Shown here in pieces: positions 1 through 64,000 of a stretch of DNA of 64,000 nt; the stretch's first letter is position 1; each line of letters starts with the position of its first letter. The DNA is from Lactobacillus isalae (GTDB lineage Bacteria > Bacillota > Bacilli > Lactobacillales > Lactobacillaceae): positions 1,798,001 to 1,862,000 of the forward strand of contig NZ_OX443569.1 in NCBI RefSeq assembly GCF_947539375.1, written 5' to 3'. A program made the translations under genes and the position numbers. The notes under the pieces were generated by a model, which saw nothing but the letters and a program-made list of their open reading frames with translations, had not been told where the DNA came from and did not search any database.

Positions 1-3000
1 ACATTCTTGTAACTGATGGCTTTACTGGTCAAGCAGGGGATGACTTTACTGCTGATAATAATGGTCAAGTTTACAAAGTTGTCTTCAAACACGGTACTCG
101 TCCAGTAACTCCAGATAATCCAGCAGATCCAAACAAGCCAGTTGATCCAGATCATCCAAATACACCAACTCCAAGTAATCCAAACTTGAGCAAGACAGAC
201 TTGCAAAAGACAATTACTCGTACAGTTGAATACAAGTATGCAGATGGTACGCAAGCACATGAACCAGTTAAGCAAGAATTAACATTTACTGGTGAAGGGA
301 CAATCGACTTAGTAACTGGTAACTTAGTAACAGTTGATAAAGACGGTAACGTTACTAGCCAAAATGGTAAGATTACTTGGAACCACGATAGTCAAGACTT
401 CAATGCAATTCCTGCAATCGATCACACTGGTTACTACATTTCAGGTATTAATCAAAACAATTCAACAGCTAATGTTGATGGTCAAACAGGTGCTGTAGGT
501 GCTGAAACAGTAACTCCAAATAGTCAAAATGGAAATATTGTAATTACTTTGACTAAGAATCCGGATGTTCCAGTAGCTGCACAAGGCTCAATTACTTATA
601 TCGACGACACTACTGGTCAAACTATTGAAAGTGCAAACTTTGCAGGTAGTGTTGGTCAAAAGATTAACTACACTACTGCTGACAGCATCAAGAACTGGGA
701 AGCTAAGGGATACAACTTAGTATCTAATAACTTCAAGGATGGCGAAGAAGTATTTACTGATGGTAAGAACGCATTTGAAGTACACTTAGTACATGCCACT
801 ACTCCTGTAACACCTGAAAATCCAGGCAAGCCAGGTGAACCAGTAAATCCATCTGACCCAGATGATCCTCATACTTATCCAGATAACTATGTTCCAGAAG
901 AATTAACTAAGACTGTAACTCGTGATGTAACTTACGTTTACGCAGACGGAAGCCAAGCAGAAGCTCCAGTACATCAAGAAGTTAAGTTTACTGGTAATGG
1001 TTACCTTGACTTAGTAACTGGTGAATACGTAACTGTTGATAACAATGGTAAGATCACTGGTAAGGGCCAAATTAACTGGACTCCAGAAAATGCAAACTTT
1101 GATGCAACTAAGTCAATTGATACTTCTAAGTACCAAATCATTGGTATTAAAGAAAACAATACTACTGCAAATGTAGATCAAACTACTGGTGTTGTTGCAG
1201 GTGAAACAGTAACTCAAAACAGTAATAATAGTTCAGTTGTAATCACTTTAGCTAACAAGCCAGCTCCAGCTAAAGATCAAAGAGCTAAAGTTCAATACAT
1301 TGATCTTGATGATAACAACAAGGTAATGTCTGAATCTGGTGAATTGACTGGTAAGGCCGGCGAAAGAATTAGCTACTCAACTGCTGATGAAATTGCTAAA
1401 TACTTGAGTCAAAATTACGTTCTTGCAGAAGATGGATTTAGTAATAATCCAATTTTTGATAACGATGACGACAATGAACAAGTATTTAAAGTTACTTTCC
1501 ACCATAAACAAGTTCCAGTTAACCCAGATACTCCAGATAAGCATGGTGTGGATCCAAGTGAAGTAGAGAAGTCCGTTAAGGAAAGAGTTCATTATGAAGG
1601 TGCAGGAGATAAGACTCCAGCTGATAATGTTCAAACTTCTAAGTGGACTAGAACTGTAACTGTTGATGCAGTAACTGGTAAGGTAATTGAAAATGGTCAA
1701 TACACCACTGATTGGTCAATTGCTAAGGGTGAAAAGACTGTTTACGATCAAGTTAATACACCAGTAGTTGATGGTTACCATGCTGATAAGAGAGAAGTTC
1801 CTGCTACTGCAGTAACGCAAGACGATATTGATGTAGTAGTAACTTACAAACCAAACGGTAAGATTATTCCTACTGACCCAAGTGGCAATCCAATTCCAGA
1901 TGTACCAACCCCAACTTATCCAACTGATCCAAAGGACCCAACTAAGGTAGTGCCAGATGAACCAGTACCAGAAATTCCAGGCATGATTCCAAGTACACCA
2001 ACAGTAACTCCAGAAGAACCAGGTAAGGATACACCGGTACCATATAACCCAGTAATTCCAGCTAAGGATCAGGCAGCAGTTGTTAACTACATTGACGCAG
2101 ATGACAACAATGCAATTATCACTAGCTCCGGTAACTTGACTGGTAAGGCAGGCGATAAGATTGATTACTCAACTAAGTCAACAATCACTGATCTTATTAA
2201 CAAGGGCTACGTACTTGTAAATGATGGTTTCCCAGTAGATGCATCATTTGATAATGATGACAACACAACTCAAATCTTCACAGTTATCTTGAAGCACGGT
2301 ACAGTACCAGTAACACCAGATCAACCAGGTAAGCCAGGTGAACCAATCAATCCTAACGATCCAGATGGTCCTAAGTGGCCAGAAGGCACTGACGAGAATA
2401 GTGTAAAGAGAACAGGAACTCAAACTATTCACTACGAAGGTGCAGGGGACAAGACACCAAGTGACGATGTACAAACATTCGACTTCACTAAGAAGATGTT
2501 GGTTGACAAGGTAACTGGTAAGATTCTTGATTCAGGTGAATGGAACGTAACAAGTCACACATTTGGCTACAAGGATACACCGGTAATTGATGGTTATCAT
2601 GCAGACAAGCGTAACGCTGGTGGAACAGTTGTTACTCCGGATGATTTAGACAAGAAGGTTGTAGTATCTTACAAACCAAATGGTAAGATCATTCCAACAG
2701 ACCCAAGTGGCAATCCAATTCCAGATGTACCAACTCCAACTTACCCAACTGATCCAAAGGACCCAACTAAGGTAGTGCCAGATGAACCAGTTCCTGACAT
2801 TCCAGGCATGATTCCAAGTACACCAACAGTAACTCCAGAAGAACCAGGTAAGGATACCCCAGTACCATATAACCCAATAATTCCAGCTAAGGATCAAATT
2901 GCTCAAGTTATCTATCGTGATGTACAAAATGGTGCTAATAAGCAAATAGCTACATCTGGCAACTTGACTGGTAAGAATGGTTCTGAAATCAACTACTCAA

Positions 3001-6000
3001 CTGCTGATAAAATTAAGGAATTGATTAGCCAAGGTTATGTTCTTAAGAATGATGGCTTCCCAGCAGGTGCCGTATTTGATAATGACGATAGTAAGGATCA
3101 AGTATTCTATGTAGACTTCATCCATGGTCAAGCTCCAGTTAACCCAGATAATCCACATGAAGGCATTGATCCAAGTCAATACGAAAAGACTGTTAAGGAA
3201 AGAGTTCATTATGAAGGTGCAGGAGATAAGACTCCAGTTGATAATGTTCAAACTTCTAAGTGGACCAGAACTTTAACTATTGATACAGTAACTGGCAACG
3301 TTGTTGAAAATGGTCAATACACTACTGATTGGTCAATCGCTAAGGGTGAAAAGACTGTTTATGATCAAGTTAATACACCGGTAGTTGATGGTTACCATGC
3401 TGATAAGAGAGAAGTTCCTGCTACTGCAGTAACTCCAGAAGATATTGATGTAGTAGTAACTTACAAACCAAATGGCAAGATCATTCCAACAGACCCAAGT
3501 GGCAACCCAATTCCAAACGTGCCAACTCCAACTTACCCAACTGATCCAAAGGATCCAACTAAGGTAGTGCCAGATGAACCAGTTCCTGACATTCCAGGCA
3601 TGATTCCAAGTACACCAACAGTAACTCCAGAAGAACCAGGTAAGGATACACCGGTACCATATAACCCAGTAATTCCAGCTAAGGATCAAGCAGCTATTGT
3701 TAGCTATATTGATGCCGATAATGGCAACGCTGAAATTACTAACTCAGGTAATTTGACTGGTAAGGCAGGCGATAAGATTGATTACAGTACTAAGTCAACA
3801 ATCGCTGATCTTGAAAACAAGGGCTACGTACTTGTAAACGATGGTTTCCCAGTAGATGCATCATTTGATAATGATGACAACACAACTCAAAGATTTGTTG
3901 TTGTATTGAAGCACGGTACAGTACCAGTAACGCCAGATCAACCAGGTAAGCCAGGTGAACCAATCAACCCTAACGATCCAGATGGTCCTAAGTGGCCAGA
4001 AGGCACTGACGAGAATAGTGTAAAGAGAACAGGAACTCAAACTATTCACTACGAAGGTGCAGGGGACAAGACACCAAGTGACGATGTACAAACATTCGAC
4101 TTCACTAAGAAGATGTTGGTTGACAAGGTAACTGGTAAGATCATCGACTCAGGCGAATGGAATGTAACAAGTCACACATTTGGCTACAAGGATACACCGG
4201 TAATTGATGGTTATCATGCAGACAAGCGTAACGCTGGTGGAACAGTTGTTACTCCAGATGACTTGAATAAGATTGTAACTGTAAACTACAGCCAAAACGG
4301 TAAGATCATTCCAACCGATCCAAGTGGCAATCCAATTCCAGATGTACCAACCCCAACTTACCCAACTGATCCAAAGGATCCAACTAAGGTAGTGCCAGAT
4401 GAACCAGTTCCTGACATTCCAGGCATGATTCCAAGTACACCAACAGTAACTCCGGAAGATCCAGGTAAGGATACGCCAGTACCATATAACCCAGTAGTTC
4501 CAGCTAAGGATCAAGCAGCTATTGTTAGCTACGTTGATGCCGATAATGGCAACGCTGAAATTACTAACTCAGGTAATTTGACTGGTAAGGCAGGCGATAA
4601 GATTGATTACAGTACTAAGTCAACAATCGCTGATCTTGAAAACAAGGGCTACGTACTTGTAAACGATGGTTTCCCAGTAGATGCATCATTTGATAATGAT
4701 GACAACACAACTCAAAGATTTGTTGTTGTATTGAAGCACGGTACAGTACCAGTAACGCCAGATCAACCAGGTAAGCCAGGTGAACCAATCAACCCTAACG
4801 ATCCAGATGGTCCTAAGTGGCCAGAAGGCACTGATGAGAATAGTGTAAAGAGAACAGGAACTCAAACTATTCATTACGAAGGTGCAGGAGACAAGACACC
4901 AAGTGACGATGTACAAACATTCGATTTCACTAAGAAGATGGTAGTTGATAAGGTAACTGGAAAGATCATCGACTCAGGCGAATGGAATGTAACAAGTCAC
5001 ACATTTGGCTACAAGGATACACCGGTAATTGATGGTTACCATGCAGACAAGCGTAACGCTGGAGGATCAGTTGTAACACCAGATGACTTGAACAAGACTG
5101 TAACTGTAAACTACAGCCAAAATGGTAAGATCATCCCAACAGATCCAAGTGGCAACCCAATTCCAAACGTGCCAACACCAACTTACCCAACCGATCCGAA
5201 GGATCCAACTAAGGTAGTGCCAGATGAACCAGTACCAGAAATTCCAGGCATGATTCCAAGTACACCAACAGTAACTCCAGAAGAACCAGGTAAGGATACA
5301 CCGGTACCATATAACCCTGTTAAGGATCCTGATAAGGTAACAACAGTCGAAGGTAAACAAATTGTTCACTTTGTAGATGGCGATAATGGTAATAATCCAC
5401 TTAGAGATCCAAACACTCAGACTCATGAATTTAAGATCACTAATGGTGTGCCGGATGAATCAAGTCACACATTTACACTCGTTGATGTACCAGTAATCCC
5501 AGGATATATTGCAGAAGTTAAATCTGCTGGTGGTAAGACTGTAACTCCAGATACTCCTCTTGCAGAAGTAACTGTTGTCTACCACAAGATTGGTAAGATC
5601 GTTCCAGTTGATCCAAATGGCAACCCAATTCCAAATGCACCAACTCCAAGCTATACTAACGATCCAACAGATCCAACTAAGGTCGTTCCAAATGAACCAG
5701 TACCAGCTATTACTGGTAAGACTCCAGATAAGACTTCAGTAACTCCAACAGATCCAACCAAGGATACTCCAGTTGTTTACAAGGATAATGAAGTACCAGC
5801 TACTCCAACTCCACAAAAAGCTGTAGTTAACTTTGTTGATGTTAATACTGGAAAAATTATTAAGACCTCTGGAATCTTGAGTGGTCGTCCAGGTGAAGAT
5901 ATTAATAAGTTATACTCATCTTCTGAAATAATTAAACAATTAGAAGATGCAGGCTATGAGGTTGTTTACAATGCATTTGATGGCGATGGTGTAACTAAGT

Positions 6001-6344
6001 ACTTCGATGATGATGACAATACTACACAACAATTTACTGTTGCCTTGAAACTAAAAGAAAAAGCTAAGACGCCTGATCCAATTGTTCCTGATCCAGAAAC
6101 CCCTGCTAAAGATCCAGAGACTCCAGCAGAAAAGGTAACTAGACCTGAACAACCAGTTAAGCAAACTGTCAATGTCCCAACTCCACAAAAACCTGTAGAG
6201 AAGAAGACTGCTGATAAGAAAGAAGTTTTACCTCAAACTGGTGCTGATAATAATGAAGCAGCTACTATTTTAGGTGCTGCCGCAGCAGCAATCGGTATGA
6301 CTAGCTTAATTGGAGCAAAGAGACGCAAGAAAGATGATAAATAA
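1..6344 (+). CDS. Giant mucus-binding surface protein, 5'-truncated by the window edge
   Basis: The reading frame is open from base 3 with no start codon or signal peptide in view, so the N-terminus lies upstream; about 2,113 residues are visible. It ends with a sortase signal: LPQTG, a hydrophobic Ala-rich stretch and an RRKKDDK tail, so the protein is covalently linked to the cell wall. The body consists of MucBP/Mub-type repeats. Two copies of a first type (around bases 190 and 890, with VDKDGN- or VDNNGK-like turns) precede five ~0.8-kb repeats carrying HYEGAGDKTP and NGKIIPTDPSGNPIP signatures. A Pro-rich spacer precedes the anchor. The family binds mucin glycans and intestinal mucus. 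Codon use is strongly biased (aag, aac, cca), as in highly expressed genes. A TTG at 186 is only an internal codon. The family assignment is firm; the ligand is inferred. Confidence 0.93.
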   Translation, partial: ILVTDGFTGQAGDDFTADNNGQVYKVVFKHGTRPVTPDNPADPNKPVDPDHPNTPTPSNPNLSKTDLQKTITRTVEYKYADGTQAHEPVKQELTFTGEGTIDLVTGNLVTVDKDGNVTSQNGKITWNHDSQDFNAIPAIDHTGYYISGINQNNSTANVDGQTGAVGAETVTPNSQNGNIVITLTKNPDVPVAAQGSITYIDDTTGQTIESANFAGSVGQKINYTTADSIKNWEAKGYNLVSNNFKDGEEVFTDGKNAFEVHLVHATTPVTPENPGKPGEPVNPSDPDDPHTYPDNYVPEELTKTVTRDVTYVYADGSQAEAPVHQEVKFTGNGYLDLVTGEYVTVDNNGKITGKGQINWTPENANFDATKSIDTSKYQIIGIKENNTTANVDQTTGVVAGETVTQNSNNSSVVITLANKPAPAKDQRAKVQYIDLDDNNKVMSESGELTGKAGERISYSTADEIAKYLSQNYVLAEDGFSNNPIFDNDDDNEQVFKVTFHHKQVPVNPDTPDKHGVDPSEVEKSVKERVHYEGAGDKTPADNVQTSKWTRTVTVDAVTGKVIENGQYTTDWSIAKGEKTVYDQVNTPVVDGYHADKREVPATAVTQDDIDVVVTYKPNGKIIPTDPSGNPIPDVPTPTYPTDPKDPTKVVPDEPVPEIPGMIPSTPTVTPEEPGKDTPVPYNPVIPAKDQAAVVNYIDADDNNAIITSSGNLTGKAGDKIDYSTKSTITDLINKGYVLVNDGFPVDASFDNDDNTTQIFTVILKHGTVPVTPDQPGKPGEPINPNDPDGPKWPEGTDENSVKRTGTQTIHYEGAGDKTPSDDVQTFDFTKKMLVDKVTGKILDSGEWNVTSHTFGYKDTPVIDGYHADKRNAGGTVVTPDDLDKKVVVSYKPNGKIIPTDPSGNPIPDVPTPTYPTDPKDPTKVVPDEPVPDIPGMIPSTPTVTPEEPGKDTPVPYNPIIPAKDQIAQVIYRDVQNGANKQIATSGNLTGKNGSEINYSTADKIKELISQGYVLKNDGFPAGAVFDNDDSKDQVFYVDFIHGQAPVNPDNPHEGIDPSQYEKTVKERVHYEGAGDKTPVDNVQTSKWTRTLTIDTVTGNVVENGQYTTDWSIAKGEKTVYDQVNTPVVDGYHADKREVPATAVTPEDIDVVVTYKPNGKIIPTDPSGNPIPNVPTPTYPTDPKDPTKVVPDEPVPDIPGMIPSTPTVTPEEPGKDTPVPYNPVIPAKDQAAIVSYIDADNGNAEITNSGNLTGKAGDKIDYSTKSTIADLENKGYVLVNDGFPVDASFDNDDNTTQRFVVVLKHGTVPVTPDQPGKPGEPINPNDPDGPKWPEGTDENSVKRTGTQTIHYEGAGDKTPSDDVQTFDFTKKMLVDKVTGKIIDSGEWNVTSHTFGYKDTPVIDGYHADKRNAGGTVVTPDDLNKIVTVNYSQNGKIIPTDPSGNPIPDVPTPTYPTDPKDPTKVVPDEPVPDIPGMIPSTPTVTPEDPGKDTPVPYNPVVPAKDQAAIVSYVDADNGNAEITNSGNLTGKAGDKIDYSTKSTIADLENKGYVLVNDGFPVDASFDNDDNTTQRFVVVLKHGTVPVTPDQPGKPGEPINPNDPDGPKWPEGTDENSVKRTGTQTIHYEGAGDKTPSDDVQTFDFTKKMVVDKVTGKIIDSGEWNVTSHTFGYKDTPVIDGYHADKRNAGGSVVTPDDLNKTVTVNYSQNGKIIPTDPSGNPIPNVPTPTYPTDPKDPTKVVPDEPVPEIPGMIPSTPTVTPEEPGKDTPVPYNPVKDPDKVTTVEGKQIVHFVDGDNGNNPLRDPNTQTHEFKITNGVPDESSHTFTLVDVPVIPGYIAEVKSAGGKTVTPDTPLAEVTVVYHKIGKIVPVDPNGNPIPNAPTPSYTNDPTDPTKVVPNEPVPAITGKTPDKTSVTPTDPTKDTPVVYKDNEVPATPTPQKAVVNFVDVNTGKIIKTSGILSGRPGEDINKLYSSSEIIKQLEDAGYEVVYNAFDGDGVTKYFDDDDNTTQQFTVALKLKEKAKTPDPIVPDPETPAKDPETPAEKVTRPEQPVKQTVNVPTPQKPVEKKTADKKEVLPQTGADNNEAATILGAAAAAIGMTSLIGAKRRKKDDK
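1270..5330 (+). repeat. Five tandem ~0.8-kb Mub repeat units, pattern A-B-A-B-B
   Basis: Units start near 1270, 2059, 2884, 3675 and 4500, each opening with CCAGCTAARGATCA (PAKDQ). Spacings are 789, 825, 791 and 825 bp. Units 1 and 3 carry the KERVHYEGAGDKTP version (type A). Units 2, 4 and 5 carry a KRTGTQTIHYEGAGDKTP version with a PDQPGKPGEPINP linker (type B). Units 4 and 5 are almost identical at the DNA level, so they look like a recent duplication. Confidence 0.88.
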
Positions 6345-6384
6345 TTTTTAAAATTAAATATCTTTTTTCAAATTAGCTAATAAA

Positions 6385-6420
6385 AAGGGCGTTGAGACTT
6401 GATTCTCAGCGCTCTTTTTT
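6385..6420 (+). terminator. Intrinsic terminator of the mucus-binding protein gene
   Basis: A GC-rich inverted repeat (GGGCGTTGAGA / TCTCAGCGCTC, with G-U pairs) is followed directly by six T, 40 bp after the stop codon. Confidence 0.85.
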
Positions 6421-6508
6421 AATACATTATATTTGTAAATAAATCGTGTATAAGATAAGACATACAATTATAGAGAATAATTCACTTTAATAAAGGGTAG
6501 GTAACATT

Positions 6509-9478
6509 ATGGATAATCTAAGTGAAAAAGTCGCAACAGTGGTTGTGAAATATACAGATTTAGATAATAATCTGACCGAGCTTTCTACTTCTGGAAGTTT
6601 GACTGGAAATATTGGTGATCAAATTAATTACAGTACAGCAGATGAAATTAAAAACTTAACCAATCAAGGGTACGTACTTGTTAATAATACGTTTGATAGT
6701 GAAGGAAAGCCTCCAGTATTTAGCGGCGACCAAGATAGTTATATGGTTACATTTAAGCATGGAAGAGAAAAAGTAACTGTTGATAACTTGAAATATGGTT
6801 GCAAGTTAGAAGATCTTCAAGTAAAGGGTACTCAAACAATTCATTATGTGGGTGCTGGTAGTCGAACACCTAGAGATGAGGTATCAACGATTACCTTTAA
6901 TCGGATTTTAGTTTATGATCGTGTAACTGGTAAAAAAATTGGAAGTAAAGGATGGGAAAGAGTTGAACAATCATTCCCTGTGGTTGCTGCACCAAGTATT
7001 TTAGGCTATATTCCCGATAAAGTTTTAGTTGGTGGAAAATCAGTTACTGCTGATGAACCAAATCGTGAATATACTATTACCTATAGGGTTAACGAACATA
7101 TTTCCAATAAAGAACAAAAAGCAGAAGTTAAATATCTGGATATTGACAGTAATAATGAAGAAATTGTTGAATCAGAACTTTTAACCGGTAAGCCAAATAC
7201 TAAAATTGATTACAGCACAATTGATCAACTTAAAAAATTAAATGAAAAAGGCTACGAAGTTGTAAGTAATGGCTTTGATGCTAATGGCGATATTCAATTC
7301 TTTGATACTAGTGATGATTATGTTCAGACCTTTATTGTTACTTTGAAGCATAAGCAGGTATTAGTTAATAAGAAAAATTCTCTAGAAGGTATTGATGAGA
7401 GTGAATATCATAAGACTACCAAGCGAGTTATTTCTTATGCAGGCGCTGGAGATAAGACCCCAGCAGAAGTAGTGCAAGCAGTAAGCTGGGATAGAAATCT
7501 TACGGTTGATGCAGCTACAAAACGAATTATTTCTGATGGAAAATACACAACTGACTGGAAGCCAGAGCAAGAGACGTATCCAGCAATTTCAGTGCCAGCA
7601 GTTAGTGAGTATCATACCCGCATTAAAGAAGTTCCTGAAGAAAAAGCACGACTTGCTAACATCACTGAAAAGATTAGATATGTGAAGAATGGCTATGTTG
7701 TTCCTGTTAACGAAAAGGGAGAAAAAATTGATAGTTTACCTAAACTACGTTTTGTCTCAGATAAAAATGATCCAACCTTAGTAACTTTGCCAGAAAACAA
7801 CTTAGAAGACGAAAAGTATGAACCAGAAGACATTAATTTAACTGAAGTTGATCCAGCTAATAATCTTGAAGTTAAGTATATTTTGAAACATAAATTTATA
7901 ACTATTAATAAGGATAACTCTCATTTTGATGTTAACCCTGGTTCATACCGTCGCACTGCTACAGCTCTAGTTCGCTATGAAGGAGCTGGCGATAAGAATC
8001 CTAAAGATTCTATTCAAACGGTTCAATGGAATAGAAATATTACCTACGATGAGGTGACAAAGGAAATTCTTGAAGATGGTAAGTATACAACTGACTGGAA
8101 ACCAGATAAAGAATACTTTGAAGCTGTAGATACACCAGTTATTTCTGGATTTACCGCTGATATCGGTGTAGTTGCTAAGCATGATGTAACGCAAAGCGAC
8201 CTTTTTGCGACAGTTACTTATCAAAAGAATGGTGCAATTATTCCAGTTGATGAAGATGGAAAAGAAATTTCTAAGGCTAAGCCAGTTCCATTTCTTAATG
8301 ACTTAACTGATCCAACTAGAGTATTAGCAACAGAAGAGGTACCTGAAATAGAAGGATACCGCAGAACGCAAGAAGCTGTTTTGATTAAAAATCCAGTAAA
8401 AGACATTAAAGTTAAATACATTCTAAAACCGCGCTACGTTCAAGTCGATAGCGACCATCCATATCGAACGGTTAAACCACACAACTATAGTATTTCAGTT
8501 AAGGAGACTATTCATTATGTTGGAGCTGGAGATACTACTCCTGTTGATCGAGTTCAAGGTGCACGATGGAATAGATCTTTAACAGTAAATGATAATAATG
8601 GTAAGCTGATTGAAAATGGGAAATATACAACTGACTGGACTGTTGATAAAAAGCAATATAGCACAGTTGTAACGCCTGTTGTTGATGGCTATCATGCAGA
8701 TCAATATCAAGTTAAAGCATGCGATGTCAGCCAAGAAAATATTGATATAGAAATAAAATATCAAAGAAATGGGCAGATTGTACCGGTAAATACTAAGGGT
8801 GAAAAGATTGAGCATGCAGACCAGCCAATTTATATAACTGATCCAACTGATGCAACCAAAGTTTTGATGGAACAACCGGTACCACGATTATTGAATTATT
8901 TGGCTGAAGACTCATCAATTGTGGTTAAAGATCCAAGCCGTGATACGAAAGTTACGTACTATACTTTTGATGAAATAAAAGGATTAGTAGCGAATAAGAA
9001 TTTGAAGGCTAAGATTCAATCAGTGGATAGTAAAGATGACGTCTCTAATATTGTTTCTTTGCCAGTTAGTGGCAAGAGAAGAAAGGCAATTGTTACTTTT
9101 GTTGATCTAAGTAATAATGCAACTCAAATTGCATCTTCTAGTGTCTTAAGCGGCAATGTTGGCGATAAGATTACGGATTTATACAGCACTAGCAACCAGA
9201 TCAATAAGCTTAAAAAAGATGGCTATGAAGTGGTTTATAATGGTTTTGATCCAAAAGGTGCAACTAAGTACTTTGATGAAGATCAAAGAAGGATTGCTAC
9301 ATTTACAGTAGCGGTAGAAAAAGTAACAAGCCCAGAGCCTAAAGATAAGGTGGATTCTAAAGAAGAAACATCAGAGAAAACTTCTAAGATAGAAGGAAGT
9401 ACAGAAGATATTAATTTAGACCAAGAAAATGTACAAGATCATAAAGTATTGAAGCATATTTTCCCTTGGATGAAATAG
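6509..9478 (+). CDS. Mub-repeat protein lacking signal peptide and cell-wall anchor
   Basis: 989 residues. The ATG follows a weak ribosome binding site (aaagggtaggtaac). The protein opens directly with a MucBP-like unit (VATVVVKYTDLDNN) and has about five Mub-type repeats, recognisable by HYVGAG or YAGAGDKTP, KYTTDWK and a hydrophobic NG.IVPV turn. No hydrophobic leader is visible at the N-terminus. The C-terminus (HKVLKHIFPWMK) has no LPxTG motif, no membrane segment and no basic tail. It is a diverged paralogue of the upstream adhesin and uses less biased codons. It may be a decayed adhesin that lost both ends, a protein exported by a non-classical route, or a reservoir of repeats. Homology is clear; localisation and function are unknown. 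Confidence 0.82.
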   Translation: MDNLSEKVATVVVKYTDLDNNLTELSTSGSLTGNIGDQINYSTADEIKNLTNQGYVLVNNTFDSEGKPPVFSGDQDSYMVTFKHGREKVTVDNLKYGCKLEDLQVKGTQTIHYVGAGSRTPRDEVSTITFNRILVYDRVTGKKIGSKGWERVEQSFPVVAAPSILGYIPDKVLVGGKSVTADEPNREYTITYRVNEHISNKEQKAEVKYLDIDSNNEEIVESELLTGKPNTKIDYSTIDQLKKLNEKGYEVVSNGFDANGDIQFFDTSDDYVQTFIVTLKHKQVLVNKKNSLEGIDESEYHKTTKRVISYAGAGDKTPAEVVQAVSWDRNLTVDAATKRIISDGKYTTDWKPEQETYPAISVPAVSEYHTRIKEVPEEKARLANITEKIRYVKNGYVVPVNEKGEKIDSLPKLRFVSDKNDPTLVTLPENNLEDEKYEPEDINLTEVDPANNLEVKYILKHKFITINKDNSHFDVNPGSYRRTATALVRYEGAGDKNPKDSIQTVQWNRNITYDEVTKEILEDGKYTTDWKPDKEYFEAVDTPVISGFTADIGVVAKHDVTQSDLFATVTYQKNGAIIPVDEDGKEISKAKPVPFLNDLTDPTRVLATEEVPEIEGYRRTQEAVLIKNPVKDIKVKYILKPRYVQVDSDHPYRTVKPHNYSISVKETIHYVGAGDTTPVDRVQGARWNRSLTVNDNNGKLIENGKYTTDWTVDKKQYSTVVTPVVDGYHADQYQVKACDVSQENIDIEIKYQRNGQIVPVNTKGEKIEHADQPIYITDPTDATKVLMEQPVPRLLNYLAEDSSIVVKDPSRDTKVTYYTFDEIKGLVANKNLKAKIQSVDSKDDVSNIVSLPVSGKRRKAIVTFVDLSNNATQIASSSVLSGNVGDKITDLYSTSNQINKLKKDGYEVVYNGFDPKGATKYFDEDQRRIATFTVAVEKVTSPEPKDKVDSKEETSEKTSKIEGSTEDINLDQENVQDHKVLKHIFPWMK

Positions 9479-9488
9479 GATAAAAATG

Positions 9489-9525
9489 GCTAGATTTGTT
9501 TAAAAGCAAATCTAGCTTTTTCTTT
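9489..9525 (+). terminator. Intrinsic terminator after the anchor-less Mub protein
   Basis: Perfect 10-bp stem GCTAGATTTG / CAAATCTAGC with an 8-nt loop and a T-rich tail, 10 bp after the stop. Confidence 0.87.
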
Positions 9526-9597
9526 TAAGATTTTAGACCAATTTTAAGGAAGAAGTGTATAATTAGTTTTCGAAAAAACTTTTTCGGAGGAAAAATT

Positions 9598-11034
9598 GTG
9601 TCTGACAAGAGCGAGTCTGTGACTAAATTAGAAGAAGATCAAAAGTATAATCGACTAACAGCATTGAAGTTGTTTGCAATGACTTCATCAATGGTTATTT
9701 CAGTTAATGAATTAGCTCCATTTGGAAAAACTGGTCCAACTGCTGTTTTTTATTTGTTATTAGCTGGGTTAATATGGTTTGTACCAATTACGCAAATGGC
9801 AGGAGAAATGGCGTCAGTTGATGGCTGGGATAAGGGTGGAATTTTCACTTGGGTAAAAGGATCATTGGGAGACCGCGCCGGCTGGACGGCGATGTTTTAT
9901 CAGTGGATTCATATCACTGTTGGCATGAATACGATGATGTATGTAATTATTGGTGCCTTGTCGATTACCTTTGATACTCCTTGGTTTAATACAACGCCCA
10001 GTATTAGATTTTTCTTAATGATGGTAATCATTTGGTCAATTACGCTCGTTGAAATGGTTGGAGTTAAGAAAATAGGTCATATTGCAGAGTGGTTATTTGC
10101 TTTAGGGATTGCTTTGCCAGTAATTTTACTTATTATTACGTTTTTTATTTATCTAATTCAAGGCCGTCCTTTGTATATGCACTTAAGCTGGAATAATATT
10201 ATTCCCCATAATCTAAACGGAACTACTTTAGTAGCATTTGTGCCATTTGTATTGGCATTTTGTGGTGGAGAAGCTTCGGCACCGCATGCGAAGTATTTGG
10301 AGAATCCTAAAAAATATTCTACTGTTATGCTGGCTTTAGCTATTACTGCTATCTCTTTTGACTTACTTGGTAGTACAGCAATTGGAATGTCAGTTCCAAA
10401 AGATCAAATTCAGAATTCAACTGGTTTTGTCTATACGTTTGGAAAGATTTTAGATTCAATTGGCTTACCTGGTGATATTATTAAGAAATTCATTGGTGTT
10501 TTACTAGCAGCAGGAATTATTGGAGAACTAGGAAATTGGCTTGCTGGTCCAAGTCAGGGAATGTTTGAAGCAGCTAAAGAAGGATACATGCCTAAGTTCT
10601 TTGCAAAATCTACTAATCGAGATGTGCCGATGAGATTGATCGTTTTGCAGACATTGATTGTAACGGCTTCGGCAATTTTTATTACTTTTACTAGTGGAAA
10701 AAACTCGGATTTTGCTTTTAATGTTTCTTTAGCAGCAACGACGGCCCAATATTTAATGGTTTATATTTTAATGTTAATTTCTTATATCGTTTTAAAAGTA
10801 AAGCGCAGCAACTTAAAACGTAGCTATTACATGACTAAAAATACAGTATTGGGAGTCATAATTGCGATTATTGCCCTGGTAATAACTGTGGTTGCCTTCT
10901 TTATTTCATTTATTCCCGCACAAGGAACACCAACTTATTTAAGAGGAATTTATGTTTGGACGATGATCGGGCTTTGCGTTATTGTTACGATTTTGCCATT
11001 AGTGATATATCATTACCACCACCGTTTTAAGTAG
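9598..11034 (+). CDS. APC-family amino acid permease, glutamate/GABA antiporter-like
   Basis: 478 residues with about 12 hydrophobic segments. The GTG start is set by a good GGAGGAAAAATT ribosome binding site. The first segment (LKLFAMTSSMVISVNELAPF) and the following region GKTGPTAVFYLLLAGLIWFV fit the glutamate:gamma-aminobutyrate antiporter branch of the APC superfamily, whose members exchange an amino acid for its decarboxylation product or move amino acids with protons. No decarboxylase gene lies next to it, so an exchange role is not supported by context. It appears to be a single transcription unit with a TATAAT at about 9558 upstream. The substrate cannot be read from the sequence. 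Confidence 0.85.
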   Translation: MSDKSESVTKLEEDQKYNRLTALKLFAMTSSMVISVNELAPFGKTGPTAVFYLLLAGLIWFVPITQMAGEMASVDGWDKGGIFTWVKGSLGDRAGWTAMFYQWIHITVGMNTMMYVIIGALSITFDTPWFNTTPSIRFFLMMVIIWSITLVEMVGVKKIGHIAEWLFALGIALPVILLIITFFIYLIQGRPLYMHLSWNNIIPHNLNGTTLVAFVPFVLAFCGGEASAPHAKYLENPKKYSTVMLALAITAISFDLLGSTAIGMSVPKDQIQNSTGFVYTFGKILDSIGLPGDIIKKFIGVLLAAGIIGELGNWLAGPSQGMFEAAKEGYMPKFFAKSTNRDVPMRLIVLQTLIVTASAIFITFTSGKNSDFAFNVSLAATTAQYLMVYILMLISYIVLKVKRSNLKRSYYMTKNTVLGVIIAIIALVITVVAFFISFIPAQGTPTYLRGIYVWTMIGLCVIVTILPLVIYHYHHRFK

Positions 11035-11137
11035 AATAATTAAAAGTTTAAGAAATATTAATAAAATAAACTTTTTACTTGTAAAAAGTTACTACTAATA
11101 TTACATTTAAGGTGTATTCAAGTAAGAAGTGTAAAGC

Positions 11138-11182
11138 AAAAGAGCTATGGTAAATTTGAGGTATCCATAGCTCTTTTGTTTT
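11138..11182 (+). terminator. Terminator hairpin between permease and LysR gene
   Basis: A 13-bp perfect stem AAAAGAGCTATGG / CCATAGCTCTTTT is followed by a T-rich run. It ends only about 32 bp before the LysR start, so it ends permease transcripts and may also lie in the regulator's own leader. A weaker hairpin (AACTTTTTAC / GTAAAAAGTT) precedes it near 11069-11090. Confidence 0.8.
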
Positions 11183-11213
11183 ATTAATTTTCATGACCCT
11201 AAGGAATAAGAAA

Positions 11214-12140
11214 ATGAATAATCCAGAAGAAATACAACATTTCATTGATATTTTAATTAAAGAAGACAGTTTTGTGAAAGCGGCTAAAAAGTTATATATA
11301 TCGCAACCATATTTGACGCAATTAATAAAGAGAATTGAAAGCAGGTTGGGAACACCGATTATTAATCGTGACAAAAAACCATATTCTTTAACTCAGGCCG
11401 GGTTGCTTTACTATCAATATTTAGAGAATGTTTCTTATAACAAGCAGCAATTGAATAAAAAACTAGCTAAATATATTCATCCTAATAAAGAAATAATCAA
11501 AATTGGGATTTTGGAAAGTCTGGGAACATATTTACTTCCGGAAATATTACCTGATTTTTTAAAAAGAAATCCTCAAGTAGAAATTCAGCTAATTGAAAAT
11601 TTCCCTAGAGAGAATGAGAAGAATCTGCTAAGTGGAAATATTGATTGCTATATTGGGCAGACACCAGAAGCAATTGATTCAAGTTTAGACATTGTAAGTA
11701 ATGGTGGGGAGAAATATTATGTGGTAATTTCTCCAGCTTCTCCCTACTACCAAGAAGATAAATTTATTCTTTCACCTGATGAATTGGACTTAAAAAAATT
11801 GTTGCAAGAGCCATTTATTTTAAGTATACCTGGTTCAGCTATTCGTCACCAAGTAAATGGTGTTTTTCAGAGATTTCATTTAGAACCCAAAGTTGTATTA
11901 GAATCTAAAAGTATTATCACGGCAACTAGTTTAGCAATTCATGGAATGGGCTTAACAATTTCTACAGCAAGTATTATTAAATGTATTAGCGAGACGCCAA
12001 TTAATCTGTTTCCTATTAGTCGTGATCTAATTAATGTTGTTTTCTTTATTGCGACTCGAGGGGAAAAAACAAAATCTAAAGCTTTGAAAAACTTAATTAA
12101 AGAGTTTAAGGCTAAGAATTTGCAGCCGATTATTAGATAA
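11214..12140 (+). CDS. LysR-family transcriptional regulator
   Basis: About 308 residues, typical for the family. The ATG at 11214 is chosen over one 21 bp upstream because AAGGAA lies 7 bp before it. An N-terminal winged helix-turn-helix occupies residues 1-60 (SFVKAAKKLYISQPYLTQLI, then RIESRLGTPIINRD and LTQAG). A periplasmic-binding-protein-like effector domain follows from about residue 85 (IKIGILESLGTYLLPEILPD). LysR regulators usually control an adjacent gene in response to a small molecule. The likely target here is the flavin-dependent reductase gene immediately downstream in the same direction, whose promoter region carries inverted repeats. The effector is unknown. Confidence 0.9.
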   Translation: MNNPEEIQHFIDILIKEDSFVKAAKKLYISQPYLTQLIKRIESRLGTPIINRDKKPYSLTQAGLLYYQYLENVSYNKQQLNKKLAKYIHPNKEIIKIGILESLGTYLLPEILPDFLKRNPQVEIQLIENFPRENEKNLLSGNIDCYIGQTPEAIDSSLDIVSNGGEKYYVVISPASPYYQEDKFILSPDELDLKKLLQEPFILSIPGSAIRHQVNGVFQRFHLEPKVVLESKSIITATSLAIHGMGLTISTASIIKCISETPINLFPISRDLINVVFFIATRGEKTKSKALKNLIKEFKAKNLQPIIR

Positions 12141-12204
12141 AAAGTATAAAAATAAATTTTAGGAATTTAACTTGTTTGGAGATTATTTTTTATATAAATT
12201 TGCT

Positions 12205-12287
12205 ATAACAAAATTGTTATGAGAAAGTTGCAAAAAACATATTTAAGCTGTTAAATTCAATAACCTATAATTTAGGGGTAATAGGTT
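12205..12287 (+). promoter_or_regulatory. Promoter and candidate LysR operator of the fumarate reductase-like gene
   Basis: Two inverted repeats lie between the LysR gene and its neighbour. The first (12205-12220) is ATAACAA-N2-TTGTTAT, which fits the T-N11-A pattern typical of LysR sites. The second (12262-12268 and 12281-12287) is AACCTAT-N12-ATAGGTT and overlaps a TATAAT -10 box at 12266-12271. The second repeat may be a further protein site or a hairpin in the leader. Confidence 0.5.
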
Positions 12288-12307
12288 TAAGAAAGGGTAT
12301 TAAAATT

Positions 12308-14158
12308 ATGAAATCAGGAAAGTATGAAGTTAGAGCTAAAGGACATGGCGCAAGTTTCATGCCTATGGAAGTCACCCTCTCTGAAGATAAAATCGAAGAT
12401 ATTAAGGTGGACGCTAAGGGTGAAACTAAGGGTGTAGCAGATGCAGTATTTAAACGATTGCCTGAAGAAATTGTAAAAAATCAAACTTTAAATGTTGATA
12501 CTGTTAGCGGTGCAACTATTTCTAGCCATGGTGTTATTGACGGAGTAGCTACTGCAATTGGTGAAGCTGGCGGAGATCCAGATGAATGGAAAAAGCGAGC
12601 AAAGCCTGAAGAACAAAGGGCTAAAGATGAAGCCTATACTACTGATATTGTAGTTATAGGTGCCGGTGGGGCAGGTTTAGCTGCAGCGGCTAGAAGTATT
12701 CAACGTAATCAAAAAGTTATTGTACTTGAAAAATTCCCACAAATTGGTGGAAACACCAGTCGTGCTGGTGGTCCAATGAATGCGGCAGAACCTGATTGGC
12801 AAAAGCGATTTAAGGCCTTAGCTGGTGAAAAAGAAACTCTTGAAGAATTAGCGGCTACTCCAATTGAAAATATTGATCCGGAATATCAAGCAGACTTTAA
12901 AGACTTGCAAAAGCAAATTAAAGAATATATTACTTCTGGAGCTAACTATTTATTTGATTCAAAATTGCTTCATGAAATTCAAACTTACTTGGGTGGTAAA
13001 CGTACAGACTTAAAGGGCAATGAAATTCATGGTAATTATGCCTTAGTTAAAGAATTAGTTGATAATGCATTAGATTCAGTTCATTGGCTTACAGATTTAG
13101 GTGTAGATTTTGATCGTAGCCAAGTAACAATGCCAGTTGGTGCTTTGTGGAGAAGAGGACATAAGCCAGTTGAGCCAATGGGCTATGCCTTTATTCATGT
13201 TTTAGGCGATTGGGTAAAAGAACATGGTGGCACAATTTTAACTGATAGTCGTGCTGAACATTTAATTATTGAAAATGGTAAAGTTAGCGGCGTTATCGCT
13301 AAGAAACCTGATGGTAGTAGGATTACAGTGCACGCTAAAGCAGTGATTTTAACTGCAGGTGGATTTGGTGCTAATACTCAAATGGTTCAAAAATATAATA
13401 CTTACTGGAAGCATATTGATGATAATATTGCGACCACTAACTCACCAGCAATTACTGGAGATGGAATTCGTCTTGGTAAAGAGGCTGGAGCAGATTTAGT
13501 TGGAATGGGCTTTATCCAAATGATGCCCGTCTCTGATCCTAAGACTGGTGAATTATTTACAGGTCTTCAAACTCCACCAGAAAACTACATTATGGTTAAC
13601 CAAAAGGGAAAACGTTTCGTAAATGAATTTGCAGAACGCGATGTTTTAACTAAGGCCGCAATTGATAACGGTGGCTTATTCTACTTGATTGCTGATGATA
13701 AGATTAAAGATACTGCATATAACACCACGCAAGAATCAATTGATGCTCAAGTTAAAGCAGGTACATTATTTAGAGCAGATAGTTTAGAAGAATTAGCTAA
13801 ACAAATTAATATGGATCCTGATACTTTGGTTAAGACAATTAAGAAATATAACTCCTATGTCGATGCTGGAAAAGATCCTGATTTTGAGAAGTCTGCCTTT
13901 AACTTGAAGTGTGAAGTCGCACCATTTTACGCTACACCGAGAAAACCTGCTATTCACCATACAATGGGTGGGTTAAAGATTGATACAGGTGCGCATGTTT
14001 TAGATAAAGATGGCAAGCAAATTTCGGGCTTGTATGCTGCTGGAGAAGTAGCAGGCGGTATTCACGCTGGTAACCGTCTAGGCGGAAATTCACTTGCCGA
14101 TATCTTTACTTTTGGTAGAATTGCTGCTAATAGTGCTAATGATGAATTAGAAAAATAG
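12308..14158 (+). CDS. FAD-dependent fumarate reductase-like protein with FMN-binding domain
   Basis: 616 residues. Residues 1-95 form an FMN_bind domain with the motif DTVSGATIS, in which Thr70 matches the site where ApbE attaches FMN covalently. Residues 112-610 form a FAD_binding_2 / flavocytochrome c-type domain with the dinucleotide fold [16 protein letters not shown], and [19 protein letters not shown]. The C-terminal [20 protein letters not shown] is typical of soluble fumarate reductases and urocanate reductases. There is no signal peptide or haem motif, so it should be cytoplasmic. Such enzymes reduce fumarate or a related unsaturated acid as an electron sink. It is monocistronic, with its own promoter and a terminator. 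Fumarate as substrate is likely but not proven; urocanate or cinnamate-type acids are alternatives. Confidence 0.87.
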
Positions 14159-14170
14159 TATTGATAGATT

Positions 14171-14207
14171 AAAACGTTGTAAACACTAGAGTTTACAACG
14201 TTTTTTT
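14171..14207 (+). terminator. Strong intrinsic terminator
   Basis: Perfect 13-bp stem AAACGTTGTAAAC / GTTTACAACGTTT with a 6-nt loop, followed by T7. Confidence 0.93.
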
Positions 14208-14248
14208 GCTAAAATACTAAAAATAATTATTTTTTTGGAGGAATCGAA

Positions 14249-15613
14249 TTGAAAGAAGCGAAGGAAAAAACATTAAGTAAAAAGCAATATTTAATTGTTG
14301 CTTCTATGATTTTTGCACTGTTTTTTGGTGCAGGAAACTTAATTTTCCCACTTCATTTAGGCCAGCTTGCTGGTAAAAATTGGGGACCAGCAGCAATTGG
14401 ATTTTCAATTACGGGGGTAGTATTACCCTTACTTTCACTTCTTGCGGTTGCAATTACGCGTAGTAATGGTGTTTACCAAATTGGTTTGCCTGTAGGGAAG
14501 ATTTTTGCTCTTTCTTTTATGACTTTAATACAACTGACTATGGGGCCCTTATTTGCGGCTCCGAGAAATGCTACAGTTTCGTATACTGTCGGCATTGCTC
14601 CATTATTGCCTAAGCAATTTCAAAGTATAGGACTAATTGTATTTACGACAATTTTTTTCGCAATTGTATTTATGATTGCTTACAACGAAAGTGATATTCT
14701 TTCTTCTTTGGGTAAAATATTAAATCCTATCTTTTTAATTTTGCTTTTTTTAGTATTTGTTGTTGCTTTTGCTCGTCCTTTAGGTAATCTGAGTACAGTA
14801 CCTGTAAGTAAAGAATATTTGCATGGAACAATAGTTAAAGGATTCTTAGAAGGCTATAATACAATGGATGCTTTAGCAGGATTAGCATTCGGTGTAACGG
14901 TTGTTACAGCGGTTAAAGAATTAGTTAATCATAATGAGAAAAAGGTGGCTAAAATAACTGCTAAAGCGGGGTTAATGGCTGTTATAGGAATTGGAGTAAT
15001 TTATACTCTCTTAATTGCCGTTGGCGCTATGTCGCTAGGCCACTTTAAGATAACCAGCGACGGAGGGATTTTATTATCTAAAATTGTTAATTACTATGCC
15101 GGTATTTTTGGTCAAGCTTTATTAGCGGTTTTAGTATTTTTAGCATGTTTAACTACAGCTGTAGGTATTTTATCTGCCTTTGCATTAGATTTTTCTGCAC
15201 ATTATTCTAAATTTAGTTATAAAGGGTGGCTAACCATTTCTTGTATTGGATCCTTTGTGACCGCAAACTTGGGTTTAGATAAGATTATTAGTTGGTCACT
15301 TCCTGTACTAATGTTTTTATATCCTTTAGCTATTGTTTTGATTATTTTGTCACTATTTTCACCATTATTTAAAGGTGATAAAGTAGTATATAAAGTAACG
15401 ATGGTTTTAACACTAGTGCCGGCCATTTTTGATCTAATTGCTCATTTACCTGCACCAATTGCTGGAACCTCATTTTATAATGCAGTGAGTCAATTTCGCT
15501 TGAATTATTTGCCACTATCTAATATTGGTTTATCTTGGGTTGTACCAACAGTATTAGGATTAGTAATTAGTGTACTAATTCATTTATGGCGCCGTAAAGT
15601 TAATAAAATATAG
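14249..15613 (+). CDS. brnQ: Branched-chain amino acid carrier BrnQ
   Basis: 454 residues, 12 hydrophobic segments. The TTG start has a strong TTGGAGGAA site 6-7 bp upstream. The N-terminal signature MIFALFFGAGNLIFP is diagnostic for the LIVCS (BrnQ) family, which imports Leu, Ile and Val with Na+ or H+. An internal EGYNTMDALAGLAFG segment is also typical. The gene stands alone between terminators. Lactobacilli of this group are auxotrophic for many amino acids, which fits the need for such a carrier. Confident. Confidence 0.93.
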   Translation: MKEAKEKTLSKKQYLIVASMIFALFFGAGNLIFPLHLGQLAGKNWGPAAIGFSITGVVLPLLSLLAVAITRSNGVYQIGLPVGKIFALSFMTLIQLTMGPLFAAPRNATVSYTVGIAPLLPKQFQSIGLIVFTTIFFAIVFMIAYNESDILSSLGKILNPIFLILLFLVFVVAFARPLGNLSTVPVSKEYLHGTIVKGFLEGYNTMDALAGLAFGVTVVTAVKELVNHNEKKVAKITAKAGLMAVIGIGVIYTLLIAVGAMSLGHFKITSDGGILLSKIVNYYAGIFGQALLAVLVFLACLTTAVGILSAFALDFSAHYSKFSYKGWLTISCIGSFVTANLGLDKIISWSLPVLMFLYPLAIVLIILSLFSPLFKGDKVVYKVTMVLTLVPAIFDLIAHLPAPIAGTSFYNAVSQFRLNYLPLSNIGLSWVVPTVLGLVISVLIHLWRRKVNKI

Positions 15614-15617
15614 TAAC

Positions 15618-15650
15618 TAAGCTATGGTTCATTTGAATCATAGCTTTTTT
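15618..15650 (+). terminator. Intrinsic terminator after brnQ
   Basis: Near-perfect stem AAGCTATGGTTC / GAATCATAGCTT with T6, directly after the stop codon. It ends only about 18 bp before the menG ribosome binding site. Confidence 0.85.
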
Positions 15651-15678
15651 GTTGGGATAATTAAATCAGGTGATAAAA

Positions 15679-16401
15679 ATGAGTTTAACTAACAGCGTGC
15701 CCGAAAAAGATGTACATGATTTATTTAGTCGGGTAGCGCCACATTATGATCAGATGAATAATTTAATTAGCTTAGGTACGCAGAATGGTTGGCGCAAGAA
15801 ATTTTTGAGGGAATTAAAGGTAGCACCAGGCGATTTTGCGCTAGATTTATGTTGCGGTACAGGCGATATAACGATTGCGCTAGCAAAACACGTTGGGCCG
15901 TCAGGAAATGTAATTGGTCTCGATTTTAATCAAGATATGCTTGAATTAGCTGACCAAAAAGTTCGAAAACAAAATTTACAAAAAGAAATACAATTAAGGC
16001 AAGAAGATGCAATGCATCTGCCTTATCCAGATCAGAGTTTTGACATTGTAACAATTGGTTTTGGTTTACGTAATGTTCCTGACGCCAATCAAGTTTTGAA
16101 AGAAATTTATCGAGTGTTAAAGCCGACTGGCAAAGTTGGAATTTTAGAAACATCGCAACCAACTAATTCACTTGTTAAATTAGGATGGCAGACCTACTTT
16201 AAGTTATTTCCTAGTTTTGCAAAAATCTTGGGAGCTAAGGTATCCGATTATCAATACTTGTCTCATACAACTGAGAAGTTTGTCTCGGCAAAGCATTTAA
16301 AGAAAATGCTTGAAGAAAATGGGTTTGAAAATGTACAAGTTAAAAAATTAAATTTAGGTGCAGGTGCAATTCATATCGGAATTAAAAAGAAAATGAGATA
16401 A
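15679..16401 (+). CDS. menG: Demethylmenaquinone methyltransferase (MenG/UbiE family)
   Basis: 240 residues. The ATG at 15679 is preferred because the AGGTGA ribosome binding site includes the upstream in-frame GTG. The SAM-binding fold is clear: ALDLCCGTGDITIALAK (motif I) and the family signatures VIGLDFNQDMLELA, FDIVTIGFGLRNVPD and LETSQP. The enzyme methylates demethylmenaquinone to menaquinone, the last step of vitamin K2 synthesis, at the membrane. No other men genes are in the window, so the quinone precursor may come from elsewhere in the genome or from outside. Only about 30 bp separate the start from the brnQ terminator, so its promoter is not obvious. Confidence 0.9.
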   Translation: MSLTNSVPEKDVHDLFSRVAPHYDQMNNLISLGTQNGWRKKFLRELKVAPGDFALDLCCGTGDITIALAKHVGPSGNVIGLDFNQDMLELADQKVRKQNLQKEIQLRQEDAMHLPYPDQSFDIVTIGFGLRNVPDANQVLKEIYRVLKPTGKVGILETSQPTNSLVKLGWQTYFKLFPSFAKILGAKVSDYQYLSHTTEKFVSAKHLKKMLEENGFENVQVKKLNLGAGAIHIGIKKKMR

Positions 16402-16434
16402 AATATAAGATAAAAAATAAAAAAGGAGAATTTT

Positions 16435-17349
16435 ATGAAAACTGGTACTAAAATTATTACTTTAGACAACGGGTATCACTTGTGGACTAATACTCAAGGC
16501 GAGGGCGATATTCACTTATTAGCGCTTCATGGTGGTCCTGGTGGAAATCATGAATACTGGGAAGATGCTGCAGAACAATTGAAAAAGCAAGGTCTTAGTG
16601 TTCAAGTAACCATGTATGATCAATTGGGGTCACTTTATTCCGATCAACCAGACTACACTGATCCTAAAATTGCTAAAAAGTATCTAACTTATGAGTATTT
16701 CTTAAATGAAGTTGATGAAGTTCGTGAAAAACTCGGTTTAGATAACTTTTATTTAATTGGTCAAAGTTGGGGCGGACTTTTAGTGCAAGAATATGCTGTT
16801 AAATACGGTAAGCATTTAAAGGGCGCAATTATTTCTTCAATGGTTGATGAAATTGATGAATATGTTGATTCCGTAAATAGAAGAAGGCAAGAGGTTCTTC
16901 CCCAAACAGAAATTGACTTTATGCATGAATGTGAAAAGAACAATGATTACGATAATCAACGTTATCAAGATGATGTTCAAATTTTGAATATTAATTTTGT
17001 TGATAGGAAACAACCATCAAAGCTTTATCATTTAAAAGATCTTGGTGGTAATGCTGTTTATAATGTATTTCAAGGTGATAACGAATTTGTTATTACAGGT
17101 AAACTTAAAGATTGGCATTTTAGAGATCAACTTAAGAATATTAAGGTACCAACATTAATTACCTTTGGTGAAAACGAGACAATGCCAATTTCGACTGCTA
17201 AAATTATGCAAAAAGAAATTCCAAATTCTCGTTTGGTTACTACTCCTGATGGCGGACATCATCATATGGTTGATAATCCAGATGTTTACTATAAGCACTT
17301 AGCTGACTTTATTCGTGAAGTTGAAAACGGTAATTTTAAGGGAGAATAA
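16435..17349 (+). CDS. pepI: Proline iminopeptidase PepI
   Basis: 304 residues, alpha/beta-hydrolase fold, with AAAAAGGAG 6 bp before the ATG. The oxyanion-region motif LALHGGPGG (about residues 29-37) and the nucleophile elbow GQSWGG (Ser111) match the prolyl iminopeptidase family (S33), which removes N-terminal proline from peptides during casein or food peptide use in lactobacilli. The C-terminal His lies in PDGGHHHMVDNP (275-277). The region that usually holds the catalytic acid reads FGENETMP, with Glu246, Asn247 and Glu248 rather than the Asp expected from GExDExxP-like relatives. It may be an independent transcription unit. Confidence 0.88.
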   Translation: MKTGTKIITLDNGYHLWTNTQGEGDIHLLALHGGPGGNHEYWEDAAEQLKKQGLSVQVTMYDQLGSLYSDQPDYTDPKIAKKYLTYEYFLNEVDEVREKLGLDNFYLIGQSWGGLLVQEYAVKYGKHLKGAIISSMVDEIDEYVDSVNRRRQEVLPQTEIDFMHECEKNNDYDNQRYQDDVQILNINFVDRKQPSKLYHLKDLGGNAVYNVFQGDNEFVITGKLKDWHFRDQLKNIKVPTLITFGENETMPISTAKIMQKEIPNSRLVTTPDGGHHHMVDNPDVYYKHLADFIREVENGNFKGE

Positions 17350-17482
17350 AGCTAAAAAGTCTATATAATAGTTTCTATATTGAAGTTCTAGCATGGATTT
17401 TTAAGCATATAAATCGCTTTCATGGTATATATCCTATATAATTAATATTAAATATAGTTTTATTAATTTAAGGAGAAAAGCC

Positions 17483-18085
17483 ATGAAGAAAAAAATAAGT
17501 AAAATGCTAGCAGCGGCAGCTTTCATGGGAACACTAGGAATTTCAGTAGTGGCGTGTAGCAATAATGATTCAACCAGTAAAACTAAGCAGTCAAGTGTAA
17601 AGAAAACCACTAAAGATAAGGCAAGTAATACAAAAAACACCACAAGAAAAAGCCAGATTAAACTTAGTCAAACTGAAGCCATAAATAAGTTTGATAAAAA
17701 ATATTCTGATAAAAAGTTAAAAGAAATAGATTTAAAATTAGACGGTAATAAGTATCTTTATGAAATTACAGGATTTGATAAAGATAAAGAATACGAAATG
17801 ACCATTAACGCTACAAGTGGAAAAGAAATCAAATCTAGTTCTGAAAAATTAGACTTAGATGAACGTCTGCAAAAGGGACTTGATTTAGATAAGGTGATTT
17901 CTCGTGATCAAGCAAGTGAAATAGCAGAAAAAGAAGTTAAGAATAGCACTGCTAAAGAATGGACCCTAAAAATGGATCAGGACAAAGCCATTTGGGATGT
18001 AACTGTTGAATCAGGTTCAAGTAAACATGAAGTAGAAATTGATGCTATTTCTAAGAAAGTTATTAAGGCAGAAAAAGATGATTAA
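17483..18085 (+). CDS. PepSY-domain lipoprotein
   Basis: 200 residues. The signal peptide MKKKISKMLAAAAFMGTLG ends in a lipobox SVVAC, so Cys25 should be lipidated and the protein held on the outer face of the membrane. A Lys/Ser/Thr-rich linker (residues 26-60) follows. Two PepSY-like units come next: about 64-118 (LSQTEAINKFDKKYSDKKLK ... MTINATSGKEIKS) and about 130-198 (ISRDQASEIAEKEVKNSTAK ... VEIDAISKKVIKA). PepSY domains are often tied to inhibition of secreted peptidases. AAGGAGAAAAGCC precedes the ATG. It is a single-gene unit. The target is unknown. Confidence 0.85.
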   Translation: MKKKISKMLAAAAFMGTLGISVVACSNNDSTSKTKQSSVKKTTKDKASNTKNTTRKSQIKLSQTEAINKFDKKYSDKKLKEIDLKLDGNKYLYEITGFDKDKEYEMTINATSGKEIKSSSEKLDLDERLQKGLDLDKVISRDQASEIAEKEVKNSTAKEWTLKMDQDKAIWDVTVESGSSKHEVEIDAISKKVIKAEKDD

Positions 18086-18089
18086 ACAA

Positions 18090-18122
18090 AAAATTCAGAG
18101 TTTTTAAGCTCTGAATTTTTTT
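18090..18122 (+). terminator. Intrinsic terminator after the PepSY lipoprotein
   Basis: Stem AAATTCAGAG / CTCTGAATTT with a T-rich tail. The following 137 bp up to the convergent MFS gene show nothing recognisable. Confidence 0.85.
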
Positions 18123-18259
18123 GTGAATATTTTTGACTCTATACTTTTTCCTGTTGATAAATATCCTTTTTTAACTGTTCATCATCAGAATTTGAAAAGC
18201 AGTCGGATTTTTTAATATTGATAATAATTACTTGTCTAAAAAGATCTCTGGTTTATCTT

Positions 18260-19585
18260 CTACAACCTTTTTTGTAATTCCTTAATTTTAATAGCTGAAA
18301 ATATTAGTAAAATGAATCCAATTGTAACGAATCCAATTGTAGACCACCATGCAAGAGAAAAGCTTGTTGCATCTTTAATAACACCGAATAATGGTGCACC
18401 AATTGCGAATCCAATTGCATAAGCTAAACTTATATACCCTAAGTTAACTCCTTGAGCCTTTGCTCCAAATAAATTTTTTGCCATAAAAGCTGGTCCAGAC
18501 ATATAACTAAAGATAGATAAACCACCTAAAATAGCCCAACCAATTCCAGCATAGAGATTACTTGAGGCACCATATGGATGATCACTAATAAAGACCATTA
18601 GTAAAACAGAAAGTACGATTAAAATACCAGCATAAGTCATTGATTTTGCTGTACCAAATTTGTCAAATAAATATCCACCAGAAATATTACCAACAATACC
18701 AGCAACACCAAGTACGGAACCAATTAAGCCAACTTGCGTTAGAGATAATTTAGTATCTAAGAATGCAGCATAGTCTTCGTTAGAGGAGGCTAATCCTAAA
18801 CCAATTAATAAAAAGCCAATACTAAAGACCCAGAACCACTTCATCTTTAATACTTGTTTTCCAGACCAGCCTTGAAATTCATGAGCATGTTGCTCAGCAA
18901 GTTCATCTTTATTTTCTTTAAGCTCTTTGGCAGTTGCTAAAACTTCATCAGACTTAGGAACCCTAATGAATGCAGCAAGAATTAATCCAATTACAAAAAG
19001 TGCAACAGCGAAAATAAAGAAAGGTGCCATTGATGTTAAACGCCCTGTCTTAGCATTTCCTGCAATGAAATGTTGCAAAATTACTTGAGTTAATGGCTGT
19101 AAAATAATATCACCGATTGAGCAACCACAGTAAGCTAATCCTAGGGCAACTCCACGTCCCTTTACTGGGAACCAGTGATTAATAACCCAAGGAACACCTT
19201 GACCAGAATAAAATGTTGAGCCAACCATGCAAAGAATACCAGCAATGTAAAAGCCAGGTAATTTAGTACTAATTCCAAATATTACAAATCCAATAGCAGA
19301 GATAGCAATACCAATAATATACATAAGTTTGAAATTAACTTTTTGTAGTGCTTTCCCAATAAATGGAGATACTACAGATCCAGCGATAGCACCAAAAGTA
19401 AAAATCAAAGTATAGGATGCTAAAGTGAAATGAAATGTATTAACGATTGGATGTACAAATAAAGGTTGAATTAGCTGAGCCATACCATAAGGAATAGCTT
19501 GTGTCAGTACACACAAAAATACCATAAAGTATTTATAGCCTTTGCTAACTACCTTCTTTTTTTTAATAGATAGATCATTGGCCAT
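18260..19585 (-). CDS. MFS transporter, oxalate/formate antiporter-like
   Basis: 441 residues with 12 predicted membrane segments and a central charged loop (about residues 205-235). The ATG at 19585 (MANDLSIKKKK) is preferred because GGAAAGAAG lies just upstream; a frame extension of 21 residues to 19648 has no ribosome binding site. Segments such as AQLIQPLFVHPIVNTFHF and the GSTFYSGQGVPWVINHWFP region fit the OFA family of the major facilitator superfamily, which exchange small carboxylates or take up monocarboxylic acids. It is alone on the minus strand, converging on the PepSY lipoprotein gene. The substrate cannot be told from the sequence. Confidence 0.83.
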   Translation of the reverse strand: MANDLSIKKKKVVSKGYKYFMVFLCVLTQAIPYGMAQLIQPLFVHPIVNTFHFTLASYTLIFTFGAIAGSVVSPFIGKALQKVNFKLMYIIGIAISAIGFVIFGISTKLPGFYIAGILCMVGSTFYSGQGVPWVINHWFPVKGRGVALGLAYCGCSIGDIILQPLTQVILQHFIAGNAKTGRLTSMAPFFIFAVALFVIGLILAAFIRVPKSDEVLATAKELKENKDELAEQHAHEFQGWSGKQVLKMKWFWVFSIGFLLIGLGLASSNEDYAAFLDTKLSLTQVGLIGSVLGVAGIVGNISGGYLFDKFGTAKSMTYAGILIVLSVLLMVFISDHPYGASSNLYAGIGWAILGGLSIFSYMSGPAFMAKNLFGAKAQGVNLGYISLAYAIGFAIGAPLFGVIKDATSFSLAWWSTIGFVTIGFILLIFSAIKIKELQKRL

Positions 19586-19717
19586 ATATATATCTTCTTT
19601 CCAATAAACATAATAACTATTTACATAATAGCCGTTTTCTATAGTCACCTATATTTTGAATCAGAAAGTAAAATAAATCAAAAATAATATCCTATACCGT
19701 TATTTAATAAACGTAAT

Positions 19718-19763
19718 ACAAAAAATCCCCAAAATTGAACCTTTATGTTCAACTTTGGAGATT
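19718..19763 (-). terminator. Terminator of the GT8/acyltransferase operon
   Basis: Read on the minus strand: a ~15-bp stem (TCTCCAAAGTTGAAC / GTTCAATTTTGGGGA) followed by a T-rich run, 24 bp after the last gene of the cassette. Confidence 0.87.
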
Positions 19764-19786
19764 AACTTCAAGTTTTTATATTACAT

Positions 19787-20647
19787 TTATTTTTTTATAT
19801 ACCCTGCAATATCATCATAATCAAAGTTCTCAGTTAATTTTTTACCATATGCTTTCTCATAAGCTTTTTTCTTTTGCATGTAATCGATATCGCGCATTCT
19901 TTTGGCATTTTGATTAACTGATAAACGGTCAACGGGATAAATTGTTGGCAATACATGAAGAATATATCGAGTTTTATGAAATTCAGAGCTATTTTTTTCC
20001 ATTTCAGGAAGATCTTTAATCTCTACAAAACATGAAATTATTGGTACTTTAGCTTTTGCAGCATAATAATATGCACCCTTTTGAAGAGGACGAGGTTTCC
20101 GGTAGTTATACCACATTTCTTGTTCTGGATAGATTAAAACCCAACCTTTTTTATCGAAAACGTGTTGCAAATGTTTAGGAAACTCACGTCCTAGATATTG
20201 ATAACTCTGAACAATCGGAATAGCATTGATATTATTCATTAAAAAACCAAAAAAGCCGGGTAGTTTTAAATTGGAATCTTCAATTACAATGTAGAGTTTT
20301 TTATGACACTTGTTAGCTAATTTTTTAATTGGTAAACTATCAGTTTGCTTAAAGTGATTGGTAGTAACGATTGCACCATATTTAGGTCCCTTTGCGCGCT
20401 CTTTATTTTTGATTTGCGTATGGGCCATTAAAATTAGGGTATCAATATTAACAATTCCTTGAGCAATAATATTTTTAAATTTATGACTAATCTTTTTTTG
20501 TTGTTTCCAATAATCGTTAACCAGCTTTATTCTTTCACTTTTAGTTAAAATAGGATCACCTAGTTCAACTTTAGCGTGCATTTTACCTTTTTTGACGGCT
20601 GTTTTAATATTTTCAATAACTTGTGCACGATTTTCGCCAATGATCAT
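19787..20647 (-). CDS. Lysophospholipid acyltransferase-family protein
   Basis: 286 residues, no clear membrane segment. NHFKQTD (the HX4D catalytic motif of PlsC-type acyltransferases) lies near residue 95. A substrate-loop equivalent VLIYPEQEMW lies near residue 170, in the place of the usual PEG motif. It is the last gene of a five-gene operon; its start overlaps the stop of the preceding glycosyltransferase by 4 bp (ATGA), so translation is probably coupled. It likely transfers an acyl chain to a lipid or glycolipid, possibly the product of the adjacent glycosyltransferases. The exact acceptor is unknown. Confidence 0.78.
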   Translation of the reverse strand: MIIGENRAQVIENIKTAVKKGKMHAKVELGDPILTKSERIKLVNDYWKQQKKISHKFKNIIAQGIVNIDTLILMAHTQIKNKERAKGPKYGAIVTTNHFKQTDSLPIKKLANKCHKKLYIVIEDSNLKLPGFFGFLMNNINAIPIVQSYQYLGREFPKHLQHVFDKKGWVLIYPEQEMWYNYRKPRPLQKGAYYYAAKAKVPIISCFVEIKDLPEMEKNSSEFHKTRYILHVLPTIYPVDRLSVNQNAKRMRDIDYMQKKKAYEKAYGKKLTENFDYDDIAGYIKK

Positions 20648-21594
20648 AATTTAATCCTTTCGCCTTTATTTTTTACCTGAGCCCAATTATTAGGATCAAT
20701 TATTGTGAGATCTTCTTTTTCAAGCATATGGTTTAATTTAGCTCGATCTTCTGTACGCTGCTTGTCAGTATAATTAGCTAGCTCTGATTTTAGTTCTTCA
20801 TAAAATGGAGTTGTTTCAGCATATTTCCAGAAATAATCTTTATATTGTACATCTTTGAAGTACCAAGGTTTAAAGAATAAATTATAGTGGATTAAGCCTG
20901 GATTAGAAATGGGTTCAGTATTTTCATTAGGCATTGCATCCCAGCGTGGATCAAGATGTAAAATTCTGCCATCACCAATTTCGTTTAAATAGTCTTGATC
21001 TGGAGCAATACAATCAAAATGGTATTTTTCTAGTAAATTCATAAAGTGATCAATAAAGTGTTCATTTCTGAAAGCCTTAGAATTTAGAACTAGCATTCCA
21101 GAATTAATATATTTTTTAGGATCAAGAGCTAGAACATCTTTGATATATTTCACCATTTTATCTACATATTGAATCGATGAGTCGGTGCAAGCAGCAAATA
21201 AGTTATCGCCTAAGTCAGTGTTGTATAACTTAGCGATATCATCGACTACGACTGTGTCGCTATCAATGTAGATTGCCTTGTCATATTGCGGGAAAAGTTC
21301 AGGAATAAATAGGCGATAAAAAATAGACATCGTGAAAAAATCGGCGCGAAGATAGTTTTCTTTTCGATTTTGAATTGGTTTTACTAAGCTTTCATCAATA
21401 TGGAAAAATTTGACGTGTACATAATCATTGCCAAAAGCTGCAAGCTGCTCTTGATGATTTTTTGATAAACCTTGATTTAAGAAAATGACAGTATAGTCGT
21501 TTTCTGGATTAGCGTTCTTAACTAATGAATTAAGGGAAACTGACGCATATTTGGTAAAATCATCGCTAATACTATAAAAAACTGGGATAGTCAT
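20644..21594 (-). CDS. GT8-family glycosyltransferase (copy 1)
   Basis: 316 residues. It opens with MTIPVFYSISDDFTKYASVS, typical of the GT8 nucleotide-sugar fold, and carries the metal-binding DxD in AIYIDSDTVVVDD (about residue 100). The motifs INSGMLVLN, DQDYLNE and HYNLFFKPW are shared with the next gene. GT8 enzymes are retaining transferases using UDP-glucose or UDP-galactose. The C-terminal 50 residues are charged, with no membrane segment. It lies in the middle of the minus-strand operon, 12 bp after its paralogue and coupled to the downstream acyltransferase. The acceptor may be a glycolipid, teichoic acid or adhesin; the first fits the acyltransferase neighbours best. Confidence 0.87.
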   Translation of the reverse strand: MTIPVFYSISDDFTKYASVSLNSLVKNANPENDYTVIFLNQGLSKNHQEQLAAFGNDYVHVKFFHIDESLVKPIQNRKENYLRADFFTMSIFYRLFIPELFPQYDKAIYIDSDTVVVDDIAKLYNTDLGDNLFAACTDSSIQYVDKMVKYIKDVLALDPKKYINSGMLVLNSKAFRNEHFIDHFMNLLEKYHFDCIAPDQDYLNEIGDGRILHLDPRWDAMPNENTEPISNPGLIHYNLFFKPWYFKDVQYKDYFWKYAETTPFYEELKSELANYTDKQRTEDRAKLNHMLEKEDLTIIDPNNWAQVKNKGERIKL

Positions 21595-21606
21595 TTTAAT
21601 GCCTCT

Positions 21607-22557
21607 TTATATTTTTACTGATGTAGTTTTCTTAACCTTTGCCCAAGTTACATCTTCGTCTTTGATCTCATCAACTTTTTTAATCATCCAATCAAGATCG
21701 GCACGTGCTTTTTTACGATCTTCATCAGTGAAACTTGCTAGTTGGTCCTTTAGTTCTTGATAGTAAGGGGACTTTTTAGCAACATCCCAGAAGTATTGAC
21801 CATATTGAACATCAGCAAAATGCCATGGCTTGAAGAATAAGTTATAGTGAACAATTTTAGGATTCTTAATTTCATCCATATGTTCATTGGGCATTGCATC
21901 CCATTCAAGTGGTAAGTGATAAATTTTGTCTTCGCAAATCTCATTCATATAAGCCTGGTCAGGATCGATATTATCGAAGTGATACTTTTCAATTAAAGAA
22001 TAGAATTTATCAACAAACTTCTTATCTCTGAATGCCTTCATGTTAAAGAGAATAACACCGTTGTTGATGTATTTTTCTGGTGGGAAAATACCTTGACATT
22101 CCTTGATGTAAACTTGAAGTGGCTTGATAAATCTAATTGACATATCAGGAACGCTAGCAAACATGTTGTCGCCAATATCAGTCTTATACAATTCAGCAAT
22201 ATCGGTGCAAATAATCGTATCAGCGTCTAAATAGACTGCCTTATCGTATTGAGGAAAGAGGTTAGGAATAAATAATCGATAAAAAATTGACATTGTGAAG
22301 AATTGTGCTCGTAGATAATTTTCTTCACTGTTATGAATTGGGGCTACCATGTCATCATCAATATGGAAAATATTAACGTGAATATTCTTAGTTGAAAGAT
22401 TTTCTAGACTTTTTTTATGATCATCACTAATATTTTGAACCAAAAGTGTGATTGTGTAGTCTTTATTTGGATCAGCATGGTCAATTAAAGATTGAATTGA
22501 AACGGCAGCATAGGGTGTGTAGTTATCGCTAATTGTGTAAAAAACGGGTATTGTCAT
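21607..22557 (-). CDS. GT8-family glycosyltransferase (copy 2)
   Basis: 316 residues, the same length as the downstream neighbour and clearly paralogous (shared NYLRA.FFTMSIFYRLFIP and YNLFFKPW blocks). The DxD motif is in AVYLDADTIICTD (about residue 100), and the ligand loop region reads INNGVILFN and DPDQAYMNEI. It is probably a cytoplasmic or membrane-associated enzyme using a UDP-sugar. The two tandem copies may add successive sugars to the same acceptor. It is in the same operon, 29 bp downstream of the third GT8 gene. Confidence 0.87.
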   Translation of the reverse strand: MTIPVFYTISDNYTPYAAVSIQSLIDHADPNKDYTITLLVQNISDDHKKSLENLSTKNIHVNIFHIDDDMVAPIHNSEENYLRAQFFTMSIFYRLFIPNLFPQYDKAVYLDADTIICTDIAELYKTDIGDNMFASVPDMSIRFIKPLQVYIKECQGIFPPEKYINNGVILFNMKAFRDKKFVDKFYSLIEKYHFDNIDPDQAYMNEICEDKIYHLPLEWDAMPNEHMDEIKNPKIVHYNLFFKPWHFADVQYGQYFWDVAKKSPYYQELKDQLASFTDEDRKKARADLDWMIKKVDEIKDEDVTWAKVKKTTSVKI

Positions 22558-22586
22558 TGTAAAAACTCCATATATAAAAATCTTTT

Positions 22587-23411
22587 TTAAGACCGCTTTA
22601 ATTGTGGTCTCAGTTCTGTGTACTGCTTAAGTAAATCATCATATTCATGTAATTTCAAGACACTATGAACGCGCTCAATATCCCATGGTTTAACAGTTAA
22701 AGTGTGAAAATATGGCTTAAAACGAAAGCTGGTCGTGAAGTGTTGAATCTTGGTATCAGGACGCAAACGATATTGTTCGTTATAGCAACGGGGAGCAATT
22801 TTCTTCTCAGTAGCAAGCTTATTTAAGGCAGATTGATCTGGAAGGAGCATTTTCTTATCGCTCATTTTTTCTCTTACCTTTACAAATAATTTTGTCTTCT
22901 TGATTTCATCCATATTAAGAAGCAAAACGCCTGAGTTTAAGTAGTCAAATGTCTTGTGCATATGGAGATTATGAAAGAAAAAGCGCCCCCAAAAATCAAG
23001 TACACCAACTAATTCTGTATTTGTTAAATCTTGATTATAAAAATCACTAATATCTTTACGGACAATGATATCATCGTCTAAATATAAAATTCGATCAGGA
23101 ATTTGTGGAATTTGATCAGCAAATAAACGAAGCATAGCATAAGGCGTAAAACGTGTTTCCATATTTGCTCGTGGCGGCTCTTTTTTAAACAATTCAGTAC
23201 AATCGATTAATTCAGCTGTGTTATTTGGATCCTTTTCTTTAAGTAGCCTTTTTATTAGATTAAAAGCCTGCTCGTTAAAGGCTTGATATCCTTCTGCTTG
23301 CATCGTCAAGATATAAAAGTGCAGGGGAGTAGAAGTATTTTTTAGTAAAGATAGAGTTGTAATTAAAATACCATCTTCGGCATGAGAGTCGCCGCAAAAC
23401 ATAATATTCAT
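22587..23411 (-). CDS. GT8-family glycosyltransferase (copy 3, divergent)
   Basis: 274 residues. The ATG at 23411 is chosen because GGAGG of the upstream gene's last codons lies 5 bp before it; an in-frame TTG 12 bp earlier overlaps that site. MNIMFCGDSHAEDGILITTL is the GT8 N-terminal strand and RILYLDDDIIVRKDI (about residue 95) carries the DxD metal site. It is shorter and more diverged than the two other GT8 genes. The start lies 1 bp after the stop of the upstream acyltransferase, implying coupled translation. Sugar and acceptor are unknown. Confidence 0.85.
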   Translation of the reverse strand: MNIMFCGDSHAEDGILITTLSLLKNTSTPLHFYILTMQAEGYQAFNEQAFNLIKRLLKEKDPNNTAELIDCTELFKKEPPRANMETRFTPYAMLRLFADQIPQIPDRILYLDDDIIVRKDISDFYNQDLTNTELVGVLDFWGRFFFHNLHMHKTFDYLNSGVLLLNMDEIKKTKLFVKVREKMSDKKMLLPDQSALNKLATEKKIAPRCYNEQYRLRPDTKIQHFTTSFRFKPYFHTLTVKPWDIERVHSVLKLHEYDDLLKQYTELRPQLKRS

Positions 23412-23412
23412 T

Positions 23413-24189
23413 TTATCCTCCAATTTTTCGCTGTTGATACTGGTAATATGAGTAGTCGCTTAGTTTTGAACGGTCTTTTAATTGCTGAAATACTTGGTCA
23501 TGAAGCTTTTTTTGCTGCTGCTTTTTAGGTAGGGAAGGATCAGGAAAAAAGGGACCATCAATATAAACAGTAATTTTTGGGCGTTTGCTAAATTTTCTTT
23601 TCTGATAAGTTGTTGACATTACGAAACTAGCTTTATTTGCCTGCACTGGAAAGTTAAAACTAGTTTCTGGGAAAGGACGAATCTCAGTATAGTAAGGCCA
23701 AACATGAGCTTCGGGGTAAATGACGATATGAGCATTTTTACTGGTTAAAGTTCTAACAGCCTTGAGCAAGTGAATGGCTTGTTTAATGTTTTTACCCACA
23801 GGCAGACCTCCGTAGGGTAAAAGAAATTTTCCAATTATTGGAATTCCCCAATTTGCTTGATTAGCAATTGCATAGTAATTTTTCCAGCCAAATAAGGTTA
23901 GAGGCATGAAAACGTCGTTAACCATTTGGGTGTGGTTGCCATAGACGAAATAACCTTGATTTTTATATTTTGATAACTTATCTCTACCTATTACTTTGAC
24001 ATGCATTCCGCAATAAGTAAAAAGATAAGCAAATCCAGTAGCTAAAAATCGCATTAGATAATTAAGCGGTGTATGTTTAATAATTTGATAATTATCGGGT
24101 AAGGTAAAATCTTGCTGTTTGCTTTGAACAATATCATCAGTTAGAGAATTATAATAGATGACATCATGTTTAGAAGGTTTAGTATTCAT
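23413..24189 (-). CDS. Acyltransferase (PlsC-like), first gene of the GT8 cassette
   Basis: 258 residues. A hydrophobic stretch (YLMRFLATGFAYLFTYCGMH, residues 44-63) precedes the catalytic segment VYGNHTQMVND, an HX5D variant of the usual HX4D. IVIYPEAHVWPYYTE stands in the place of the PEG loop. The family acylates lysophospholipids or other polyol acceptors at the membrane. It heads the minus-strand operon with three GT8 genes and a second acyltransferase. No ribosome binding site is visible before the ATG. A TATAAT on the minus strand at 24202-24197 ends only 7 bp before the start codon, so the mRNA could be leaderless. Confidence 0.78.
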   Translation of the reverse strand: MNTKPSKHDVIYYNSLTDDIVQSKQQDFTLPDNYQIIKHTPLNYLMRFLATGFAYLFTYCGMHVKVIGRDKLSKYKNQGYFVYGNHTQMVNDVFMPLTLFGWKNYYAIANQANWGIPIIGKFLLPYGGLPVGKNIKQAIHLLKAVRTLTSKNAHIVIYPEAHVWPYYTEIRPFPETSFNFPVQANKASFVMSTTYQKRKFSKRPKITVYIDGPFFPDPSLPKKQQQKKLHDQVFQQLKDRSKLSDYSYYQYQQRKIGG

Positions 24190-24219
24190 AATATTAATTA
24201 TAAAAGAAGTTTAAAAACA

Positions 24220-24250
24220 AAAAAAGACACCGCCTAAGCGATGTCTTTAA
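24220..24250 (-). terminator. Terminator of downstream tRNA-Lys copy
   Basis: Minus-strand stem AAAGACATCGC / GCGGTGTCTTT with a 3-nt loop and T-rich tail, 5 bp after the tRNA 3' end. Confidence 0.9.
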
Positions 24251-24255
24251 AATTA

Positions 24256-24328
24256 TGGGTGGTCAGGGGATCGAACCCTGGACCCACGGATTAAGAGTCC
24301 GTTGCTCTGCCAGCTGAGCTAACCACCC
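24256..24328 (-). tRNA. tRNA-Lys (anticodon CUU), copy 1
   Basis: The minus-strand 73-nt cloverleaf starts GGGTGGTTAGCTCAG and ends CTGACCACCCA. The anticodon stem ACGGA/TCCGT encloses the loop CTCTTAA, giving anticodon CUU (reads AAG). The T arm GGTTCGATCC is intact. CCA is not encoded beyond the discriminator A. Confidence 0.97.
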
Positions 24329-24422
24329 AATTGGATAACCAACAGATATTATTATGCCAAAAAAAAATAAAAATGCAAGAACTTTTTTTAAAAAATTCAA
24401 ATTTGCAAGAAGTTTAAAAATA

Positions 24423-24453
24423 AAAAAAGACACCGCCTAAGCGATGTCTTTAA
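24423..24453 (-). terminator. Terminator of upstream tRNA-Lys copy
   Basis: Identical stem to the one 203 bp away (AAAGACATCGC / GCGGTGTCTTT, then a T-rich run), on the minus strand. Confidence 0.9.
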
Positions 24454-24458
24454 AACTA

Positions 24459-24531
24459 TGGGTGGTCAGGGGATCGAACCCTGGACCCACGGATTAAGAG
24501 TCCGTTGCTCTGCCAGCTGAGCTAACCACCC
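24459..24531 (-). tRNA. tRNA-Lys (anticodon CUU), copy 2
   Basis: Sequence identical to the copy 203 bp away, with the same anticodon loop CTCTTAA and its own terminator. Each copy can be made separately or as one processed transcript. Confidence 0.97.
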
Positions 24532-24656
24532 AATTGGATAACCAACAGATACTATTATGCCAAAAAAAAATAAAAATGCAAGCTTTTTTTTCATAAGTTT
24601 AAAAAAAATATGGAAAACAGTATAATATAGTTATTAATACTGAGGAGGCATCATTT

Positions 24657-25364
24657 ATGCCAAAAAAGATTTTAGTCGTTGACGATGAAAAACCAATTTC
24701 TGATATTATTAAATTTAACCTGACTAAGGAAGGCTTTGATGTCGAGACTGCTTACGATGGCGAAGAAGCTGTTAAAAAAGTTGATGAATATGATCCTGAT
24801 TTAATGATTCTTGACCTAATGTTACCGAAAAAAGATGGTCTAGAAGTTGCTCGTGAAGTGCGTCAAACTCATGATATGCCGATCATCATGGTGACTGCTA
24901 AAGACACTGAAATTGATAAAGTGTTAGGACTTGAAATGGGTGCCGATGATTATGTTACTAAGCCTTTTTCTAATAGAGAACTAGTTGCCAGAGTAAAGGC
25001 AAATTTACGTAGACGTGATTTAACTCAAAAAGCTACTGAAGATGATGAAGATAAAAATATTACAATTAGTAATTTGGTGATTATGCCTGAGGCTTATATG
25101 GTCGAAAAAAATGGTGAAAAGATTGAATTAACGCACCGTGAATTTGAATTGCTTCATTATTTAGCTCAGCACATGGGACAAGTGATGACCAGGGAACATT
25201 TACTTCAAACCGTTTGGGGCTATGATTATTTTGGAGATGTTAGAACAGTTGACGTTACAGTGAGACGTTTGCGTGAAAAGATCGAAGATAATCCAAGTTC
25301 ACCAACTATTTTAGTAACAAGGCGTGGAGTAGGATATTACGTTAAGAACCCATCAGATGAATAA
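24657..25364 (+). CDS. walR: Response regulator WalR (YycF)
   Basis: 235 residues. The receiver domain (1-118) has DD at 9-10, phosphoacceptor Asp53 in [13 protein letters not shown], and the conserved Thr and Lys in MVTAKD and VTKPFS. An OmpR-type winged helix follows (about 135-232: [20 protein letters not shown] ... [14 protein letters not shown]). WalR is usually the essential regulator of cell-wall hydrolases in Firmicutes. It heads the walR-walK-yycH-yycI-yycJ-htrA block. GAGGAGGC precedes the ATG, and a TATAAT box is at 24621-24626. The order of neighbours makes this identification firm. Confidence 0.97.
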
Positions 25365-25371
25365 GGAACAC

Positions 25372-25397
25372 AGTCACTAGTAATAGTGGCTTTTTTT
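25372..25397 (+). terminator. Terminator-like hairpin between walR and walK
   Basis: An 8-bp stem AGTCACTA / TAGTGGCT (one G-U) with GTAA loop is followed by T7, immediately after the walR stop and 14 bp before the walK start. It is short, so it probably gives partial termination and lowers walK expression relative to walR. Confidence 0.6.
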
Positions 25398-25410
25398 GCA
25401 ATTAGGACAA

Positions 25411-27261
25411 ATGAAGAAAATAAAAAGTGTATTAAATTCTATTAATTTTAAAATCGCAATAATTTTTATGTTGTTATTATTGGCCACCATTGAAGTGGTT
25501 GGAGCTTCTTTCACTAGACAACTTGAGCAAAACTCAATTCAAAATTTTGAGTCGTCAATTCAAGTGCCAAATATTATTACTAATCAGATTGCTAGTCAAT
25601 TAAGTAGGGCGAATGCTAAAAAAGCTAATCAACAATTAAGCCAGATTATTTCAAATTATAACCTTGGCGATATTAGCCAACTAATGGTAGTTGATAATAA
25701 AGGAGTCATTCGTGCCGTTTCAAATGTTAATGATCAGAATAGAATAGGTCAGCGGACAAGTAATGCTGATATCAAGAATGTGCTTTCAAATGGTAAACAG
25801 GTTTCTAAGGTAATCAATGATAATGGAAATTATATGGTGCAAATATCACCGTTAACTTCTGCTAATGGAACGAATACTCCAGTTGGTGCAATTTATGTTC
25901 GCGCAAATCTGCAAGGCGTATTTAATAATTTGCGACAAGTTTCCATATATTTCTTAATTGCGTCATTAATTGCGGCAGTTTTAGGAGCAATTGTAGCCTT
26001 AGTAATTTCCCGGGCAATAACTCGACCAATTGAGGAAATGCGCAAGCAAGCTTTGAGGGTCGCAAACGGAGATTATTCTGGACATGTTCGAGTTTATGCT
26101 CAGGATGAATTAGGGCAACTCGCTGAAGCCTTCAATACTTTATCTGTAAGAATTGAAAGAACCCAGGAAATTTCTGATAGTGAACGAAGACGATTAGATA
26201 ATGTTTTAACGCATATGACTGATGGGGTTATTGCTACTGATCGTCATGGAAATATTACGATTATTAATGAAACAGCATTAGATTTCTTGGGTAAGACTGA
26301 AAAAGATGTTATTGGAAAACCAATTACTAATTTATTAGGCCTAAAAGATGTTACGATTCAAGATTTATTAAGTACTCAGCAAGAATTGGTTGTTCGTGTT
26401 AATGATAATACACGAGATGAGATGATTTTACATGCTAACTTCTCCTTGATTCAACGTGTAACGGGTTTCGTTTCAGGTTTAGTTTGTGTGCTTCATGATA
26501 TTACTCAGCAGCAAAAGAATGAGCGTGAACAGCAGCAATTCGTTTCTAACGTTTCTCATGAGCTTAGAACGCCATTAACTAGTTTGAGAGCGTATGTAGA
26601 AGCCTTAAACGATGGAGCATGGAAGGATCAAAATATTGCTCCGCAATTTTTGCATGTTATTCAGGATGAAACTGAACGAATGATTCGTATGATTAATGAC
26701 TTACTCAGTTTATCTAGAATGGATCGCGGCGTAGCAAAGATGGATTTAGAATGGGTTAACCTAAATGACTTTGTTAACCATGTTTTGAATCGATTTGATA
26801 TGATGCTCAAGTCTGATACAGATAAAACGCATAAAAAGAAATATTCAATCAAGCGTGAGTTTCCCCATCAAGCTCTATGGGTTGAAATTGATACCGATAA
26901 GATGATGCAAGTAATCGATAATATTATGAACAATGCTATTAAATATTCACCTGATGGTGGTGTGATAACTGTTAGACTACTTCAAGCACAAAAGCATGTT
27001 ATTTTGAGCATTTCAGATCAAGGATTAGGAATTCCGAGAAAAGACTTAAGCAAGATTTTCGATAGATTTTACCGTGTTGATAAGGCTCGTTCACGTAAAC
27101 AAGGCGGAACCGGGTTAGGACTAGCTATTTCTAAAGAAATAGTAGAAGCACACCATGGCAGAATTTGGGCAGATAGTGCTGAAGGTGCCGGCTCAACTTT
27201 CTACATTTCTTTGCCATATGAAGCAATTAGCGAGGAAGGAGAAAATTGGGATGAGGTTTAA
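25411..27261 (+). CDS. walK: Sensor histidine kinase WalK (YycG)
   Basis: 616 residues from the ATG at 25411; an in-frame TTG five codons upstream lies in the hairpin's T-run and is less likely. TM1 is at about 13-33, an extracellular Cache-like domain at 35-177, TM2 at 178-200, HAMP at 200-252, PAS at 260-370 and HisKA with His383 in FVSNVSHELRTPLTS. The ATPase domain has NNAIKYSP, the G1 DQGLGIP and GGTGLGLAISKEIVEAH. It phosphorylates WalR in response to cell-wall state and is controlled by YycH and YycI encoded just downstream. It overlaps yycH by 11 bp. Confidence 0.96.
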   Translation: MKKIKSVLNSINFKIAIIFMLLLLATIEVVGASFTRQLEQNSIQNFESSIQVPNIITNQIASQLSRANAKKANQQLSQIISNYNLGDISQLMVVDNKGVIRAVSNVNDQNRIGQRTSNADIKNVLSNGKQVSKVINDNGNYMVQISPLTSANGTNTPVGAIYVRANLQGVFNNLRQVSIYFLIASLIAAVLGAIVALVISRAITRPIEEMRKQALRVANGDYSGHVRVYAQDELGQLAEAFNTLSVRIERTQEISDSERRRLDNVLTHMTDGVIATDRHGNITIINETALDFLGKTEKDVIGKPITNLLGLKDVTIQDLLSTQQELVVRVNDNTRDEMILHANFSLIQRVTGFVSGLVCVLHDITQQQKNEREQQQFVSNVSHELRTPLTSLRAYVEALNDGAWKDQNIAPQFLHVIQDETERMIRMINDLLSLSRMDRGVAKMDLEWVNLNDFVNHVLNRFDMMLKSDTDKTHKKKYSIKREFPHQALWVEIDTDKMMQVIDNIMNNAIKYSPDGGVITVRLLQAQKHVILSISDQGLGIPRKDLSKIFDRFYRVDKARSRKQGGTGLGLAISKEIVEAHHGRIWADSAEGAGSTFYISLPYEAISEEGENWDEV

Positions 27262-28579
27262 AGATAAGTTTTCTAGAGTTGCATTACGAGTTAGCTTAAT
27301 TGTGATGGTAGCATTATCAATTGCTCTATCAGCGATTATTTGGGGATCTGATGCTCGGTTTTCTAGAATTGAGGAGACATCTAATCAAACTCAAACAAAG
27401 GACTTAGGACAGCGTTCCTTAAGAGATATTTATCTTCCTACACAAACTTTTTATTTTAAAAATAAGCAGATGTATCAAGTTTATGATACTAAGAATAATC
27501 TACCTTTAGAATTTTCTAAGTTGACTCAATCAGTAAGACCGCTTTTGCCAATTAGAGTATGGTCTAGCCAAACTAAATATGAAAAACTGCTAAGGAATTC
27601 GGATTATGTTCAATTAACGTATCCTGATCAGATAACTATTTCGTTGTTTTTAACTAATGTAAGAAAAAACGATAGTCGTGAATTCAATCGTTTCTTTGTT
27701 CCGACAAAATCAAGTCAGTATATTTATTTAGGCAATGATGAAAATTATACAGTTTATAGAGTTCGTTTAAGCGATATATCATTTAAGAACTTAGTTGACC
27801 ATATTCAAAATGCTCAAACCCAAATGCCCGTTACGCTTGAAAAAGTTCATGATGATTATTTGCCATTTTATGATAAGAATCCTAGTCTACCTGTTTATAG
27901 TTATTTAACTAATGAAGAATCGGATTCATATTTTGTTTATCGTTTGTTAGGTTCTAATAATCCTAGTCAACATAATAGTGGCGATACAATTACGTACTCT
28001 AACGGAGTATACGAACGTTTAATGGCTGCTAAGCATACTCACAATTATGAATACATTGATTATCAGCAAGATAAAGTACCTAAGACTATTAGTAAAAAAT
28101 TAAACGATAGCTTATATTTTGTGCGAAAAATTGGATTGACGGAACCGGATTTAAGATTCTTTGATGCAGATGATAATACAGTCATTTATCAAAATTATGT
28201 TGAAGAATATCCCATCTTTTTGCCTGGCAAATACAAGATGCGAGCACAGGTAAAATTTGCATCTAATGGAATGACAATTAACTTTAATAGTTTAGACTTA
28301 CAGATCCCAATTCCAACTAATGGGGATAAAAAGACCTTAATTCCAACTAATGAGGCAATCGATCAGCTATATCAAAAAGGGTATCATCGTAAGGAGATTG
28401 AACGTATTATTATTGGATATACCGCTAAGTCTACTGATAGTAAAAATAAAAGACTAGTAGATTTAGAGCCCGCTTACTATGTGAAAATCAATAAGCAATG
28501 GAGGACTTTAGACGAGTGGCTCAATACTAGTGATCAACTAGAAAATGCTGGAAAGGAGGGGCTAGTAGATGGACTTTAA
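27251..28579 (+). CDS. yycH: WalK regulatory protein YycH
   Basis: 442 residues. The ATG at 27251 (MRFKDKFSRVALRVSLIVMV) overlaps walK by 11 bp and has GAAGGAG upstream; the frame also extends 32 residues further back inside walK, which is rejected. It has one N-terminal membrane anchor (about 10-32) and a large extracellular part, as usual for YycH proteins, which sit with YycI and WalK at the membrane and tune kinase activity. Sequence conservation in this family is low, so the call rests on length, topology and position. It overlaps yycI by 11 bp. Confidence 0.9.
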   Translation: MRFKDKFSRVALRVSLIVMVALSIALSAIIWGSDARFSRIEETSNQTQTKDLGQRSLRDIYLPTQTFYFKNKQMYQVYDTKNNLPLEFSKLTQSVRPLLPIRVWSSQTKYEKLLRNSDYVQLTYPDQITISLFLTNVRKNDSREFNRFFVPTKSSQYIYLGNDENYTVYRVRLSDISFKNLVDHIQNAQTQMPVTLEKVHDDYLPFYDKNPSLPVYSYLTNEESDSYFVYRLLGSNNPSQHNSGDTITYSNGVYERLMAAKHTHNYEYIDYQQDKVPKTISKKLNDSLYFVRKIGLTEPDLRFFDADDNTVIYQNYVEEYPIFLPGKYKMRAQVKFASNGMTINFNSLDLQIPIPTNGDKKTLIPTNEAIDQLYQKGYHRKEIERIIIGYTAKSTDSKNKRLVDLEPAYYVKINKQWRTLDEWLNTSDQLENAGKEGLVDGL

Positions 28580-29390
28580 AAGAATAGAATGGATTTTTTT
28601 AATTGTATTTATTGGAATCAATATCTTTTTAGGAATCGAACTTTGGCAGACACCAACCCTTTTATCTGCTGGCACAACTCCTACTCAAACAGATATTAAA
28701 AGCGAAACAAGCGCTGATCAGATTACTATCCCTAAAGTTAATGATAAGCAAGGAGACGGCTACTATTTGGCGGCTAAAGTTGATAATTCTTGGATAAAGA
28801 AAGCTGCTAATCAGGTAAGTAATCAGGTAGAAAATAATACAAGCGAAAATAGCATTTCAGTTCATTTGAATAAACCAATAACGATTTCTAATAATTCTAA
28901 AGAGGCCGTGAAAGAAGTTATTAATTTTAAAAATGATAGTCAAAATGTATACAAAGGTAAAAATTATGTTTATTTGCCAGAGTTGTCTGAAGATGGCGAT
29001 TATGTTTTTAATCAAAAAACTAAGTATGGCGAAGTTTTTTCATCTACAGCAAGACTTCATATTATTGTAAAGAATAATCAAATTGTTTCGTATTCACAGC
29101 GTTATGTTAATGACCTAAATCCAGTACGTGAAAGACAAAATACAATTAGCTCCAAATCTGCTGTAAATTCTTTATACACTTATAGTGAACTACCAAATAA
29201 TTCTAAAATTGTTTGGTTAAAGCAAGTTTATACAAGGCTATTAACAGTTAAGGGGAGCGCTATTTATATCCCTACTTGGATAGCAGCAATCGAGAACAAT
29301 ACTTCAAAAACAGTTACGCTGAAGCGTGTAAATGCGTTTACCGGTACAATTATTCAAAATAATATAGCTGCAGATGATTCAAAGGAGTAG
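28569..29390 (+). CDS. yycI: WalK regulatory protein YycI
   Basis: 273 residues. The N-terminal anchor MDFKRIEWIFLIVFIGINIF is the hallmark of the YycI family, followed by an extracellular domain with charged, Asn-rich segments. It partners YycH in controlling WalK. AAAGGAGGGG lies inside the end of yycH just before the ATG, and translation is likely coupled through the 11-bp overlap. The C-terminal part (KRVNAFTGTIIQNN) resembles the family's second repeat. Confidence 0.9.
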   Translation: MDFKRIEWIFLIVFIGINIFLGIELWQTPTLLSAGTTPTQTDIKSETSADQITIPKVNDKQGDGYYLAAKVDNSWIKKAANQVSNQVENNTSENSISVHLNKPITISNNSKEAVKEVINFKNDSQNVYKGKNYVYLPELSEDGDYVFNQKTKYGEVFSSTARLHIIVKNNQIVSYSQRYVNDLNPVRERQNTISSKSAVNSLYTYSELPNNSKIVWLKQVYTRLLTVKGSAIYIPTWIAAIENNTSKTVTLKRVNAFTGTIIQNNIAADDSKE

Positions 29391-29396
29391 ACAAAT

Positions 29397-30194
29397 TTGA
29401 AAGTATCAGTTTTATCAAGTGGTTCAACAGGTAACTCTACCTTAATTGAAACTGGACAGCACAAAATTTTGATGGATGCAGGCTTATCTGGTAAAAAAAC
29501 TAAGGATTTGCTTGCACAAGTAGGGGTCGACATTAAAGATATAGATATGGTCTTTATTAGCCATGATCATACAGACCATTCTGGTGGGTTAGGTGTATTA
29601 ATGAGGCGCTATCCCCAAATTTCAGCTTTTGCTAATTCTGGTACTTGGAATTACCTAATTGAAAGCAATAAAATTGGCAAATTGCCTGTTGAACAAATAA
29701 ACACTTTTGAATCTGGAGTAACCAAGTCTTTTGGAGATTTAGACGTAACAAGTTTTGCGACAAGTCATGATGCTGCAGAACCACAATATTATGTTTTTTC
29801 AAGTGCAGGTAAGAGATTTGCCTGCTTAACTGATACAGGATATGTTTCTAGCGCTGTTAAAGGTGAGATTAAAGATGCAGATGGTTACTTAATGGAGTTT
29901 AACTATGATGATATGATGCTTAGGAATGGACCTTATTCCTGGTCTTTGAAACATCGTATTATGTCTGATGTAGGGCATCTTTCAAATGATCAAGCAGCTG
30001 ATACTTTGCTTGATGTAGTTTCTCCTAAAACTAAAAATATTTTTTTAGCACATCGCAGCCAACATAATAATACGCAGTATTTAGCTCATGAAACTGCAAA
30101 GGATTTATTAGTTGCGGGGGATGCAAATTTACCAGCAGATGTTAAAATTATTGATACAAATCCATTGCAAGCTGGCTCACTTACAGAAATCTAA
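29397..30194 (+). CDS. yycJ: Metallo-beta-lactamase-fold hydrolase YycJ (WalJ)
   Basis: 265 residues. The start is TTG, set by AAAGGAG 9 bp upstream and by the conserved opening KVSVLSSGSTGNSTLIE. The zinc motif HxHxDH is in FISHDHTDHSGG (about residues 55-66); further ligands lie in TSHDA, LTDTG and AHRSQHN. The family hydrolyses nucleic acids, and WalJ homologues have been linked to DNA replication and repair and to cell-wall homeostasis. It lies 6 bp after yycI, so it is in the operon. Confidence 0.92.
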   Translation: MKVSVLSSGSTGNSTLIETGQHKILMDAGLSGKKTKDLLAQVGVDIKDIDMVFISHDHTDHSGGLGVLMRRYPQISAFANSGTWNYLIESNKIGKLPVEQINTFESGVTKSFGDLDVTSFATSHDAAEPQYYVFSSAGKRFACLTDTGYVSSAVKGEIKDADGYLMEFNYDDMMLRNGPYSWSLKHRIMSDVGHLSNDQAADTLLDVVSPKTKNIFLAHRSQHNNTQYLAHETAKDLLVAGDANLPADVKIIDTNPLQAGSLTEI

Positions 30195-30279
30195 TTTTTT
30201 AGCAAATAATTTGACTTGAATTCATAGAAAATTCAAAATTTGTGATTAGGCTAGTAATGAATAGAAAAGGAGAATTCTT

Positions 30280-31500
30280 ATGGCAGAAAATAATACTAAG
30301 CGCTCTAATAAGCACAATGCTTTAATTAAAACTGGTATTGTTGGAGTAGTTGCAGGTTTACTCGGCGGTGGAGTAGCTTATGCAGGTTTATCCCAAATTA
30401 ACGGTCAAAATGCGCCACAAACAACTGTTGCGCCAGCAGCTAAGGTTGAGAAATCTAGTGGTAAAAATAGCAATCAAATGACTAGTGCCTTTAATACAGT
30501 CAAGAATTCAGTTGTTTCTGTTGTGAACTTGAAAAGACAAAGCTCCTCTTCAAGTAGTGATCCATTTGGAATTTTTGGTTCTGATAGTTCTAGTTCTTCA
30601 AAGAAAAATTCTAAATCTGATTTGGAAACTTACAGTGAAGGATCTGGCGTTATTTACATGAAATCTAATGGTAAAGGCTACATTGTAACCAATAACCATG
30701 TGGTTTCAGGCAGTGATGAGATCCAAGTTATCTTGAGTGATGGTAAAAAAGTAACAGCTAAAAAGGTCGGAACAGATTCAGAGACAGATTTGGCTGTTTT
30801 AACCATTGATGGAAAATATGTTACTCAAACTGCTCAATTTGGTTCTTCTAAGAACTTAGAACCAGGTCAACAAGTAATTGCTGTTGGTTCTCCACTTGGA
30901 AGCGAATATGCAACTAGTGTAACGCAAGGTATTATTTCTGCTAAGAATAGAACAGTTGATGTAACTAACTCAGCTGGTCAAGTTACTAACCAAGCTACAG
31001 TTATTCAGACTGATGCAGCAATTAACCCAGGTAACTCTGGTGGTCCACTAGTTAATATGTCTGGTCAAGTAATTGGTATTAACTCAATGAAATTATCGTC
31101 ATCTAGTGATGGTACAGCTGTTGAAGGTATGGGATTTGCAATTCCAAGTGATGAAGTTGTTTCAATCATTAATCAACTAGTTAAGAACGGTAAAATTACC
31201 CGTCCAAAATTAGGTGTAAGAATTGTATCTGTTGATGAATTAACTGAATATGGCCGTAAGAAACTTGGTCTACCGGATAGCGTTAAGTCTGGTGTTTATG
31301 TAGCTAGTGTTACTAAGAATGGTAGTGCAGATAAAGCTGGTATTAAAGCTCATGATGTAATTACCAAGATTGATGGTAAGGATGTAGATAGTGTTGTTTC
31401 ACTACATACAGCTCTTTACACACATAAAGTTGGCGATACAGTAACACTTCAAGTGGTTAGAGATGGTAAATCACAGGATGTCAAAGTTACTTTAAGTTAA
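30280..31500 (+). CDS. htrA: HtrA-type membrane serine protease
   Basis: 406 residues. One N-terminal membrane segment (about 17-40) is followed by a Ser/Gly-rich linker (85-112). The trypsin-like domain carries the triad His140 (NNHVV), Asp170 (ETDLAVL) and Ser253 (GNSGGPL). A PDZ domain follows (about 300-400: GVYVASVTKNGSADKAGIKA). It degrades or refolds misfolded exported proteins at the cell surface. AAAAGGAG lies before the ATG. Its location at the end of the wal block is common in Firmicutes. The 85 bp upstream contain an inverted repeat TTGAATT/AATTCAA that could be a regulator site. Confidence 0.95.
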   Translation: MAENNTKRSNKHNALIKTGIVGVVAGLLGGGVAYAGLSQINGQNAPQTTVAPAAKVEKSSGKNSNQMTSAFNTVKNSVVSVVNLKRQSSSSSSDPFGIFGSDSSSSSKKNSKSDLETYSEGSGVIYMKSNGKGYIVTNNHVVSGSDEIQVILSDGKKVTAKKVGTDSETDLAVLTIDGKYVTQTAQFGSSKNLEPGQQVIAVGSPLGSEYATSVTQGIISAKNRTVDVTNSAGQVTNQATVIQTDAAINPGNSGGPLVNMSGQVIGINSMKLSSSSDGTAVEGMGFAIPSDEVVSIINQLVKNGKITRPKLGVRIVSVDELTEYGRKKLGLPDSVKSGVYVASVTKNGSADKAGIKAHDVITKIDGKDVDSVVSLHTALYTHKVGDTVTLQVVRDGKSQDVKVTLS

Positions 31501-31523
31501 TCGAATATTATTAAATAGAGACA

Positions 31524-31569
31524 AAAAAGCTATGATTATACGTTTTGTAAGCGGTAATCATAGTTTTTT
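31524..31569 (+). terminator. Intrinsic terminator after htrA
   Basis: Stem AAGCTATGATTAT / GTAATCATAGTTT, with one mismatch or bulge and a T6 tail. Confidence 0.8.
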
Positions 31570-31619
31570 CTTAATATTTAAAATGTGAAACGCAATAAAG
31601 TTCGTATTTTTGATTTGTC

Positions 31620-31990
31620 AAGAACTAGGAGTTATCCATAAGATTGTGGGAAAATGTGGAAAACTCTGTGGATTGTGTATAAGTCGACTGAAATAAAAAT
31701 AAATAATGTGGAAAACTTGTGAATTGTGTGTAAATAAAACTTTCTATTTTTTTAGCTTGAACAGCCGTTCAAGCTGATTATGTAAGGGTTAGAGGTAAAA
31801 GTTTGGAAAATTGGTAAAGTTTATAAAAATGTGGAATAAATTTATAAAAAAAGTTATCCACTTTTTTATAAACCACAATTTCTTGATAGAGAATAAGCTA
31901 GACCACTAAATATAGTTTTTGATAATCCACAGATAGGGGAAAACTGGTGTGGACGCTATGTCAATTAGGGGATAGAATGAAAATCTAGAT
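31620..31990. other. Gene-free interval with a cluster of DnaA-box-like sites
   Basis: No plausible gene fits in the 513 bp between htrA and rlmH. One perfect DnaA box (TTATNCACA) is at 31674-31682 on the minus strand (TTATACACA). One-mismatch versions lie at 31632-31640 (TTATCCATA), 31655-31663 and 31707-31715 (TTTTCCACA, minus), 31725-31733 (TTACACACA, minus), 31854-31862 (TTATCCACT) and 31923-31931 (TAATCCACA). The sequence between them is AT-rich. DnaA binding is inferred; the cluster could titrate DnaA near the origin or be a relic origin. Confidence 0.55.
31754..31775. repeat. Perfect 9-bp inverted repeat inside the DnaA-box interval
   Basis: AGCTTGAAC-N4-GTTCAAGCT. There is no T-run after it, so it is not a typical terminator. 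It may be a protein site or a cruciform. Confidence 0.6.
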
Positions 31991-32013
31991 ACATGAAAGG
32001 TAAAGGAAGTACG

Positions 32014-32493
32014 ATGAATATAAAAATTGTCTGTGTAGGAAAACTAAAAGAAAAATACTTTAAAGATGGAATTGCAGAATACGTAAAAAGAATGGGACGT
32101 TTTGCAAAGGTAAAATTAGTTCAAGTGCCAGACGAAAAAGCCCCCGAAAAACTAAGTCCTGCTGAAATGAAGCAGGTCAAAGAAATCGAGGGTAAAAGAA
32201 TTTTAGATAAAATAAAAGATAAAGAATATGTTTATGTAACTGCAATTAAGGGTAAAGAGCGAACTAGCGAGGACTTTGCTAAGGAAATATCAAGTCTAAC
32301 TACTTATGGCCATTCAGACATTACTTTTGTCATTGGTGGAAGTTTAGGAACAAGCGATGCAGTAAATAAACGGGCTGATGATTTGATCAGTTTTGGTAAG
32401 TTTACAATGCCGCATCAATTAATGCGTTTAGTTTTAATTGAACAGATTTACCGTGCTTTTATGATTAATAGTGGTAGTCCATACCATAAATAA
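32014..32493 (+). CDS. rlmH: 23S rRNA pseudouridine-1915 N3-methyltransferase RlmH
   Basis: 159 residues, the family's standard length, from the ATG at 32014 ([15 protein letters not shown]) with AAAGGAAG upstream; a frame extension of seven residues is rejected. This SPOUT methyltransferase has the knot motifs [10 protein letters not shown] and the C-terminal [16 protein letters not shown] with NSGSPYHK, which are near-universal. It methylates the pseudouridine at position 1915 in helix 69 of the large subunit. In many Firmicutes it lies near the replication origin after the wal/htrA block, as here. Its stop abuts the stop of the convergent ykoC with no spacer. Confidence 0.97.
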
Positions 32494-33147
32494 TTATTTG
32501 ACTAAAAATAAGATTGGTTGAAGCAGAACAAGAAGGCTGCTGAAAATTAACCAGTCTTTTTTTGTTAGAGGGATTGCTACAATTACGCTTCTTGCTTTAT
32601 CTTCTCGATATCCATGAGAGATCATCCCTTCTGCTAGACTGTTTGACCAAGAAATAGCAGCTAGAATGGCTTTAAAATATAGAATTGGTGAATAAAAGGA
32701 TAGGTGATAATGTCTCATATCGCCAACTAAGCGAATTCGATTTACCTCGGCTTGAATCTTAGGAATGACGTTGAAAGCAGCTAAAGTTCCATAAGCGAAT
32801 TTACTGGGCAATTTAAAATTTTGTTCTAGTGAGCGAGCTAGAGAAAGAAAACTTGTAGTTTCGGTAAAAATAGATCCTAAAAATACATAGGCGTAAATTC
32901 GTGTAGATAGAATGCAAGCATGGTAGAAACTGCGTTGTGGAGTAAAGTAGTAGATTGTGATAAAAACTACTGCCGCTGCAAATAAAGGAACTAGGAAAAG
33001 CAATAATAGTTTTTTGAGATTGATTTTTTTGATTAGTAGATAAATAAGGCAGACACCAATAATAATGATATTTGCAGTTAAGTTCGGAATAAGCGAAATT
33101 TCGAGTGAAGTAATTAAAATTAAAAATAGTTTTAGTCCAGGGTTCAT
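32494..33147 (-). CDS. ykoC: ECF transporter T component YkoC
   Basis: 217 residues, about five membrane segments. The coupling-helix signatures of EcfT are recognisable (MRHYHLSFYSPI and ISHGYREDKARS, with the conserved Arg in an A-R-G/S-like context). It joins the ATPase pair YkoD to the substrate-binding YkoE to import a thiamine precursor. It is the third gene of the TPP-controlled operon, 12 bp after ykoD. There is no spacer to the convergent rlmH stop, so both messages must end inside the other gene or run on antisense. Confidence 0.88.
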   Translation of the reverse strand: MNPGLKLFLILITSLEISLIPNLTANIIIIGVCLIYLLIKKINLKKLLLLFLVPLFAAAVVFITIYYFTPQRSFYHACILSTRIYAYVFLGSIFTETTSFLSLARSLEQNFKLPSKFAYGTLAAFNVIPKIQAEVNRIRLVGDMRHYHLSFYSPILYFKAILAAISWSNSLAEGMISHGYREDKARSVIVAIPLTKKDWLIFSSLLVLLQPILFLVK

Positions 33148-33159
33148 TTTGATTACCTT

Positions 33160-34512
33160 TTATTTAGTGTAGAAAAGTTGGTGATCTTTCAAAATAAGGT
33201 GATAGTCACATAATTTTTGAACTTGCTCTAGTTGGTGGCTAATTACAATCAAACTATGGTTAGCGTCTAAAAAGTAGTTTTTTAGCAAAAAAATGACGTC
33301 TGAGACGCTTTTTTGATCTAATCCACTAAATGGTTCGTCTAGCAATAAAACCTCAGGAAAAGCCATTAACATGACGAGAATTTGAAGTTTCCTTTTTTGT
33401 CCGCCAGATAAAGAATAGACAACTTGCTTGTCTAAATTCTCTAGGTTAAGTTTAGCGAGAAGAGATTTGAGGTTAGATTCATTAATAGATGGATTTTGGT
33501 TGTGCTTTAAGCTGAAAACAAGTTCTTCTTGTACTGTGACATTTAAAAACTGGTCATCCGGATTTTGAAAAATCTGTCCTACGTGCTCTAAGTATGGACG
33601 ACGGTGCCATTTTTTGATGTCTTTATCTTTGAAGAGAATTTGTCCTTGGTAAGAAATAACTTTAGTCAGAGCTTTAAATAAGGATGTTTTACCGCTACCG
33701 TTTTCGCCGGTTAGTAGCGTTCCTTTCCCAGGGTATATTTTTAGATTAGCTGAAGAGATAAGATCTTTTTCCGGAAAAGATAATGCAAAGGATTGAAAGG
33801 TATAGATTGCATTAGTCTTTTTAGGAGGAAAAGAAAACTCTGGGACTGCTTCTTTCACCGCTTGATCGGATAACGTAACTTCCTGTATATTTTCATTTTT
33901 AATAGCTAAAACTTGTGTAGCACGTTTTTTATAACCTGAAAAATTGTGATCGCTGATTAAAATTGTTTTTCCTTCTTTGTGAAGAGATGATAAGCAATTT
34001 AGTAGAAAGTTCCGATTATGAGAATCACAGTTTGCGAAAGGTTCGTCTAGTAAAAATAAGTCACTTTCCATGGCAATTAGAACAGCCAAGGCAACGCGTT
34101 GCTTTTCGCCACCTGACAGATGAAGAAAAGGCCGGTCTAATAGGTGTAAAATATTAGTTTTCTTGCTTGCCTCATCTATACGTTTTAGGGCAGTAGTTCG
34201 GTTAACTAATTTATTTTCTAAAGCAAATATTAGCTCTTCTCTAGGTGTTGTCATGGTGAATTGACGGTTAGGATCTTGAAAGACCATTCCCCAATTAATA
34301 AAGGGCTGCTTTAGAGAACCAGCAGTGATTTTGCCATTAAATTCTGGTTCAAGACCAGAGATAATTTTTAAGAGAGTAGATTTACCGCTACCAGTTGGAG
34401 CAGTTAGTAGGACAAATTCTCCCTCATTAATATTTAAATTGAGGTTTTTAAAGATTGACCTATTCTGATATTGAAAAGAAAGATGATTAATTTTGATTTG
34501 TTTGGACAACAT
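33160..34512 (-). CDS. ykoD: ECF transporter fused double ATPase YkoD
   Basis: 450 residues with two complete ABC cassettes in one chain. The first has Walker A TAPTGSGKSTLLK (about residue 37), LSGGEKQRVALA and Walker B LFLLDEPFA. The second has Walker A LTGENGSGKTSLF (about 267), SLSGGQKRKLQIL and VLLLDEPFSGLD. The fused form is the YkoD type rather than separate EcfA1/A2. It powers uptake of hydroxymethylpyrimidine or thiamine. The start overlaps ykoE by 26 bp. Confidence 0.92.
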   Translation of the reverse strand: MLSKQIKINHLSFQYQNRSIFKNLNLNINEGEFVLLTAPTGSGKSTLLKIISGLEPEFNGKITAGSLKQPFINWGMVFQDPNRQFTMTTPREELIFALENKLVNRTTALKRIDEASKKTNILHLLDRPFLHLSGGEKQRVALAVLIAMESDLFLLDEPFANCDSHNRNFLLNCLSSLHKEGKTILISDHNFSGYKKRATQVLAIKNENIQEVTLSDQAVKEAVPEFSFPPKKTNAIYTFQSFALSFPEKDLISSANLKIYPGKGTLLTGENGSGKTSLFKALTKVISYQGQILFKDKDIKKWHRRPYLEHVGQIFQNPDDQFLNVTVQEELVFSLKHNQNPSINESNLKSLLAKLNLENLDKQVVYSLSGGQKRKLQILVMLMAFPEVLLLDEPFSGLDQKSVSDVIFLLKNYFLDANHSLIVISHQLEQVQKLCDYHLILKDHQLFYTK

Positions 34513-35050
34513 GAGCTTTTTCCAGAAGATTTACAATCAATTTAACTAAAACGCAAGTAAATAAGATCATTGAGAGCCAACGGACTAAAAAATATAGAAT
34601 CATATTAAAGGTTGAGAAGTAGCTGTAGCCGTTCTTTATGAAATCATACATGTAAGTAACAATGGTTGTAGTTGTTGCCGATAAGAAAAGAGTAAACCAA
34701 TCATATCGATGGTAGCTAGTAAAGGTAAAACCTAATTCACTACCTAGACCTTGAACAGCACCAGAAATCAGGTTGACAGCACCCCACTGTTCTCCGGCAA
34801 TCAATTCAACGCAAGAGCCTAGGAATTCTCCTAAAAAGGCAGAGCCTGGGATGCGCACAAGGAAGCCCGTTAATGGTCCTGCTATACACCAAATCCCCAT
34901 CATAATGTCATTAGCTAACATCCCATAGCCAATTGGAGTAAGCAAAGCTGTTAGCGCATTATAGAGGCCGTCACTAGCTAAATAAATAAAACCAAAAATA
35001 ATAGCAATTAAGGCAATTAAGATAATATCTCTTACATGTAATTTTTTCAT
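34487..35050 (-). CDS. ykoE: ECF substrate-binding component YkoE (thiamine precursor)
   Basis: 187 residues, about five or six membrane segments. The ATG at 35050 has GGAGGAAAAA directly before it; a TTG in that site is rejected. The sequence MKKLHVRDIILIALIAIIFG and the segments PIGYGMLANDIMMGIWCIAG and GSAFLGEFLGSCVELIAG are typical of the YkoE family, which binds hydroxymethylpyrimidine or thiamine. The gene sits directly behind a TPP riboswitch, which supports the assignment. It is the first gene of ykoEDC. Confidence 0.93.
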   Translation of the reverse strand: MKKLHVRDIILIALIAIIFGFIYLASDGLYNALTALLTPIGYGMLANDIMMGIWCIAGPLTGFLVRIPGSAFLGEFLGSCVELIAGEQWGAVNLISGAVQGLGSELGFTFTSYHRYDWFTLFLSATTTTIVTYMYDFIKNGYSYFSTFNMILYFLVRWLSMILFTCVLVKLIVNLLEKAHVVQTNQN

Positions 35051-35062
35051 TTTTTCCTCCAA

Positions 35063-35092
35063 AAATAAAAAGCCACCTCAAAGAGGTGACTT
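35063..35092 (-). terminator. Expression-platform terminator of the TPP riboswitch
   Basis: Minus-strand stem GTCACCTC-TTT-GAGGTGGC followed by T-rich sequence, lying between the aptamer and ykoE. It is expected to form when TPP is bound. Confidence 0.85.
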
Positions 35093-35112
35093 AAATAAAA
35101 GTCTAAAAATAG

Positions 35113-35184
35113 TCATTTTCCCTACGCTGATATTAATCAAACAGGTTCAATGGGTATATTCTCAGCCCGATAGGCACCCCAGAT
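35113..35184 (-). promoter_or_regulatory. TPP (THI element) riboswitch
   Basis: The minus strand carries the conserved aptamer pieces in order: CTGGGGTGCC, GGGCTGAGAATATACCC, TTGAACCTG, and the 3' ATCAGCGTAGGG. Together with the downstream terminator it should shut off ykoEDC when thiamine pyrophosphate is plentiful. Confidence 0.96.
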
Positions 35185-35286
35185 GTATTTACAGTCTAAG
35201 CTTACGCTTAATAAGACTAAAAAACAATTAAAAATAATAAAAAGGTTATAATTAAAACAGAATAGAATCAAAGGGGACTGATTAAG

Positions 35287-36213
35287 ATGGCAACAGCGAC
35301 ATTAAAAAATTATTTATTAAGTTTAATGCAAAATAATCAAGCTAATGAAATAGAGCTTCGAACTCAGAATTTTTTGTCTTACCGTCTTTATTTAGAGGGA
35401 ATGCATTATGACTTGATTGAATATCAGTCCGGAAGTAGTCAATTAATATATTGCGTTGCAGGTAAATGTGAAGTACAGGTAGGGAAGCAGTCTTTTTCTT
35501 TAAAAAGTGGAAATATTTTATTAATTGAAAAAGATAGTGATTATGCAATTAAGCTTAGTGATAAGAGTACAGTCATTGTAAAATTTAAGCTAAGTAGTGA
35601 CTCCTCATGGCAAGAGCAAGTAGAAAGCGTAGCAATTGATACTCCCACTGAAGAGAAACTAAGTACCCTATTTTTAAAGAATTTATCTCAGGATAAAGCC
35701 TTTTTATTTACAACTACCTCAGTGATGTGGAGTAGCCAAAGTATCAGAGAGATAGTGCAAGATGATATTAATCATGCGGCATTTAATAACACAATTGGAT
35801 TAGAGTTACTTAAAGTAGTAATTTTGCGCAATTTACGTGAGCAGAACTTTAAATTGAATGAAAGAAGAGAAAATAGCTTTAAGGATGAGACCTTAGATCA
35901 ATACATTGACCAACACTATAATGACATCACTCTAGCAGAAGCGGCTGAATATTTTGGCTTTAATCGAAATTACTTCTCTACAATGGTAAAAGAAAAAACT
36001 GGTAAGAGTTTTGTTGAACATGTTGATGATCGGCGTATGAGAGAGGCTAGAAGATTACTCGCTAAGCCAAATGTATCGTTAAAAGAAATAATCGAAACTA
36101 TTGGGTACTCAAGCAAGTCGTTTTTCTATAAAAAATTTAAGCATTATTATGGCATGACGCCAGCGGAAATGAGAAAGAGGTTGTTTAGAGAAGCGCATAT
36201 TAACTTAAAATAG
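35287..36213 (+). CDS. AraC-family transcriptional regulator
   Basis: 308 residues. The N-terminal half is a cupin-like sensor (about 15-105: HYDLIEYQSGSSQLIYCVAG and LKSGNILLIEKDSDYAI). The C-terminal 100 residues are two helix-turn-helix units typical of AraC (LDQYIDQHYNDITLAEAAEY, then VSLKEIIETIGYSSKSFFYK and HYYGMTPAEMRK). AAGGGGACTG precedes the ATG. It faces away from the ykoEDC operon and shares a bidirectional terminator with htpX. Such proteins often sense sugars or stress; neither a ligand nor a target can be seen. Confidence 0.9.
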   Translation: MATATLKNYLLSLMQNNQANEIELRTQNFLSYRLYLEGMHYDLIEYQSGSSQLIYCVAGKCEVQVGKQSFSLKSGNILLIEKDSDYAIKLSDKSTVIVKFKLSSDSSWQEQVESVAIDTPTEEKLSTLFLKNLSQDKAFLFTTTSVMWSSQSIREIVQDDINHAAFNNTIGLELLKVVILRNLREQNFKLNERRENSFKDETLDQYIDQHYNDITLAEAAEYFGFNRNYFSTMVKEKTGKSFVEHVDDRRMREARRLLAKPNVSLKEIIETIGYSSKSFFYKKFKHYYGMTPAEMRKRLFREAHINLK

Positions 36214-36218
36214 CTATG

Positions 36219-36250
36219 CTAAAAGGGATGCAGTATTGCATCCCTTTTGT
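36219..36250. terminator. Bidirectional terminator between AraC gene and htpX
   Basis: Perfect 12-bp stem AAAAGGGATGCA / TGCATCCCTTTT with A- and T-runs on both sides, serving both converging genes. Confidence 0.88.
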
Positions 36251-37137
36251 TACATATTTTCTAATCTTTTAATTCGATCCGCTGTAGGAGGATGAGTGTC
36301 AAAGAGTGAACTCCACCCACGCTTATGGAATGGATTTTCAATATACAGACCAGCACTTGATGGGTCTGGGTCTTTCATTGGCTCGCTGTTTGAAATCTTT
36401 TCTAAGGCTGAAATTAATCCTTGTGGATTTCTAGTAAGTTCAACTGAACTGGCATCGGCCAAATATTCACGGTTTCTTGAGAGTGCCATTTGAGCAAGCG
36501 CAGCAGCAAGTGGTCCTAAAATTAAGGTAAAGACAATTGCTACTATCTTAAAAATTGCTTCTAATGGACTAGAATCATCGTCATCGCGATCTGAACTGCC
36601 CCACCACCAGATCCTAGAAGCAAAACTAGAAATGAAAGAAATTACAGCAGCTAAGGCTACGCCGATTGTAGACACTAAAATATCATAATTTCTAATATGA
36701 GAAATTTCGTGTCCTAAAACGCCTTCTAATTCACTACGATTAAGCCTTTTTCTTAAACCAGTAGTGACAGCGACAAAACTATGCTTGGGATCACGTCCTG
36801 TCGCAAAGGCATTAGGGCTCTCATCATTAATGATAAAAACTCTCGGCATCGGCACTTGTCCAGCTAAGGCCATATCTTCAACAATATGCCATAATTCTGG
36901 ATCATCTTCTTCATGAATTTCTCGTCCATGATTCATGCTCATTACTAAATTGCCTGGATTTTGGAGAACGATAAAAAGATAGGTCAAACTTCCAATCAAA
37001 GCAATTACAATCCCCGATATAGGCTCACCATTAATTAAGTATCCTAACCCACCACCAACAAGAGCTAGAATAATAACGAAAATAACAAGCAAAATTGCCG
37101 TTTTACGCTTATTGCGTGCTATTTGTTGATAGAGCAT
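36250..37137 (-). CDS. htpX: HtpX-type membrane zinc protease
   Basis: 295 residues. Two N-terminal membrane segments (about 15-55) and two central ones (about 155-220) flank the M48 zinc motif HEISH in LEGVLGHEISHIRNYD. A third ligand Glu is in NREYLADASSVELTRNP. The protease degrades misfolded membrane proteins in the cytoplasmic membrane. It lies 8 bp after the lemA-like gene, and the LemA-HtpX pair is a frequent arrangement in Firmicutes. Confident. Confidence 0.93.
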   Translation of the reverse strand: MLYQQIARNKRKTAILLVIFVIILALVGGGLGYLINGEPISGIVIALIGSLTYLFIVLQNPGNLVMSMNHGREIHEEDDPELWHIVEDMALAGQVPMPRVFIINDESPNAFATGRDPKHSFVAVTTGLRKRLNRSELEGVLGHEISHIRNYDILVSTIGVALAAVISFISSFASRIWWWGSSDRDDDDSSPLEAIFKIVAIVFTLILGPLAAALAQMALSRNREYLADASSVELTRNPQGLISALEKISNSEPMKDPDPSSAGLYIENPFHKRGWSSLFDTHPPTADRIKRLENM

Positions 37138-37145
37138 TAGTAAAC

Positions 37146-37703
37146 CTAGAATTTAACTTGAGGAACAGATTTTTCTTCAGTTGGTGTTTGAAGATAATCC
37201 ATTTTCTTAAATCCATGAATCTTAGCAACTAAGTTAGATGGGAAAGTTAATAGCTTCTCATTAAACATAGCAACTGTTGAGTTGTAAAGTTGGCGTGAGT
37301 AAGCAATTTTATTTTCAGTATTCGTAAGCTCTTCTTGAAGTGCTAAGAAGTTTTGGTTTGCTTTTAAGTCAGGATAGTTTTCAGCTAAAGCAAAAATACT
37401 CTTCAAAGAATCAGTAATTTGATTAGAAAGCTTAATTGCTTCTTCGTGATCAGAAGTAGGGATATTTACTAATTGATTTCTCAAGGCAACTACTTTTTCT
37501 AAAGTGCCGCTTTCATGCTTAGCATATCCCTTAACTGTTTCGACTAAGTTAGGAATTAGGTCATTACGACGTTTTAATTGAACGTCAATTTGACTCCATG
37601 CTTCATCTGCATGTACCTTGGCCTTTTGTAAACCATTATAAATTCCGATATAAACGGCTACAAGTAAAATTAAAATGATAATAATAATCCATGTTAGAGT
37701 CAT
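37146..37703 (-). CDS. lemA: LemA family protein
   Basis: 185 residues. The ATG at 37703 ([14 protein letters not shown]) has AAAGGA 9 bp upstream; an 8-residue extension to 37727 is rejected. One N-terminal membrane anchor is followed by a helical domain with the LemA signatures [20 protein letters not shown] and [14 protein letters not shown], then [20 protein letters not shown]. The function is poorly known; it is linked to envelope stress through its pairing with HtpX. Confidence 0.92.
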
Positions 37704-37782
37704 AGAATAAATCCTTTCTATTATCATAAATATAAGCTTAAAATGTTAGGAATATTGTACCAAATAAAGAATATTTAGAATA

Positions 37783-37809
37783 CAAAAAAAGCGCAATTTT
37801 GCGCTTTCT
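37783..37809 (-). terminator. Terminator of the SLC13-like permease
   Basis: Minus-strand stem AAAGCGCAA / TTGCGCTTT with overlapping arms and T7 after it. Confidence 0.8.
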
Positions 37810-37817
37810 TATGATAT

Positions 37818-38924
37818 TTAGAGAACAAAGTCTAGAACTATCCAGCCTAAGATAGTTAAGATTATTAAACCGGTAAATTCTAGGGCTGAAAATACCCAGA
37901 AGAATCTACTTTTAGAAACAGTTCCATTTTCGACAAAGCTCTTGAAAACAAGCATATTGGCCATTGAACCAACGATTGATCCAAATCCTCCAATGTTTGA
38001 GCCAAGAAATAGAGCTTCGGCATAGTTGGTAAACTTACCAATTAAGATAGTTGATGGAACATTGGAAATGAATTGACTTGAAATGATAGAAGTTAAGAAG
38101 ACAGAATGTTCTGAGAACATAGTCTTTGAAACTAGTGCAACGATAAATGGAATTTGCTGGATATCGCTGATAAAAATAAAGAAACATGTGAATGTTAAAA
38201 GCAGTGCATAATCCACGTGTAACATAATAGATGGATTAATAATAAGAGCAAGAATTACTGCAATAATTGCAGGAACATATGCCGGAACAATATTGAAGAC
38301 CCCAAAGAAAAAGAAAATAGAGACAGCTACTGTTATAACAACAGGTCTAACACTGATTCTAATGTCTTCTAAAGGAACAGTAGGAATTGGTATATCTTTA
38401 ACGAAAAAGATGAATAAGATAACAATTAAGAAACTAACTAATAATAATGGAATTGACCAACTAAAGAATTTAATCGGTGAAACATTATAACGGTTAACAA
38501 CAAAAATATTATGGGGATTACCCCATGGAGTGAAGGCTGCCCCGATATTAGCACCCATTCCAATTAATGTGACAGGTAATATTTCAGGTAACTGGTGTCT
38601 CTTAGCAATTGTTAAATACAGCGGTATAAGAGTTAAAACGGTTATATCGTTGGTTAAAAACATTCCTGATACGATAGATAAGAGCGTAAAGATTGCAGTT
38701 AATCTTCTCGTACTTTTGGCACTTGCAGTTAGTTTATAAGCTAAGACGTCTAAAACATGAAGGTATGAAAAGATTTGGATAATCGTCAGCATTGCCAAAA
38801 TTGAGTAAAGTGTGTGGAAGTTAATATCCTCAATACGTGGCCTTGCGAAGAATAAGCTTATGATCGTTATGACAACCGTGATTTGTAAAATACGGTCTTT
38901 AGCAATATTTTTGATGACGGTCAT
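37818..38924 (-). CDS. Ion-transporter-superfamily permease (SLC13/ArsB-like)
   Basis: 368 residues, about 10-11 membrane segments. MFLTNDITVLTLIPLYLTIA and IGMGANIGAAFTPWGNPHNI in the first half, and SQFISNVPSTILIG with LFLGSNIGGFGSIVGSMANM in the second, are the two inverted Asn-Pro or Gly-Asn re-entrant motifs of this superfamily. Members move citrate or other dicarboxylates, sulfate or arsenite, or exchange Na+/H+. At 368 residues it is short for the family. It is monocistronic. The substrate cannot be assigned. Confidence 0.82.
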   Translation of the reverse strand: MTVIKNIAKDRILQITVVITIISLFFARPRIEDINFHTLYSILAMLTIIQIFSYLHVLDVLAYKLTASAKSTRRLTAIFTLLSIVSGMFLTNDITVLTLIPLYLTIAKRHQLPEILPVTLIGMGANIGAAFTPWGNPHNIFVVNRYNVSPIKFFSWSIPLLLVSFLIVILFIFFVKDIPIPTVPLEDIRISVRPVVITVAVSIFFFFGVFNIVPAYVPAIIAVILALIINPSIMLHVDYALLLTFTCFFIFISDIQQIPFIVALVSKTMFSEHSVFLTSIISSQFISNVPSTILIGKFTNYAEALFLGSNIGGFGSIVGSMANMLVFKSFVENGTVSKSRFFWVFSALEFTGLIILTILGWIVLDFVL

Positions 38925-39101
38925 TAATGTCCCCTCTTAAAATTAAATCAACACTACTATTTTGAACTCTTTACAGCAAGTTCGCAACGTCTTTTTTCGG
39001 ATTAATACCTTATATTGTGTATAATTTGAGCATTTTATTAGGAAAAACAGTTATATTCTTGCTATGTTTAAGTTAGTAAAATAATTATGGGAGGAATTTA
39101 T

Positions 39102-39512
39102 ATGATTGATCCAAAGAATATTGAATTAAAAATTAAAGATGGTGCAAAAGAAGTCTTAGAAAAGAAAGTGAAACCAGGACAAACAATATTGCTTGCTTTA
39201 AATGACGGATCTAATGGTTATTCTAAGCTAGGCGGTACTTGTACAATCGGAGCAAACTTTCAATTAGTTGTGTTAGATAATAAAGATCCGGAATTCTCAG
39301 TTAAGGTTAAGAATAATATGGATCTAGATTTGTACACATCTGATAAAGAACTAGCATTCTTAGATAATGGACTAGTTCTTAATGCTCGTAATGCTGTCTT
39401 ATCTTTATCCTCAAATGAAGGGGTTATTGACGGCGGAGTTACTATTTCTGAGTTTAAAGGAGAAAAACTTTCTGCAGATGAGATGAAAAAATTAGGTGGA
39501 AAGATTTGCTAG
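39102..39512 (+). CDS. Iron-sulfur cluster biosynthesis family protein (HesB-like)
   Basis: 136 residues from the ATG at 39102, which follows GGGAGGAA; a GTG/TTG extension of five residues includes that site and is rejected. The protein resembles the small HesB/IscA-like (Fe-S_biosyn) proteins common in lactobacilli: LKIKDGAKEVLEKKV opens the beta-rich core, and Cys residues lie in GGTCTIG and at the very C-terminus (GGKIC). Classic A-type proteins carry three Cys; only two are seen here, so cluster binding is uncertain. It is a single gene with TATAAT at 39020-39025. Confidence 0.65.
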   Translation: MIDPKNIELKIKDGAKEVLEKKVKPGQTILLALNDGSNGYSKLGGTCTIGANFQLVVLDNKDPEFSVKVKNNMDLDLYTSDKELAFLDNGLVLNARNAVLSLSSNEGVIDGGVTISEFKGEKLSADEMKKLGGKIC

Positions 39513-39515
39513 GTA

Positions 39516-39545
39516 TTGAAGTGACGTGCTTCTTCGTGGTATGAT
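39516..39545 (+). promoter_or_regulatory. Promoter of the 46-residue protein gene
   Basis: TTGAAG at 39516-39521 and TATGAT at 39540-39545 with an 18-bp spacer, about 45 bp before the start codon. Confidence 0.55.
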
Positions 39546-39590
39546 AATAAAAGATTTTCGAAAATTTTATTTGAGAGGAAGTATAGATCT

Positions 39591-39731
39591 ATGCGTAAAG
39601 GTGAAAACTACAACACTGGTGTTACACCAAATTTAAGACCTAAGAACAAGAAGAACTCTAAAGCTCGTGTTAAGAGAGCTGCTGAAGTAGTTGCTTTCTT
39701 AAACAAGGCTGCTAAAGACGAAAACAAGTAA
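39591..39731 (+). CDS. Small basic protein of 46 residues
   Basis: The reading frame starts MRKGENYNTGVTPNLRPKNK and ends LNKAAKDENK. It has a strong GAGAGGAAG ribosome binding site, its own promoter and its own terminator, and uses codons typical of highly expressed genes (aac, aag, gct, cgt, aga). It is very rich in Lys and Arg and has no membrane segment or Cys. I do not recognise the family. The middle part (NSKARVKRAAEVVAFLNKAA) looks helical and could bind RNA or the ribosome. It is short enough to be missed by many gene callers. Coding is well supported; the function is unknown. Confidence 0.8.
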   Translation: MRKGENYNTGVTPNLRPKNKKNSKARVKRAAEVVAFLNKAAKDENK

Positions 39732-39750
39732 TTAAATTTACTGATAAAGC

Positions 39751-39785
39751 TAAGAGAGACGTTGGTTTAACGTCTCTCTTTTTGT
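39751..39785 (+). terminator. Terminator of the 46-residue protein gene
   Basis: Perfect 12-bp stem AAGAGAGACGTT / AACGTCTCTCTT with a 5-nt loop and T5. Confidence 0.92.
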
Positions 39786-39916
39786 CTATAAAATCAATAA
39801 TTACTTGTAGTTCAACAGTTTTTTCTTACAAAGGACTTATCAAAAAATAATTATTATGATCTAACTTTGATAATGCTCGTAACAAGGCTAAGTAAATAAA
39901 GTTGACTAGATTAGAA

Positions 39917-39957
39917 AAATAGAGAAAGATTAAGTTGTTAAATCTTTCTCTATTTTT
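39917..39957 (+). terminator. Strong terminator with no gene before it
   Basis: A perfect 15-bp stem AAATAGAGAAAGATT / AATCTTTCTCTATTT with a 9-nt loop and T5. The 130 bp before it hold no credible reading frame: one short piece reads ARNKAK and stop at about 39876-39896, after an in-frame TGA. It ends either an unrecognised small RNA or the remains of a lost gene. Confidence 0.75.
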
Positions 39958-40036
39958 GATTTGCAAGAGTAGAGTGGGTTTGCTATGATAGTAGAAATTT
40001 TAGACATTTTTATATTTCTGGAAGGGGTAAGTTTTT

Positions 40037-40681
40037 ATGGGATTAAATGCATATATTCAAGGTTTTAACAGTTTAGAGTCAATCGATCGTGCACCAGGTT
40101 ATTTTAAATATCAACACCACTCTGTAGCTGACCATAGCTTTAGAACAGCTGAACTTGCTCAAATGATGGGAGATATTGAAGAGGTTATCGGTAAGCAAAA
40201 AATAAATTGGAAAGCACTTTATGAAAAGAGCCTTAACCATGACTATACAGAGCGCTTTATTGGGGATATTAAGACGCCTGTTAAGTATGCAACTCCGCAA
40301 TTGCGTAAGATGATTGGGGACGTTGAAGAAACAATGACAGCTAAATTTATTAAGGATGAGATTCCAAAGGAATTTCAAAAGATTTATACTAAGCGTCTCT
40401 CCGAAGGTAAAGATGATACCTTAGAAGGTAAAATTCTATCGATTTGCGACAAGCTAGATTTACTCTATGAAGCTTATGGTGAAATTGAATTAGGAAATCC
40501 AAATCCAGTTTTCATGCAAATGTTTAAAGAAAGTCTTGAAACAATTAAAAAGTTTGACGACTTAACTTGTGTACAATATTTCATTAAGAAAATTTTACCT
40601 GACTTATTCAAAGGGGATTTTGCTGGTAAAGATAAGATGCAAAGAATTGCTTTTAGTATTTTACTAATGGGGGAAGAATAG
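40037..40681 (+). CDS. HD-domain hydrolase, YfbR-like
   Basis: 214 residues. HD metal ligands are visible: His33 in VADHSFRTAEL, His68-Asp69 in SLNHDYTERFIGD, and a late Asp in ISICDKLDLLYEAYGE. The pattern resembles YfbR-type 5'-deoxynucleotidases and related HD hydrolases, which act on nucleoside monophosphates; other substrates are possible. GGAAGGGG precedes the ATG. The gene is followed after 1 bp by an HNH protein gene, so the two form an operon. Confidence 0.78.
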   Translation: MGLNAYIQGFNSLESIDRAPGYFKYQHHSVADHSFRTAELAQMMGDIEEVIGKQKINWKALYEKSLNHDYTERFIGDIKTPVKYATPQLRKMIGDVEETMTAKFIKDEIPKEFQKIYTKRLSEGKDDTLEGKILSICDKLDLLYEAYGEIELGNPNPVFMQMFKESLETIKKFDDLTCVQYFIKKILPDLFKGDFAGKDKMQRIAFSILLMGEE

Positions 40682-40682
40682 T

Positions 40683-41612
40683 TTGAAATTACAGTGTTCA
40701 TCCTGTGGTTTGCGACTTGATAGCCTTCACTTTAAGCAAGAAGGATTAATGAATCCGAAATTAACAAGTATTTGTGATATTTGCTTAACGCGTAATCTTG
40801 ATGCAGAAGATTATGAAAATCCCGTGATTGAAAATATTTCCCAGGTAATGCTCTATGGCTTTGTAGGAAAGAAAAATTCGGGTAAGGTTGATCCAGAAAC
40901 CTTAAATCAGTACCTTGTAAAAAGTGACTATAGACGGCAATATGAGGCTTTTATTCAAGATTATGATGGAAATGAAGTAGCTCTGCAGCAACTTCCAAGA
41001 GATGAATTTAATCAGGCAATTATCAAGAGCGAAAATGGGGAAATAGATTATATTCCTAATAGTAATGTTGACTTTGCAGTTAATATGAAAAATATGGGAA
41101 TTGAAGTAGATTTTTCATTGAATGAAGTAGATTTTGTTGATCGTGAAAGAATTCGTCACAAGTACAATTATCGCTGTCAGTATTGTGGTAGAGGCGGAAC
41201 CAGTGTAGACCATAAAGATCCAGTTTCTTTATCACATAACAACTCTTTTGATAATCTGATTTTGTCATGTAGCGAATGCAATCGTATCAAGTCTAATATG
41301 CCATATAAATTATTTACAAAGTTAAATAATCAATTAACTACGGTAAATAAGAAATTGGTTAAATACGAAGATGCTCTAGCTAATCTAAAAGAAGAATTTC
41401 AACAGGCAAAACGAGATTTGGCCGGAAAAGTTCACTTAAAAGGTGTCGTTAATGATCCTGAATTAAATGCAATCCGTAAGCAAAATAAAAAATTGCAGGA
41501 TGCTATTGATAGTTTGCAAAGCGACTATAATGCTTTACGTAATGAGCGTAAAACGTACTTTGATGTAGGTTGGAAATTAGAAAAAGAGCAGAAAAACAGC
41601 GAAATTATCTAA
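40683..41612 (+). CDS. HNH endonuclease domain protein
   Basis: 309 residues. The TTG start lies 1 bp after the upstream stop, with GGGGGAAGAATAG before it. An N-terminal zinc ribbon (CSSCG ... CDICL, residues 4-36) is followed by a middle region of unknown type and a compact HNH nuclease domain near 155-205 (YRCQYCGRGGTSVDHKDPVS, then NLILSCSECNRIK). The C-terminal 90 residues form a long charged coiled coil. HNH proteins of this type cut DNA or serve in defence or repair; there are no restriction or phage partners nearby, so the role is open. Confidence 0.83.
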   Translation: MKLQCSSCGLRLDSLHFKQEGLMNPKLTSICDICLTRNLDAEDYENPVIENISQVMLYGFVGKKNSGKVDPETLNQYLVKSDYRRQYEAFIQDYDGNEVALQQLPRDEFNQAIIKSENGEIDYIPNSNVDFAVNMKNMGIEVDFSLNEVDFVDRERIRHKYNYRCQYCGRGGTSVDHKDPVSLSHNNSFDNLILSCSECNRIKSNMPYKLFTKLNNQLTTVNKKLVKYEDALANLKEEFQQAKRDLAGKVHLKGVVNDPELNAIRKQNKKLQDAIDSLQSDYNALRNERKTYFDVGWKLEKEQKNSEII

Positions 41613-41644
41613 GCTATATTATTGTATTTAAATATAAGCAACAC

Positions 41645-41687
41645 AAAAAGCTACTACTTACTTATAAAGTAAGATAGTAGCTTTTTT
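41645..41687 (+). terminator. Terminator of the HD/HNH operon
   Basis: A long stem AAAAGCTACTA / TAGTAGCTTTT with an inner CTTACTT / AAGTAAG pairing and T6. Confidence 0.87.
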
Positions 41688-41711
41688 AGCTATATTGAAA
41701 CTTTTAAGGGA

Positions 41712-41978
41712 TTAATTAGTACTATTAAGCTTGCGGTAACCAAAGTAAAATTGCAGGCAAGCTAATACGACATTAAGCCAATTTAACCATAAGAAACAGT
41801 TAGCTAATGCACCTGAGTGAGCACCGGTCCCATAATAAACCCAAAAACCAATGATGATGGCCGCTACATTAATCCATGCAAAAGTTTTTTGATATGTTTG
41901 CTTCTTTAAGACAAACCACATCCAAATAACGTTTATGATAAACCAAATTACCAAAATCCAAAATACGAAATCAAACAT
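41712..41978 (-). CDS. Small membrane protein of 88 residues
   Basis: Three hydrophobic segments (about 4-24, 31-50 and 58-80) rich in Trp and Phe, with a Lys-containing loop (LKKQTYQKTF). AAGGAAGG lies 8 bp before the ATG. No family motif is recognised. It is a single gene, and the promoter is not obvious. The next 237 bp hold only the terminator shared with the ABC transporter operon. Confidence 0.7.
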   Translation of the reverse strand: MFDFVFWILVIWFIINVIWMWFVLKKQTYQKTFAWINVAAIIIGFWVYYGTGAHSGALANCFLWLNWLNVVLACLQFYFGYRKLNSTN

Positions 41979-42132
41979 GATGTATTTTCCTTCCTTTTAC
42001 TTTTAATAACACATCAATATTAATTAATGTATTGATGCACTTTGCTTTTTTCAAGAATAGTATGGGCCTTAAAACGCTTAATTTCAATAATTTATACTCT
42101 GCTAAAATGCTGAAAATAAAAAGAAATAAATA

Positions 42133-42182
42133 ACAAAAAATCTGATTCTCTTTGTTATAAACATTGAGAATCAGATTTTTAA
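42133..42182. terminator. Terminator of the amino acid ABC transporter operon
   Basis: Perfect 15-bp stem AAAAATCTGATTCTC / GAGAATCAGATTTTT with T/A tracts both ways, so it can work on either strand; the gene it serves is the minus-strand ATPase. Confidence 0.9.
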
Positions 42183-42215
42183 TAGTTTATACGCTAAAAG
42201 CACATATTATTTTGC

Positions 42216-42980
42216 TTAAAGTTCATTACTTCTAAAGTTACGTAAGAACTTTTTAGTTTTTTCTTCTTGAGGATCATTGAAAATTTGTTGTGGAGTACCT
42301 TGTTCAGTAATAACCCCATCACTCATAAATACTACTTGATCAGAGACATCACGAGCAAATCCCATTTCGTGAGTAACAATTACCATTGTCAAACCAGTCT
42401 TGGCGAGAAGTTGCATAGTATTAAGTACTTCACCAACCATTTCAGGATCAAGAGCACTAGTAGGTTCATCAAAGAGTAATACTTCTGGATCCATTGAAAT
42501 TGCTCGTGCAATTGCTACACGTTGCTGTTGACCACCAGATAATTGTTGAGGTTTTGCTGTAAGGAAAGGATCCATACCAACTTTTTTCAAGTTTTCAATT
42601 GCAACTTTTTTAGCTTCTTCTTTAGAACGACCAAGAACCATTTCTTGACCAATCATGCAGTTTTGTAGCACGTTTTTATTGTTAAATAAGTTGAATTGTT
42701 GGAAAACCATACCAACTTTCGAACGAAATGTATTACGGTCGAAATGAGCATCAAGAATATTTTCACCGTGGAATAAAATCTTTCCATCGCTTGGTTCCTC
42801 AAGAAGGTTGATACATCTAAGCATAGTAGATTTACCACCACCAGATGGACCAATAATAGTCATTACTTCACCCTTGTTGATATTAAAAGAAATATCTTTT
42901 AATACTGTGTGGTCACCGTATTTCTTTTGTAAATGTTGTACTTGTAAAATATTTTCTTCGTTATTATTGTTCATGTTCAA
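42216..42980 (-). CDS. Polar amino acid ABC transporter ATPase (GlnQ type)
   Basis: 254 residues. Walker A is [13 protein letters not shown], the signature is [14 protein letters not shown], and Walker B is [19 protein letters not shown]; the H-loop is [11 protein letters not shown]. This is the PAAT-family ATPase type. AAGGAG is 7 bp before a TTG at 42980 and 13 bp before the ATG at 42974, so the TTG start is possible. It overlaps the end of the permease gene by 17 bp. With the upstream gene it forms a complete importer, and the lysine riboswitch before the operon points to lysine as substrate. Confidence 0.93.
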
Positions 42981-44577
42981 ATCCAGTCTCCTTTGGATCT
43001 TCTACTTGTAATTGGTTAGCCATTAAGTTGTAGTTCTTTGGACCTTCAAGCTTCTTTTCAATAAAGTTAAAGATTCTCGTGATTGAGAATGTCAAGATTA
43101 AGTAGATCATTGAAATAATGAAGTAAGTTTGGAAGAATTGGAAGGTTTGGCTGGCAACAGTTGTACCAACAAAGAACAATTCTGAAACAGAGATAATACT
43201 TAATACTGACGTATCCTTGATGTTAACAATAAATTCGTTAGTAATTGATGGTAAACAGTTTCTGATAGCTTGAGGTAAGATAATGTGCCACATTTGTTGT
43301 GAGTGAGTCATACCAATAGCAGATGCTGCTTCGAATTGGCCCTTAGGTGTAGCGTTAATACCACCACGAATAACTTCAGCTAGGTAAGCTCCGGTATTAA
43401 TTGAAACAATTACTAAAGCAGCTACAGTACGGTTTAAGTTGAGGTGCCATAATTGAGCAATTCCGTAGTAGATAACCGCAGCCTGAACCATCATAGGAGT
43501 TCCACGGAATACTTCAATATATACTGCTAAGATCCAATCAACGATCTTTAAGCCCCACTTCTTACCAGTGGACTTAGGAGTTGGAATAGTTCTAACAATA
43601 CCAACAAGTAAACCAATGAAGAAACCAACAATAGTACCAACTAAGGCTAAGAGAAGAGTCATTCCAACACCGCCAAGAATCATTGAACCGTAGCGATGCA
43701 TAATTGACATGAACCAATTTTCTTTCTTGCTGCCACCTGCTTGAGGCTGTTCCTTAACTGCGTCAGCCATTAATTGATTACGCTTCTTGTTAGAAATACC
43801 ATTTAAAATGTTATTAACTTGATTTAGTAATTCAGTGTTGCCTTTCTTAACACCAATTGAAGTAATTGAGTCTTCATATGGAATATGGAAACCTTGCATC
43901 TTGTTTAAGTTAACAGCAACAATATTAGGGTTAACGCTCTTGTAGCTTTGGTATTCAATATCTTCTGCAACATAACCATCAATTGTGCCTGATTGTAAGC
44001 TTTGACGCATTGCAGAAAAGCTTCTCATTGCAGGTTCACGCTTAGCGCCATGTAGTTGCTTGATTAGGTCGTAGTGGAGAGTACCTTGTTGAGCAGTTAA
44101 TTTTGCATTCTTAAAGTCATTTAAGCCTTTTGCTTGAGCAAATTTACTGTCCTTATTTGTAATAACTACAAATGTTCCTTTTCTATAAGGTTCAGAAAAA
44201 TTGATTGCCTTTCTACGTTCAGCAGTAGGAGACATACCAGCAATAATTAAGTCGATCTTGCCAGAAGTTAATGCAGGCAATAGACCGTCCCATTCGGTTT
44301 TTTCAACCACAACTTTACGATGAAGTTTCTTACCGATGATTTTTGCAATTTGGACATCATATCCATTTGCATATTGCTTAGAACCGTCAATTGGAACAGC
44401 ACCGTTTGCATCGGTTGTTTGAGTCCAATTGTATGGTGGGTAATTAGCTTCCATACCGATTTTTAGGGGTGCTTCTTTTTTAGCCGCTTCGGTTTGATTA
44501 GAGTTAAAACTAAAACCGATCACTAAACTTAAAATTAGGGCTAATAAAGCACTAAACCATCTTATTTTTGACTTCAC
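42964..44577 (-). CDS. Fused substrate-binding and permease subunit of an amino acid ABC importer
   Basis: 537 residues. The GTG start has GGAGG 10 bp upstream. A signal-anchor-like N-terminus (residues 8-28) precedes a periplasmic-binding domain (about 35-270: [39 protein letters not shown]). The permease domain (about 290-520) contains [12 protein letters not shown] and the EAA loop [16 protein letters not shown]. Such SBP-permease fusions are frequent in Lactobacillales (GlnPH-like). Annotation by homology would say glutamine, but a lysine riboswitch controls the operon. No PBP lipobox is needed because of the fusion. Confidence 0.92.
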
Positions 44578-44631
44578 TTTGAAATACCTCCAAAAATTAT
44601 TTCAAATAAAGCCAATACAATAAAAGCGTAA

Positions 44632-44669
44632 ATAAAAAGCCTCGCTGTTTACCAAAAACAACGAGGTTT
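44632..44669 (-). terminator. Expression-platform terminator of the lysine riboswitch
   Basis: Minus-strand stem CCTCGTTGTTT / AAACAGCGAGG followed by a T-run, placed between the aptamer and the transporter genes. Confidence 0.87.
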
Positions 44670-44695
44670 GAAAATCATCAGTAATTAAACCAAAT

Positions 44696-44862
44696 CATAT
44701 AGCGCTCCCTGGGGACGACCAGGACAGTATGTAAGATATTCTCTTACATCCCAACAAATTAACTTCACGAAAGAAAATTTATTTCGGCGGTAATCCTAAA
44801 ACTTACTGTCACTGTATTCGCGTACTCAAGTAAGTTTCGTGATTATCGCAACCTCTATTGCA
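44696..44862 (-). promoter_or_regulatory. Lysine riboswitch (L box)
   Basis: On the minus strand the conserved pieces appear in order: AATAGAGGTTGCGATAATC at the 5' edge, GACAGTAAGTTTTAGG, CCGCCGAA, TTGTTGGGATG, CTGTCCTGG and the 3' closing GGGAGCGCTAT. It is followed by a terminator hairpin. The layout matches the five-helix lysine aptamer, and lysine should lower expression of the transporter. Confidence 0.9.
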
Positions 44863-44912
44863 TTGGGGATTTATTTAACTGATGAAAAGATTAAACGATT
44901 TTTAATGTTTTG

Positions 44913-45539
44913 TCAAATAAATCCATGATTTTTTTTGACATCTTTTTTCTTAATGTCCGAAACATAAGGATTTCCAGCAACTATGAATCTTAATTTTTTC
45001 TTAGCCCATTCGGGATCTGACTGATTAACACCTACTCTCGGAAGCGCAATTATTTCTGCTATGTTGCGTTTATGATTGATATCGATATCAAATGGAGAAT
45101 CTGCTAAACGTGCTAAATCCCATTTTCTACTAGTAATGCCAAAGGCTTGCATCATTTTACCGGGCCCATTTGTTAAAAGCGGTCCTGTTTTTCCATTGCG
45201 GTTCTTGATCATAGTGTCAATTCCAGTTAGTGGATCGATAGCCCGAATTAAAACCCCTTGAGGCTCGCCTTCTTCTTGGCAAGCAACATCAAAGAAAAAA
45301 TATTGTCTTTGCGAATAAATATATAAGCTGCCACCAGATCGATATAGGCCTTCATTTGCTTGGCTGCGTCTACCGCCGTAAGAATGAGCAGTACGATCTT
45401 TTACGCCTACATAAGCTTCTGTTTCAACAATTGTGCCAGATAAAATCTCAGTTCCGTTATTAAAAGATAAAGTTCTGCCTAGTAAATCTTTGCTAATGTC
45501 ACTAGTGGATCGATTAGTGAAAAATTTTTCATAGTTCAT
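44913..45539 (-). CDS. 3-methyladenine DNA glycosylase (MPG/AAG family)
   Basis: 208 residues. ISKDLLGRTL, the catalytic-pocket segment GTIVETEAYVGVKDRTAHSY, GLYRSGGSLYIY and GVLIRAIDPL match the alkyladenine glycosylase family, which excises 3-methyladenine and other damaged purines to start base excision repair. The Glu of VETEAY is the general base. Adjacent are an Ogt-like protein and other small genes, so this neighbourhood concerns DNA alkylation. AAGAAGGATC lies before the ATG. Confidence 0.92.
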   Translation of the reverse strand: MNYEKFFTNRSTSDISKDLLGRTLSFNNGTEILSGTIVETEAYVGVKDRTAHSYGGRRSQANEGLYRSGGSLYIYSQRQYFFFDVACQEEGEPQGVLIRAIDPLTGIDTMIKNRNGKTGPLLTNGPGKMMQAFGITSRKWDLARLADSPFDIDINHKRNIAEIIALPRVGVNQSDPEWAKKKLRFIVAGNPYVSDIKKKDVKKNHGFI

Positions 45540-45610
45540 ATTGATCCTTCTTTCTAAAAAAGTTGTACACTCGTTTGTGAAAGCAAATATTGAAAACAGG
45601 GGAAATTATT

Positions 45611-45973
45611 ATGCATGAAATAAAAGCTATTAGAATATATGATCATGAACAACCAGCAGGCTATCGAATTTTAGTAGATCGATTATGGCCTAGAGGGATG
45701 AGTAAGGTAAAGGCACACTTAGATGAATGGGATAAAGAAATTGGACCAACTAATGAATTAAGAAAATGGTTTAATCATGAAGATGAAAAGTATTCGGAAT
45801 TCAAATCTAAGTATATAGCGCAATTAAAATCTAATCCAGCTACGCCAGCTTTTATTAAAAACGTAAAAGAAAAATTAGCACAAGGAAATGTTCTTTTCTT
45901 ATATGGAGCTAAAAATAAAAAGTACAACCAAGCGGTTGTACTTAAAGAGTTTATTGATAGTCAATTAAATTAA
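45611..45973 (+). CDS. DUF488 family protein (YeaO-like)
   Basis: 120 residues from the ATG at 45611 (AGGGGAAATTATT upstream); a TTG extension of seven residues is rejected. The segments AIRIYDHEQPAGYRILVDRL, WPRGMSKV and ELRKWFNHEDEKYSEF are typical of DUF488. The family has no proven biochemical role. The stop overlaps the stop of the convergent terC by 4 bp. Confidence 0.87.
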   Translation: MHEIKAIRIYDHEQPAGYRILVDRLWPRGMSKVKAHLDEWDKEIGPTNELRKWFNHEDEKYSEFKSKYIAQLKSNPATPAFIKNVKEKLAQGNVLFLYGAKNKKYNQAVVLKEFIDSQLN

Positions 45974-46752
45974 GGCATCTTTTTGCCGTGTACATTTTGC
46001 CGTACATAGTGAAAAATGATTGTCAAAATAACTGTACCAAAAACAATACATGCAAATATCGCATCTGGCAGTTTAAAGTTTAGTGGTGGCAATGAAATAA
46101 GAAGCTTAATAGCAATAATTGAGATTAAGACATAAGCCATAGTTTGAAGTTCTGGAATAATTTCCATTAGCTTAATAATAATCTCAGCTACTCCTCGCAT
46201 ACATAGGATCCCAATCATACCACCAACTAAAACAACAACTGGATTATTAGACATGGCTAAAGCTGCTAAAACAGAGTCGATTGAAAAAACAATATCCATT
46301 GATTCAATTGAAATAACAGTTCTCCAAAATAGGGAAAGATGATGCTTTCTCTTTTTGGAGTTCTTTTTCTTATGGGCTGCTTTTTTTGCTGCCTCTTTTT
46401 GAGCAACTTGCTTAGGATGACGAATATCGTAAAAATATTTATAGACTAAATAAAGTAGATATAGGCCACCTAAGAGCTTGATTTCCCAGAAATTAATCAA
46501 GTAGGTCCCAATTCCAATTACAATGAAGCGAAATAAATATGCACCCCAAAGTCCATAGACTAGAGATTTTCTCTGTTCATCTTTAGTTGGTAAAACCTGC
46601 GTTTGAGCCGCTAGTACAACGGCGTTATCAACGGAGAGCAAACACTCCATTAAGATCAAGGTTAGAATCATCATCCAATCTTGACCACTAGTTAAAACAT
46701 GTGCCCAATTATTGGCATCAAAAAAAGGCTGATAAAGTTTAATCAACTGCAT
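45970..46752 (-). CDS. TerC-family membrane protein
   Basis: 260 residues with seven or more membrane segments and a Lys/His-rich cytoplasmic loop (about residues 118-137). The conserved acidic metal site is visible in ECLLSVDNAVVLAAQ and the paired repeat IESMDIVFSIDSVLAA. TerC proteins are linked to Mn2+ export and metal loading of exported proteins. AAGGATATTTGA precedes the ATG. It overlaps the end of the Ogt-like gene by 14 bp, so the two are co-transcribed. Confidence 0.9.
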   Translation of the reverse strand: MQLIKLYQPFFDANNWAHVLTSGQDWMMILTLILMECLLSVDNAVVLAAQTQVLPTKDEQRKSLVYGLWGAYLFRFIVIGIGTYLINFWEIKLLGGLYLLYLVYKYFYDIRHPKQVAQKEAAKKAAHKKKNSKKRKHHLSLFWRTVISIESMDIVFSIDSVLAALAMSNNPVVVLVGGMIGILCMRGVAEIIIKLMEIIPELQTMAYVLISIIAIKLLISLPPLNFKLPDAIFACIVFGTVILTIIFHYVRQNVHGKKMP

Positions 46753-47269
46753 TCAAATATCCTTCTTCAAGATTTATTAAACGTTGTTTTTCTTTCTCTC
46801 CCATTCTATAACTTCCTACCTTATCTGGCGCTAAAATTACACGGTGACTTGGAATAAAAATTAAAGAAGGATTCAAGGCTACTGCATGAGCAACCGATCG
46901 AACTGAAGTAGAACCGTTGATAGCAGAGGCTAAATCGTTGTAAGAGATAGTAGTTCCATAAGGAATATTCTCGATCATTTTAACAACTTGATTCTGAAAT
47001 GGAGTTCCAAAGCTTGAATAATCGATTGGAACTGTAAAAGAACGGCGTTTGCCAGCAAAATATTCTTTTAATTGTTGAACGTAAGGAGCAAGCTTTTTGG
47101 AATCTTGAACAAGAATATGATTAGGATAAAATCCAAGAATAGAAGCTTCAATGTTACTATTCTTGAATCCAACAAATGCCAATCCTAAGTTGCTAATAAC
47201 TAGTTCATAGACCCATGGCTTGATTTCAACAAAATCGTAATAGAAAACTTTTGCTTGAGCGATTGGCAT
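46739..47269 (-). CDS. Alkyltransferase-like protein (Ogt family with Ser instead of Cys)
   Basis: 176 residues. The C-terminal DNA-binding and active-site domain of O6-alkylguanine transferases is clear: FGTPFQNQVVKMIENIPYGT, ISYNDLASAI, RSVAHAVALNP and then IPSHRVILAP. The acceptor Cys of the PCHR motif is replaced by Ser141 (codon AGT on the minus strand, read ACT at 46847-46849). Without the Cys it cannot transfer an alkyl group in the normal way. Alkyltransferase-like proteins with other residues at this position bind damaged bases and recruit nucleotide excision repair; that role is inferred. AAGGTTAGGA precedes the ATG. Confidence 0.85.
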   Translation of the reverse strand: MPIAQAKVFYYDFVEIKPWVYELVISNLGLAFVGFKNSNIEASILGFYPNHILVQDSKKLAPYVQQLKEYFAGKRRSFTVPIDYSSFGTPFQNQVVKMIENIPYGTTISYNDLASAINGSTSVRSVAHAVALNPSLIFIPSHRVILAPDKVGSYRMGEKEKQRLINLEEGYLNAVD

Positions 47270-47385
47270 TTAATCCTAACCTTTCTTTTTGATTAATATA
47301 TTAACTCTATCTAATATTGTACAACAAAAAATAACAGAAAGAGTTATTGACGAATTAAATAAAATGTTAGTTAAGATAATATCGG

Positions 47386-48099
47386 CTATATATATAATTT
47401 GTCAAATACTTTTTCAGCATTAGCAATAATTGTAGGTACTGCTTTAGGAGCAGGTACAGGAGTGTTGTTAACGATCCACACCTTGGCGTCAGGTTGACGA
47501 TAGGCAAGAAGTTGGGCGAAAGGATATACTACAAAACTAGTTCCGGCAATAATAACTAAATCGCTATTTTGAATGTTTTCAACTGATTCGACTAGAACAT
47601 TTTCATTAATTGGCTCACCATATAAAACGATTCCAGGGCGAATAAGTCCGTTATCTTTTTCATGAATAAATGATTTTTTATATTCCTCATAAGAAATTTG
47701 TTCATGACATTTGGTGCAAAAAATATTATAAAGATCACCATGAAACTCAATTACATGCTTATTACCAGCTTTTTTATCAAGACCATCAACATTTTGAGTA
47801 ATTAAAGTACCATTTTTATTGCAGCTAGCGGCAATTTTTTCGTGAATAATGTTAGGCTTGGCTTTTGGAAAATACATATTTTCCATTATGAAATGATGAA
47901 ATTTAGTTGGTTCGTGAAACAAGGTATCTTCGCTTAAAATTTGTTCTGGGTTCTCAGATATGCCGTTATAAATGCCGTTTTTTGAACGGTAATCAGGAAT
48001 GTGAGAAGGTGTAGATACACCAGCTCCAGTAAGATAGGTAACGTGGTGAGCATCATTAAGATTGGACTGCAAGGCAGCAATTTGTTTATCTAAATCCAT
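47386..48099 (-). CDS. Sir2-family NAD-dependent deacylase with partial zinc site
   Basis: 237 residues. The NAD motifs are present: GAGVSTPSHIPDYRS (about 25-39), TQNVDGLD (101-108) and the catalytic His120 in IEFHGDL. The zinc site has only its first pair (Cys128, Cys131 in FCTKC). The second C-x2-C that normally precedes the GLLRP-like turn is missing; residues 132-150 contain no Cys. RPGIVLYGE and VIIAGTSFVVYPFAQ are conserved. It should remove acyl groups from protein lysines, if folded without the complete zinc ribbon. It is a single gene, GGAGG before the ATG. Confidence 0.88.
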   Translation of the reverse strand: MDLDKQIAALQSNLNDAHHVTYLTGAGVSTPSHIPDYRSKNGIYNGISENPEQILSEDTLFHEPTKFHHFIMENMYFPKAKPNIIHEKIAASCNKNGTLITQNVDGLDKKAGNKHVIEFHGDLYNIFCTKCHEQISYEEYKKSFIHEKDNGLIRPGIVLYGEPINENVLVESVENIQNSDLVIIAGTSFVVYPFAQLLAYRQPDAKVWIVNNTPVPAPKAVPTIIANAEKVFDKLYI

Positions 48100-48224
48100 A
48101 TGAAAACCTCCTATACTATTTAATTTTCAACTAAGTCAATTATAGAATGCTGAGAGAAAAAGTGGTATTTGTTATAATTGAGGTAAGAGTTTTAAACATT
48201 AATAAATAATTTAGAAGGAAAAAT

Positions 48225-48701
48225 ATGTCACTTTTATATATTGCTTTTGATATTTTGTTGATCGGCTATATTTTTTATAGTTGGTATTGGCAAGCAAACA
48301 TTGATTACAAGGCTCGTTTTAGAAGTTCTTCAGTTATTTGGGCCTTAATTTTTCTCTTAGTTGGCTTTTATTTAGATTACTTTACTGATCCAACAGTATT
48401 AATGAACGTATTTATTGCAACATTTTTACTTATGAGTATTATTGATGGGGTCAGCGGTTTAGCTAAGAAGAGATTAGTTGTAAGTGGGTATTTCAAGCGA
48501 ACGGTGAAGTATAGCGACATTGCGCATGTTACTTTGATTGCAGTTCCTAATCCTAAAAAGCCAACTGTAATGGCAATTTTTCAAACTAATAATCGACAAG
48601 CCTATTACTTACGGTTTTCACAGCAGGTAGGCGATGTGATTGCGAATATTAGAAAATACTTGGGTTCAAATGTAGGAATCGAAGTTCAATCAATGATGTA
48701 A
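48225..48701 (+). CDS. Membrane protein of unknown function
   Basis: 158 residues. Three N-terminal hydrophobic segments (about 4-21, 38-55 and 61-80) are followed by a soluble part of 75 residues (KKRLVVSGYFKRTVKYSDIA ...) that looks beta-rich, like small PH-type domains in other membrane proteins. GAAGGAAAAAT precedes the ATG. Not recognised; confident only that it is coding. Confidence 0.75.
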   Translation: MSLLYIAFDILLIGYIFYSWYWQANIDYKARFRSSSVIWALIFLLVGFYLDYFTDPTVLMNVFIATFLLMSIIDGVSGLAKKRLVVSGYFKRTVKYSDIAHVTLIAVPNPKKPTVMAIFQTNNRQAYYLRFSQQVGDVIANIRKYLGSNVGIEVQSMM

Positions 48702-48709
48702 ATAAAACT

Positions 48710-48766
48710 AAAAAAAGATAGGTGCTTTAACTACGCTGAAAAGTGTAGGGTACCTATCTTTTTTCT
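48710..48766. terminator. Bidirectional terminator between membrane protein and cls
   Basis: 12-bp stem AAAAAAGATAGG / CCTATCTTTTTT with an inner CTAC/GTAG hairpin, ending at the stop of cls on the other strand. Confidence 0.83.
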
Positions 48767-50221
48767 TTATAAAATTGGTGATAGCAATCTAGAAAAAGCC
48801 TGTTTGAATCGAAGGTAGCGCGACCAATTGTCAGTAATATCCAATGTCAACTCAGTACATTTAGATAAATCTTTTTCAAAAATATGATTTAATTCCCGGG
48901 TAATATTTTTATCGTAAAAAACAGCATCCGTTTCAAAATTTAAACTGTATGAACGAAAGTCTTGGTTCATTGAACCAACTGCTGAAAAGCGATCGTCAAC
49001 CATAACAGTTTTGGCATGGATAAATCCATTATTATAAACGTAAATTTTGATACCTTCATGTAACAAATAATTTGCGTACCACTGAGTAGCACGATAAATG
49101 AAGGGATGGTCTGGCATTGAAGGAATCATAATGCGAACATCAACACCAGAATGGGCTGCAATAACCCAAGTCGCAATCATTGGATCGTCTGGAACGAGAT
49201 AAGGCGTTTGAATCCATAAGGTTTTTCTGGCCATCATCATCATTCTGATCATCCCGTTTCGTAAATAGGGAGTTGAAGTGTCTGGGCCATCTGAAACGAT
49301 TTGCGTAGCAACATCATCTTCAGTTAACTTGTTTTCTTCGATTTTTGGAAAAAGCTTTTCATTAAATGAGATTGTTGCACTTTTATCGGTGATTGATGCA
49401 TTCCAATCCATAACAAAACGCTCTTGAAGTAAAAGAGACGCAGAGCCGACAATTCTTAGGTGTGTATCGCGCCAGTAGCCGAATTTTTTGCTTTTGCTAA
49501 CATATTGATCTCCAACGTTAAAGCCACCAGTCCAGGATATTCTTCCGTCAACAACAACGATTTTACGATGAAGGTGGTAGTTCATTCGATACTTTTTAAT
49601 CATATTTTGAGATGTGATAAAAGCAGCGACTTCGCCGCCTAAATCAGTCAGAGGCTTAAACCAAGCCTTTGAAGCCCCAGGTGAACCCCATGGATCATAA
49701 ATCAATCTTACCTTTACACCTTCACGAGCTTTTTTGATTAATAAGTTAAGAAAACTGTTGCCTAAATCATCATTCATAAAAGAATAATATTCAACGTTAA
49801 CTGTTTCTTGTGCGTTTTCAATATCTTTAAAAAGAGCTTCAAATTTTTTTTCACCGTCAGTGTAAAAACTAATTTTATTATTTTTAGAAAGAGGAGAATC
49901 ATGTTTGAAGTTAAAATAATCAATTAAAATCTTGGCTTCTTTAGAAGTATCCGTTGGTCCTGCTGCCTTAGGAACGCGGGGAATCATCTTATTTACTTTA
50001 TTTAAGCCAATATGTTTTTGATTATTAATCGCGAAAAGATTTTCTTGCGATAAACCACGACCAATGAAACCATAGAGAATAAAGCCGAGGACAGGAAAGA
50101 TAAGTAAAATAATTAGCCAAGCCCAAGAAGTAGCTACTGATCGTTTTCTGTGGAATACGACATAGAAAGCTAAAAGCGTATTGACCGCCCAAAGAAGAGC
50201 CCAAAATTCATTAGAAAAAAT
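48767..50221 (-). CDS. cls: Cardiolipin synthase, apparently with an ATT start codon
   Basis: 484 residues if read from ATT at 50221. Two phospholipase D motifs are present: HLHRKIVVVDGRISWTGGFN and FIHAKTVMVDDRFSAVGSMN, as in bacterial cardiolipin synthases that join two phosphatidylglycerols. Two membrane helices lie before them (about residues 3-20 and 31-52: WAWLIILLIFPVLGFILYGF). The only ATG in this part is at 49987 and would remove both helices. The frame is open to a TAG at 50239 and contains no ATG, GTG, TTG or CTG upstream of it. A strong AGGGAGGG lies about 6-7 bp before ATT TTT TCT. The length then equals a normal Cls. It lies 20 bp after the peptidase gene, so it is in an operon with it. 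Confidence 0.85.
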   Translation of the reverse strand: MFSNEFWALLWAVNTLLAFYVVFHRKRSVATSWAWLIILLIFPVLGFILYGFIGRGLSQENLFAINNQKHIGLNKVNKMIPRVPKAAGPTDTSKEAKILIDYFNFKHDSPLSKNNKISFYTDGEKKFEALFKDIENAQETVNVEYYSFMNDDLGNSFLNLLIKKAREGVKVRLIYDPWGSPGASKAWFKPLTDLGGEVAAFITSQNMIKKYRMNYHLHRKIVVVDGRISWTGGFNVGDQYVSKSKKFGYWRDTHLRIVGSASLLLQERFVMDWNASITDKSATISFNEKLFPKIEENKLTEDDVATQIVSDGPDTSTPYLRNGMIRMMMMARKTLWIQTPYLVPDDPMIATWVIAAHSGVDVRIMIPSMPDHPFIYRATQWYANYLLHEGIKIYVYNNGFIHAKTVMVDDRFSAVGSMNQDFRSYSLNFETDAVFYDKNITRELNHIFEKDLSKCTELTLDITDNWSRYLRFKQAFSRLLSPIL

Positions 50222-50240
50222 AAATATCCCTCCCTGCTAC

Positions 50241-50948
50241 TTAGTTATTGTTGTCGTCATGTCCTCCGAAAATAAGAAGAAGTCTAAATAATTGTAACAT
50301 GCTTGTTAAAACCGCTGCGACATATGTGAGAGCTGCCGCAAATAATACTTTACGTGCCATTGGCATTTCTTGTGGAGATAAAATAGCACCATTATTTAGC
50401 ATTCTTAAGGCGCGGTGAGAAGCATTGAACTCAACTGGTAGAGTCACTACTTGAAAGAGAAGGACTAGGGCAAAGCACCAGATACCGATTTTAATTAAAG
50501 TTTGGTTCATTCCTAAGACTAGTCCTAAAAGGATTAGTGGCATTGATAGATTAGAGCCAAGAGAAACAATGGGCACTAGTGCAGATCTAACTCTCATTGG
50601 TGCATAGTCACTAGCGTCTTGTAGAGCGTGACCTACTTCGTGGGCTGCAACGCCTACTGCAGCAATTGAAGCAGAGCTATAAACAGATTGAGAAAGACTT
50701 AGAACTTTATTGGTCGGGTTATAGTTATCAGTTAAATTCCCTGCAACTTCGCGAATTTCTACTTCATACAAACCCGCTTGATCTAAAATATAGCGTGCTG
50801 CTGTTTTTCCAGTATAATTTCCTTGGTTTTGAACTTGATCATAACGATTGAAAGTAGAATTAACATTCATTGAGGCCCAGCCAGAAATTGCTACGCCTAA
50901 GATAATCATCCAGAAATATGGGTCATAAAAGAATGGCAGATAGTACAT
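50241..50948 (-). CDS. YugP-type zinc metallopeptidase
   Basis: 235 residues. An N-terminal membrane segment (about 8-24) and three later ones flank the zinc motif HEVGHALQ (His about 103), followed by a third ligand region FNASHRALRML. The family is the neutral zinc metallopeptidase type (DUF2268-like/YugP); its substrate is unknown. It likely shares a transcript with cls, which follows after 20 bp. Confidence 0.85.
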   Translation of the reverse strand: MYYLPFFYDPYFWMIILGVAISGWASMNVNSTFNRYDQVQNQGNYTGKTAARYILDQAGLYEVEIREVAGNLTDNYNPTNKVLSLSQSVYSSASIAAVGVAAHEVGHALQDASDYAPMRVRSALVPIVSLGSNLSMPLILLGLVLGMNQTLIKIGIWCFALVLLFQVVTLPVEFNASHRALRMLNNGAILSPQEMPMARKVLFAAALTYVAAVLTSMLQLFRLLLIFGGHDDNNN

Positions 50949-50971
50949 AATTGTTTTCTCTCTTTATCAAA

Positions 50972-51898
50972 TTAATCAGTTAACTTCAAAAATTTGTTAA
51001 TAATATTAATTACAAAAGGGTTGTCATGCAAAATGCTGTGTTCAGCCGCATCTCCGCGTACTTCAACTTCTTGGAAGGTGTGGGCGACAGGAGCAAGAAT
51101 ATAGCGGATTGACTTAGCAGAGACAACAGAAATAAACCGGTCTGTATTTGTTTCGTCCAAGATATTTCCATAAATATTTAAAACTGAAATATCTGGATTG
51201 AAGCGCCTTTGGTTAAACAACATTCCCAGGTAAGAAGTGCTCATCAAAATCGGCCGTCCCTTTTCATTAAGACGGTTAACATTAGGTAAGTCTCCTAAAT
51301 ACATTACGCCATCAAAGGGACCTGCAATTAAAGCACAGTGATCTAAGTGAGGAAAGTTTTTTCTTAGACTTGTTTTCATTTCGGCTTTGATTACTGAAGG
51401 TGCACCTAAAGAATGGGCAACTGCGCTATATTTTTTAAAATGATATCTTTTACTTAAATAGGAAAGCGCAGTGCGTAGGTAGTAAGAACTTGCATAGACT
51501 CCAGCAATTCGATCTTTAAAAATTAATTGAACAATTGGTTGCTGATCGCCTGTCCAAGTTCCTTCTAAAATAAAATTGCCGAAAGGATCGATTGTAGCTT
51601 TAAGAAATTTATCTGTTCCTTTAGCCTTGCAGGCAGCTTGGACCATTTTATTGGTAGTATAGTCGCCACCGCGAAAACCGTGCACATAAAAAATTGGAAT
51701 TTGTTCACTCTCTGGATCTATTTTTTCAAGTGTTGAGTTATCTTCAACTTTGCGTTTGTGCATTCTCAGTAGCCAGCGAGTGGGTGTAAAAGTTGCCATT
51801 AAACCTAAAAATGTCATTCTAGCAATGCTAGGCTCTTTATTTTTATGTTTATTATTTTTCTCAACTTCTTCGCTATACCTTTTCTGGATAAAAAACAT
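50972..51898 (-). CDS. Alpha/beta hydrolase of the DUF915 type
   Basis: 308 residues. The fold is shown by IFYVHGFRGGDYTTNK (oxyanion strand) and the nucleophile elbow AVAHSLGAPS, with a late His in EHSILHDNPFV. There is a short hydrophobic segment (about 28-45) near the N-terminus but no signal peptide. DUF915 proteins are lipase-like enzymes of lactobacilli with no settled substrate. GGGAGGAAATAGC precedes the ATG. It lies 23 bp upstream of the YugP gene on the same strand, so the order is hydrolase, peptidase, cls. Confidence 0.82.
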   Translation of the reverse strand: MFFIQKRYSEEVEKNNKHKNKEPSIARMTFLGLMATFTPTRWLLRMHKRKVEDNSTLEKIDPESEQIPIFYVHGFRGGDYTTNKMVQAACKAKGTDKFLKATIDPFGNFILEGTWTGDQQPIVQLIFKDRIAGVYASSYYLRTALSYLSKRYHFKKYSAVAHSLGAPSVIKAEMKTSLRKNFPHLDHCALIAGPFDGVMYLGDLPNVNRLNEKGRPILMSTSYLGMLFNQRRFNPDISVLNIYGNILDETNTDRFISVVSAKSIRYILAPVAHTFQEVEVRGDAAEHSILHDNPFVINIINKFLKLTD

Positions 51899-51981
51899 GC
51901 TATTTCCTCCCTTCCTTCTCTTTTTAGCGTTAAAATTATTCTAACATTTTATAGGATAGAACAGAGAAGAAAGGAACATTT

Positions 51982-52740
51982 ATGAAATACTATGCAGTAA
52001 AAACTGGACGTACTCCAGGTGTTTACCGGACGTGGGAAGATGCGAAAAAACAAGTTGATGGCTTTTCAGGCGCAGAGTACAAGTCTTTTGAAAAAATCAC
52101 TGATGCAACTGAATATCTTAATTGGAACAAAGAAACGCAACCAGATATTGTTAAGGAAGATTCTTTAATAAATGCTATCCAAAAGATCAGGTCAACTAAT
52201 AATGCTGTCAAAGCTAAGAATAAAAAAGTAGAAAAAAAGGCTAGCTCGGACAATCCAGCTGACTACTTTGCTACCATTTATACAGATGGTGGGTCACGAA
52301 ATACTGGCGTTCATAAGGGTGGTCATGTTAATAAAACTGATAGAGCAGCTTGGGCCTATTTAATTGAATGGGAAGACGGCCGTACCTATGGATCTGGCGG
52401 AGAATTTGGCGCTACAAATAATAAAATGGAATTACTTGGCCTAATTAATGCTTTAGAAAAGTTAATTGAACTTAAATTTAATAGTAAACATCTTTTATTT
52501 GTATTAGATTCGCAATATGTTTTAAATGGTATTAATAAACATTGGATTGAAGGATGGAAAAAGCGTGGCTGGAAACGATCAAACGGTCCGTTAATAAATG
52601 CAGCTGAGTGGAAAAGGCTGGATAATTTATTAGTTCATTTCTCTGATAGTACGTTTAGTTGGACTAAGGGACATGCGGACAATGAAGGCAATATTTTTGT
52701 TGACCATGAGTTAAATCGCTACATGGATAAAATGAAGTAG
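51982..52740 (+). CDS. rnhA: Ribonuclease H with N-terminal RNA:DNA hybrid-binding domain
   Basis: 252 residues. Residues 1-46 are the viroplasmin-like hybrid-binding domain (KYYAVKTGRTPGVYRTWEDA). A Lys-rich linker leads to the type-1 RNase H domain (about 90-250), whose catalytic acids are in YTDGGSRNTG, NNKMELLGL, VLDSQYVLNG and GHADNEGN. It removes RNA primers and R-loops. GAAAGGAAC lies before the ATG. It is divergent from the DUF915 gene. Confidence 0.93.
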   Translation: MKYYAVKTGRTPGVYRTWEDAKKQVDGFSGAEYKSFEKITDATEYLNWNKETQPDIVKEDSLINAIQKIRSTNNAVKAKNKKVEKKASSDNPADYFATIYTDGGSRNTGVHKGGHVNKTDRAAWAYLIEWEDGRTYGSGGEFGATNNKMELLGLINALEKLIELKFNSKHLLFVLDSQYVLNGINKHWIEGWKKRGWKRSNGPLINAAEWKRLDNLLVHFSDSTFSWTKGHADNEGNIFVDHELNRYMDKMK

Positions 52741-52822
52741 AAGTTCAAAAATTCGTAATATCTATAAGAATGACTATAATTGAAAGTGAAAGCGCATAAA
52801 TCAATTTGAATGAGGTGGTATT

Positions 52823-53011
52823 ATGAAAAAGTTCTTTAAAGTAGTTGGTATTGGTGCAGCAATTTGCACTGGAGTAGGTGCTGCTGTAGCTGTAACCAAA
52901 AAGATTATAGATAAAAATAATGCTAATGAAGATGTAGTTGAAGATGAAGAATCTGAATTTGAAGAACCTAATGAGGACTCTGAAACTACTGCTTCAACTG
53001 AAACAGAATAA
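52823..53011 (+). CDS. Small single-pass membrane protein of 62 residues
   Basis: A hydrophobic Ala/Gly/Val-rich segment (residues 6-27: FKVVGIGAAICTGVGAAVAV) is followed by KK and a very acidic tail (EDVVEDEESEFEEP ...). GAGGTGG lies 7 bp before the ATG and a terminator follows. Not recognised; it may be a YtxH-like small envelope protein. Confident that it is coding. Confidence 0.72.
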   Translation: MKKFFKVVGIGAAICTGVGAAVAVTKKIIDKNNANEDVVEDEESEFEEPNEDSETTASTETE

Positions 53012-53040
53012 TTATTATAAAATCCGCTTGATAAACAAAA

Positions 53041-53066
53041 AAGTCTGCAATTTTGCAGACTTTTTT
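53041..53066 (+). terminator. Terminator of the 62-residue protein gene
   Basis: Perfect 9-bp stem AGTCTGCAA / TTGCAGACT with T6. Confidence 0.9.
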
Positions 53067-53086
53067 AATGCACTTTTTTTAGTAGT

Positions 53087-53170
53087 TGCTATAATAATAA
53101 GTGGAAGACTAGAACGCACGCAGGTACTAGTTTTCGACGACGGAGACGGCTATTTTTTAGCCGTCTTTTT
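53087..53170 (+). ncRNA. Candidate small RNA of about 70 nt with own promoter and terminator
   Basis: An extended -10 box TGCTATAAT is at 53087-53095, right after the previous terminator. A start near 53102 would give a transcript ending at a GACGGCTA / TAGCCGTC terminator with T7 (53144-53168). ACTAG / CTAGT at 53108 and 53126 could form a 5' hairpin around AACGCACGCAGGTA. No reading frame with a ribosome binding site lies inside. The unit sits between two convergent genes. Not recognised as a known RNA family. Confidence 0.55.
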
Positions 53171-53174
53171 TAAT

Positions 53175-54143
53175 TTAATTCAAAATAATCATACCGCCAA
53201 AAATGCTTCTAAACCAGCTAACGATTGAATCGATTAATTTTTGGAACCAGTTACGAGTCTCAGGTGTGTTAAACTTTGAAAAGATATTTTTAGCTCCAGA
53301 TTGAATTTGATCAGTCAATTGACTAGCTTGTTGTTGGAAATTTTTATCTTTTAAAGCGCCAGAATTTTTAACTTTAATTAGGACATTGATAATTTGCTCT
53401 TTTTGGTTGTTAGTAATAGTGTCGCCAAGGTGGTTAATATTAATTTGGTTGTTGACAATATCTCTAACTTGGCTATCGGAAATATTTTGACCTTGCTTAG
53501 CCATTTCTTTTTTTGCGCCAGCAACTGCATTGTTTAATTGAGCGTCAGAATAACCTTCCTTACTCTTATTTTGGCTAGTGATTTTACTTAAAGTATTCAT
53601 TTCGGTTTGTGCAGCATTAATTTGTTTCTGATTTAAAGAATCACCATTTTTAGTATAAGCTGCATAAACACCAGCTAAGGCACCGGATCCATCAATTGGA
53701 GTGGCAGAAGTTACATAAATATCTGCATCAGAAATTCCGGCAGTTAGAGCAGCGTTTTTATATTGATTGGCAGTAATAGTTGTAATGTTATTGTGACCGT
53801 TATAAGGTAAAATATGAACGTTGATTCCACTACCAGAACTAGTCTTTTGGATCATTGCACTAGACCAGACACCAGAATTATTAGTGAAGTCATAGCCTGA
53901 AGGATTTAGGTATTTAACAAGATCCGCACCAGTAATGGTGATGGTGGTATAATTAGCACCATTCAATGGTTGTGTCAAAGTATCAATAGTACCTTGCTTT
54001 TGAGAAGCTGTAAGCGAGGTACCTAAAGTTACAACAGGAGTGTTATTATCATCTGCTTTGACTGTTTTAGAAGTATTAAAGGCTGCTAAGCCTAAAAATC
54101 CACTTGTTAAAATAGCTAAAAGTGTAGTTAATATCTTTTTCAT
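53175..54143 (-). CDS. Secreted DUF1002 family protein
   Basis: 322 residues. The signal peptide MKKILTTLLAILTSGFLGLA ends near KTVKA at about residue 30. The body has the DUF1002 features TLGTSLTASQKQGTIDTLTQ and DADIYVTSATPIDGSGALAG. The C-terminus (WFQKLIDSIVSWFRSIFG) is amphipathic and could touch the membrane. GGAGATATTTTT precedes the ATG. Function unknown. Confidence 0.85.
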   Translation of the reverse strand: MKKILTTLLAILTSGFLGLAAFNTSKTVKADDNNTPVVTLGTSLTASQKQGTIDTLTQPLNGANYTTITITGADLVKYLNPSGYDFTNNSGVWSSAMIQKTSSGSGINVHILPYNGHNNITTITANQYKNAALTAGISDADIYVTSATPIDGSGALAGVYAAYTKNGDSLNQKQINAAQTEMNTLSKITSQNKSKEGYSDAQLNNAVAGAKKEMAKQGQNISDSQVRDIVNNQININHLGDTITNNQKEQIINVLIKVKNSGALKDKNFQQQASQLTDQIQSGAKNIFSKFNTPETRNWFQKLIDSIVSWFRSIFGGMIILN

Positions 54144-54265
54144 AATAAAAATATCTCCTTATGAAATACACTCATTTGATGGCTATATTATAACCTAAAT
54201 AGTTAACTGAATTATGTAAATAAGTATTAAGATGCTATAATCATAAGCAAAAGGAGGCAGACGCC

Positions 54266-55096
54266 GTGTTACGCCAGCCAATGTTAACGGTAATTATGCC
54301 AGTCTATAATATGGAGAAATATTTGGGCCGGGCACTAGAAGCTTTAGCAAAACAAAAAGATAGAAATTTTAAATTACTAATTGTTAATGATGGATCAAAG
54401 GATAGGACTCGCGAAGTAGCTGAGAAATATCGGGATCGATTTCTTTATTTTGACATTATTAATAAGAAAAATGGGGGGCTTTCTGATGCTAGAAATGTTG
54501 GGATGGCTCATGTAACTACTCCGTATTTTACTTTTCACGATGGGGATGACTGGGTAGATTCAGGTTATACTGCATACTTTGTAAGAGCATTTGATGAGCA
54601 TCCAGATGTCGATATTGTTTCTTGCGGTTTTTGGATTGATTCTGAAAAACGCCATGAAAGTCATCCGGTCGGCAATAAGCAAAGCGGTGGCTTAATTGAT
54701 AAAAGAGAAGCTTACTTAAAGATGACCAACGTTTTTGGCTCTCCGGTCAAAGGTTATACCTGGAACAAAGGCTACAAAATTAGCGTGATTAAGAAATATA
54801 ATTTGCGTTTTGTAGAAGATTTGGCATTTATGGAAGATCAAATTTTTAATGTTAAATACGTATCTTTAACTAGTGGTTTCTACTATAGTTCAACACCGTA
54901 CTATCATTATTGGCAACGAGCAGATAGTATGGTTCATGATCTTAATCCTAAGAAAATACCAGATAATTTCAGGGCAAATTATCGTGTTTGGCGCCAAATT
55001 ATTAAAAGCTTGATGGCAGAGCGAGAGGCTCAAAAAGAAAGTAAAAAAATCACTAAGAAGGCATCTTTAAGTGATTTTGACCATCAAGATTTATAA
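54266..55096 (+). CDS. GT2-family glycosyltransferase
   Basis: 276 residues. The GTG start has AAGGAGGCAG upstream. LTVIMPVYNMEKYLGRALEA and LIVNDGSKDRT form the nucleotide-sugar fold, with the metal site DxD in FHDGDDWVDSG (about residue 92). There is no membrane segment. The C-terminal 30 residues are highly charged. It resembles enzymes that build wall polysaccharides or glycosylate surface proteins. The hydrolase gene 27 bp downstream may be in the same operon. Confidence 0.87.
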   Translation: MLRQPMLTVIMPVYNMEKYLGRALEALAKQKDRNFKLLIVNDGSKDRTREVAEKYRDRFLYFDIINKKNGGLSDARNVGMAHVTTPYFTFHDGDDWVDSGYTAYFVRAFDEHPDVDIVSCGFWIDSEKRHESHPVGNKQSGGLIDKREAYLKMTNVFGSPVKGYTWNKGYKISVIKKYNLRFVEDLAFMEDQIFNVKYVSLTSGFYYSSTPYYHYWQRADSMVHDLNPKKIPDNFRANYRVWRQIIKSLMAEREAQKESKKITKKASLSDFDHQDL

Positions 55097-55123
55097 AAAG
55101 TTACAACTAATAAGGAAATCGGT

Positions 55124-55786
55124 ATGAAAGTAAAAGTTAATGGGGTTGAAATTTACTATCAGAAATTAGGTAAAGGACATCCCTTAATTTTGTTACATGG
55201 ACATCACCAAGATGGTGGAATATTCGATAAATTAGTTGCTCCACTTTCTTTATATTACACGGTTGTGGTTCCTGATATGCGGGGACATGGCTTAAGTGAA
55301 GGTGAAGCAAGTGAACACTACCAAACTGAAGTAGAAGATTTACGTGCCTTTATTAGCGCACTTAAACTTGAAAAGCCATATATTTTAGGTTTTGGATCGG
55401 GAGGATTAGTGGCGCTTTCTCTAGCTGCGCAGGCACCGGAATTAGTTTCTAAAGTAATTGTTGCGGGTACTTATGTTAATGGGAATGGCGTAAATGCAAA
55501 ACATATTGCCGCTAATACAATTAGAGGATTTTTTAGGGGAGATCGTGACAGTAAAGTGGCTTTAAGAGAGAGTCATATTCCTGTTGAAACGCTCAAGCGA
55601 ATTAAAACGCCTACTTTATGTGTCGTAGGTGAAAAAGATTGGGTAAAGGTCGAACATGTTCGCTGGTATAGTCAATTGCTTCCTAAGTGCCGTTTAGTTT
55701 TAATGCCGCGTCAAACACACTACAGTTATGTTGTTCATAGCTTAAAGTTATTAGACTTAATTAAAGATTTTTGTAAAGAGAGTTAA
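55124..55786 (+). CDS. Alpha/beta hydrolase
   Basis: 220 residues. The motifs are LILLHGHHQDGGIFDKL (oxyanion hole), DMRGHGLSE, the elbow GFGSGG (Ser about 90), GEKDWV (acid) and RQTHYSYV (His). It resembles small esterase or peptidase-like hydrolases; the substrate is unknown. AAGGAAATCGGT lies before the ATG. Confidence 0.83.
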   Translation: MKVKVNGVEIYYQKLGKGHPLILLHGHHQDGGIFDKLVAPLSLYYTVVVPDMRGHGLSEGEASEHYQTEVEDLRAFISALKLEKPYILGFGSGGLVALSLAAQAPELVSKVIVAGTYVNGNGVNAKHIAANTIRGFFRGDRDSKVALRESHIPVETLKRIKTPTLCVVGEKDWVKVEHVRWYSQLLPKCRLVLMPRQTHYSYVVHSLKLLDLIKDFCKES

Positions 55787-55800
55787 AAGGCTCTCTTTTT
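55775..55800 (+). terminator. Terminator overlapping the hydrolase stop codon
   Basis: 8-bp stem AAAGAGAG / CTCTCTTT with T-rich tail; the left arm lies in the last codons of the gene. Confidence 0.75.
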
Positions 55801-55871
55801 CTTTTTGCCACTAATTTAGATAGAATTAATATATACAGTAGGAATTGATATAGAGGCAGAAGGTTAAAATT

Positions 55872-56234
55872 ATGACAAAGATAGTAGTTCAGGGAATGAA
55901 TGGCGAAATGAGTGTAGATGGCGATAAAATTTCTGTTAAGCATACAGCGCCATTATTTCTAGGTAAGCGAGAAGTAGTGCTGGATATTCATGATCTGCAA
56001 GCTGTTGTGTATAAAAAGGCACATTTATTGATTAACGGATTTTTAAAACTAGTAGCTAAAGGTGATAATCCGATGCTTTATCAAACTGCTAGTTTGCACC
56101 AAATGGGGAAAGACGAATTAGCAATTGTATTAAGAGCTTTCGAAAATACTAACCCTAAGGATGTAGAAGATTTTTATAATTATGTTGTTGGTCGTTTAGA
56201 TCAAATTAAAGCAGAAGAAAAGAATCATTTATAA
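55872..56234 (+). CDS. Conserved-looking cytoplasmic protein of 120 residues
   Basis: No membrane segment or Cys. The N-terminal half is beta-rich (KIVVQGMNGEMSVDGDKISV, then FLGKREVVLDIHDLQAVVYK), like a small PH-type fold, and the C-terminal half is helical. A weak AGAAGG precedes the ATG. Not recognised. It sits alone upstream of prs. Confidence 0.72.
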   Translation: MTKIVVQGMNGEMSVDGDKISVKHTAPLFLGKREVVLDIHDLQAVVYKKAHLLINGFLKLVAKGDNPMLYQTASLHQMGKDELAIVLRAFENTNPKDVEDFYNYVVGRLDQIKAEEKNHL

Positions 56235-56316
56235 TCTATAGTGGAAAAGTAGAGCAAAATAGGAATTTTTCGTTATAATAAGACTAGCTGTTAATTTTAC
56301 AAGGAAGGGCAAATTA

Positions 56317-57306
56317 ATGAATAAAGAAGAATTGCACGAAATGTTGCACCCAATGAAATTAATCGGTCTTGGTGGAAACCAAGCCTTAGCAGAAAGAATT
56401 GCGGCTGCTTTAGATAAGCCATTACTAGAGACTGCTGTTCAACACTTCAGTGATGGAGAAATTCAAGTTAACATTACAGAAAGTGTTAGAGGTTGCGATG
56501 TCTACGTAATTCAATCCATTCAAGATCCAGTAAATGAAAACTTCATGGAACTGATGATTGTGTTAGATGCTTTACACCGTGCGTCTGCTCACTCTGTCAA
56601 CGTAGTAATTCCTTACATGGCATATTCTCGTCAAGACACTAAGAATCGTTCACGTGAACCAATCACTGCTAAATTATTAGCTAACTTGCTTCAATTGACT
56701 GATATTGACGACTTGATTGCTGTTGATCTACACGCATCACAAATTCAAGGTTTCTACAATATTCCAGTTGATCACTTGCACGCTATGCCAATCTTAGCTC
56801 AATACTTCTTAGATAACGGTATTGCAAGCAAGGATAATGATGATGTAGTAGTTGTTTCTCCAGACCATTCTGGTGCAAAACTTGCACGTACTTTTGGTTC
56901 ATACTTTGATGCACCAATCGCAATTGTTGATCAACGCGGTGCACGTTATGATGCAGAAGCTCATGATATGATTGGGGACGTTAAAGACAAAACAGTCATT
57001 ATCGTTGATGACTTGATTGATACTGGTTCTAGAATTGCCTCTTCAACTAGATCAGTTTTAGCTGCTGGTGCTAAGAAAGTTTATGTTGCTGCAACTCACG
57101 CACTACTTTCTCAAAATGCAATCGATGTATTGAACGAATTGCCAGTAGAACAAATCGTAGTAACTGATACTATTAAGCATAAGAAGTACCCAGATAGAAT
57201 GGTTCGTTTATCTGTTGCACGTTTACTTGCTAAGGGTATTGATTACATTTACAACGATAAATCAATCCACCAAATCTTTGATGAGCAAAACAGAATTCAA
57301 GGATAA
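56317..57306 (+). CDS. prs: Ribose-phosphate pyrophosphokinase
   Basis: 329 residues. The signatures GNQALAERIAAAL, FSDGEIQVNI, YMAYSRQDTKNRSREPITAK, DLHASQIQGFY, and the PRPP-binding loop VIIVDDLIDTGSRIAS are all present. It makes PRPP from ribose-5-phosphate and ATP for nucleotide, His and Trp synthesis. AAGGAAGGGC lies before the ATG. A second, damaged copy of its last ~165 bp lies at 59077-59245. Confidence 0.96.
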   Translation: MNKEELHEMLHPMKLIGLGGNQALAERIAAALDKPLLETAVQHFSDGEIQVNITESVRGCDVYVIQSIQDPVNENFMELMIVLDALHRASAHSVNVVIPYMAYSRQDTKNRSREPITAKLLANLLQLTDIDDLIAVDLHASQIQGFYNIPVDHLHAMPILAQYFLDNGIASKDNDDVVVVSPDHSGAKLARTFGSYFDAPIAIVDQRGARYDAEAHDMIGDVKDKTVIIVDDLIDTGSRIASSTRSVLAAGAKKVYVAATHALLSQNAIDVLNELPVEQIVVTDTIKHKKYPDRMVRLSVARLLAKGIDYIYNDKSIHQIFDEQNRIQG

Positions 57307-57331
57307 TTCACATTTGATTTTAATATTCATT

Positions 57332-57376
57332 AAAAGGCTAGAGACTAGGTTTATAATCTATTTTTTAGCCTTTTTT
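57332..57376 (+). terminator. Terminator of prs
   Basis: Stem AAAGGCTA / TAGCCTTT with a 25-nt partly paired loop and T6. A related hairpin follows the prs fragment at 59270. Confidence 0.78.
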
Positions 57377-57397
57377 ATATTTAAAATCGCATTTTTC

Positions 57398-57426
57398 TTG
57401 AAATGATATTAATATTACAATATAAT
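57398..57426 (+). promoter_or_regulatory. Promoter of secreted peptide 1
   Basis: TTGAAA at 57398-57403 and TATAAT at 57421-57426 with an ideal 17-bp spacer. The copy before peptide 2 (59336-59364) has the same spacing, so the promoter was part of the duplication. Confidence 0.75.
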
Positions 57427-57473
57427 TTATTAAAAATTAAATATTTTAAATAAATTAAAGGAGGAAAGTAAAA

Positions 57474-57758
57474 ATGAAATTAAAGAAAGTTGTAACAGCT
57501 GTTGGAGTAGTGGCCTTAGGATTAGGTGCATTAAGTTTAACCTCACATAGGGCATCTGCAGCAGAAGTCGGTACTGATAGTGTAACTCTCAGTGTAACAA
57601 AGTCTGCATCAGCAAAGTGGAATAGTGTTTTAGAAGCAAAATTTGTACCTAATAATCATCGCCAAAATACAATTTTAGGTCCAGAATATGGAGGTGGAGG
57701 AGGCTATAGCAACTTAGGTAAAGGGTGGACTACTTCACCATATCCATATCCTCATTAA
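57474..57758 (+). CDS. Small secreted peptide 1, bacteriocin- or pheromone-like
   Basis: 94 residues. The signal peptide VVTAVGVVALGLGALSLTSH, with basic MKLKK before it, should be cut after the ASA of HRASAAEV (about residue 30), leaving about 64 residues. The mature part has ILGPEYGGGGGYSNLGKGW and a C-terminal SPYPYPH. No Cys. It shares its leader and the NSVLEAKF / NSVLESKF block with the third peptide, and GPEYGGG with the second. The GG and W/Y-rich tail recalls lactococcin-972-like bacteriocins, but the match is weak. AAAGGAGGAAAG lies before the ATG. It is followed by a CPBP-type membrane protease gene. Confidence 0.82.
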   Translation: MKLKKVVTAVGVVALGLGALSLTSHRASAAEVGTDSVTLSVTKSASAKWNSVLEAKFVPNNHRQNTILGPEYGGGGGYSNLGKGWTTSPYPYPH

Positions 57759-57798
57759 AAATATTGAAAATTCTAAAAATTTATTTTTATATCAAGTA

Positions 57799-57850
57799 AA
57801 TGCCGTTAAATTAGAAGAGAAAATCTAGATCTAGTTTAGCGGTATTTTTA
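57799..57850 (+). terminator. Hairpin between peptide 1 and its CPBP gene
   Basis: AATGCCGTTAAA / TTTAGCGGTATT (with G-U pairs) encloses an AGATCTAGAT-rich centre and is followed by T5. A trace of the same right arm (TTTAGCGGTATT) follows peptide 2 at about 59715. It could attenuate expression of the protease. Confidence 0.55.
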
Positions 57851-57854
57851 ACAT

Positions 57855-59057
57855 GTGAACATTATGAAAAATAAAATTTTATTAATACTAATTTATATAA
57901 ATATATTTTTTACTTTAATTATTTTGTCTAAAGATTTAAATTTTTTATGGGGTATACATTTAGGTATCTTATTTTTGATTGTCGTAATAAGAAAACAAAG
58001 CTTAACTTATAAAGTATTAGGTATTGTTTTTCTTCCATTTATTTTCTTTAGTCAATTTACTTTTTTTATAAATCTAATGATTAAAAAGTTTTCCAATTTA
58101 ATTATAATTTTTTATATTATATACATTATTGGAATGATCGGATTAATAATTCCACTTGTACAAAACTTATATGGGTCAATACGGCGCCCAATTTATCGAT
58201 TAATTTGTACCTTTTGGTTAAGTATTAGTATTTTTGGAGCAGGTCAGCCAGAGTTAGATCATTTGAGTTATGAAAGAGTAATAGTTGGATTAAATAGGTC
58301 GGATTTGGTTAAAGGAATAGTTATACTAATATACATGTATTTAGTAATTAAAAGATGGGGATATGAGGTTCGCTTTAATTTACCGATAGATTTTTCAAAA
58401 TATAGAAATATTATTATTTTAGTTGTAACTATGATTACAGGCATTTGGTTTTGTCTTTTTGTTGTATTTAGCAGTATAGCAATTAACTATAAAGCGATTT
58501 TTGAAAATTGGGATTTTTCTTTAATTAATCCAACATTGTCAGAAAGATTTAAGAATAGTTGGGAGATATATTTTTCAGCTATTGAGGCAAGTCTAGTAGA
58601 AGAAAGCGAAAGATATATCAATTTAATACTTATTTTTGCTATTTTAAAAAAGCAAAAATTTAGGCTTGAATTATCAATTTTGTGCAGTAGCTTACTTTTT
58701 GCTCTTCCGCATATTTTTAATGTTTTTTCTATACCTCCATATCAACTGTCATTCGAAGAGGCAATATATCAAGTATTTTTTGCCTTTGGTTTTGGTTGTT
58801 ATTTAGCTGTTGTATTTTTATATACTGGAAAATTATGGGTAGTCATATTATTTCATATCTTTTATGATAGTTTGGTATCTTCTATCACACCATTAGGGAT
58901 AAGTGGTAGTCTAATTTTGAGTCGTATTTCGTACACCATGGTGGTTACAATTGGTTGGCTACTTTTAGCAGCTATAATTTTTATACTTAACAAAAAAATA
59001 ATTAAAGAAAATATTATTCTTCTTACCGAGAGAAGGAATGAAAAAATACTTAGTTAG
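57855..59057 (+). CDS. CPBP-family intramembrane protease 1 in the peptide locus
   Basis: 400 residues from GTG (or 397 from the ATG at 57864); neither has a clear ribosome binding site. About ten hydrophobic segments. The C-terminal third holds the three CPBP/Abi motifs: VEESERY (EExxR), FALPHIF and HIFYD, followed by SSITPLG. This family includes CAAX-prenyl-type proteases, PncO/SkkI-type bacteriocin immunity proteins and maturation proteases. It pairs with peptide 1, as the paralogue does with peptide 3. AT content is higher than in the neighbours. It may process the peptide, give immunity or act on a signal. Confidence 0.82.
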   Translation: MNIMKNKILLILIYINIFFTLIILSKDLNFLWGIHLGILFLIVVIRKQSLTYKVLGIVFLPFIFFSQFTFFINLMIKKFSNLIIIFYIIYIIGMIGLIIPLVQNLYGSIRRPIYRLICTFWLSISIFGAGQPELDHLSYERVIVGLNRSDLVKGIVILIYMYLVIKRWGYEVRFNLPIDFSKYRNIIILVVTMITGIWFCLFVVFSSIAINYKAIFENWDFSLINPTLSERFKNSWEIYFSAIEASLVEESERYINLILIFAILKKQKFRLELSILCSSLLFALPHIFNVFSIPPYQLSFEEAIYQVFFAFGFGCYLAVVFLYTGKLWVVILFHIFYDSLVSSITPLGISGSLILSRISYTMVVTIGWLLLAAIIFILNKKIIKENIILLTERRNEKILS

Positions 59058-59076
59058 ATATAAAATTTACTTTGGT

Positions 59077-59245
59077 TTGATCAATTACTAGTAGAACAAA
59101 TTTTTGTAACTGATACTATTAAGTATAAGAAGTATCTAGATAGAATGGTGCGGTTATCTGTTGCATGTTTAAAGGTATTGAGTATATTTACAATGATAAG
59201 TCAATCTACTAAATCTTTGATGAACAAAACAAAATTTAAGGATAG
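59077..59245 (+). pseudogene. Duplicated, decayed 3' end of prs
   Basis: The sequence aligns with the last ~170 bp of prs and its downstream flank: GTAGAACAAAT, GTAACTGATACTATTAAG, ATAAGAAGTA, AGATAGAATGGT, TTATCTGTTGCA, then ATTGAGTATATTTACAATGA and ATCTTTGATGA. It has many substitutions and a 7-bp loss (ACTTGCT) that breaks the frame. The GGATAGTTCCCATT... flank continues the match into the terminator. It marks the 5' edge of the duplicated segment. Confidence 0.9.
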
Positions 59246-59269
59246 TTCCCATTAAATTTTAATATTTAT

Positions 59270-59315
59270 TAAAAAGCTAGAAGTTAGTTTGATAAGCTAT
59301 TTCTAGTTTTTTTTA
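59270..59315 (+). terminator. Duplicated copy of the prs terminator
   Basis: Stem AAAAAGCTAGAA / TTCTAGTTTTTT, diverged from the prs terminator but at the same relative place. Confidence 0.72.
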
Positions 59316-59335
59316 TTTAAAAAATAAAAAAATGC

Positions 59336-59364
59336 TTGAACTTGTATTAACTTTATAATATTAT
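59336..59364 (+). promoter_or_regulatory. Promoter of secreted peptide 2
   Basis: TTGAAC at 59336-59341 and TATTAT at 59359-59364, 17-bp spacer, aligned with the peptide 1 promoter. Confidence 0.65.
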
Positions 59365-59411
59365 TTATTTAAAATTTAAAAAAACTTTAATTCAGTAAAG
59401 GAGGAAGAAAA

Positions 59412-59624
59412 ATGAAAAAAGTTATAACAACTATTGGAGTAGTGGCAATGGGATTAAGTACTTTAAGTTTTACGGCACATAGCGTGTCAGCAGTAAAAGT
59501 AAGTACCAATAGAGTATTAGAATCAAAATCAGTATCAGGAAGTTGGCAAAATAGAATTGCAGGACCTGAATATGGAGGCGGTGAATATACCATTTGGTCA
59601 ACCCCACCATGGTCATCTCATTGA
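59412..59624 (+). CDS. Small secreted peptide 2
   Basis: 70 residues. The leader VITTIGVVAMGLSTLSFTAH ends at SVSA, giving a predicted mature form of about 43 residues. The mature part contains RVLESKSVSGSW, RIAGPEYGGGEY and ends TPPWSSH. Compared with peptides 1 and 3 it lacks about 20 residues after the cleavage site. AAAGGAGGAAG lies before the ATG. No CPBP gene follows directly; the next gene is peptide 3. Confidence 0.78.
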   Translation: MKKVITTIGVVAMGLSTLSFTAHSVSAVKVSTNRVLESKSVSGSWQNRIAGPEYGGGEYTIWSTPPWSSH

Positions 59625-59774
59625 ATGTCATAAACTACTATAATTTAGCCTAGTTTAATTAAATTTTTTACTAAGGTTGATATAGTTAAGACTTATGTGC
59701 TAAATTTAGCGGTATTTAAAAAAGTTCTATATAGAAGAATGTGAATTTATAGAATAAAAAAGGAGAAAGTAAAA

Positions 59775-60068
59775 ATGAAATTAAAGAAAGTTATAACAAC
59801 TATTGGAGTAGTGGCTTTAGGATTAAGTGCATTAAGTTTGACCTCACATACGGCATCTGCAGCAGAAGTGGATACTGATACTGTAACTTTCAACGTAAAA
59901 AATAATGCATCAGTAAAATTAAATAGCGTTTTGGAGTCAAAATTTTTCTATAATGGACGCAGAAATTACTTCTTAAATCCTGATAAAGGTGGAACTACTT
60001 ATCTGTGGGACACTCCAGGAGGGACATATCGTGATCCACGTCAACTTTATAGTAAAGGTGTACATTAA
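59775..60068 (+). CDS. Small secreted peptide 3
   Basis: 97 residues. The leader VITTIGVVALGLSALSLTSH is nearly identical to that of peptide 1, with predicted cleavage after TASA (about residue 30). The mature part has VKLNSVLESKFFYNGRRN, NPDKGGTTYLWDTPGGTY and ends QLYSKGVH. AAAAAGGAGAAAG precedes the ATG. It has no obvious promoter of its own and may be read from the peptide 2 promoter. The CPBP paralogue follows after a strong terminator. Confidence 0.8.
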   Translation: MKLKKVITTIGVVALGLSALSLTSHTASAAEVDTDTVTFNVKNNASVKLNSVLESKFFYNGRRNYFLNPDKGGTTYLWDTPGGTYRDPRQLYSKGVH

Positions 60069-60111
60069 AATATTTAAATTGTTTGAGAAAAACATATTTA
60101 TTAATAAAAAC

Positions 60112-60160
60112 AAAAATCCTATTAAATCATAGTTAATACCAAGATTTAGTAGGATTTTTA
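60112..60160 (+). terminator. Strong terminator between peptide 3 and CPBP 2
   Basis: A 17-bp stem AAAAATCCTATTAAATC / GATTTAGTAGGATTTTT (one G-U) with a 14-nt loop. It separates the peptide transcript from the protease gene, which then depends on readthrough or a promoter inside 60160-60210. Confidence 0.87.
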
Positions 60161-60223
60161 ACTTCTAAGCTTTTATTGTAGATATATTTTTCAGACATTA
60201 AATTTTTAATATGGTGGAATCAT

Positions 60224-61438
60224 ATGAAGCATAGTAGAGTATTACAAATCCAAATTTATTTAAATATTGCGATTACGATAGTTATGTTAATAAATTATCA
60301 TACAATCAAAGATTGGATTTATATAGGTATATTGGTCATATCTATTTTAATAAATAAATTTATAAAAATATCCCAAGTAGTAAATATTGTATTTTTGCCT
60401 ATGATTTTTGTAGATCAATTTGGTTGTTTCATAGATTTACTTATAAAGGATTTACCTAAGTTAACAGTAATCCTATTCTGGATATATTTTGTTGGAACAA
60501 TGTTTGTATTAATTCCAGTCGTTTCGGTTGAATATGGAAAGATAGAAAAACCTATTTTTCGTTTGATAGCATCAGTATGGGTAACATACATGCTTTCAGC
60601 CATTGGGAGTCCCCTTTATTTACGAACCTTGTCTCAAGCACACGTATTAATAGGTTTAAATAGATCAGGGATTGTATATGGATTAACGACTTTAGTATAT
60701 GGATACATTCTTCTTAAAAAGTGGGGTTATAAGTTTAGGCTGAATTTGAACACTGAATTTTTTAGTAAAAGAAAAAATGTGATAGTATTTCTGCTAGTAA
60801 TGGGATGTACTATTTATATAGTTCTGTGCGAAGTATTTAGTAACATGGCGTTAAATTTGCAAGAATTGTTGTGGAAATGGGATTTTTCTTTAATTAATCC
60901 ATTTGATTCAATTTATTTTAGAGAATCATGGAGAATATTTTTTGATGCAACTGATGCTGGTATTGGCGAGGAAACAGTTCGATATATAAATATTTTGATC
61001 TTATTGATGATTTTTAAAAATAAAAACAATCAAATTGCGTATGCTATTGTAGTTAGTTCAATTTTATTTGCCTTACCACACATTGGTAGTGCGTTTGCTA
61101 GAGAGCATCGATTCTCTCTCTTAGGAACAACATTACAAGTAATTAACTCATTTGGCTTCGGATGTTTTATGGCTACACTTTTTCTTTATAGTGGAAAAAT
61201 ATGGATACCAATGATTATACATGCTTTGAATGATTTCTTAATTTTCTCAATTACGCCTCTTGGCACTAACAACGCAGGAATTTTTTATAGTGAAATAGGG
61301 CAAGTTTTAAAGGTATTAATATTTGTGTTCATTTGGATAATATTTGCAATAATTACCTTTACTAAGAATAAAGACATCATTCACAATAATGTCCAAATCT
61401 TGACTCGAGTTCAAAAAACAGATTTGACAATTTCGTGA
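60224..61438 (+). CDS. CPBP-family intramembrane protease 2 in the peptide locus
   Basis: 404 residues, about ten membrane segments. It is a paralogue of the first copy: the block KWDFSLINPFDSIYFRESW and motifs GEETVRY, FALPHIGSAF and HALND, then SITPLG, match it. The ATG has GGTGGAAT upstream. The 3' end contains a perfect -35 box for the next gene. Likely roles are the same as for the first copy: peptide processing, immunity or signal proteolysis. Confidence 0.83.
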   Translation: MKHSRVLQIQIYLNIAITIVMLINYHTIKDWIYIGILVISILINKFIKISQVVNIVFLPMIFVDQFGCFIDLLIKDLPKLTVILFWIYFVGTMFVLIPVVSVEYGKIEKPIFRLIASVWVTYMLSAIGSPLYLRTLSQAHVLIGLNRSGIVYGLTTLVYGYILLKKWGYKFRLNLNTEFFSKRKNVIVFLLVMGCTIYIVLCEVFSNMALNLQELLWKWDFSLINPFDSIYFRESWRIFFDATDAGIGEETVRYINILILLMIFKNKNNQIAYAIVVSSILFALPHIGSAFAREHRFSLLGTTLQVINSFGFGCFMATLFLYSGKIWIPMIIHALNDFLIFSITPLGTNNAGIFYSEIGQVLKVLIFVFIWIIFAIITFTKNKDIIHNNVQILTRVQKTDLTIS

Positions 61439-61451
61439 AGCAAGTTATAAT
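61424..61451 (+). promoter_or_regulatory. Consensus promoter inside the CPBP 2 stop region
   Basis: TTGACA at 61424-61429 and TATAAT at 61446-61451, both perfect, with a 16-bp spacer. The predicted start is near 61458, giving a ~110-nt leader for the permease gene. Confidence 0.85.
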
Positions 61452-61512
61452 ACAAACAAATAAAATAGCCAATTAATTGACTATACAAGAACTTTAATTT
61501 CATAAAATAGAA

Positions 61513-61549
61513 ATGCCTCTAGTATAAGTTAAGTACTAGGGGTATTTTT
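61513..61549 (+). terminator. Leader terminator before the amino acid permease
   Basis: A 12-bp stem ATGCCTCTAGTA / TACTAGGGGTAT (two G-U) with a 9-nt loop and T5, 22 bp before the start codon. It either ends a short RNA or acts as an attenuator. Confidence 0.75.
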
Positions 61550-61570
61550 GTCTTTAAGGGGGATTACAAA

Positions 61571-62923
61571 ATGGATGAAAAGGAGAAGCTAAAACTAAAA
61601 AGGTCGCTTAAGAGCCGTCATGTAACGATGATTGCAATTGGTGGAGCTATTGGTACTGGATTGTTTTTAGGATCTGGTACAGCTATTCAAAGTGCTGGTC
61701 CATCAATTATCTTGTCTTATTTGATCGTTGGTATTATTAGCTTTTTCATGATGAGAGCGCTCGGAGAGTTAATCTTAGCTGATCCTGAGCAACATTCATT
61801 TATCGAATCAGTAAAAAAGTACCTGGGAAATAGAATGGAATTTGTTGCGGGATGGACGTATTGGCTATGCTGGCTTAGTTTAGCGATGGCTGATTTAACT
61901 GCAACTGGAATTTATTTAAAATATTGGTTTAAAGATTTACCTCAATGGGTTGGTCCTCTAGTAATTGTCATCTTATTAATGCTTGTTAACATGGTTAACG
62001 TTGGATTATTTGGCGAGCTTGAAAGCTGGTTTTCAATGATTAAGGTATTGGCTATCCTAGCTTTGATTATTACTGGGGCAATTCTTTTAGTTATGCATAC
62101 CAAAATTGACTCTAGAACAGTTTCTCTTACTAATCTGGTGAATTATGGAGGATTTTTCCCAACAGGCTCGTGGGGCTTTTTAAAGTCATTTCAGATGGTA
62201 GTCTTTGCCTTTGTTGGAATTGAAATTGTTGGTTTAACAGCAGGTGAAACAGCCAATCCAGACAAGGACATTCCCAAGGCAATTAATACTTTGCCGGTAA
62301 GAATTGGATTATTCTACGTAGGGTCGATGATTGCTATTATGGCAGTCTATCCTTGGAACAAGATTGTTACTACAACTAGTCCATTTGTGCAGGTCTTTGG
62401 AGCAATTGGGATTCCTGCAGCAGCTGGAATTTTAAACTTTGTGGTTTTAACAGCTGCTATGTCTGCTACCAATAGTGCTATTTTTTCAACGAGTAGGTCA
62501 TTATACGCACTCTCACGTGGAAATAATGCACCTAAGAGATTTGGTAAGTTAAGTAAGAAAGCAGTTCCTAATAATGCCTTGACTTTCTCGTCGTTAATTT
62601 TATTTATTGTAGTAATTCTTAACTATATCATGCCAGCTCGAGTATTTGATATTATTTCTAGTGTTTCAACGATCAACTTCATTATGGTATGGATCATCAT
62701 TATGTGGACTCACTTAAAATACCGTGCTGAAAATAAAAATAATCTTGGTAGTTTTAGAATGCCAGGATTTCCTTTAACGAGCTGGATCACAATTATTTTT
62801 TACGTAGTAATTTTAGTGATTTTGGCGCTAATTCCAGCTACGAGATTGCCATTAATTATTTCAATCATTTTTATTCTAGTTTTAGCATTTAGCTATACTT
62901 TATTAGAGAAAAGAAAAAATTAA
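61571..62923 (+). CDS. APC-family amino acid permease (AAT type)
   Basis: 450 residues, 12 segments. The opening RSLKSRHVTMIAIGGAIGTG and GLFLGSGTAIQSAGPSIILS identify the amino acid transporter (AAT) branch of the APC superfamily (relatives import D-Ser/Ala/Gly, aromatic or basic residues with protons). The Glu of GELIL and the AGETANPDKDIPKAI loop are conserved. AAGGGGGATTAC lies before the ATG. The specificity cannot be read. It is driven by the consensus promoter and a terminator-containing leader. Confidence 0.9.
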   Translation: MDEKEKLKLKRSLKSRHVTMIAIGGAIGTGLFLGSGTAIQSAGPSIILSYLIVGIISFFMMRALGELILADPEQHSFIESVKKYLGNRMEFVAGWTYWLCWLSLAMADLTATGIYLKYWFKDLPQWVGPLVIVILLMLVNMVNVGLFGELESWFSMIKVLAILALIITGAILLVMHTKIDSRTVSLTNLVNYGGFFPTGSWGFLKSFQMVVFAFVGIEIVGLTAGETANPDKDIPKAINTLPVRIGLFYVGSMIAIMAVYPWNKIVTTTSPFVQVFGAIGIPAAAGILNFVVLTAAMSATNSAIFSTSRSLYALSRGNNAPKRFGKLSKKAVPNNALTFSSLILFIVVILNYIMPARVFDIISSVSTINFIMVWIIIMWTHLKYRAENKNNLGSFRMPGFPLTSWITIIFYVVILVILALIPATRLPLIISIIFILVLAFSYTLLEKRKN

Positions 62924-62930
62924 ATATCAT

Positions 62931-62966
62931 GAAAAGACTGGTAGGCTTAGCTATCAGTCTTTTTAT
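62931..62966 (+). terminator. Terminator after the permease
   Basis: 9-bp stem AAAAGACTG / CAGTCTTTT with a 14-nt loop and T5. Confidence 0.83.
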
Positions 62967-63020
62967 ATAGTATTAAGTCGAAAAAAGACTAATCATTGCT
63001 CGTGATTAATAATGGGACTT

Positions 63021-63066
63021 GGTATAATAATTGTAATTAATACCATGAAAACGCTATACTGTATAG
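63021..63066 (+). promoter_or_regulatory. Promoter and likely operator of the TetR gene
   Basis: A perfect palindrome CTATAC-T-GTATAG lies at 63054-63066, and a longer imperfect one at 63021-63044 (GGTATAAT ... ATTAATACC). TATACT or TATAAT boxes overlap both. This arrangement fits autoregulation by the TetR protein encoded 30 bp downstream. Confidence 0.5.
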
Positions 63067-63096
63067 GAATAGAATAATAATAACGAGGAAAAAGAT

Positions 63097-63756
63097 ATGG
63101 CACGACAAAAAAATTTAGTAAGACGGCATGAAATATTACGCAATACATATATGCTTTTAAAAAAGAGAGGTATGGAAAATGTATCGCTACAAATGATTGC
63201 GGATAAGTCAAGCATTTCTAAATCATTGCTCCAATCTTACTATCCACATAAAAATTTGTTAATTACAGAGATTGTTACTAATTTTATGACAGCGGTTTTG
63301 AAGAGCTTAAATGCGACCGATTTTGGAAACTTAAATACCTACTCTAAAATGAAAATTTTTATTTATTTAATTTTAGAGCAAGGAATCCAAGATGAGGGTG
63401 TTGAGCGCGTCGTTAAGAGTATTTTAAGCGATAATGAATCTCTGGATCGATGGAGTCAGATCCTAGATGACTGGCTTACAAATGAGGGCGTTAAGCATGA
63501 CCTGGGAAATGATCGACAAGTTCAGATTGGATTGAACTTCATTGTTACAGCTGGCGGTAGTTTATACATAAAACGGACCGAATTCGATTTAGATGCAGAT
63601 CAAATTTCTGATATAATGGTAAAAACTTTTATGTCAACATTTCTATCAATTGATGAGTCTAAGATAAGCAAAACACTTGATGAGGCAAAATCTGCTTTAC
63701 AAAAATATGAACTAAGTACCTTAACCCAGACAATTAATGAGATGTTTGACAATTAA
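63097..63756 (+). CDS. TetR-family transcriptional regulator
   Basis: 219 residues. The N-terminal helix-turn-helix (about 10-55) reads RHEILRNTYMLLKKRGMENV, then SLQMIADKSSISKSLLQSYY. The rest is a helical ligand domain without clear motifs. GAGGAAAAAGAT lies before the ATG. The next gene, a membrane protein 20 bp downstream, is its likely target; palindromes in its promoter suggest autoregulation. The ligand is unknown. Confidence 0.88.
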   Translation: MARQKNLVRRHEILRNTYMLLKKRGMENVSLQMIADKSSISKSLLQSYYPHKNLLITEIVTNFMTAVLKSLNATDFGNLNTYSKMKIFIYLILEQGIQDEGVERVVKSILSDNESLDRWSQILDDWLTNEGVKHDLGNDRQVQIGLNFIVTAGGSLYIKRTEFDLDADQISDIMVKTFMSTFLSIDESKISKTLDEAKSALQKYELSTLTQTINEMFDN

Positions 63757-63776
63757 TTTTAAGGAAGGTCTAGGAA

Positions 63777-64000
63777 ATGGCAATACGCACACGCAGTGAG
63801 TTGCGTAGAATTGATCAGGCTCAAACTGTACGTGACAAAAGATCATTTGGAATTGCGATTTTTACAATTGTGGTCTTGTTTTTCAGTTTAGTAACTTTTA
63901 TGAATCCCATTTTTATGAAGAGCCAGATTGCAAAAGAAAGTAATGGTGTTGTAGCTGAACGCTACATCAATCAAAAATTTGATAATTTCGCTGCAGCAAT
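63777..64000 (+). CDS. Membrane protein, 3'-truncated by the window edge
   Basis: 74 residues are visible, starting MAIRTRSELRRIDQAQTVRD, with AAGGAAGG upstream. One membrane segment (about 25-45: GIAIFTIVVLFFSLVTFMNP) is followed by an extracellular stretch. The gene runs off the window. It lies 20 bp after the TetR gene, so it is probably in its operon. The family cannot be judged from this part. Confidence 0.75.
   Translation, partial: MAIRTRSELRRIDQAQTVRDKRSFGIAIFTIVVLFFSLVTFMNPIFMKSQIAKESNGVVAERYINQKFDNFAAA

What the first reader, a model, noticed from the sequence alone, without database searches (positions are those of the whole stretch)
57398..61438. Locus of three related secreted peptides and two paralogous CPBP membrane proteases
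Three small genes have almost the same leader (GVVALGLxALSLTSH-like, Ala-x-Ala cleavage) but different glycine-, Trp- and Pro-rich mature parts sharing GPEYGGG or NPDKGG. They alternate with two ~400-residue CPBP-family proteins that keep all three catalytic motifs. Order: peptide 1, CPBP 1, peptide 2, peptide 3, CPBP 2. CPBP proteins act as immunity proteins or maturation proteases in some bacteriocin systems, and as signal proteases elsewhere. Constant leader, variable tail and repeated duplication are typical of toxins or pheromones under diversifying selection. The peptides lack Cys and double-glycine leaders, and no ABC exporter or histidine kinase is nearby, so this is not a classic class II bacteriocin cluster. 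A weak likeness to lactococcin 972 tails is the only family hint.
Basis: partly seen in the sequence, partly recalled or inferred. Interest (0 to 1): 0.85.

Follow-up and report, generated by a model that had tools for sequence, protein, structure and literature searches.

The report
Secreted peptides paired with CPBP proteins
A Lactobacillus locus encodes three small peptides that look exported and two membrane proteins of the CPBP family; the same kind of pair recurs in other Lactobacillus species and is most likely a little-known type of bacteriocin with its self-protection protein, which has not been tested in the laboratory here.

Summary
Three short genes with Sec-type leaders alternate with two CPBP (PF02517) genes between prs and an amino-acid permease. 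Such peptides, 13 in 10 of 75 Lactobacillus genomes, lie beside CPBP homologues; this count is partly circular, as they were found by adjacency. A search with peptide 1 alone gives 4 small-ORF hits elsewhere: 3 beside a CPBP, the fourth judged chance. Control: 11 of 79 CPBPs against 4 of 243 other genes.

Motif 1 is EExxR, not EExxxR. The same CPBP clade lies inside double-glycine bacteriocin loci with a histidine kinase and LytTR regulator. A hairpin often ends close to the CPBP start, suggesting read-through. The locus is a recombination mosaic: leader DNA of peptides 1 and 3 is nearly identical (dS 0.09), the CPBPs saturated (dS 2.2). dN above dS was not seen.

Best reading: Sec-exported bacteriocin-like peptides with cognate CPBP immunity (0.6). 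Main rival: CPBP processes a signal peptide. Against: one intact peptide beside a broken CPBP, and 19 of 32 CPBPs of the clade with no peptide found. No experiment supports function.

The parts
57398..57426 (+). candidate promoter of peptide 1 (TTGAAA, 17 nt, TATAAT)
   Evidence: 11 of 12 consensus matches; promoter-like matches in this AT-rich region are no more common than in shuffles (22 against a mean of 29.5), so position is the main support
57474..57758 (+). peptide 1, 94 aa, Sec-type leader (Ala-x-Ala site by eye), tail with LGPEYGGG
   Evidence: ORF and Shine-Dalgarno-like site; no family match; relatives beside CPBPs
57796..57849 (+). terminator-like hairpin; its T-run ends 14 nt before the CPBP 1 start codon
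   Evidence: folding; the consensus scan, limited to loops of 3-8, lists no terminator in the region; no experimental test
57864..59057 (+). CPBP 1, 397 aa, PF02517, motif 1 EESER
59083..59260 (+). broken copy of the 3' end of prs, a scar of module duplication or insertion
   Evidence: 77-79% identical to the intact prs end and what follows it; 81-84% to the prs loci of this genome, G014, G071, G033 and G022
59336..59364 (+). weak candidate promoter of peptide 2 (TTGAAC, 17 nt, TATTAT)
   Evidence: 9 of 12 matches
59412..59624 (+). peptide 2, 70 aa, Sec-type leader, tail with AGPEYGGG; lacks most of the stretch between leader and tail
59775..60068 (+). peptide 3, 97 aa, Sec-type leader, tail with LNPDKGG
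60112..60159 (+). terminator-like hairpin between peptide 3 and CPBP 2 (T-run ends 64 nt before the start codon)
   Evidence: not listed by the scan
60224..61438 (+). CPBP 2, 404 aa, PF02517, motif 1 EETVR; AlphaFold model mean pLDDT 89.4
   Evidence: sharp identity step against G014 and G071 near 61400

Best explanation
The locus encodes two tandem units of a bacteriocin-like system. Each peptide is exported by the Sec route (leader removed by ordinary signal peptidase) and acts outside the cell on close relatives that lack the matching protein. Each CPBP protein is a polytopic membrane protein, probably made in smaller amount by read-through of a hairpin, that protects the producer against the peptide of its own unit. 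Because motif 1 is altered in the whole clade, protection may work by binding the peptide or its target rather than by cutting it. New specificities arise by recombination: shared prs and leader DNA lets tail-plus-CPBP cassettes be exchanged. Shown here: genes, pairing, co-inheritance, motif change, predicted hairpins, recombination scars. Inferred: export, killing, protection, read-through and lack of proteolysis.
For: Recurrent pairing: 13 peptides in 10 of 75 genus genomes beside CPBP homologues (ascertained by adjacency). Not ascertained that way: peptide 1 alone hits 4 small ORFs outside its genome at E up to 0.1; 3 (E 3e-5, 5e-5, 0.012) lie beside a CPBP, the fourth (G074, E 0.098) has no ATG and lies antisense to a 153-aa ORF. 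Control: the Sec rule fired at 14 of 79 CPBPs, 11 of them genuine Sec peptides, and at 8 of 243 other genes, 4 of these being the same CPBP-linked peptides; 11 of 79 against 4 of 243 gives p 6e-5. Peptide and CPBP similarities correlate over 12 pairs (Pearson 0.88 whole peptide, 0.79 post-leader, p 0.0005; Spearman 0.67 and 0.34, p 0.0005 and 0.0085). The same clade flanks double-glycine peptides in G003 and G010 loci with a GHKL histidine kinase and LytTR regulator; one G003 peptide matches class IIc bacteriocins at 64.1 bits, cut-off 27.1. Both leader types have their own peptidases (recalled), so what the two settings share is more likely protection. In G046 the paired CPBP has EQTEQ at motif 1. 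CPBPs stand without peptide at the prs site of G014 and G071, like orphan immunity genes. SkkI, PlnI and PlnL, of the same Abi/CPBP family, are immunity proteins (passage in PMC8538875).
Against: G023 has an intact peptide beside a CPBP split in two frames, awkward for a toxin with essential immunity unless it is silent or the break is a sequencing error. 19 of 32 distinct CPBPs of the clade have no peptide found. With one of each close pair dropped, the post-leader correlation weakens (Spearman p 0.06, Pearson p 0.0035) and that of the last 35 residues is lost (p 0.13 and 0.20), so matching of tail and CPBP is not shown. Eight weaker profile hits in frames under 120 aa (E 0.0018-0.007) have no CPBP near; I judge them unrelated leaders, but at least one (L204, G004) could be an unpaired small exported peptide. 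No exporter or regulator stands in the window locus. No activity data.
Confidence: 0.6

Rival explanations
1. The peptides are signalling peptides and each CPBP is the membrane protease that trims or releases its own peptide after Sec export, as proposed for SilX with SilCR.
For: CPBP proteins have such proposed roles: deletion of silX in S. anginosus removes bacteriocin activity, rescued by synthetic SilCR, without loss of immunity (abstract and sections 14 and 17 of PMC9298176). Several of the peptides keep a stretch between leader and tail (T-x-T-F-x-V-K ... L-E-S-K, by eye on the alignment) that could be removed in a second cut. It would also fit an intact peptide beside a broken CPBP in G023.
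Against: No receptor or regulator gene lies in the window locus (by eye). Motif 1 is shortened in the clade and degenerate in G046; SilX itself departs from the motif (EExxxQ), so this is not decisive. The same clade accompanies double-glycine peptides. CPBPs persist without a peptide at the prs site.
Confidence: 0.2
2. The CPBP acts on a cell-envelope or host-related function, and the peptide modulates it or is a surface peptide without antagonistic role.
For: A neighbouring clade of 9 CPBP rows, one of them in this genome (L057), has EExxR too and no peptide, so part of the wider family has another job.
Against: Recurrent adjacency and co-inheritance in the peptide-linked clade.
Confidence: 0.12
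3. The peptides are decaying copies of an ordinary exported protein and the arrangement is a chance product of tandem duplication.
For: A prs fragment and duplicated leaders show duplication in the window.
Against: Thirteen open peptide genes with ribosome-binding sites in ten genomes of different species, beside CPBP genes, with dN below dS where compared.
Confidence: 0.05

Closest known systems
CPBP/Abi bacteriocin immunity proteins (SkkI, PlnI, PlnL)
   Same: Membrane CPBP-domain protein next to a small peptide gene; keeps FxxxH and HxxxD.
   Different: One-residue shorter motif 1 (EExxR); the partner peptide carries a Sec-type leader, not a double-glycine leader. Immunity of the known ones is taken from passages of PMC8538875; the primary paper (Kjos 2010) is not held.
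Sec-dependent bacteriocins (enterocin Gr17, PMC6700250, seen only in a search listing)
   Same: Small peptide with Sec-type leader and no dedicated exporter.
   Different: Partner is a CPBP; no activity shown; no family match.
Lactococcin 972 family
   Same: Sec-type leader, no cysteine, Gly and Trp rich tail (family features recalled).
   Different: No lactococcin 972 model among the hits of any of the three peptides.
SilX of the S. anginosus sil/angicin locus
   Same: CPBP protein in a bacteriocin locus with a departure in motif 1 (EExxxQ).
   Different: SilX is proposed to process a signal and was found not to give immunity (PMC9298176).
blp bacteriocin loci of S. pneumoniae
   Same: Variable small peptides with shared leaders; CAAX-protease genes counted as immunity genes; diversity ascribed to recombination (passages of PMC4860687).
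   Different: Double-glycine leaders, ABC exporter and quorum sensing.

Membership tests
CPBP (PF02517) family | domain match above the curated cut-off | tested here: met
   41.5 and 47.3 bits against 22.4
CPBP (PF02517) family | motif 1 EExxxR | tested here: not met
   EESER and EETVR in the window; 48 of 75 homologous rows EExxR, 25 EExxxR, 2 neither (the rows include 3 repeats of window proteins and leave out homologues under 280 aa)
CPBP (PF02517) family | motif 2 FxxxH and motif 3 HxxxN/D | tested here: met
   F282, H286, H333, D337 invariant in 21 aligned rows
CPBP bacteriocin immunity protein | protects against the neighbouring peptide | not testable with these tools
   needs a sensitivity assay
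Lactococcin 972 family | profile match | tested here: not met
   no lactococcin 972 model among hits of any of the 3 peptides
Class II bacteriocin with double-glycine leader | double-glycine leader | tested here: not met
   leaders are Sec-like with Ala-x-Ala type ends (by eye); no Pfam PF10439 hit for the window peptides
Class II bacteriocin with double-glycine leader | dedicated ABC exporter with peptidase domain nearby | tested here: not met
   none seen by eye among ORFs of 120 aa or more in the window; the ABC-type genes at 33-34 kb and 42-45 kb look like ECF and amino-acid transporters; no family search was run on them
Sec-dependent bacteriocin | N-terminal signal peptide | tested here: inconclusive
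   basic start, hydrophobic core and A-x-A by a script rule and by eye; no trained predictor was available
Sec-dependent bacteriocin | antibacterial activity | not testable with these tools
   needs a killing assay

The most novel reading that the evidence does not exclude
A so far undescribed Lactobacillus family of Sec-exported antagonistic peptides whose cognate immunity is a CPBP-fold protein that has lost the protease geometry (EExxR clade) and protects without proteolysis; the same immunity clade serves both Sec-exported and ABC-exported peptides, so peptide tails and export leaders are exchanged as modules.
Probability: 0.3. Interest if true: 0.75.

Novelty: new variant of a known kind. 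Interest (0 to 1): 0.6.

Why it matters
If right, it adds a compact type of bacteriocin, needing two genes and no dedicated exporter, to lactobacilli; Pfam and NCBIfam do not recognise its peptides. It also makes an open question testable: whether CPBP immunity proteins must be proteases, since this clade has a contracted motif 1 and one member (G046) has Gln in place of the second Glu and of the Arg.

Tried and rejected
Lactococcin 972 kinship: no profile match. Diversifying selection: dN below dS in leader, tail and CPBP wherever compared. Constant leader and variable tail across species: not so; mean identity over 36 pairs is 0.31 leader, 0.23 middle, 0.27 tail (9 of 13 rows used, the others dropped as close or short), so the constant leader is a feature of the window paralogues. 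Terminator enrichment between peptide and CPBP: with a strict rule 5 of 10 pairs against 34 of 66 control gaps, no difference; only the distance to the next start codon differs. The tool's own scan lists no terminator in the region. The G074 hit to a peptide tail (E 0.098) has no ATG in its frame and lies antisense to a 153-aa ORF: chance. Weak small-frame profile hits (8, E 0.0018-0.007): none beside a CPBP, tails unlike. A peptide search in 397 genomes of the family (drawn evenly, at most 13 candidates scored per genome) found nothing convincing outside the genus; its two new hits lie in frames of 719 and 535 aa. PDB by sequence: one unrelated hit at E 1.7. Double-glycine tails against Sec tails: a profile of 4 double-glycine tails has three Sec peptides as best non-training hits among 383 small ORFs, but at E 0.08, 0.37 and 2.2, with window peptide 1 at E 19: suggestive only. 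A GP(D/E)...GG motif was chosen after the fact: with 1-4 letters before GG it is in the three window peptides and, by my reading, one of five double-glycine peptides, against none in 144,201 background residues; a second double-glycine peptide fits only with 5 letters, a spacing for which the background was not counted.

Not obtained: structure comparison with PDB and a fold of the peptide, so whether EExxR still builds a protease site is open.
Full report
What is there. On the + strand between prs (56317-57306) and an amino-acid permease (61571-62923) lie peptide 1, CPBP 1, peptide 2, peptide 3 and CPBP 2 (gene names of the flanks by eye). All three peptides have a basic start, a hydrophobic core and an Ala-x-Ala type end, and follow ribosome-binding sites. 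The CPBPs match PF02517 at 41.5 and 47.3 bits; the peptides match no family credibly. The genome, 2.12 Mb in one contig, has no further credible copy of the peptide and six PF02517 genes in all. Over 191 bases at the prs end it is nearest to G071 (97.9%), then G022 (93.2%), G014 (92.7%) and G033 (91.2%), among the loci compared. No call named the window's own species.

The pair recurs. CPBP 2 has relatives at E up to 1e-5 in 44 of 75 genus genomes, its own included. With the window this is 13 peptides in 10 genomes. A profile of these 13 rows finds exactly these 13 at E 2e-6 or better in 75 genomes. Many weaker hits follow; 8 of them (E 0.0018-0.007) lie in frames under 120 aa, and none of these 8 has a CPBP near. 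They look like leaders of other proteins or fragments, but one (L204, in G004) may be an unpaired small exported peptide. Since the rows were found by adjacency the count is partly circular. A search with peptide 1 alone hit 4 small ORFs outside its genome at E up to 0.1: G004, G033 and G023 (E 3e-5, 5e-5, 0.012) lie beside a CPBP; G074 (E 0.098) has no ATG and is judged chance. A script rule for Sec-type small genes within 200 bases fired at 14 of 79 CPBPs (11 genuine, 2 double-glycine, 1 false) and at 8 of 243 other genes, 4 of which were the same CPBP-linked peptides; 11 of 79 against 4 of 243 gives p 6e-5. In 397 genomes drawn from the family convincing members appear only in this genus (at most 13 candidates scored per genome).

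They are inherited together. Over 12 pairs CPBP similarity correlates with peptide similarity (Pearson 0.88 whole, 0.79 post-leader, both p 0.0005; Spearman 0.67 and 0.34, p 0.0005 and 0.0085). Dropping one of each close pair leaves Pearson 0.77 (p 0.0005) and 0.46 (p 0.0035), Spearman 0.65 (p 0.01) and 0.33 (p 0.06); for the last 35 residues significance is lost (p 0.13 and 0.20). Shared ancestry of the locus explains this as well as matching specificity does.

The CPBP clade is unusual. Motif 1 is EExxR in 48 of 75 homologous rows, EExxxR in 25, neither in 2 (rows of 280 aa or more, 3 of them repeats of window proteins). On a maximum-likelihood tree, rooted at the midpoint, the 25 EExxxR rows form one group (100/99) without a Sec peptide; all Sec-linked CPBPs in the tree (13 rows, 10 distinct) fall in a clade of 35 rows, 32 distinct (96/99). 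The paired CPBPs of G034 and G023 were too short as read to enter it. Sec peptides occur at 10 of 47 distinct non-EExxxR and 0 of 25 EExxxR CPBPs, p 0.012. In G046 the motif reads EQTEQ. One EExxxR CPBP (L082) does stand near double-glycine peptides, so the link of motif and peptides concerns the Sec type. Of the other four PF02517 genes of the window genome two have EExxxR (L193, L194) and one EExxR (L196); L198 was not resolved. The AlphaFold model of CPBP 2 is good (pLDDT 89.4) but no coordinates or structure search could be had, so the effect of the shorter motif is unknown.

The same clade lies in ordinary bacteriocin loci. In G003 (L190) two CPBPs stand next to a series of double-glycine peptides, a GHKL histidine kinase (PF14501, 46.5 bits), a LytTR response regulator (54.9 bits) and a class IIc bacteriocin (PF10439, 64.1 bits, cut-off 27.1); G010 (L191) has a kinase, a regulator, double-glycine peptides and CPBPs in the same way. 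Two of the three GPDG-type double-glycine peptides scanned had no Pfam hit and one a sub-cut-off hit to PF10439. In G058, G059 and L. pasteurii a CPBP stands near a double-glycine peptide and a small gene; those of G058 (L015) and L. pasteurii (L091) match the enterocin A immunity family (29.4 and 25.3 bits, cut-off 22.1). Since double-glycine leaders are removed by the exporter and Sec leaders by signal peptidase (recalled), the function common to both settings is more likely protection than leader removal (inference).

Expression. By a relaxed rule a hairpin with a T-run lies between peptide and CPBP in 7 of 10 pairs with the peptide upstream; G018a shows another by folding. The scan lists none in the window, its loop limit being shorter. 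Such hairpins are as common between other neighbouring genes (39 of 66), but here the T-run ends 12-64 nt before the CPBP start, against 13-111 nt in controls (p 0.0007; 6 of 7 within 50 nt against 8 of 39). That leaves little room for a promoter, so CPBP is probably made by read-through and in smaller amount (inference). In L. agrestimuris and L. pasteurii the order is reversed, CPBP first.

History. A broken copy of the end of prs stands before peptide 2, as expected if a unit carrying its own prs end was inserted next to a resident one. The prs site is empty in G022 (L. johnsonii, 296 bp to the permease), holds a lone CPBP in G014 and G071 and a broken one in G033. CPBP 2 is 49-76% identical to the lone CPBPs per 75-base block until about 61400, then 95-100%: a sharp breakpoint. 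Leader DNA of peptides 1 and 3 has dS 0.09 (about 2 of 23 synonymous sites), post-leader about 0.9, CPBPs 2.16, so leader and CPBP are unlikely to share one history without recombination or gene conversion. The L. hominis tandem does not repeat this: its leader is not homogenised (dS 0.44 against 0.34 in CPBP), though its tail changes fastest (dN 0.26 against 0.06 leader and 0.14 CPBP). In G033/G023 leader and tail are equally conserved (dN 0.13 and 0.12).

Judgement. Immunity plus exported peptide is the most likely reading (0.6), processing of a signal the main rival (0.2). The weakest points are the intact peptide beside a broken CPBP in G023, the many CPBPs without peptides, and the absence of activity data. 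Eight paper searches showed, by title and start of abstract, no paper on a Sec-peptide and CPBP pair in Lactobacillus; three returned nothing, two were shown in part (15 of 34, 12 of 140), and the library lacks most subscription papers.

Noticed in passing
window 59083-59260: Degenerate copy of the 3' end of prs inside the array, 77-84% identical to intact prs ends.
   Followed up: yes
L190 7681-16077 (G003) and L191 1865-8827 (G010): Regulated double-glycine peptide loci with two CPBPs each and peptides with a GPDG core, mostly without Pfam match.
   Followed up: partly
L019 1026-2208 (G023): CPBP split into two frames beside an intact Sec-type peptide.
   Followed up: partly
L014 43-1283 (L. 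colini; same locus as L094): Three near-identical tandem 68-aa hydrophobic ORFs next to a CPBP of the clade, on the opposite strand.
   Followed up: no
L072 upstream of 1749 (G068): A Sec-leader ORF with a partly hydrophobic tail upstream of a CPBP, perhaps a further or decayed peptide; not in the counts.
   Followed up: no
L204 near 218-349 (G004, first 2.4 kb of a contig): A frame of about 80 aa with a Sec-like leader and no CPBP in the 2.4 kb looked at; a possible unpaired exported peptide.
   Followed up: partly
window 186-9478: Two neighbouring large repeat proteins that look by eye like mucus-binding adhesins; only the first ends in an LPxTG-like anchor.
   Followed up: no
window, 83 bases after the gene at 51982-52740: A 62-aa acidic small ORF with a hydrophobic N-terminus, found as a control hit.
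   Followed up: no
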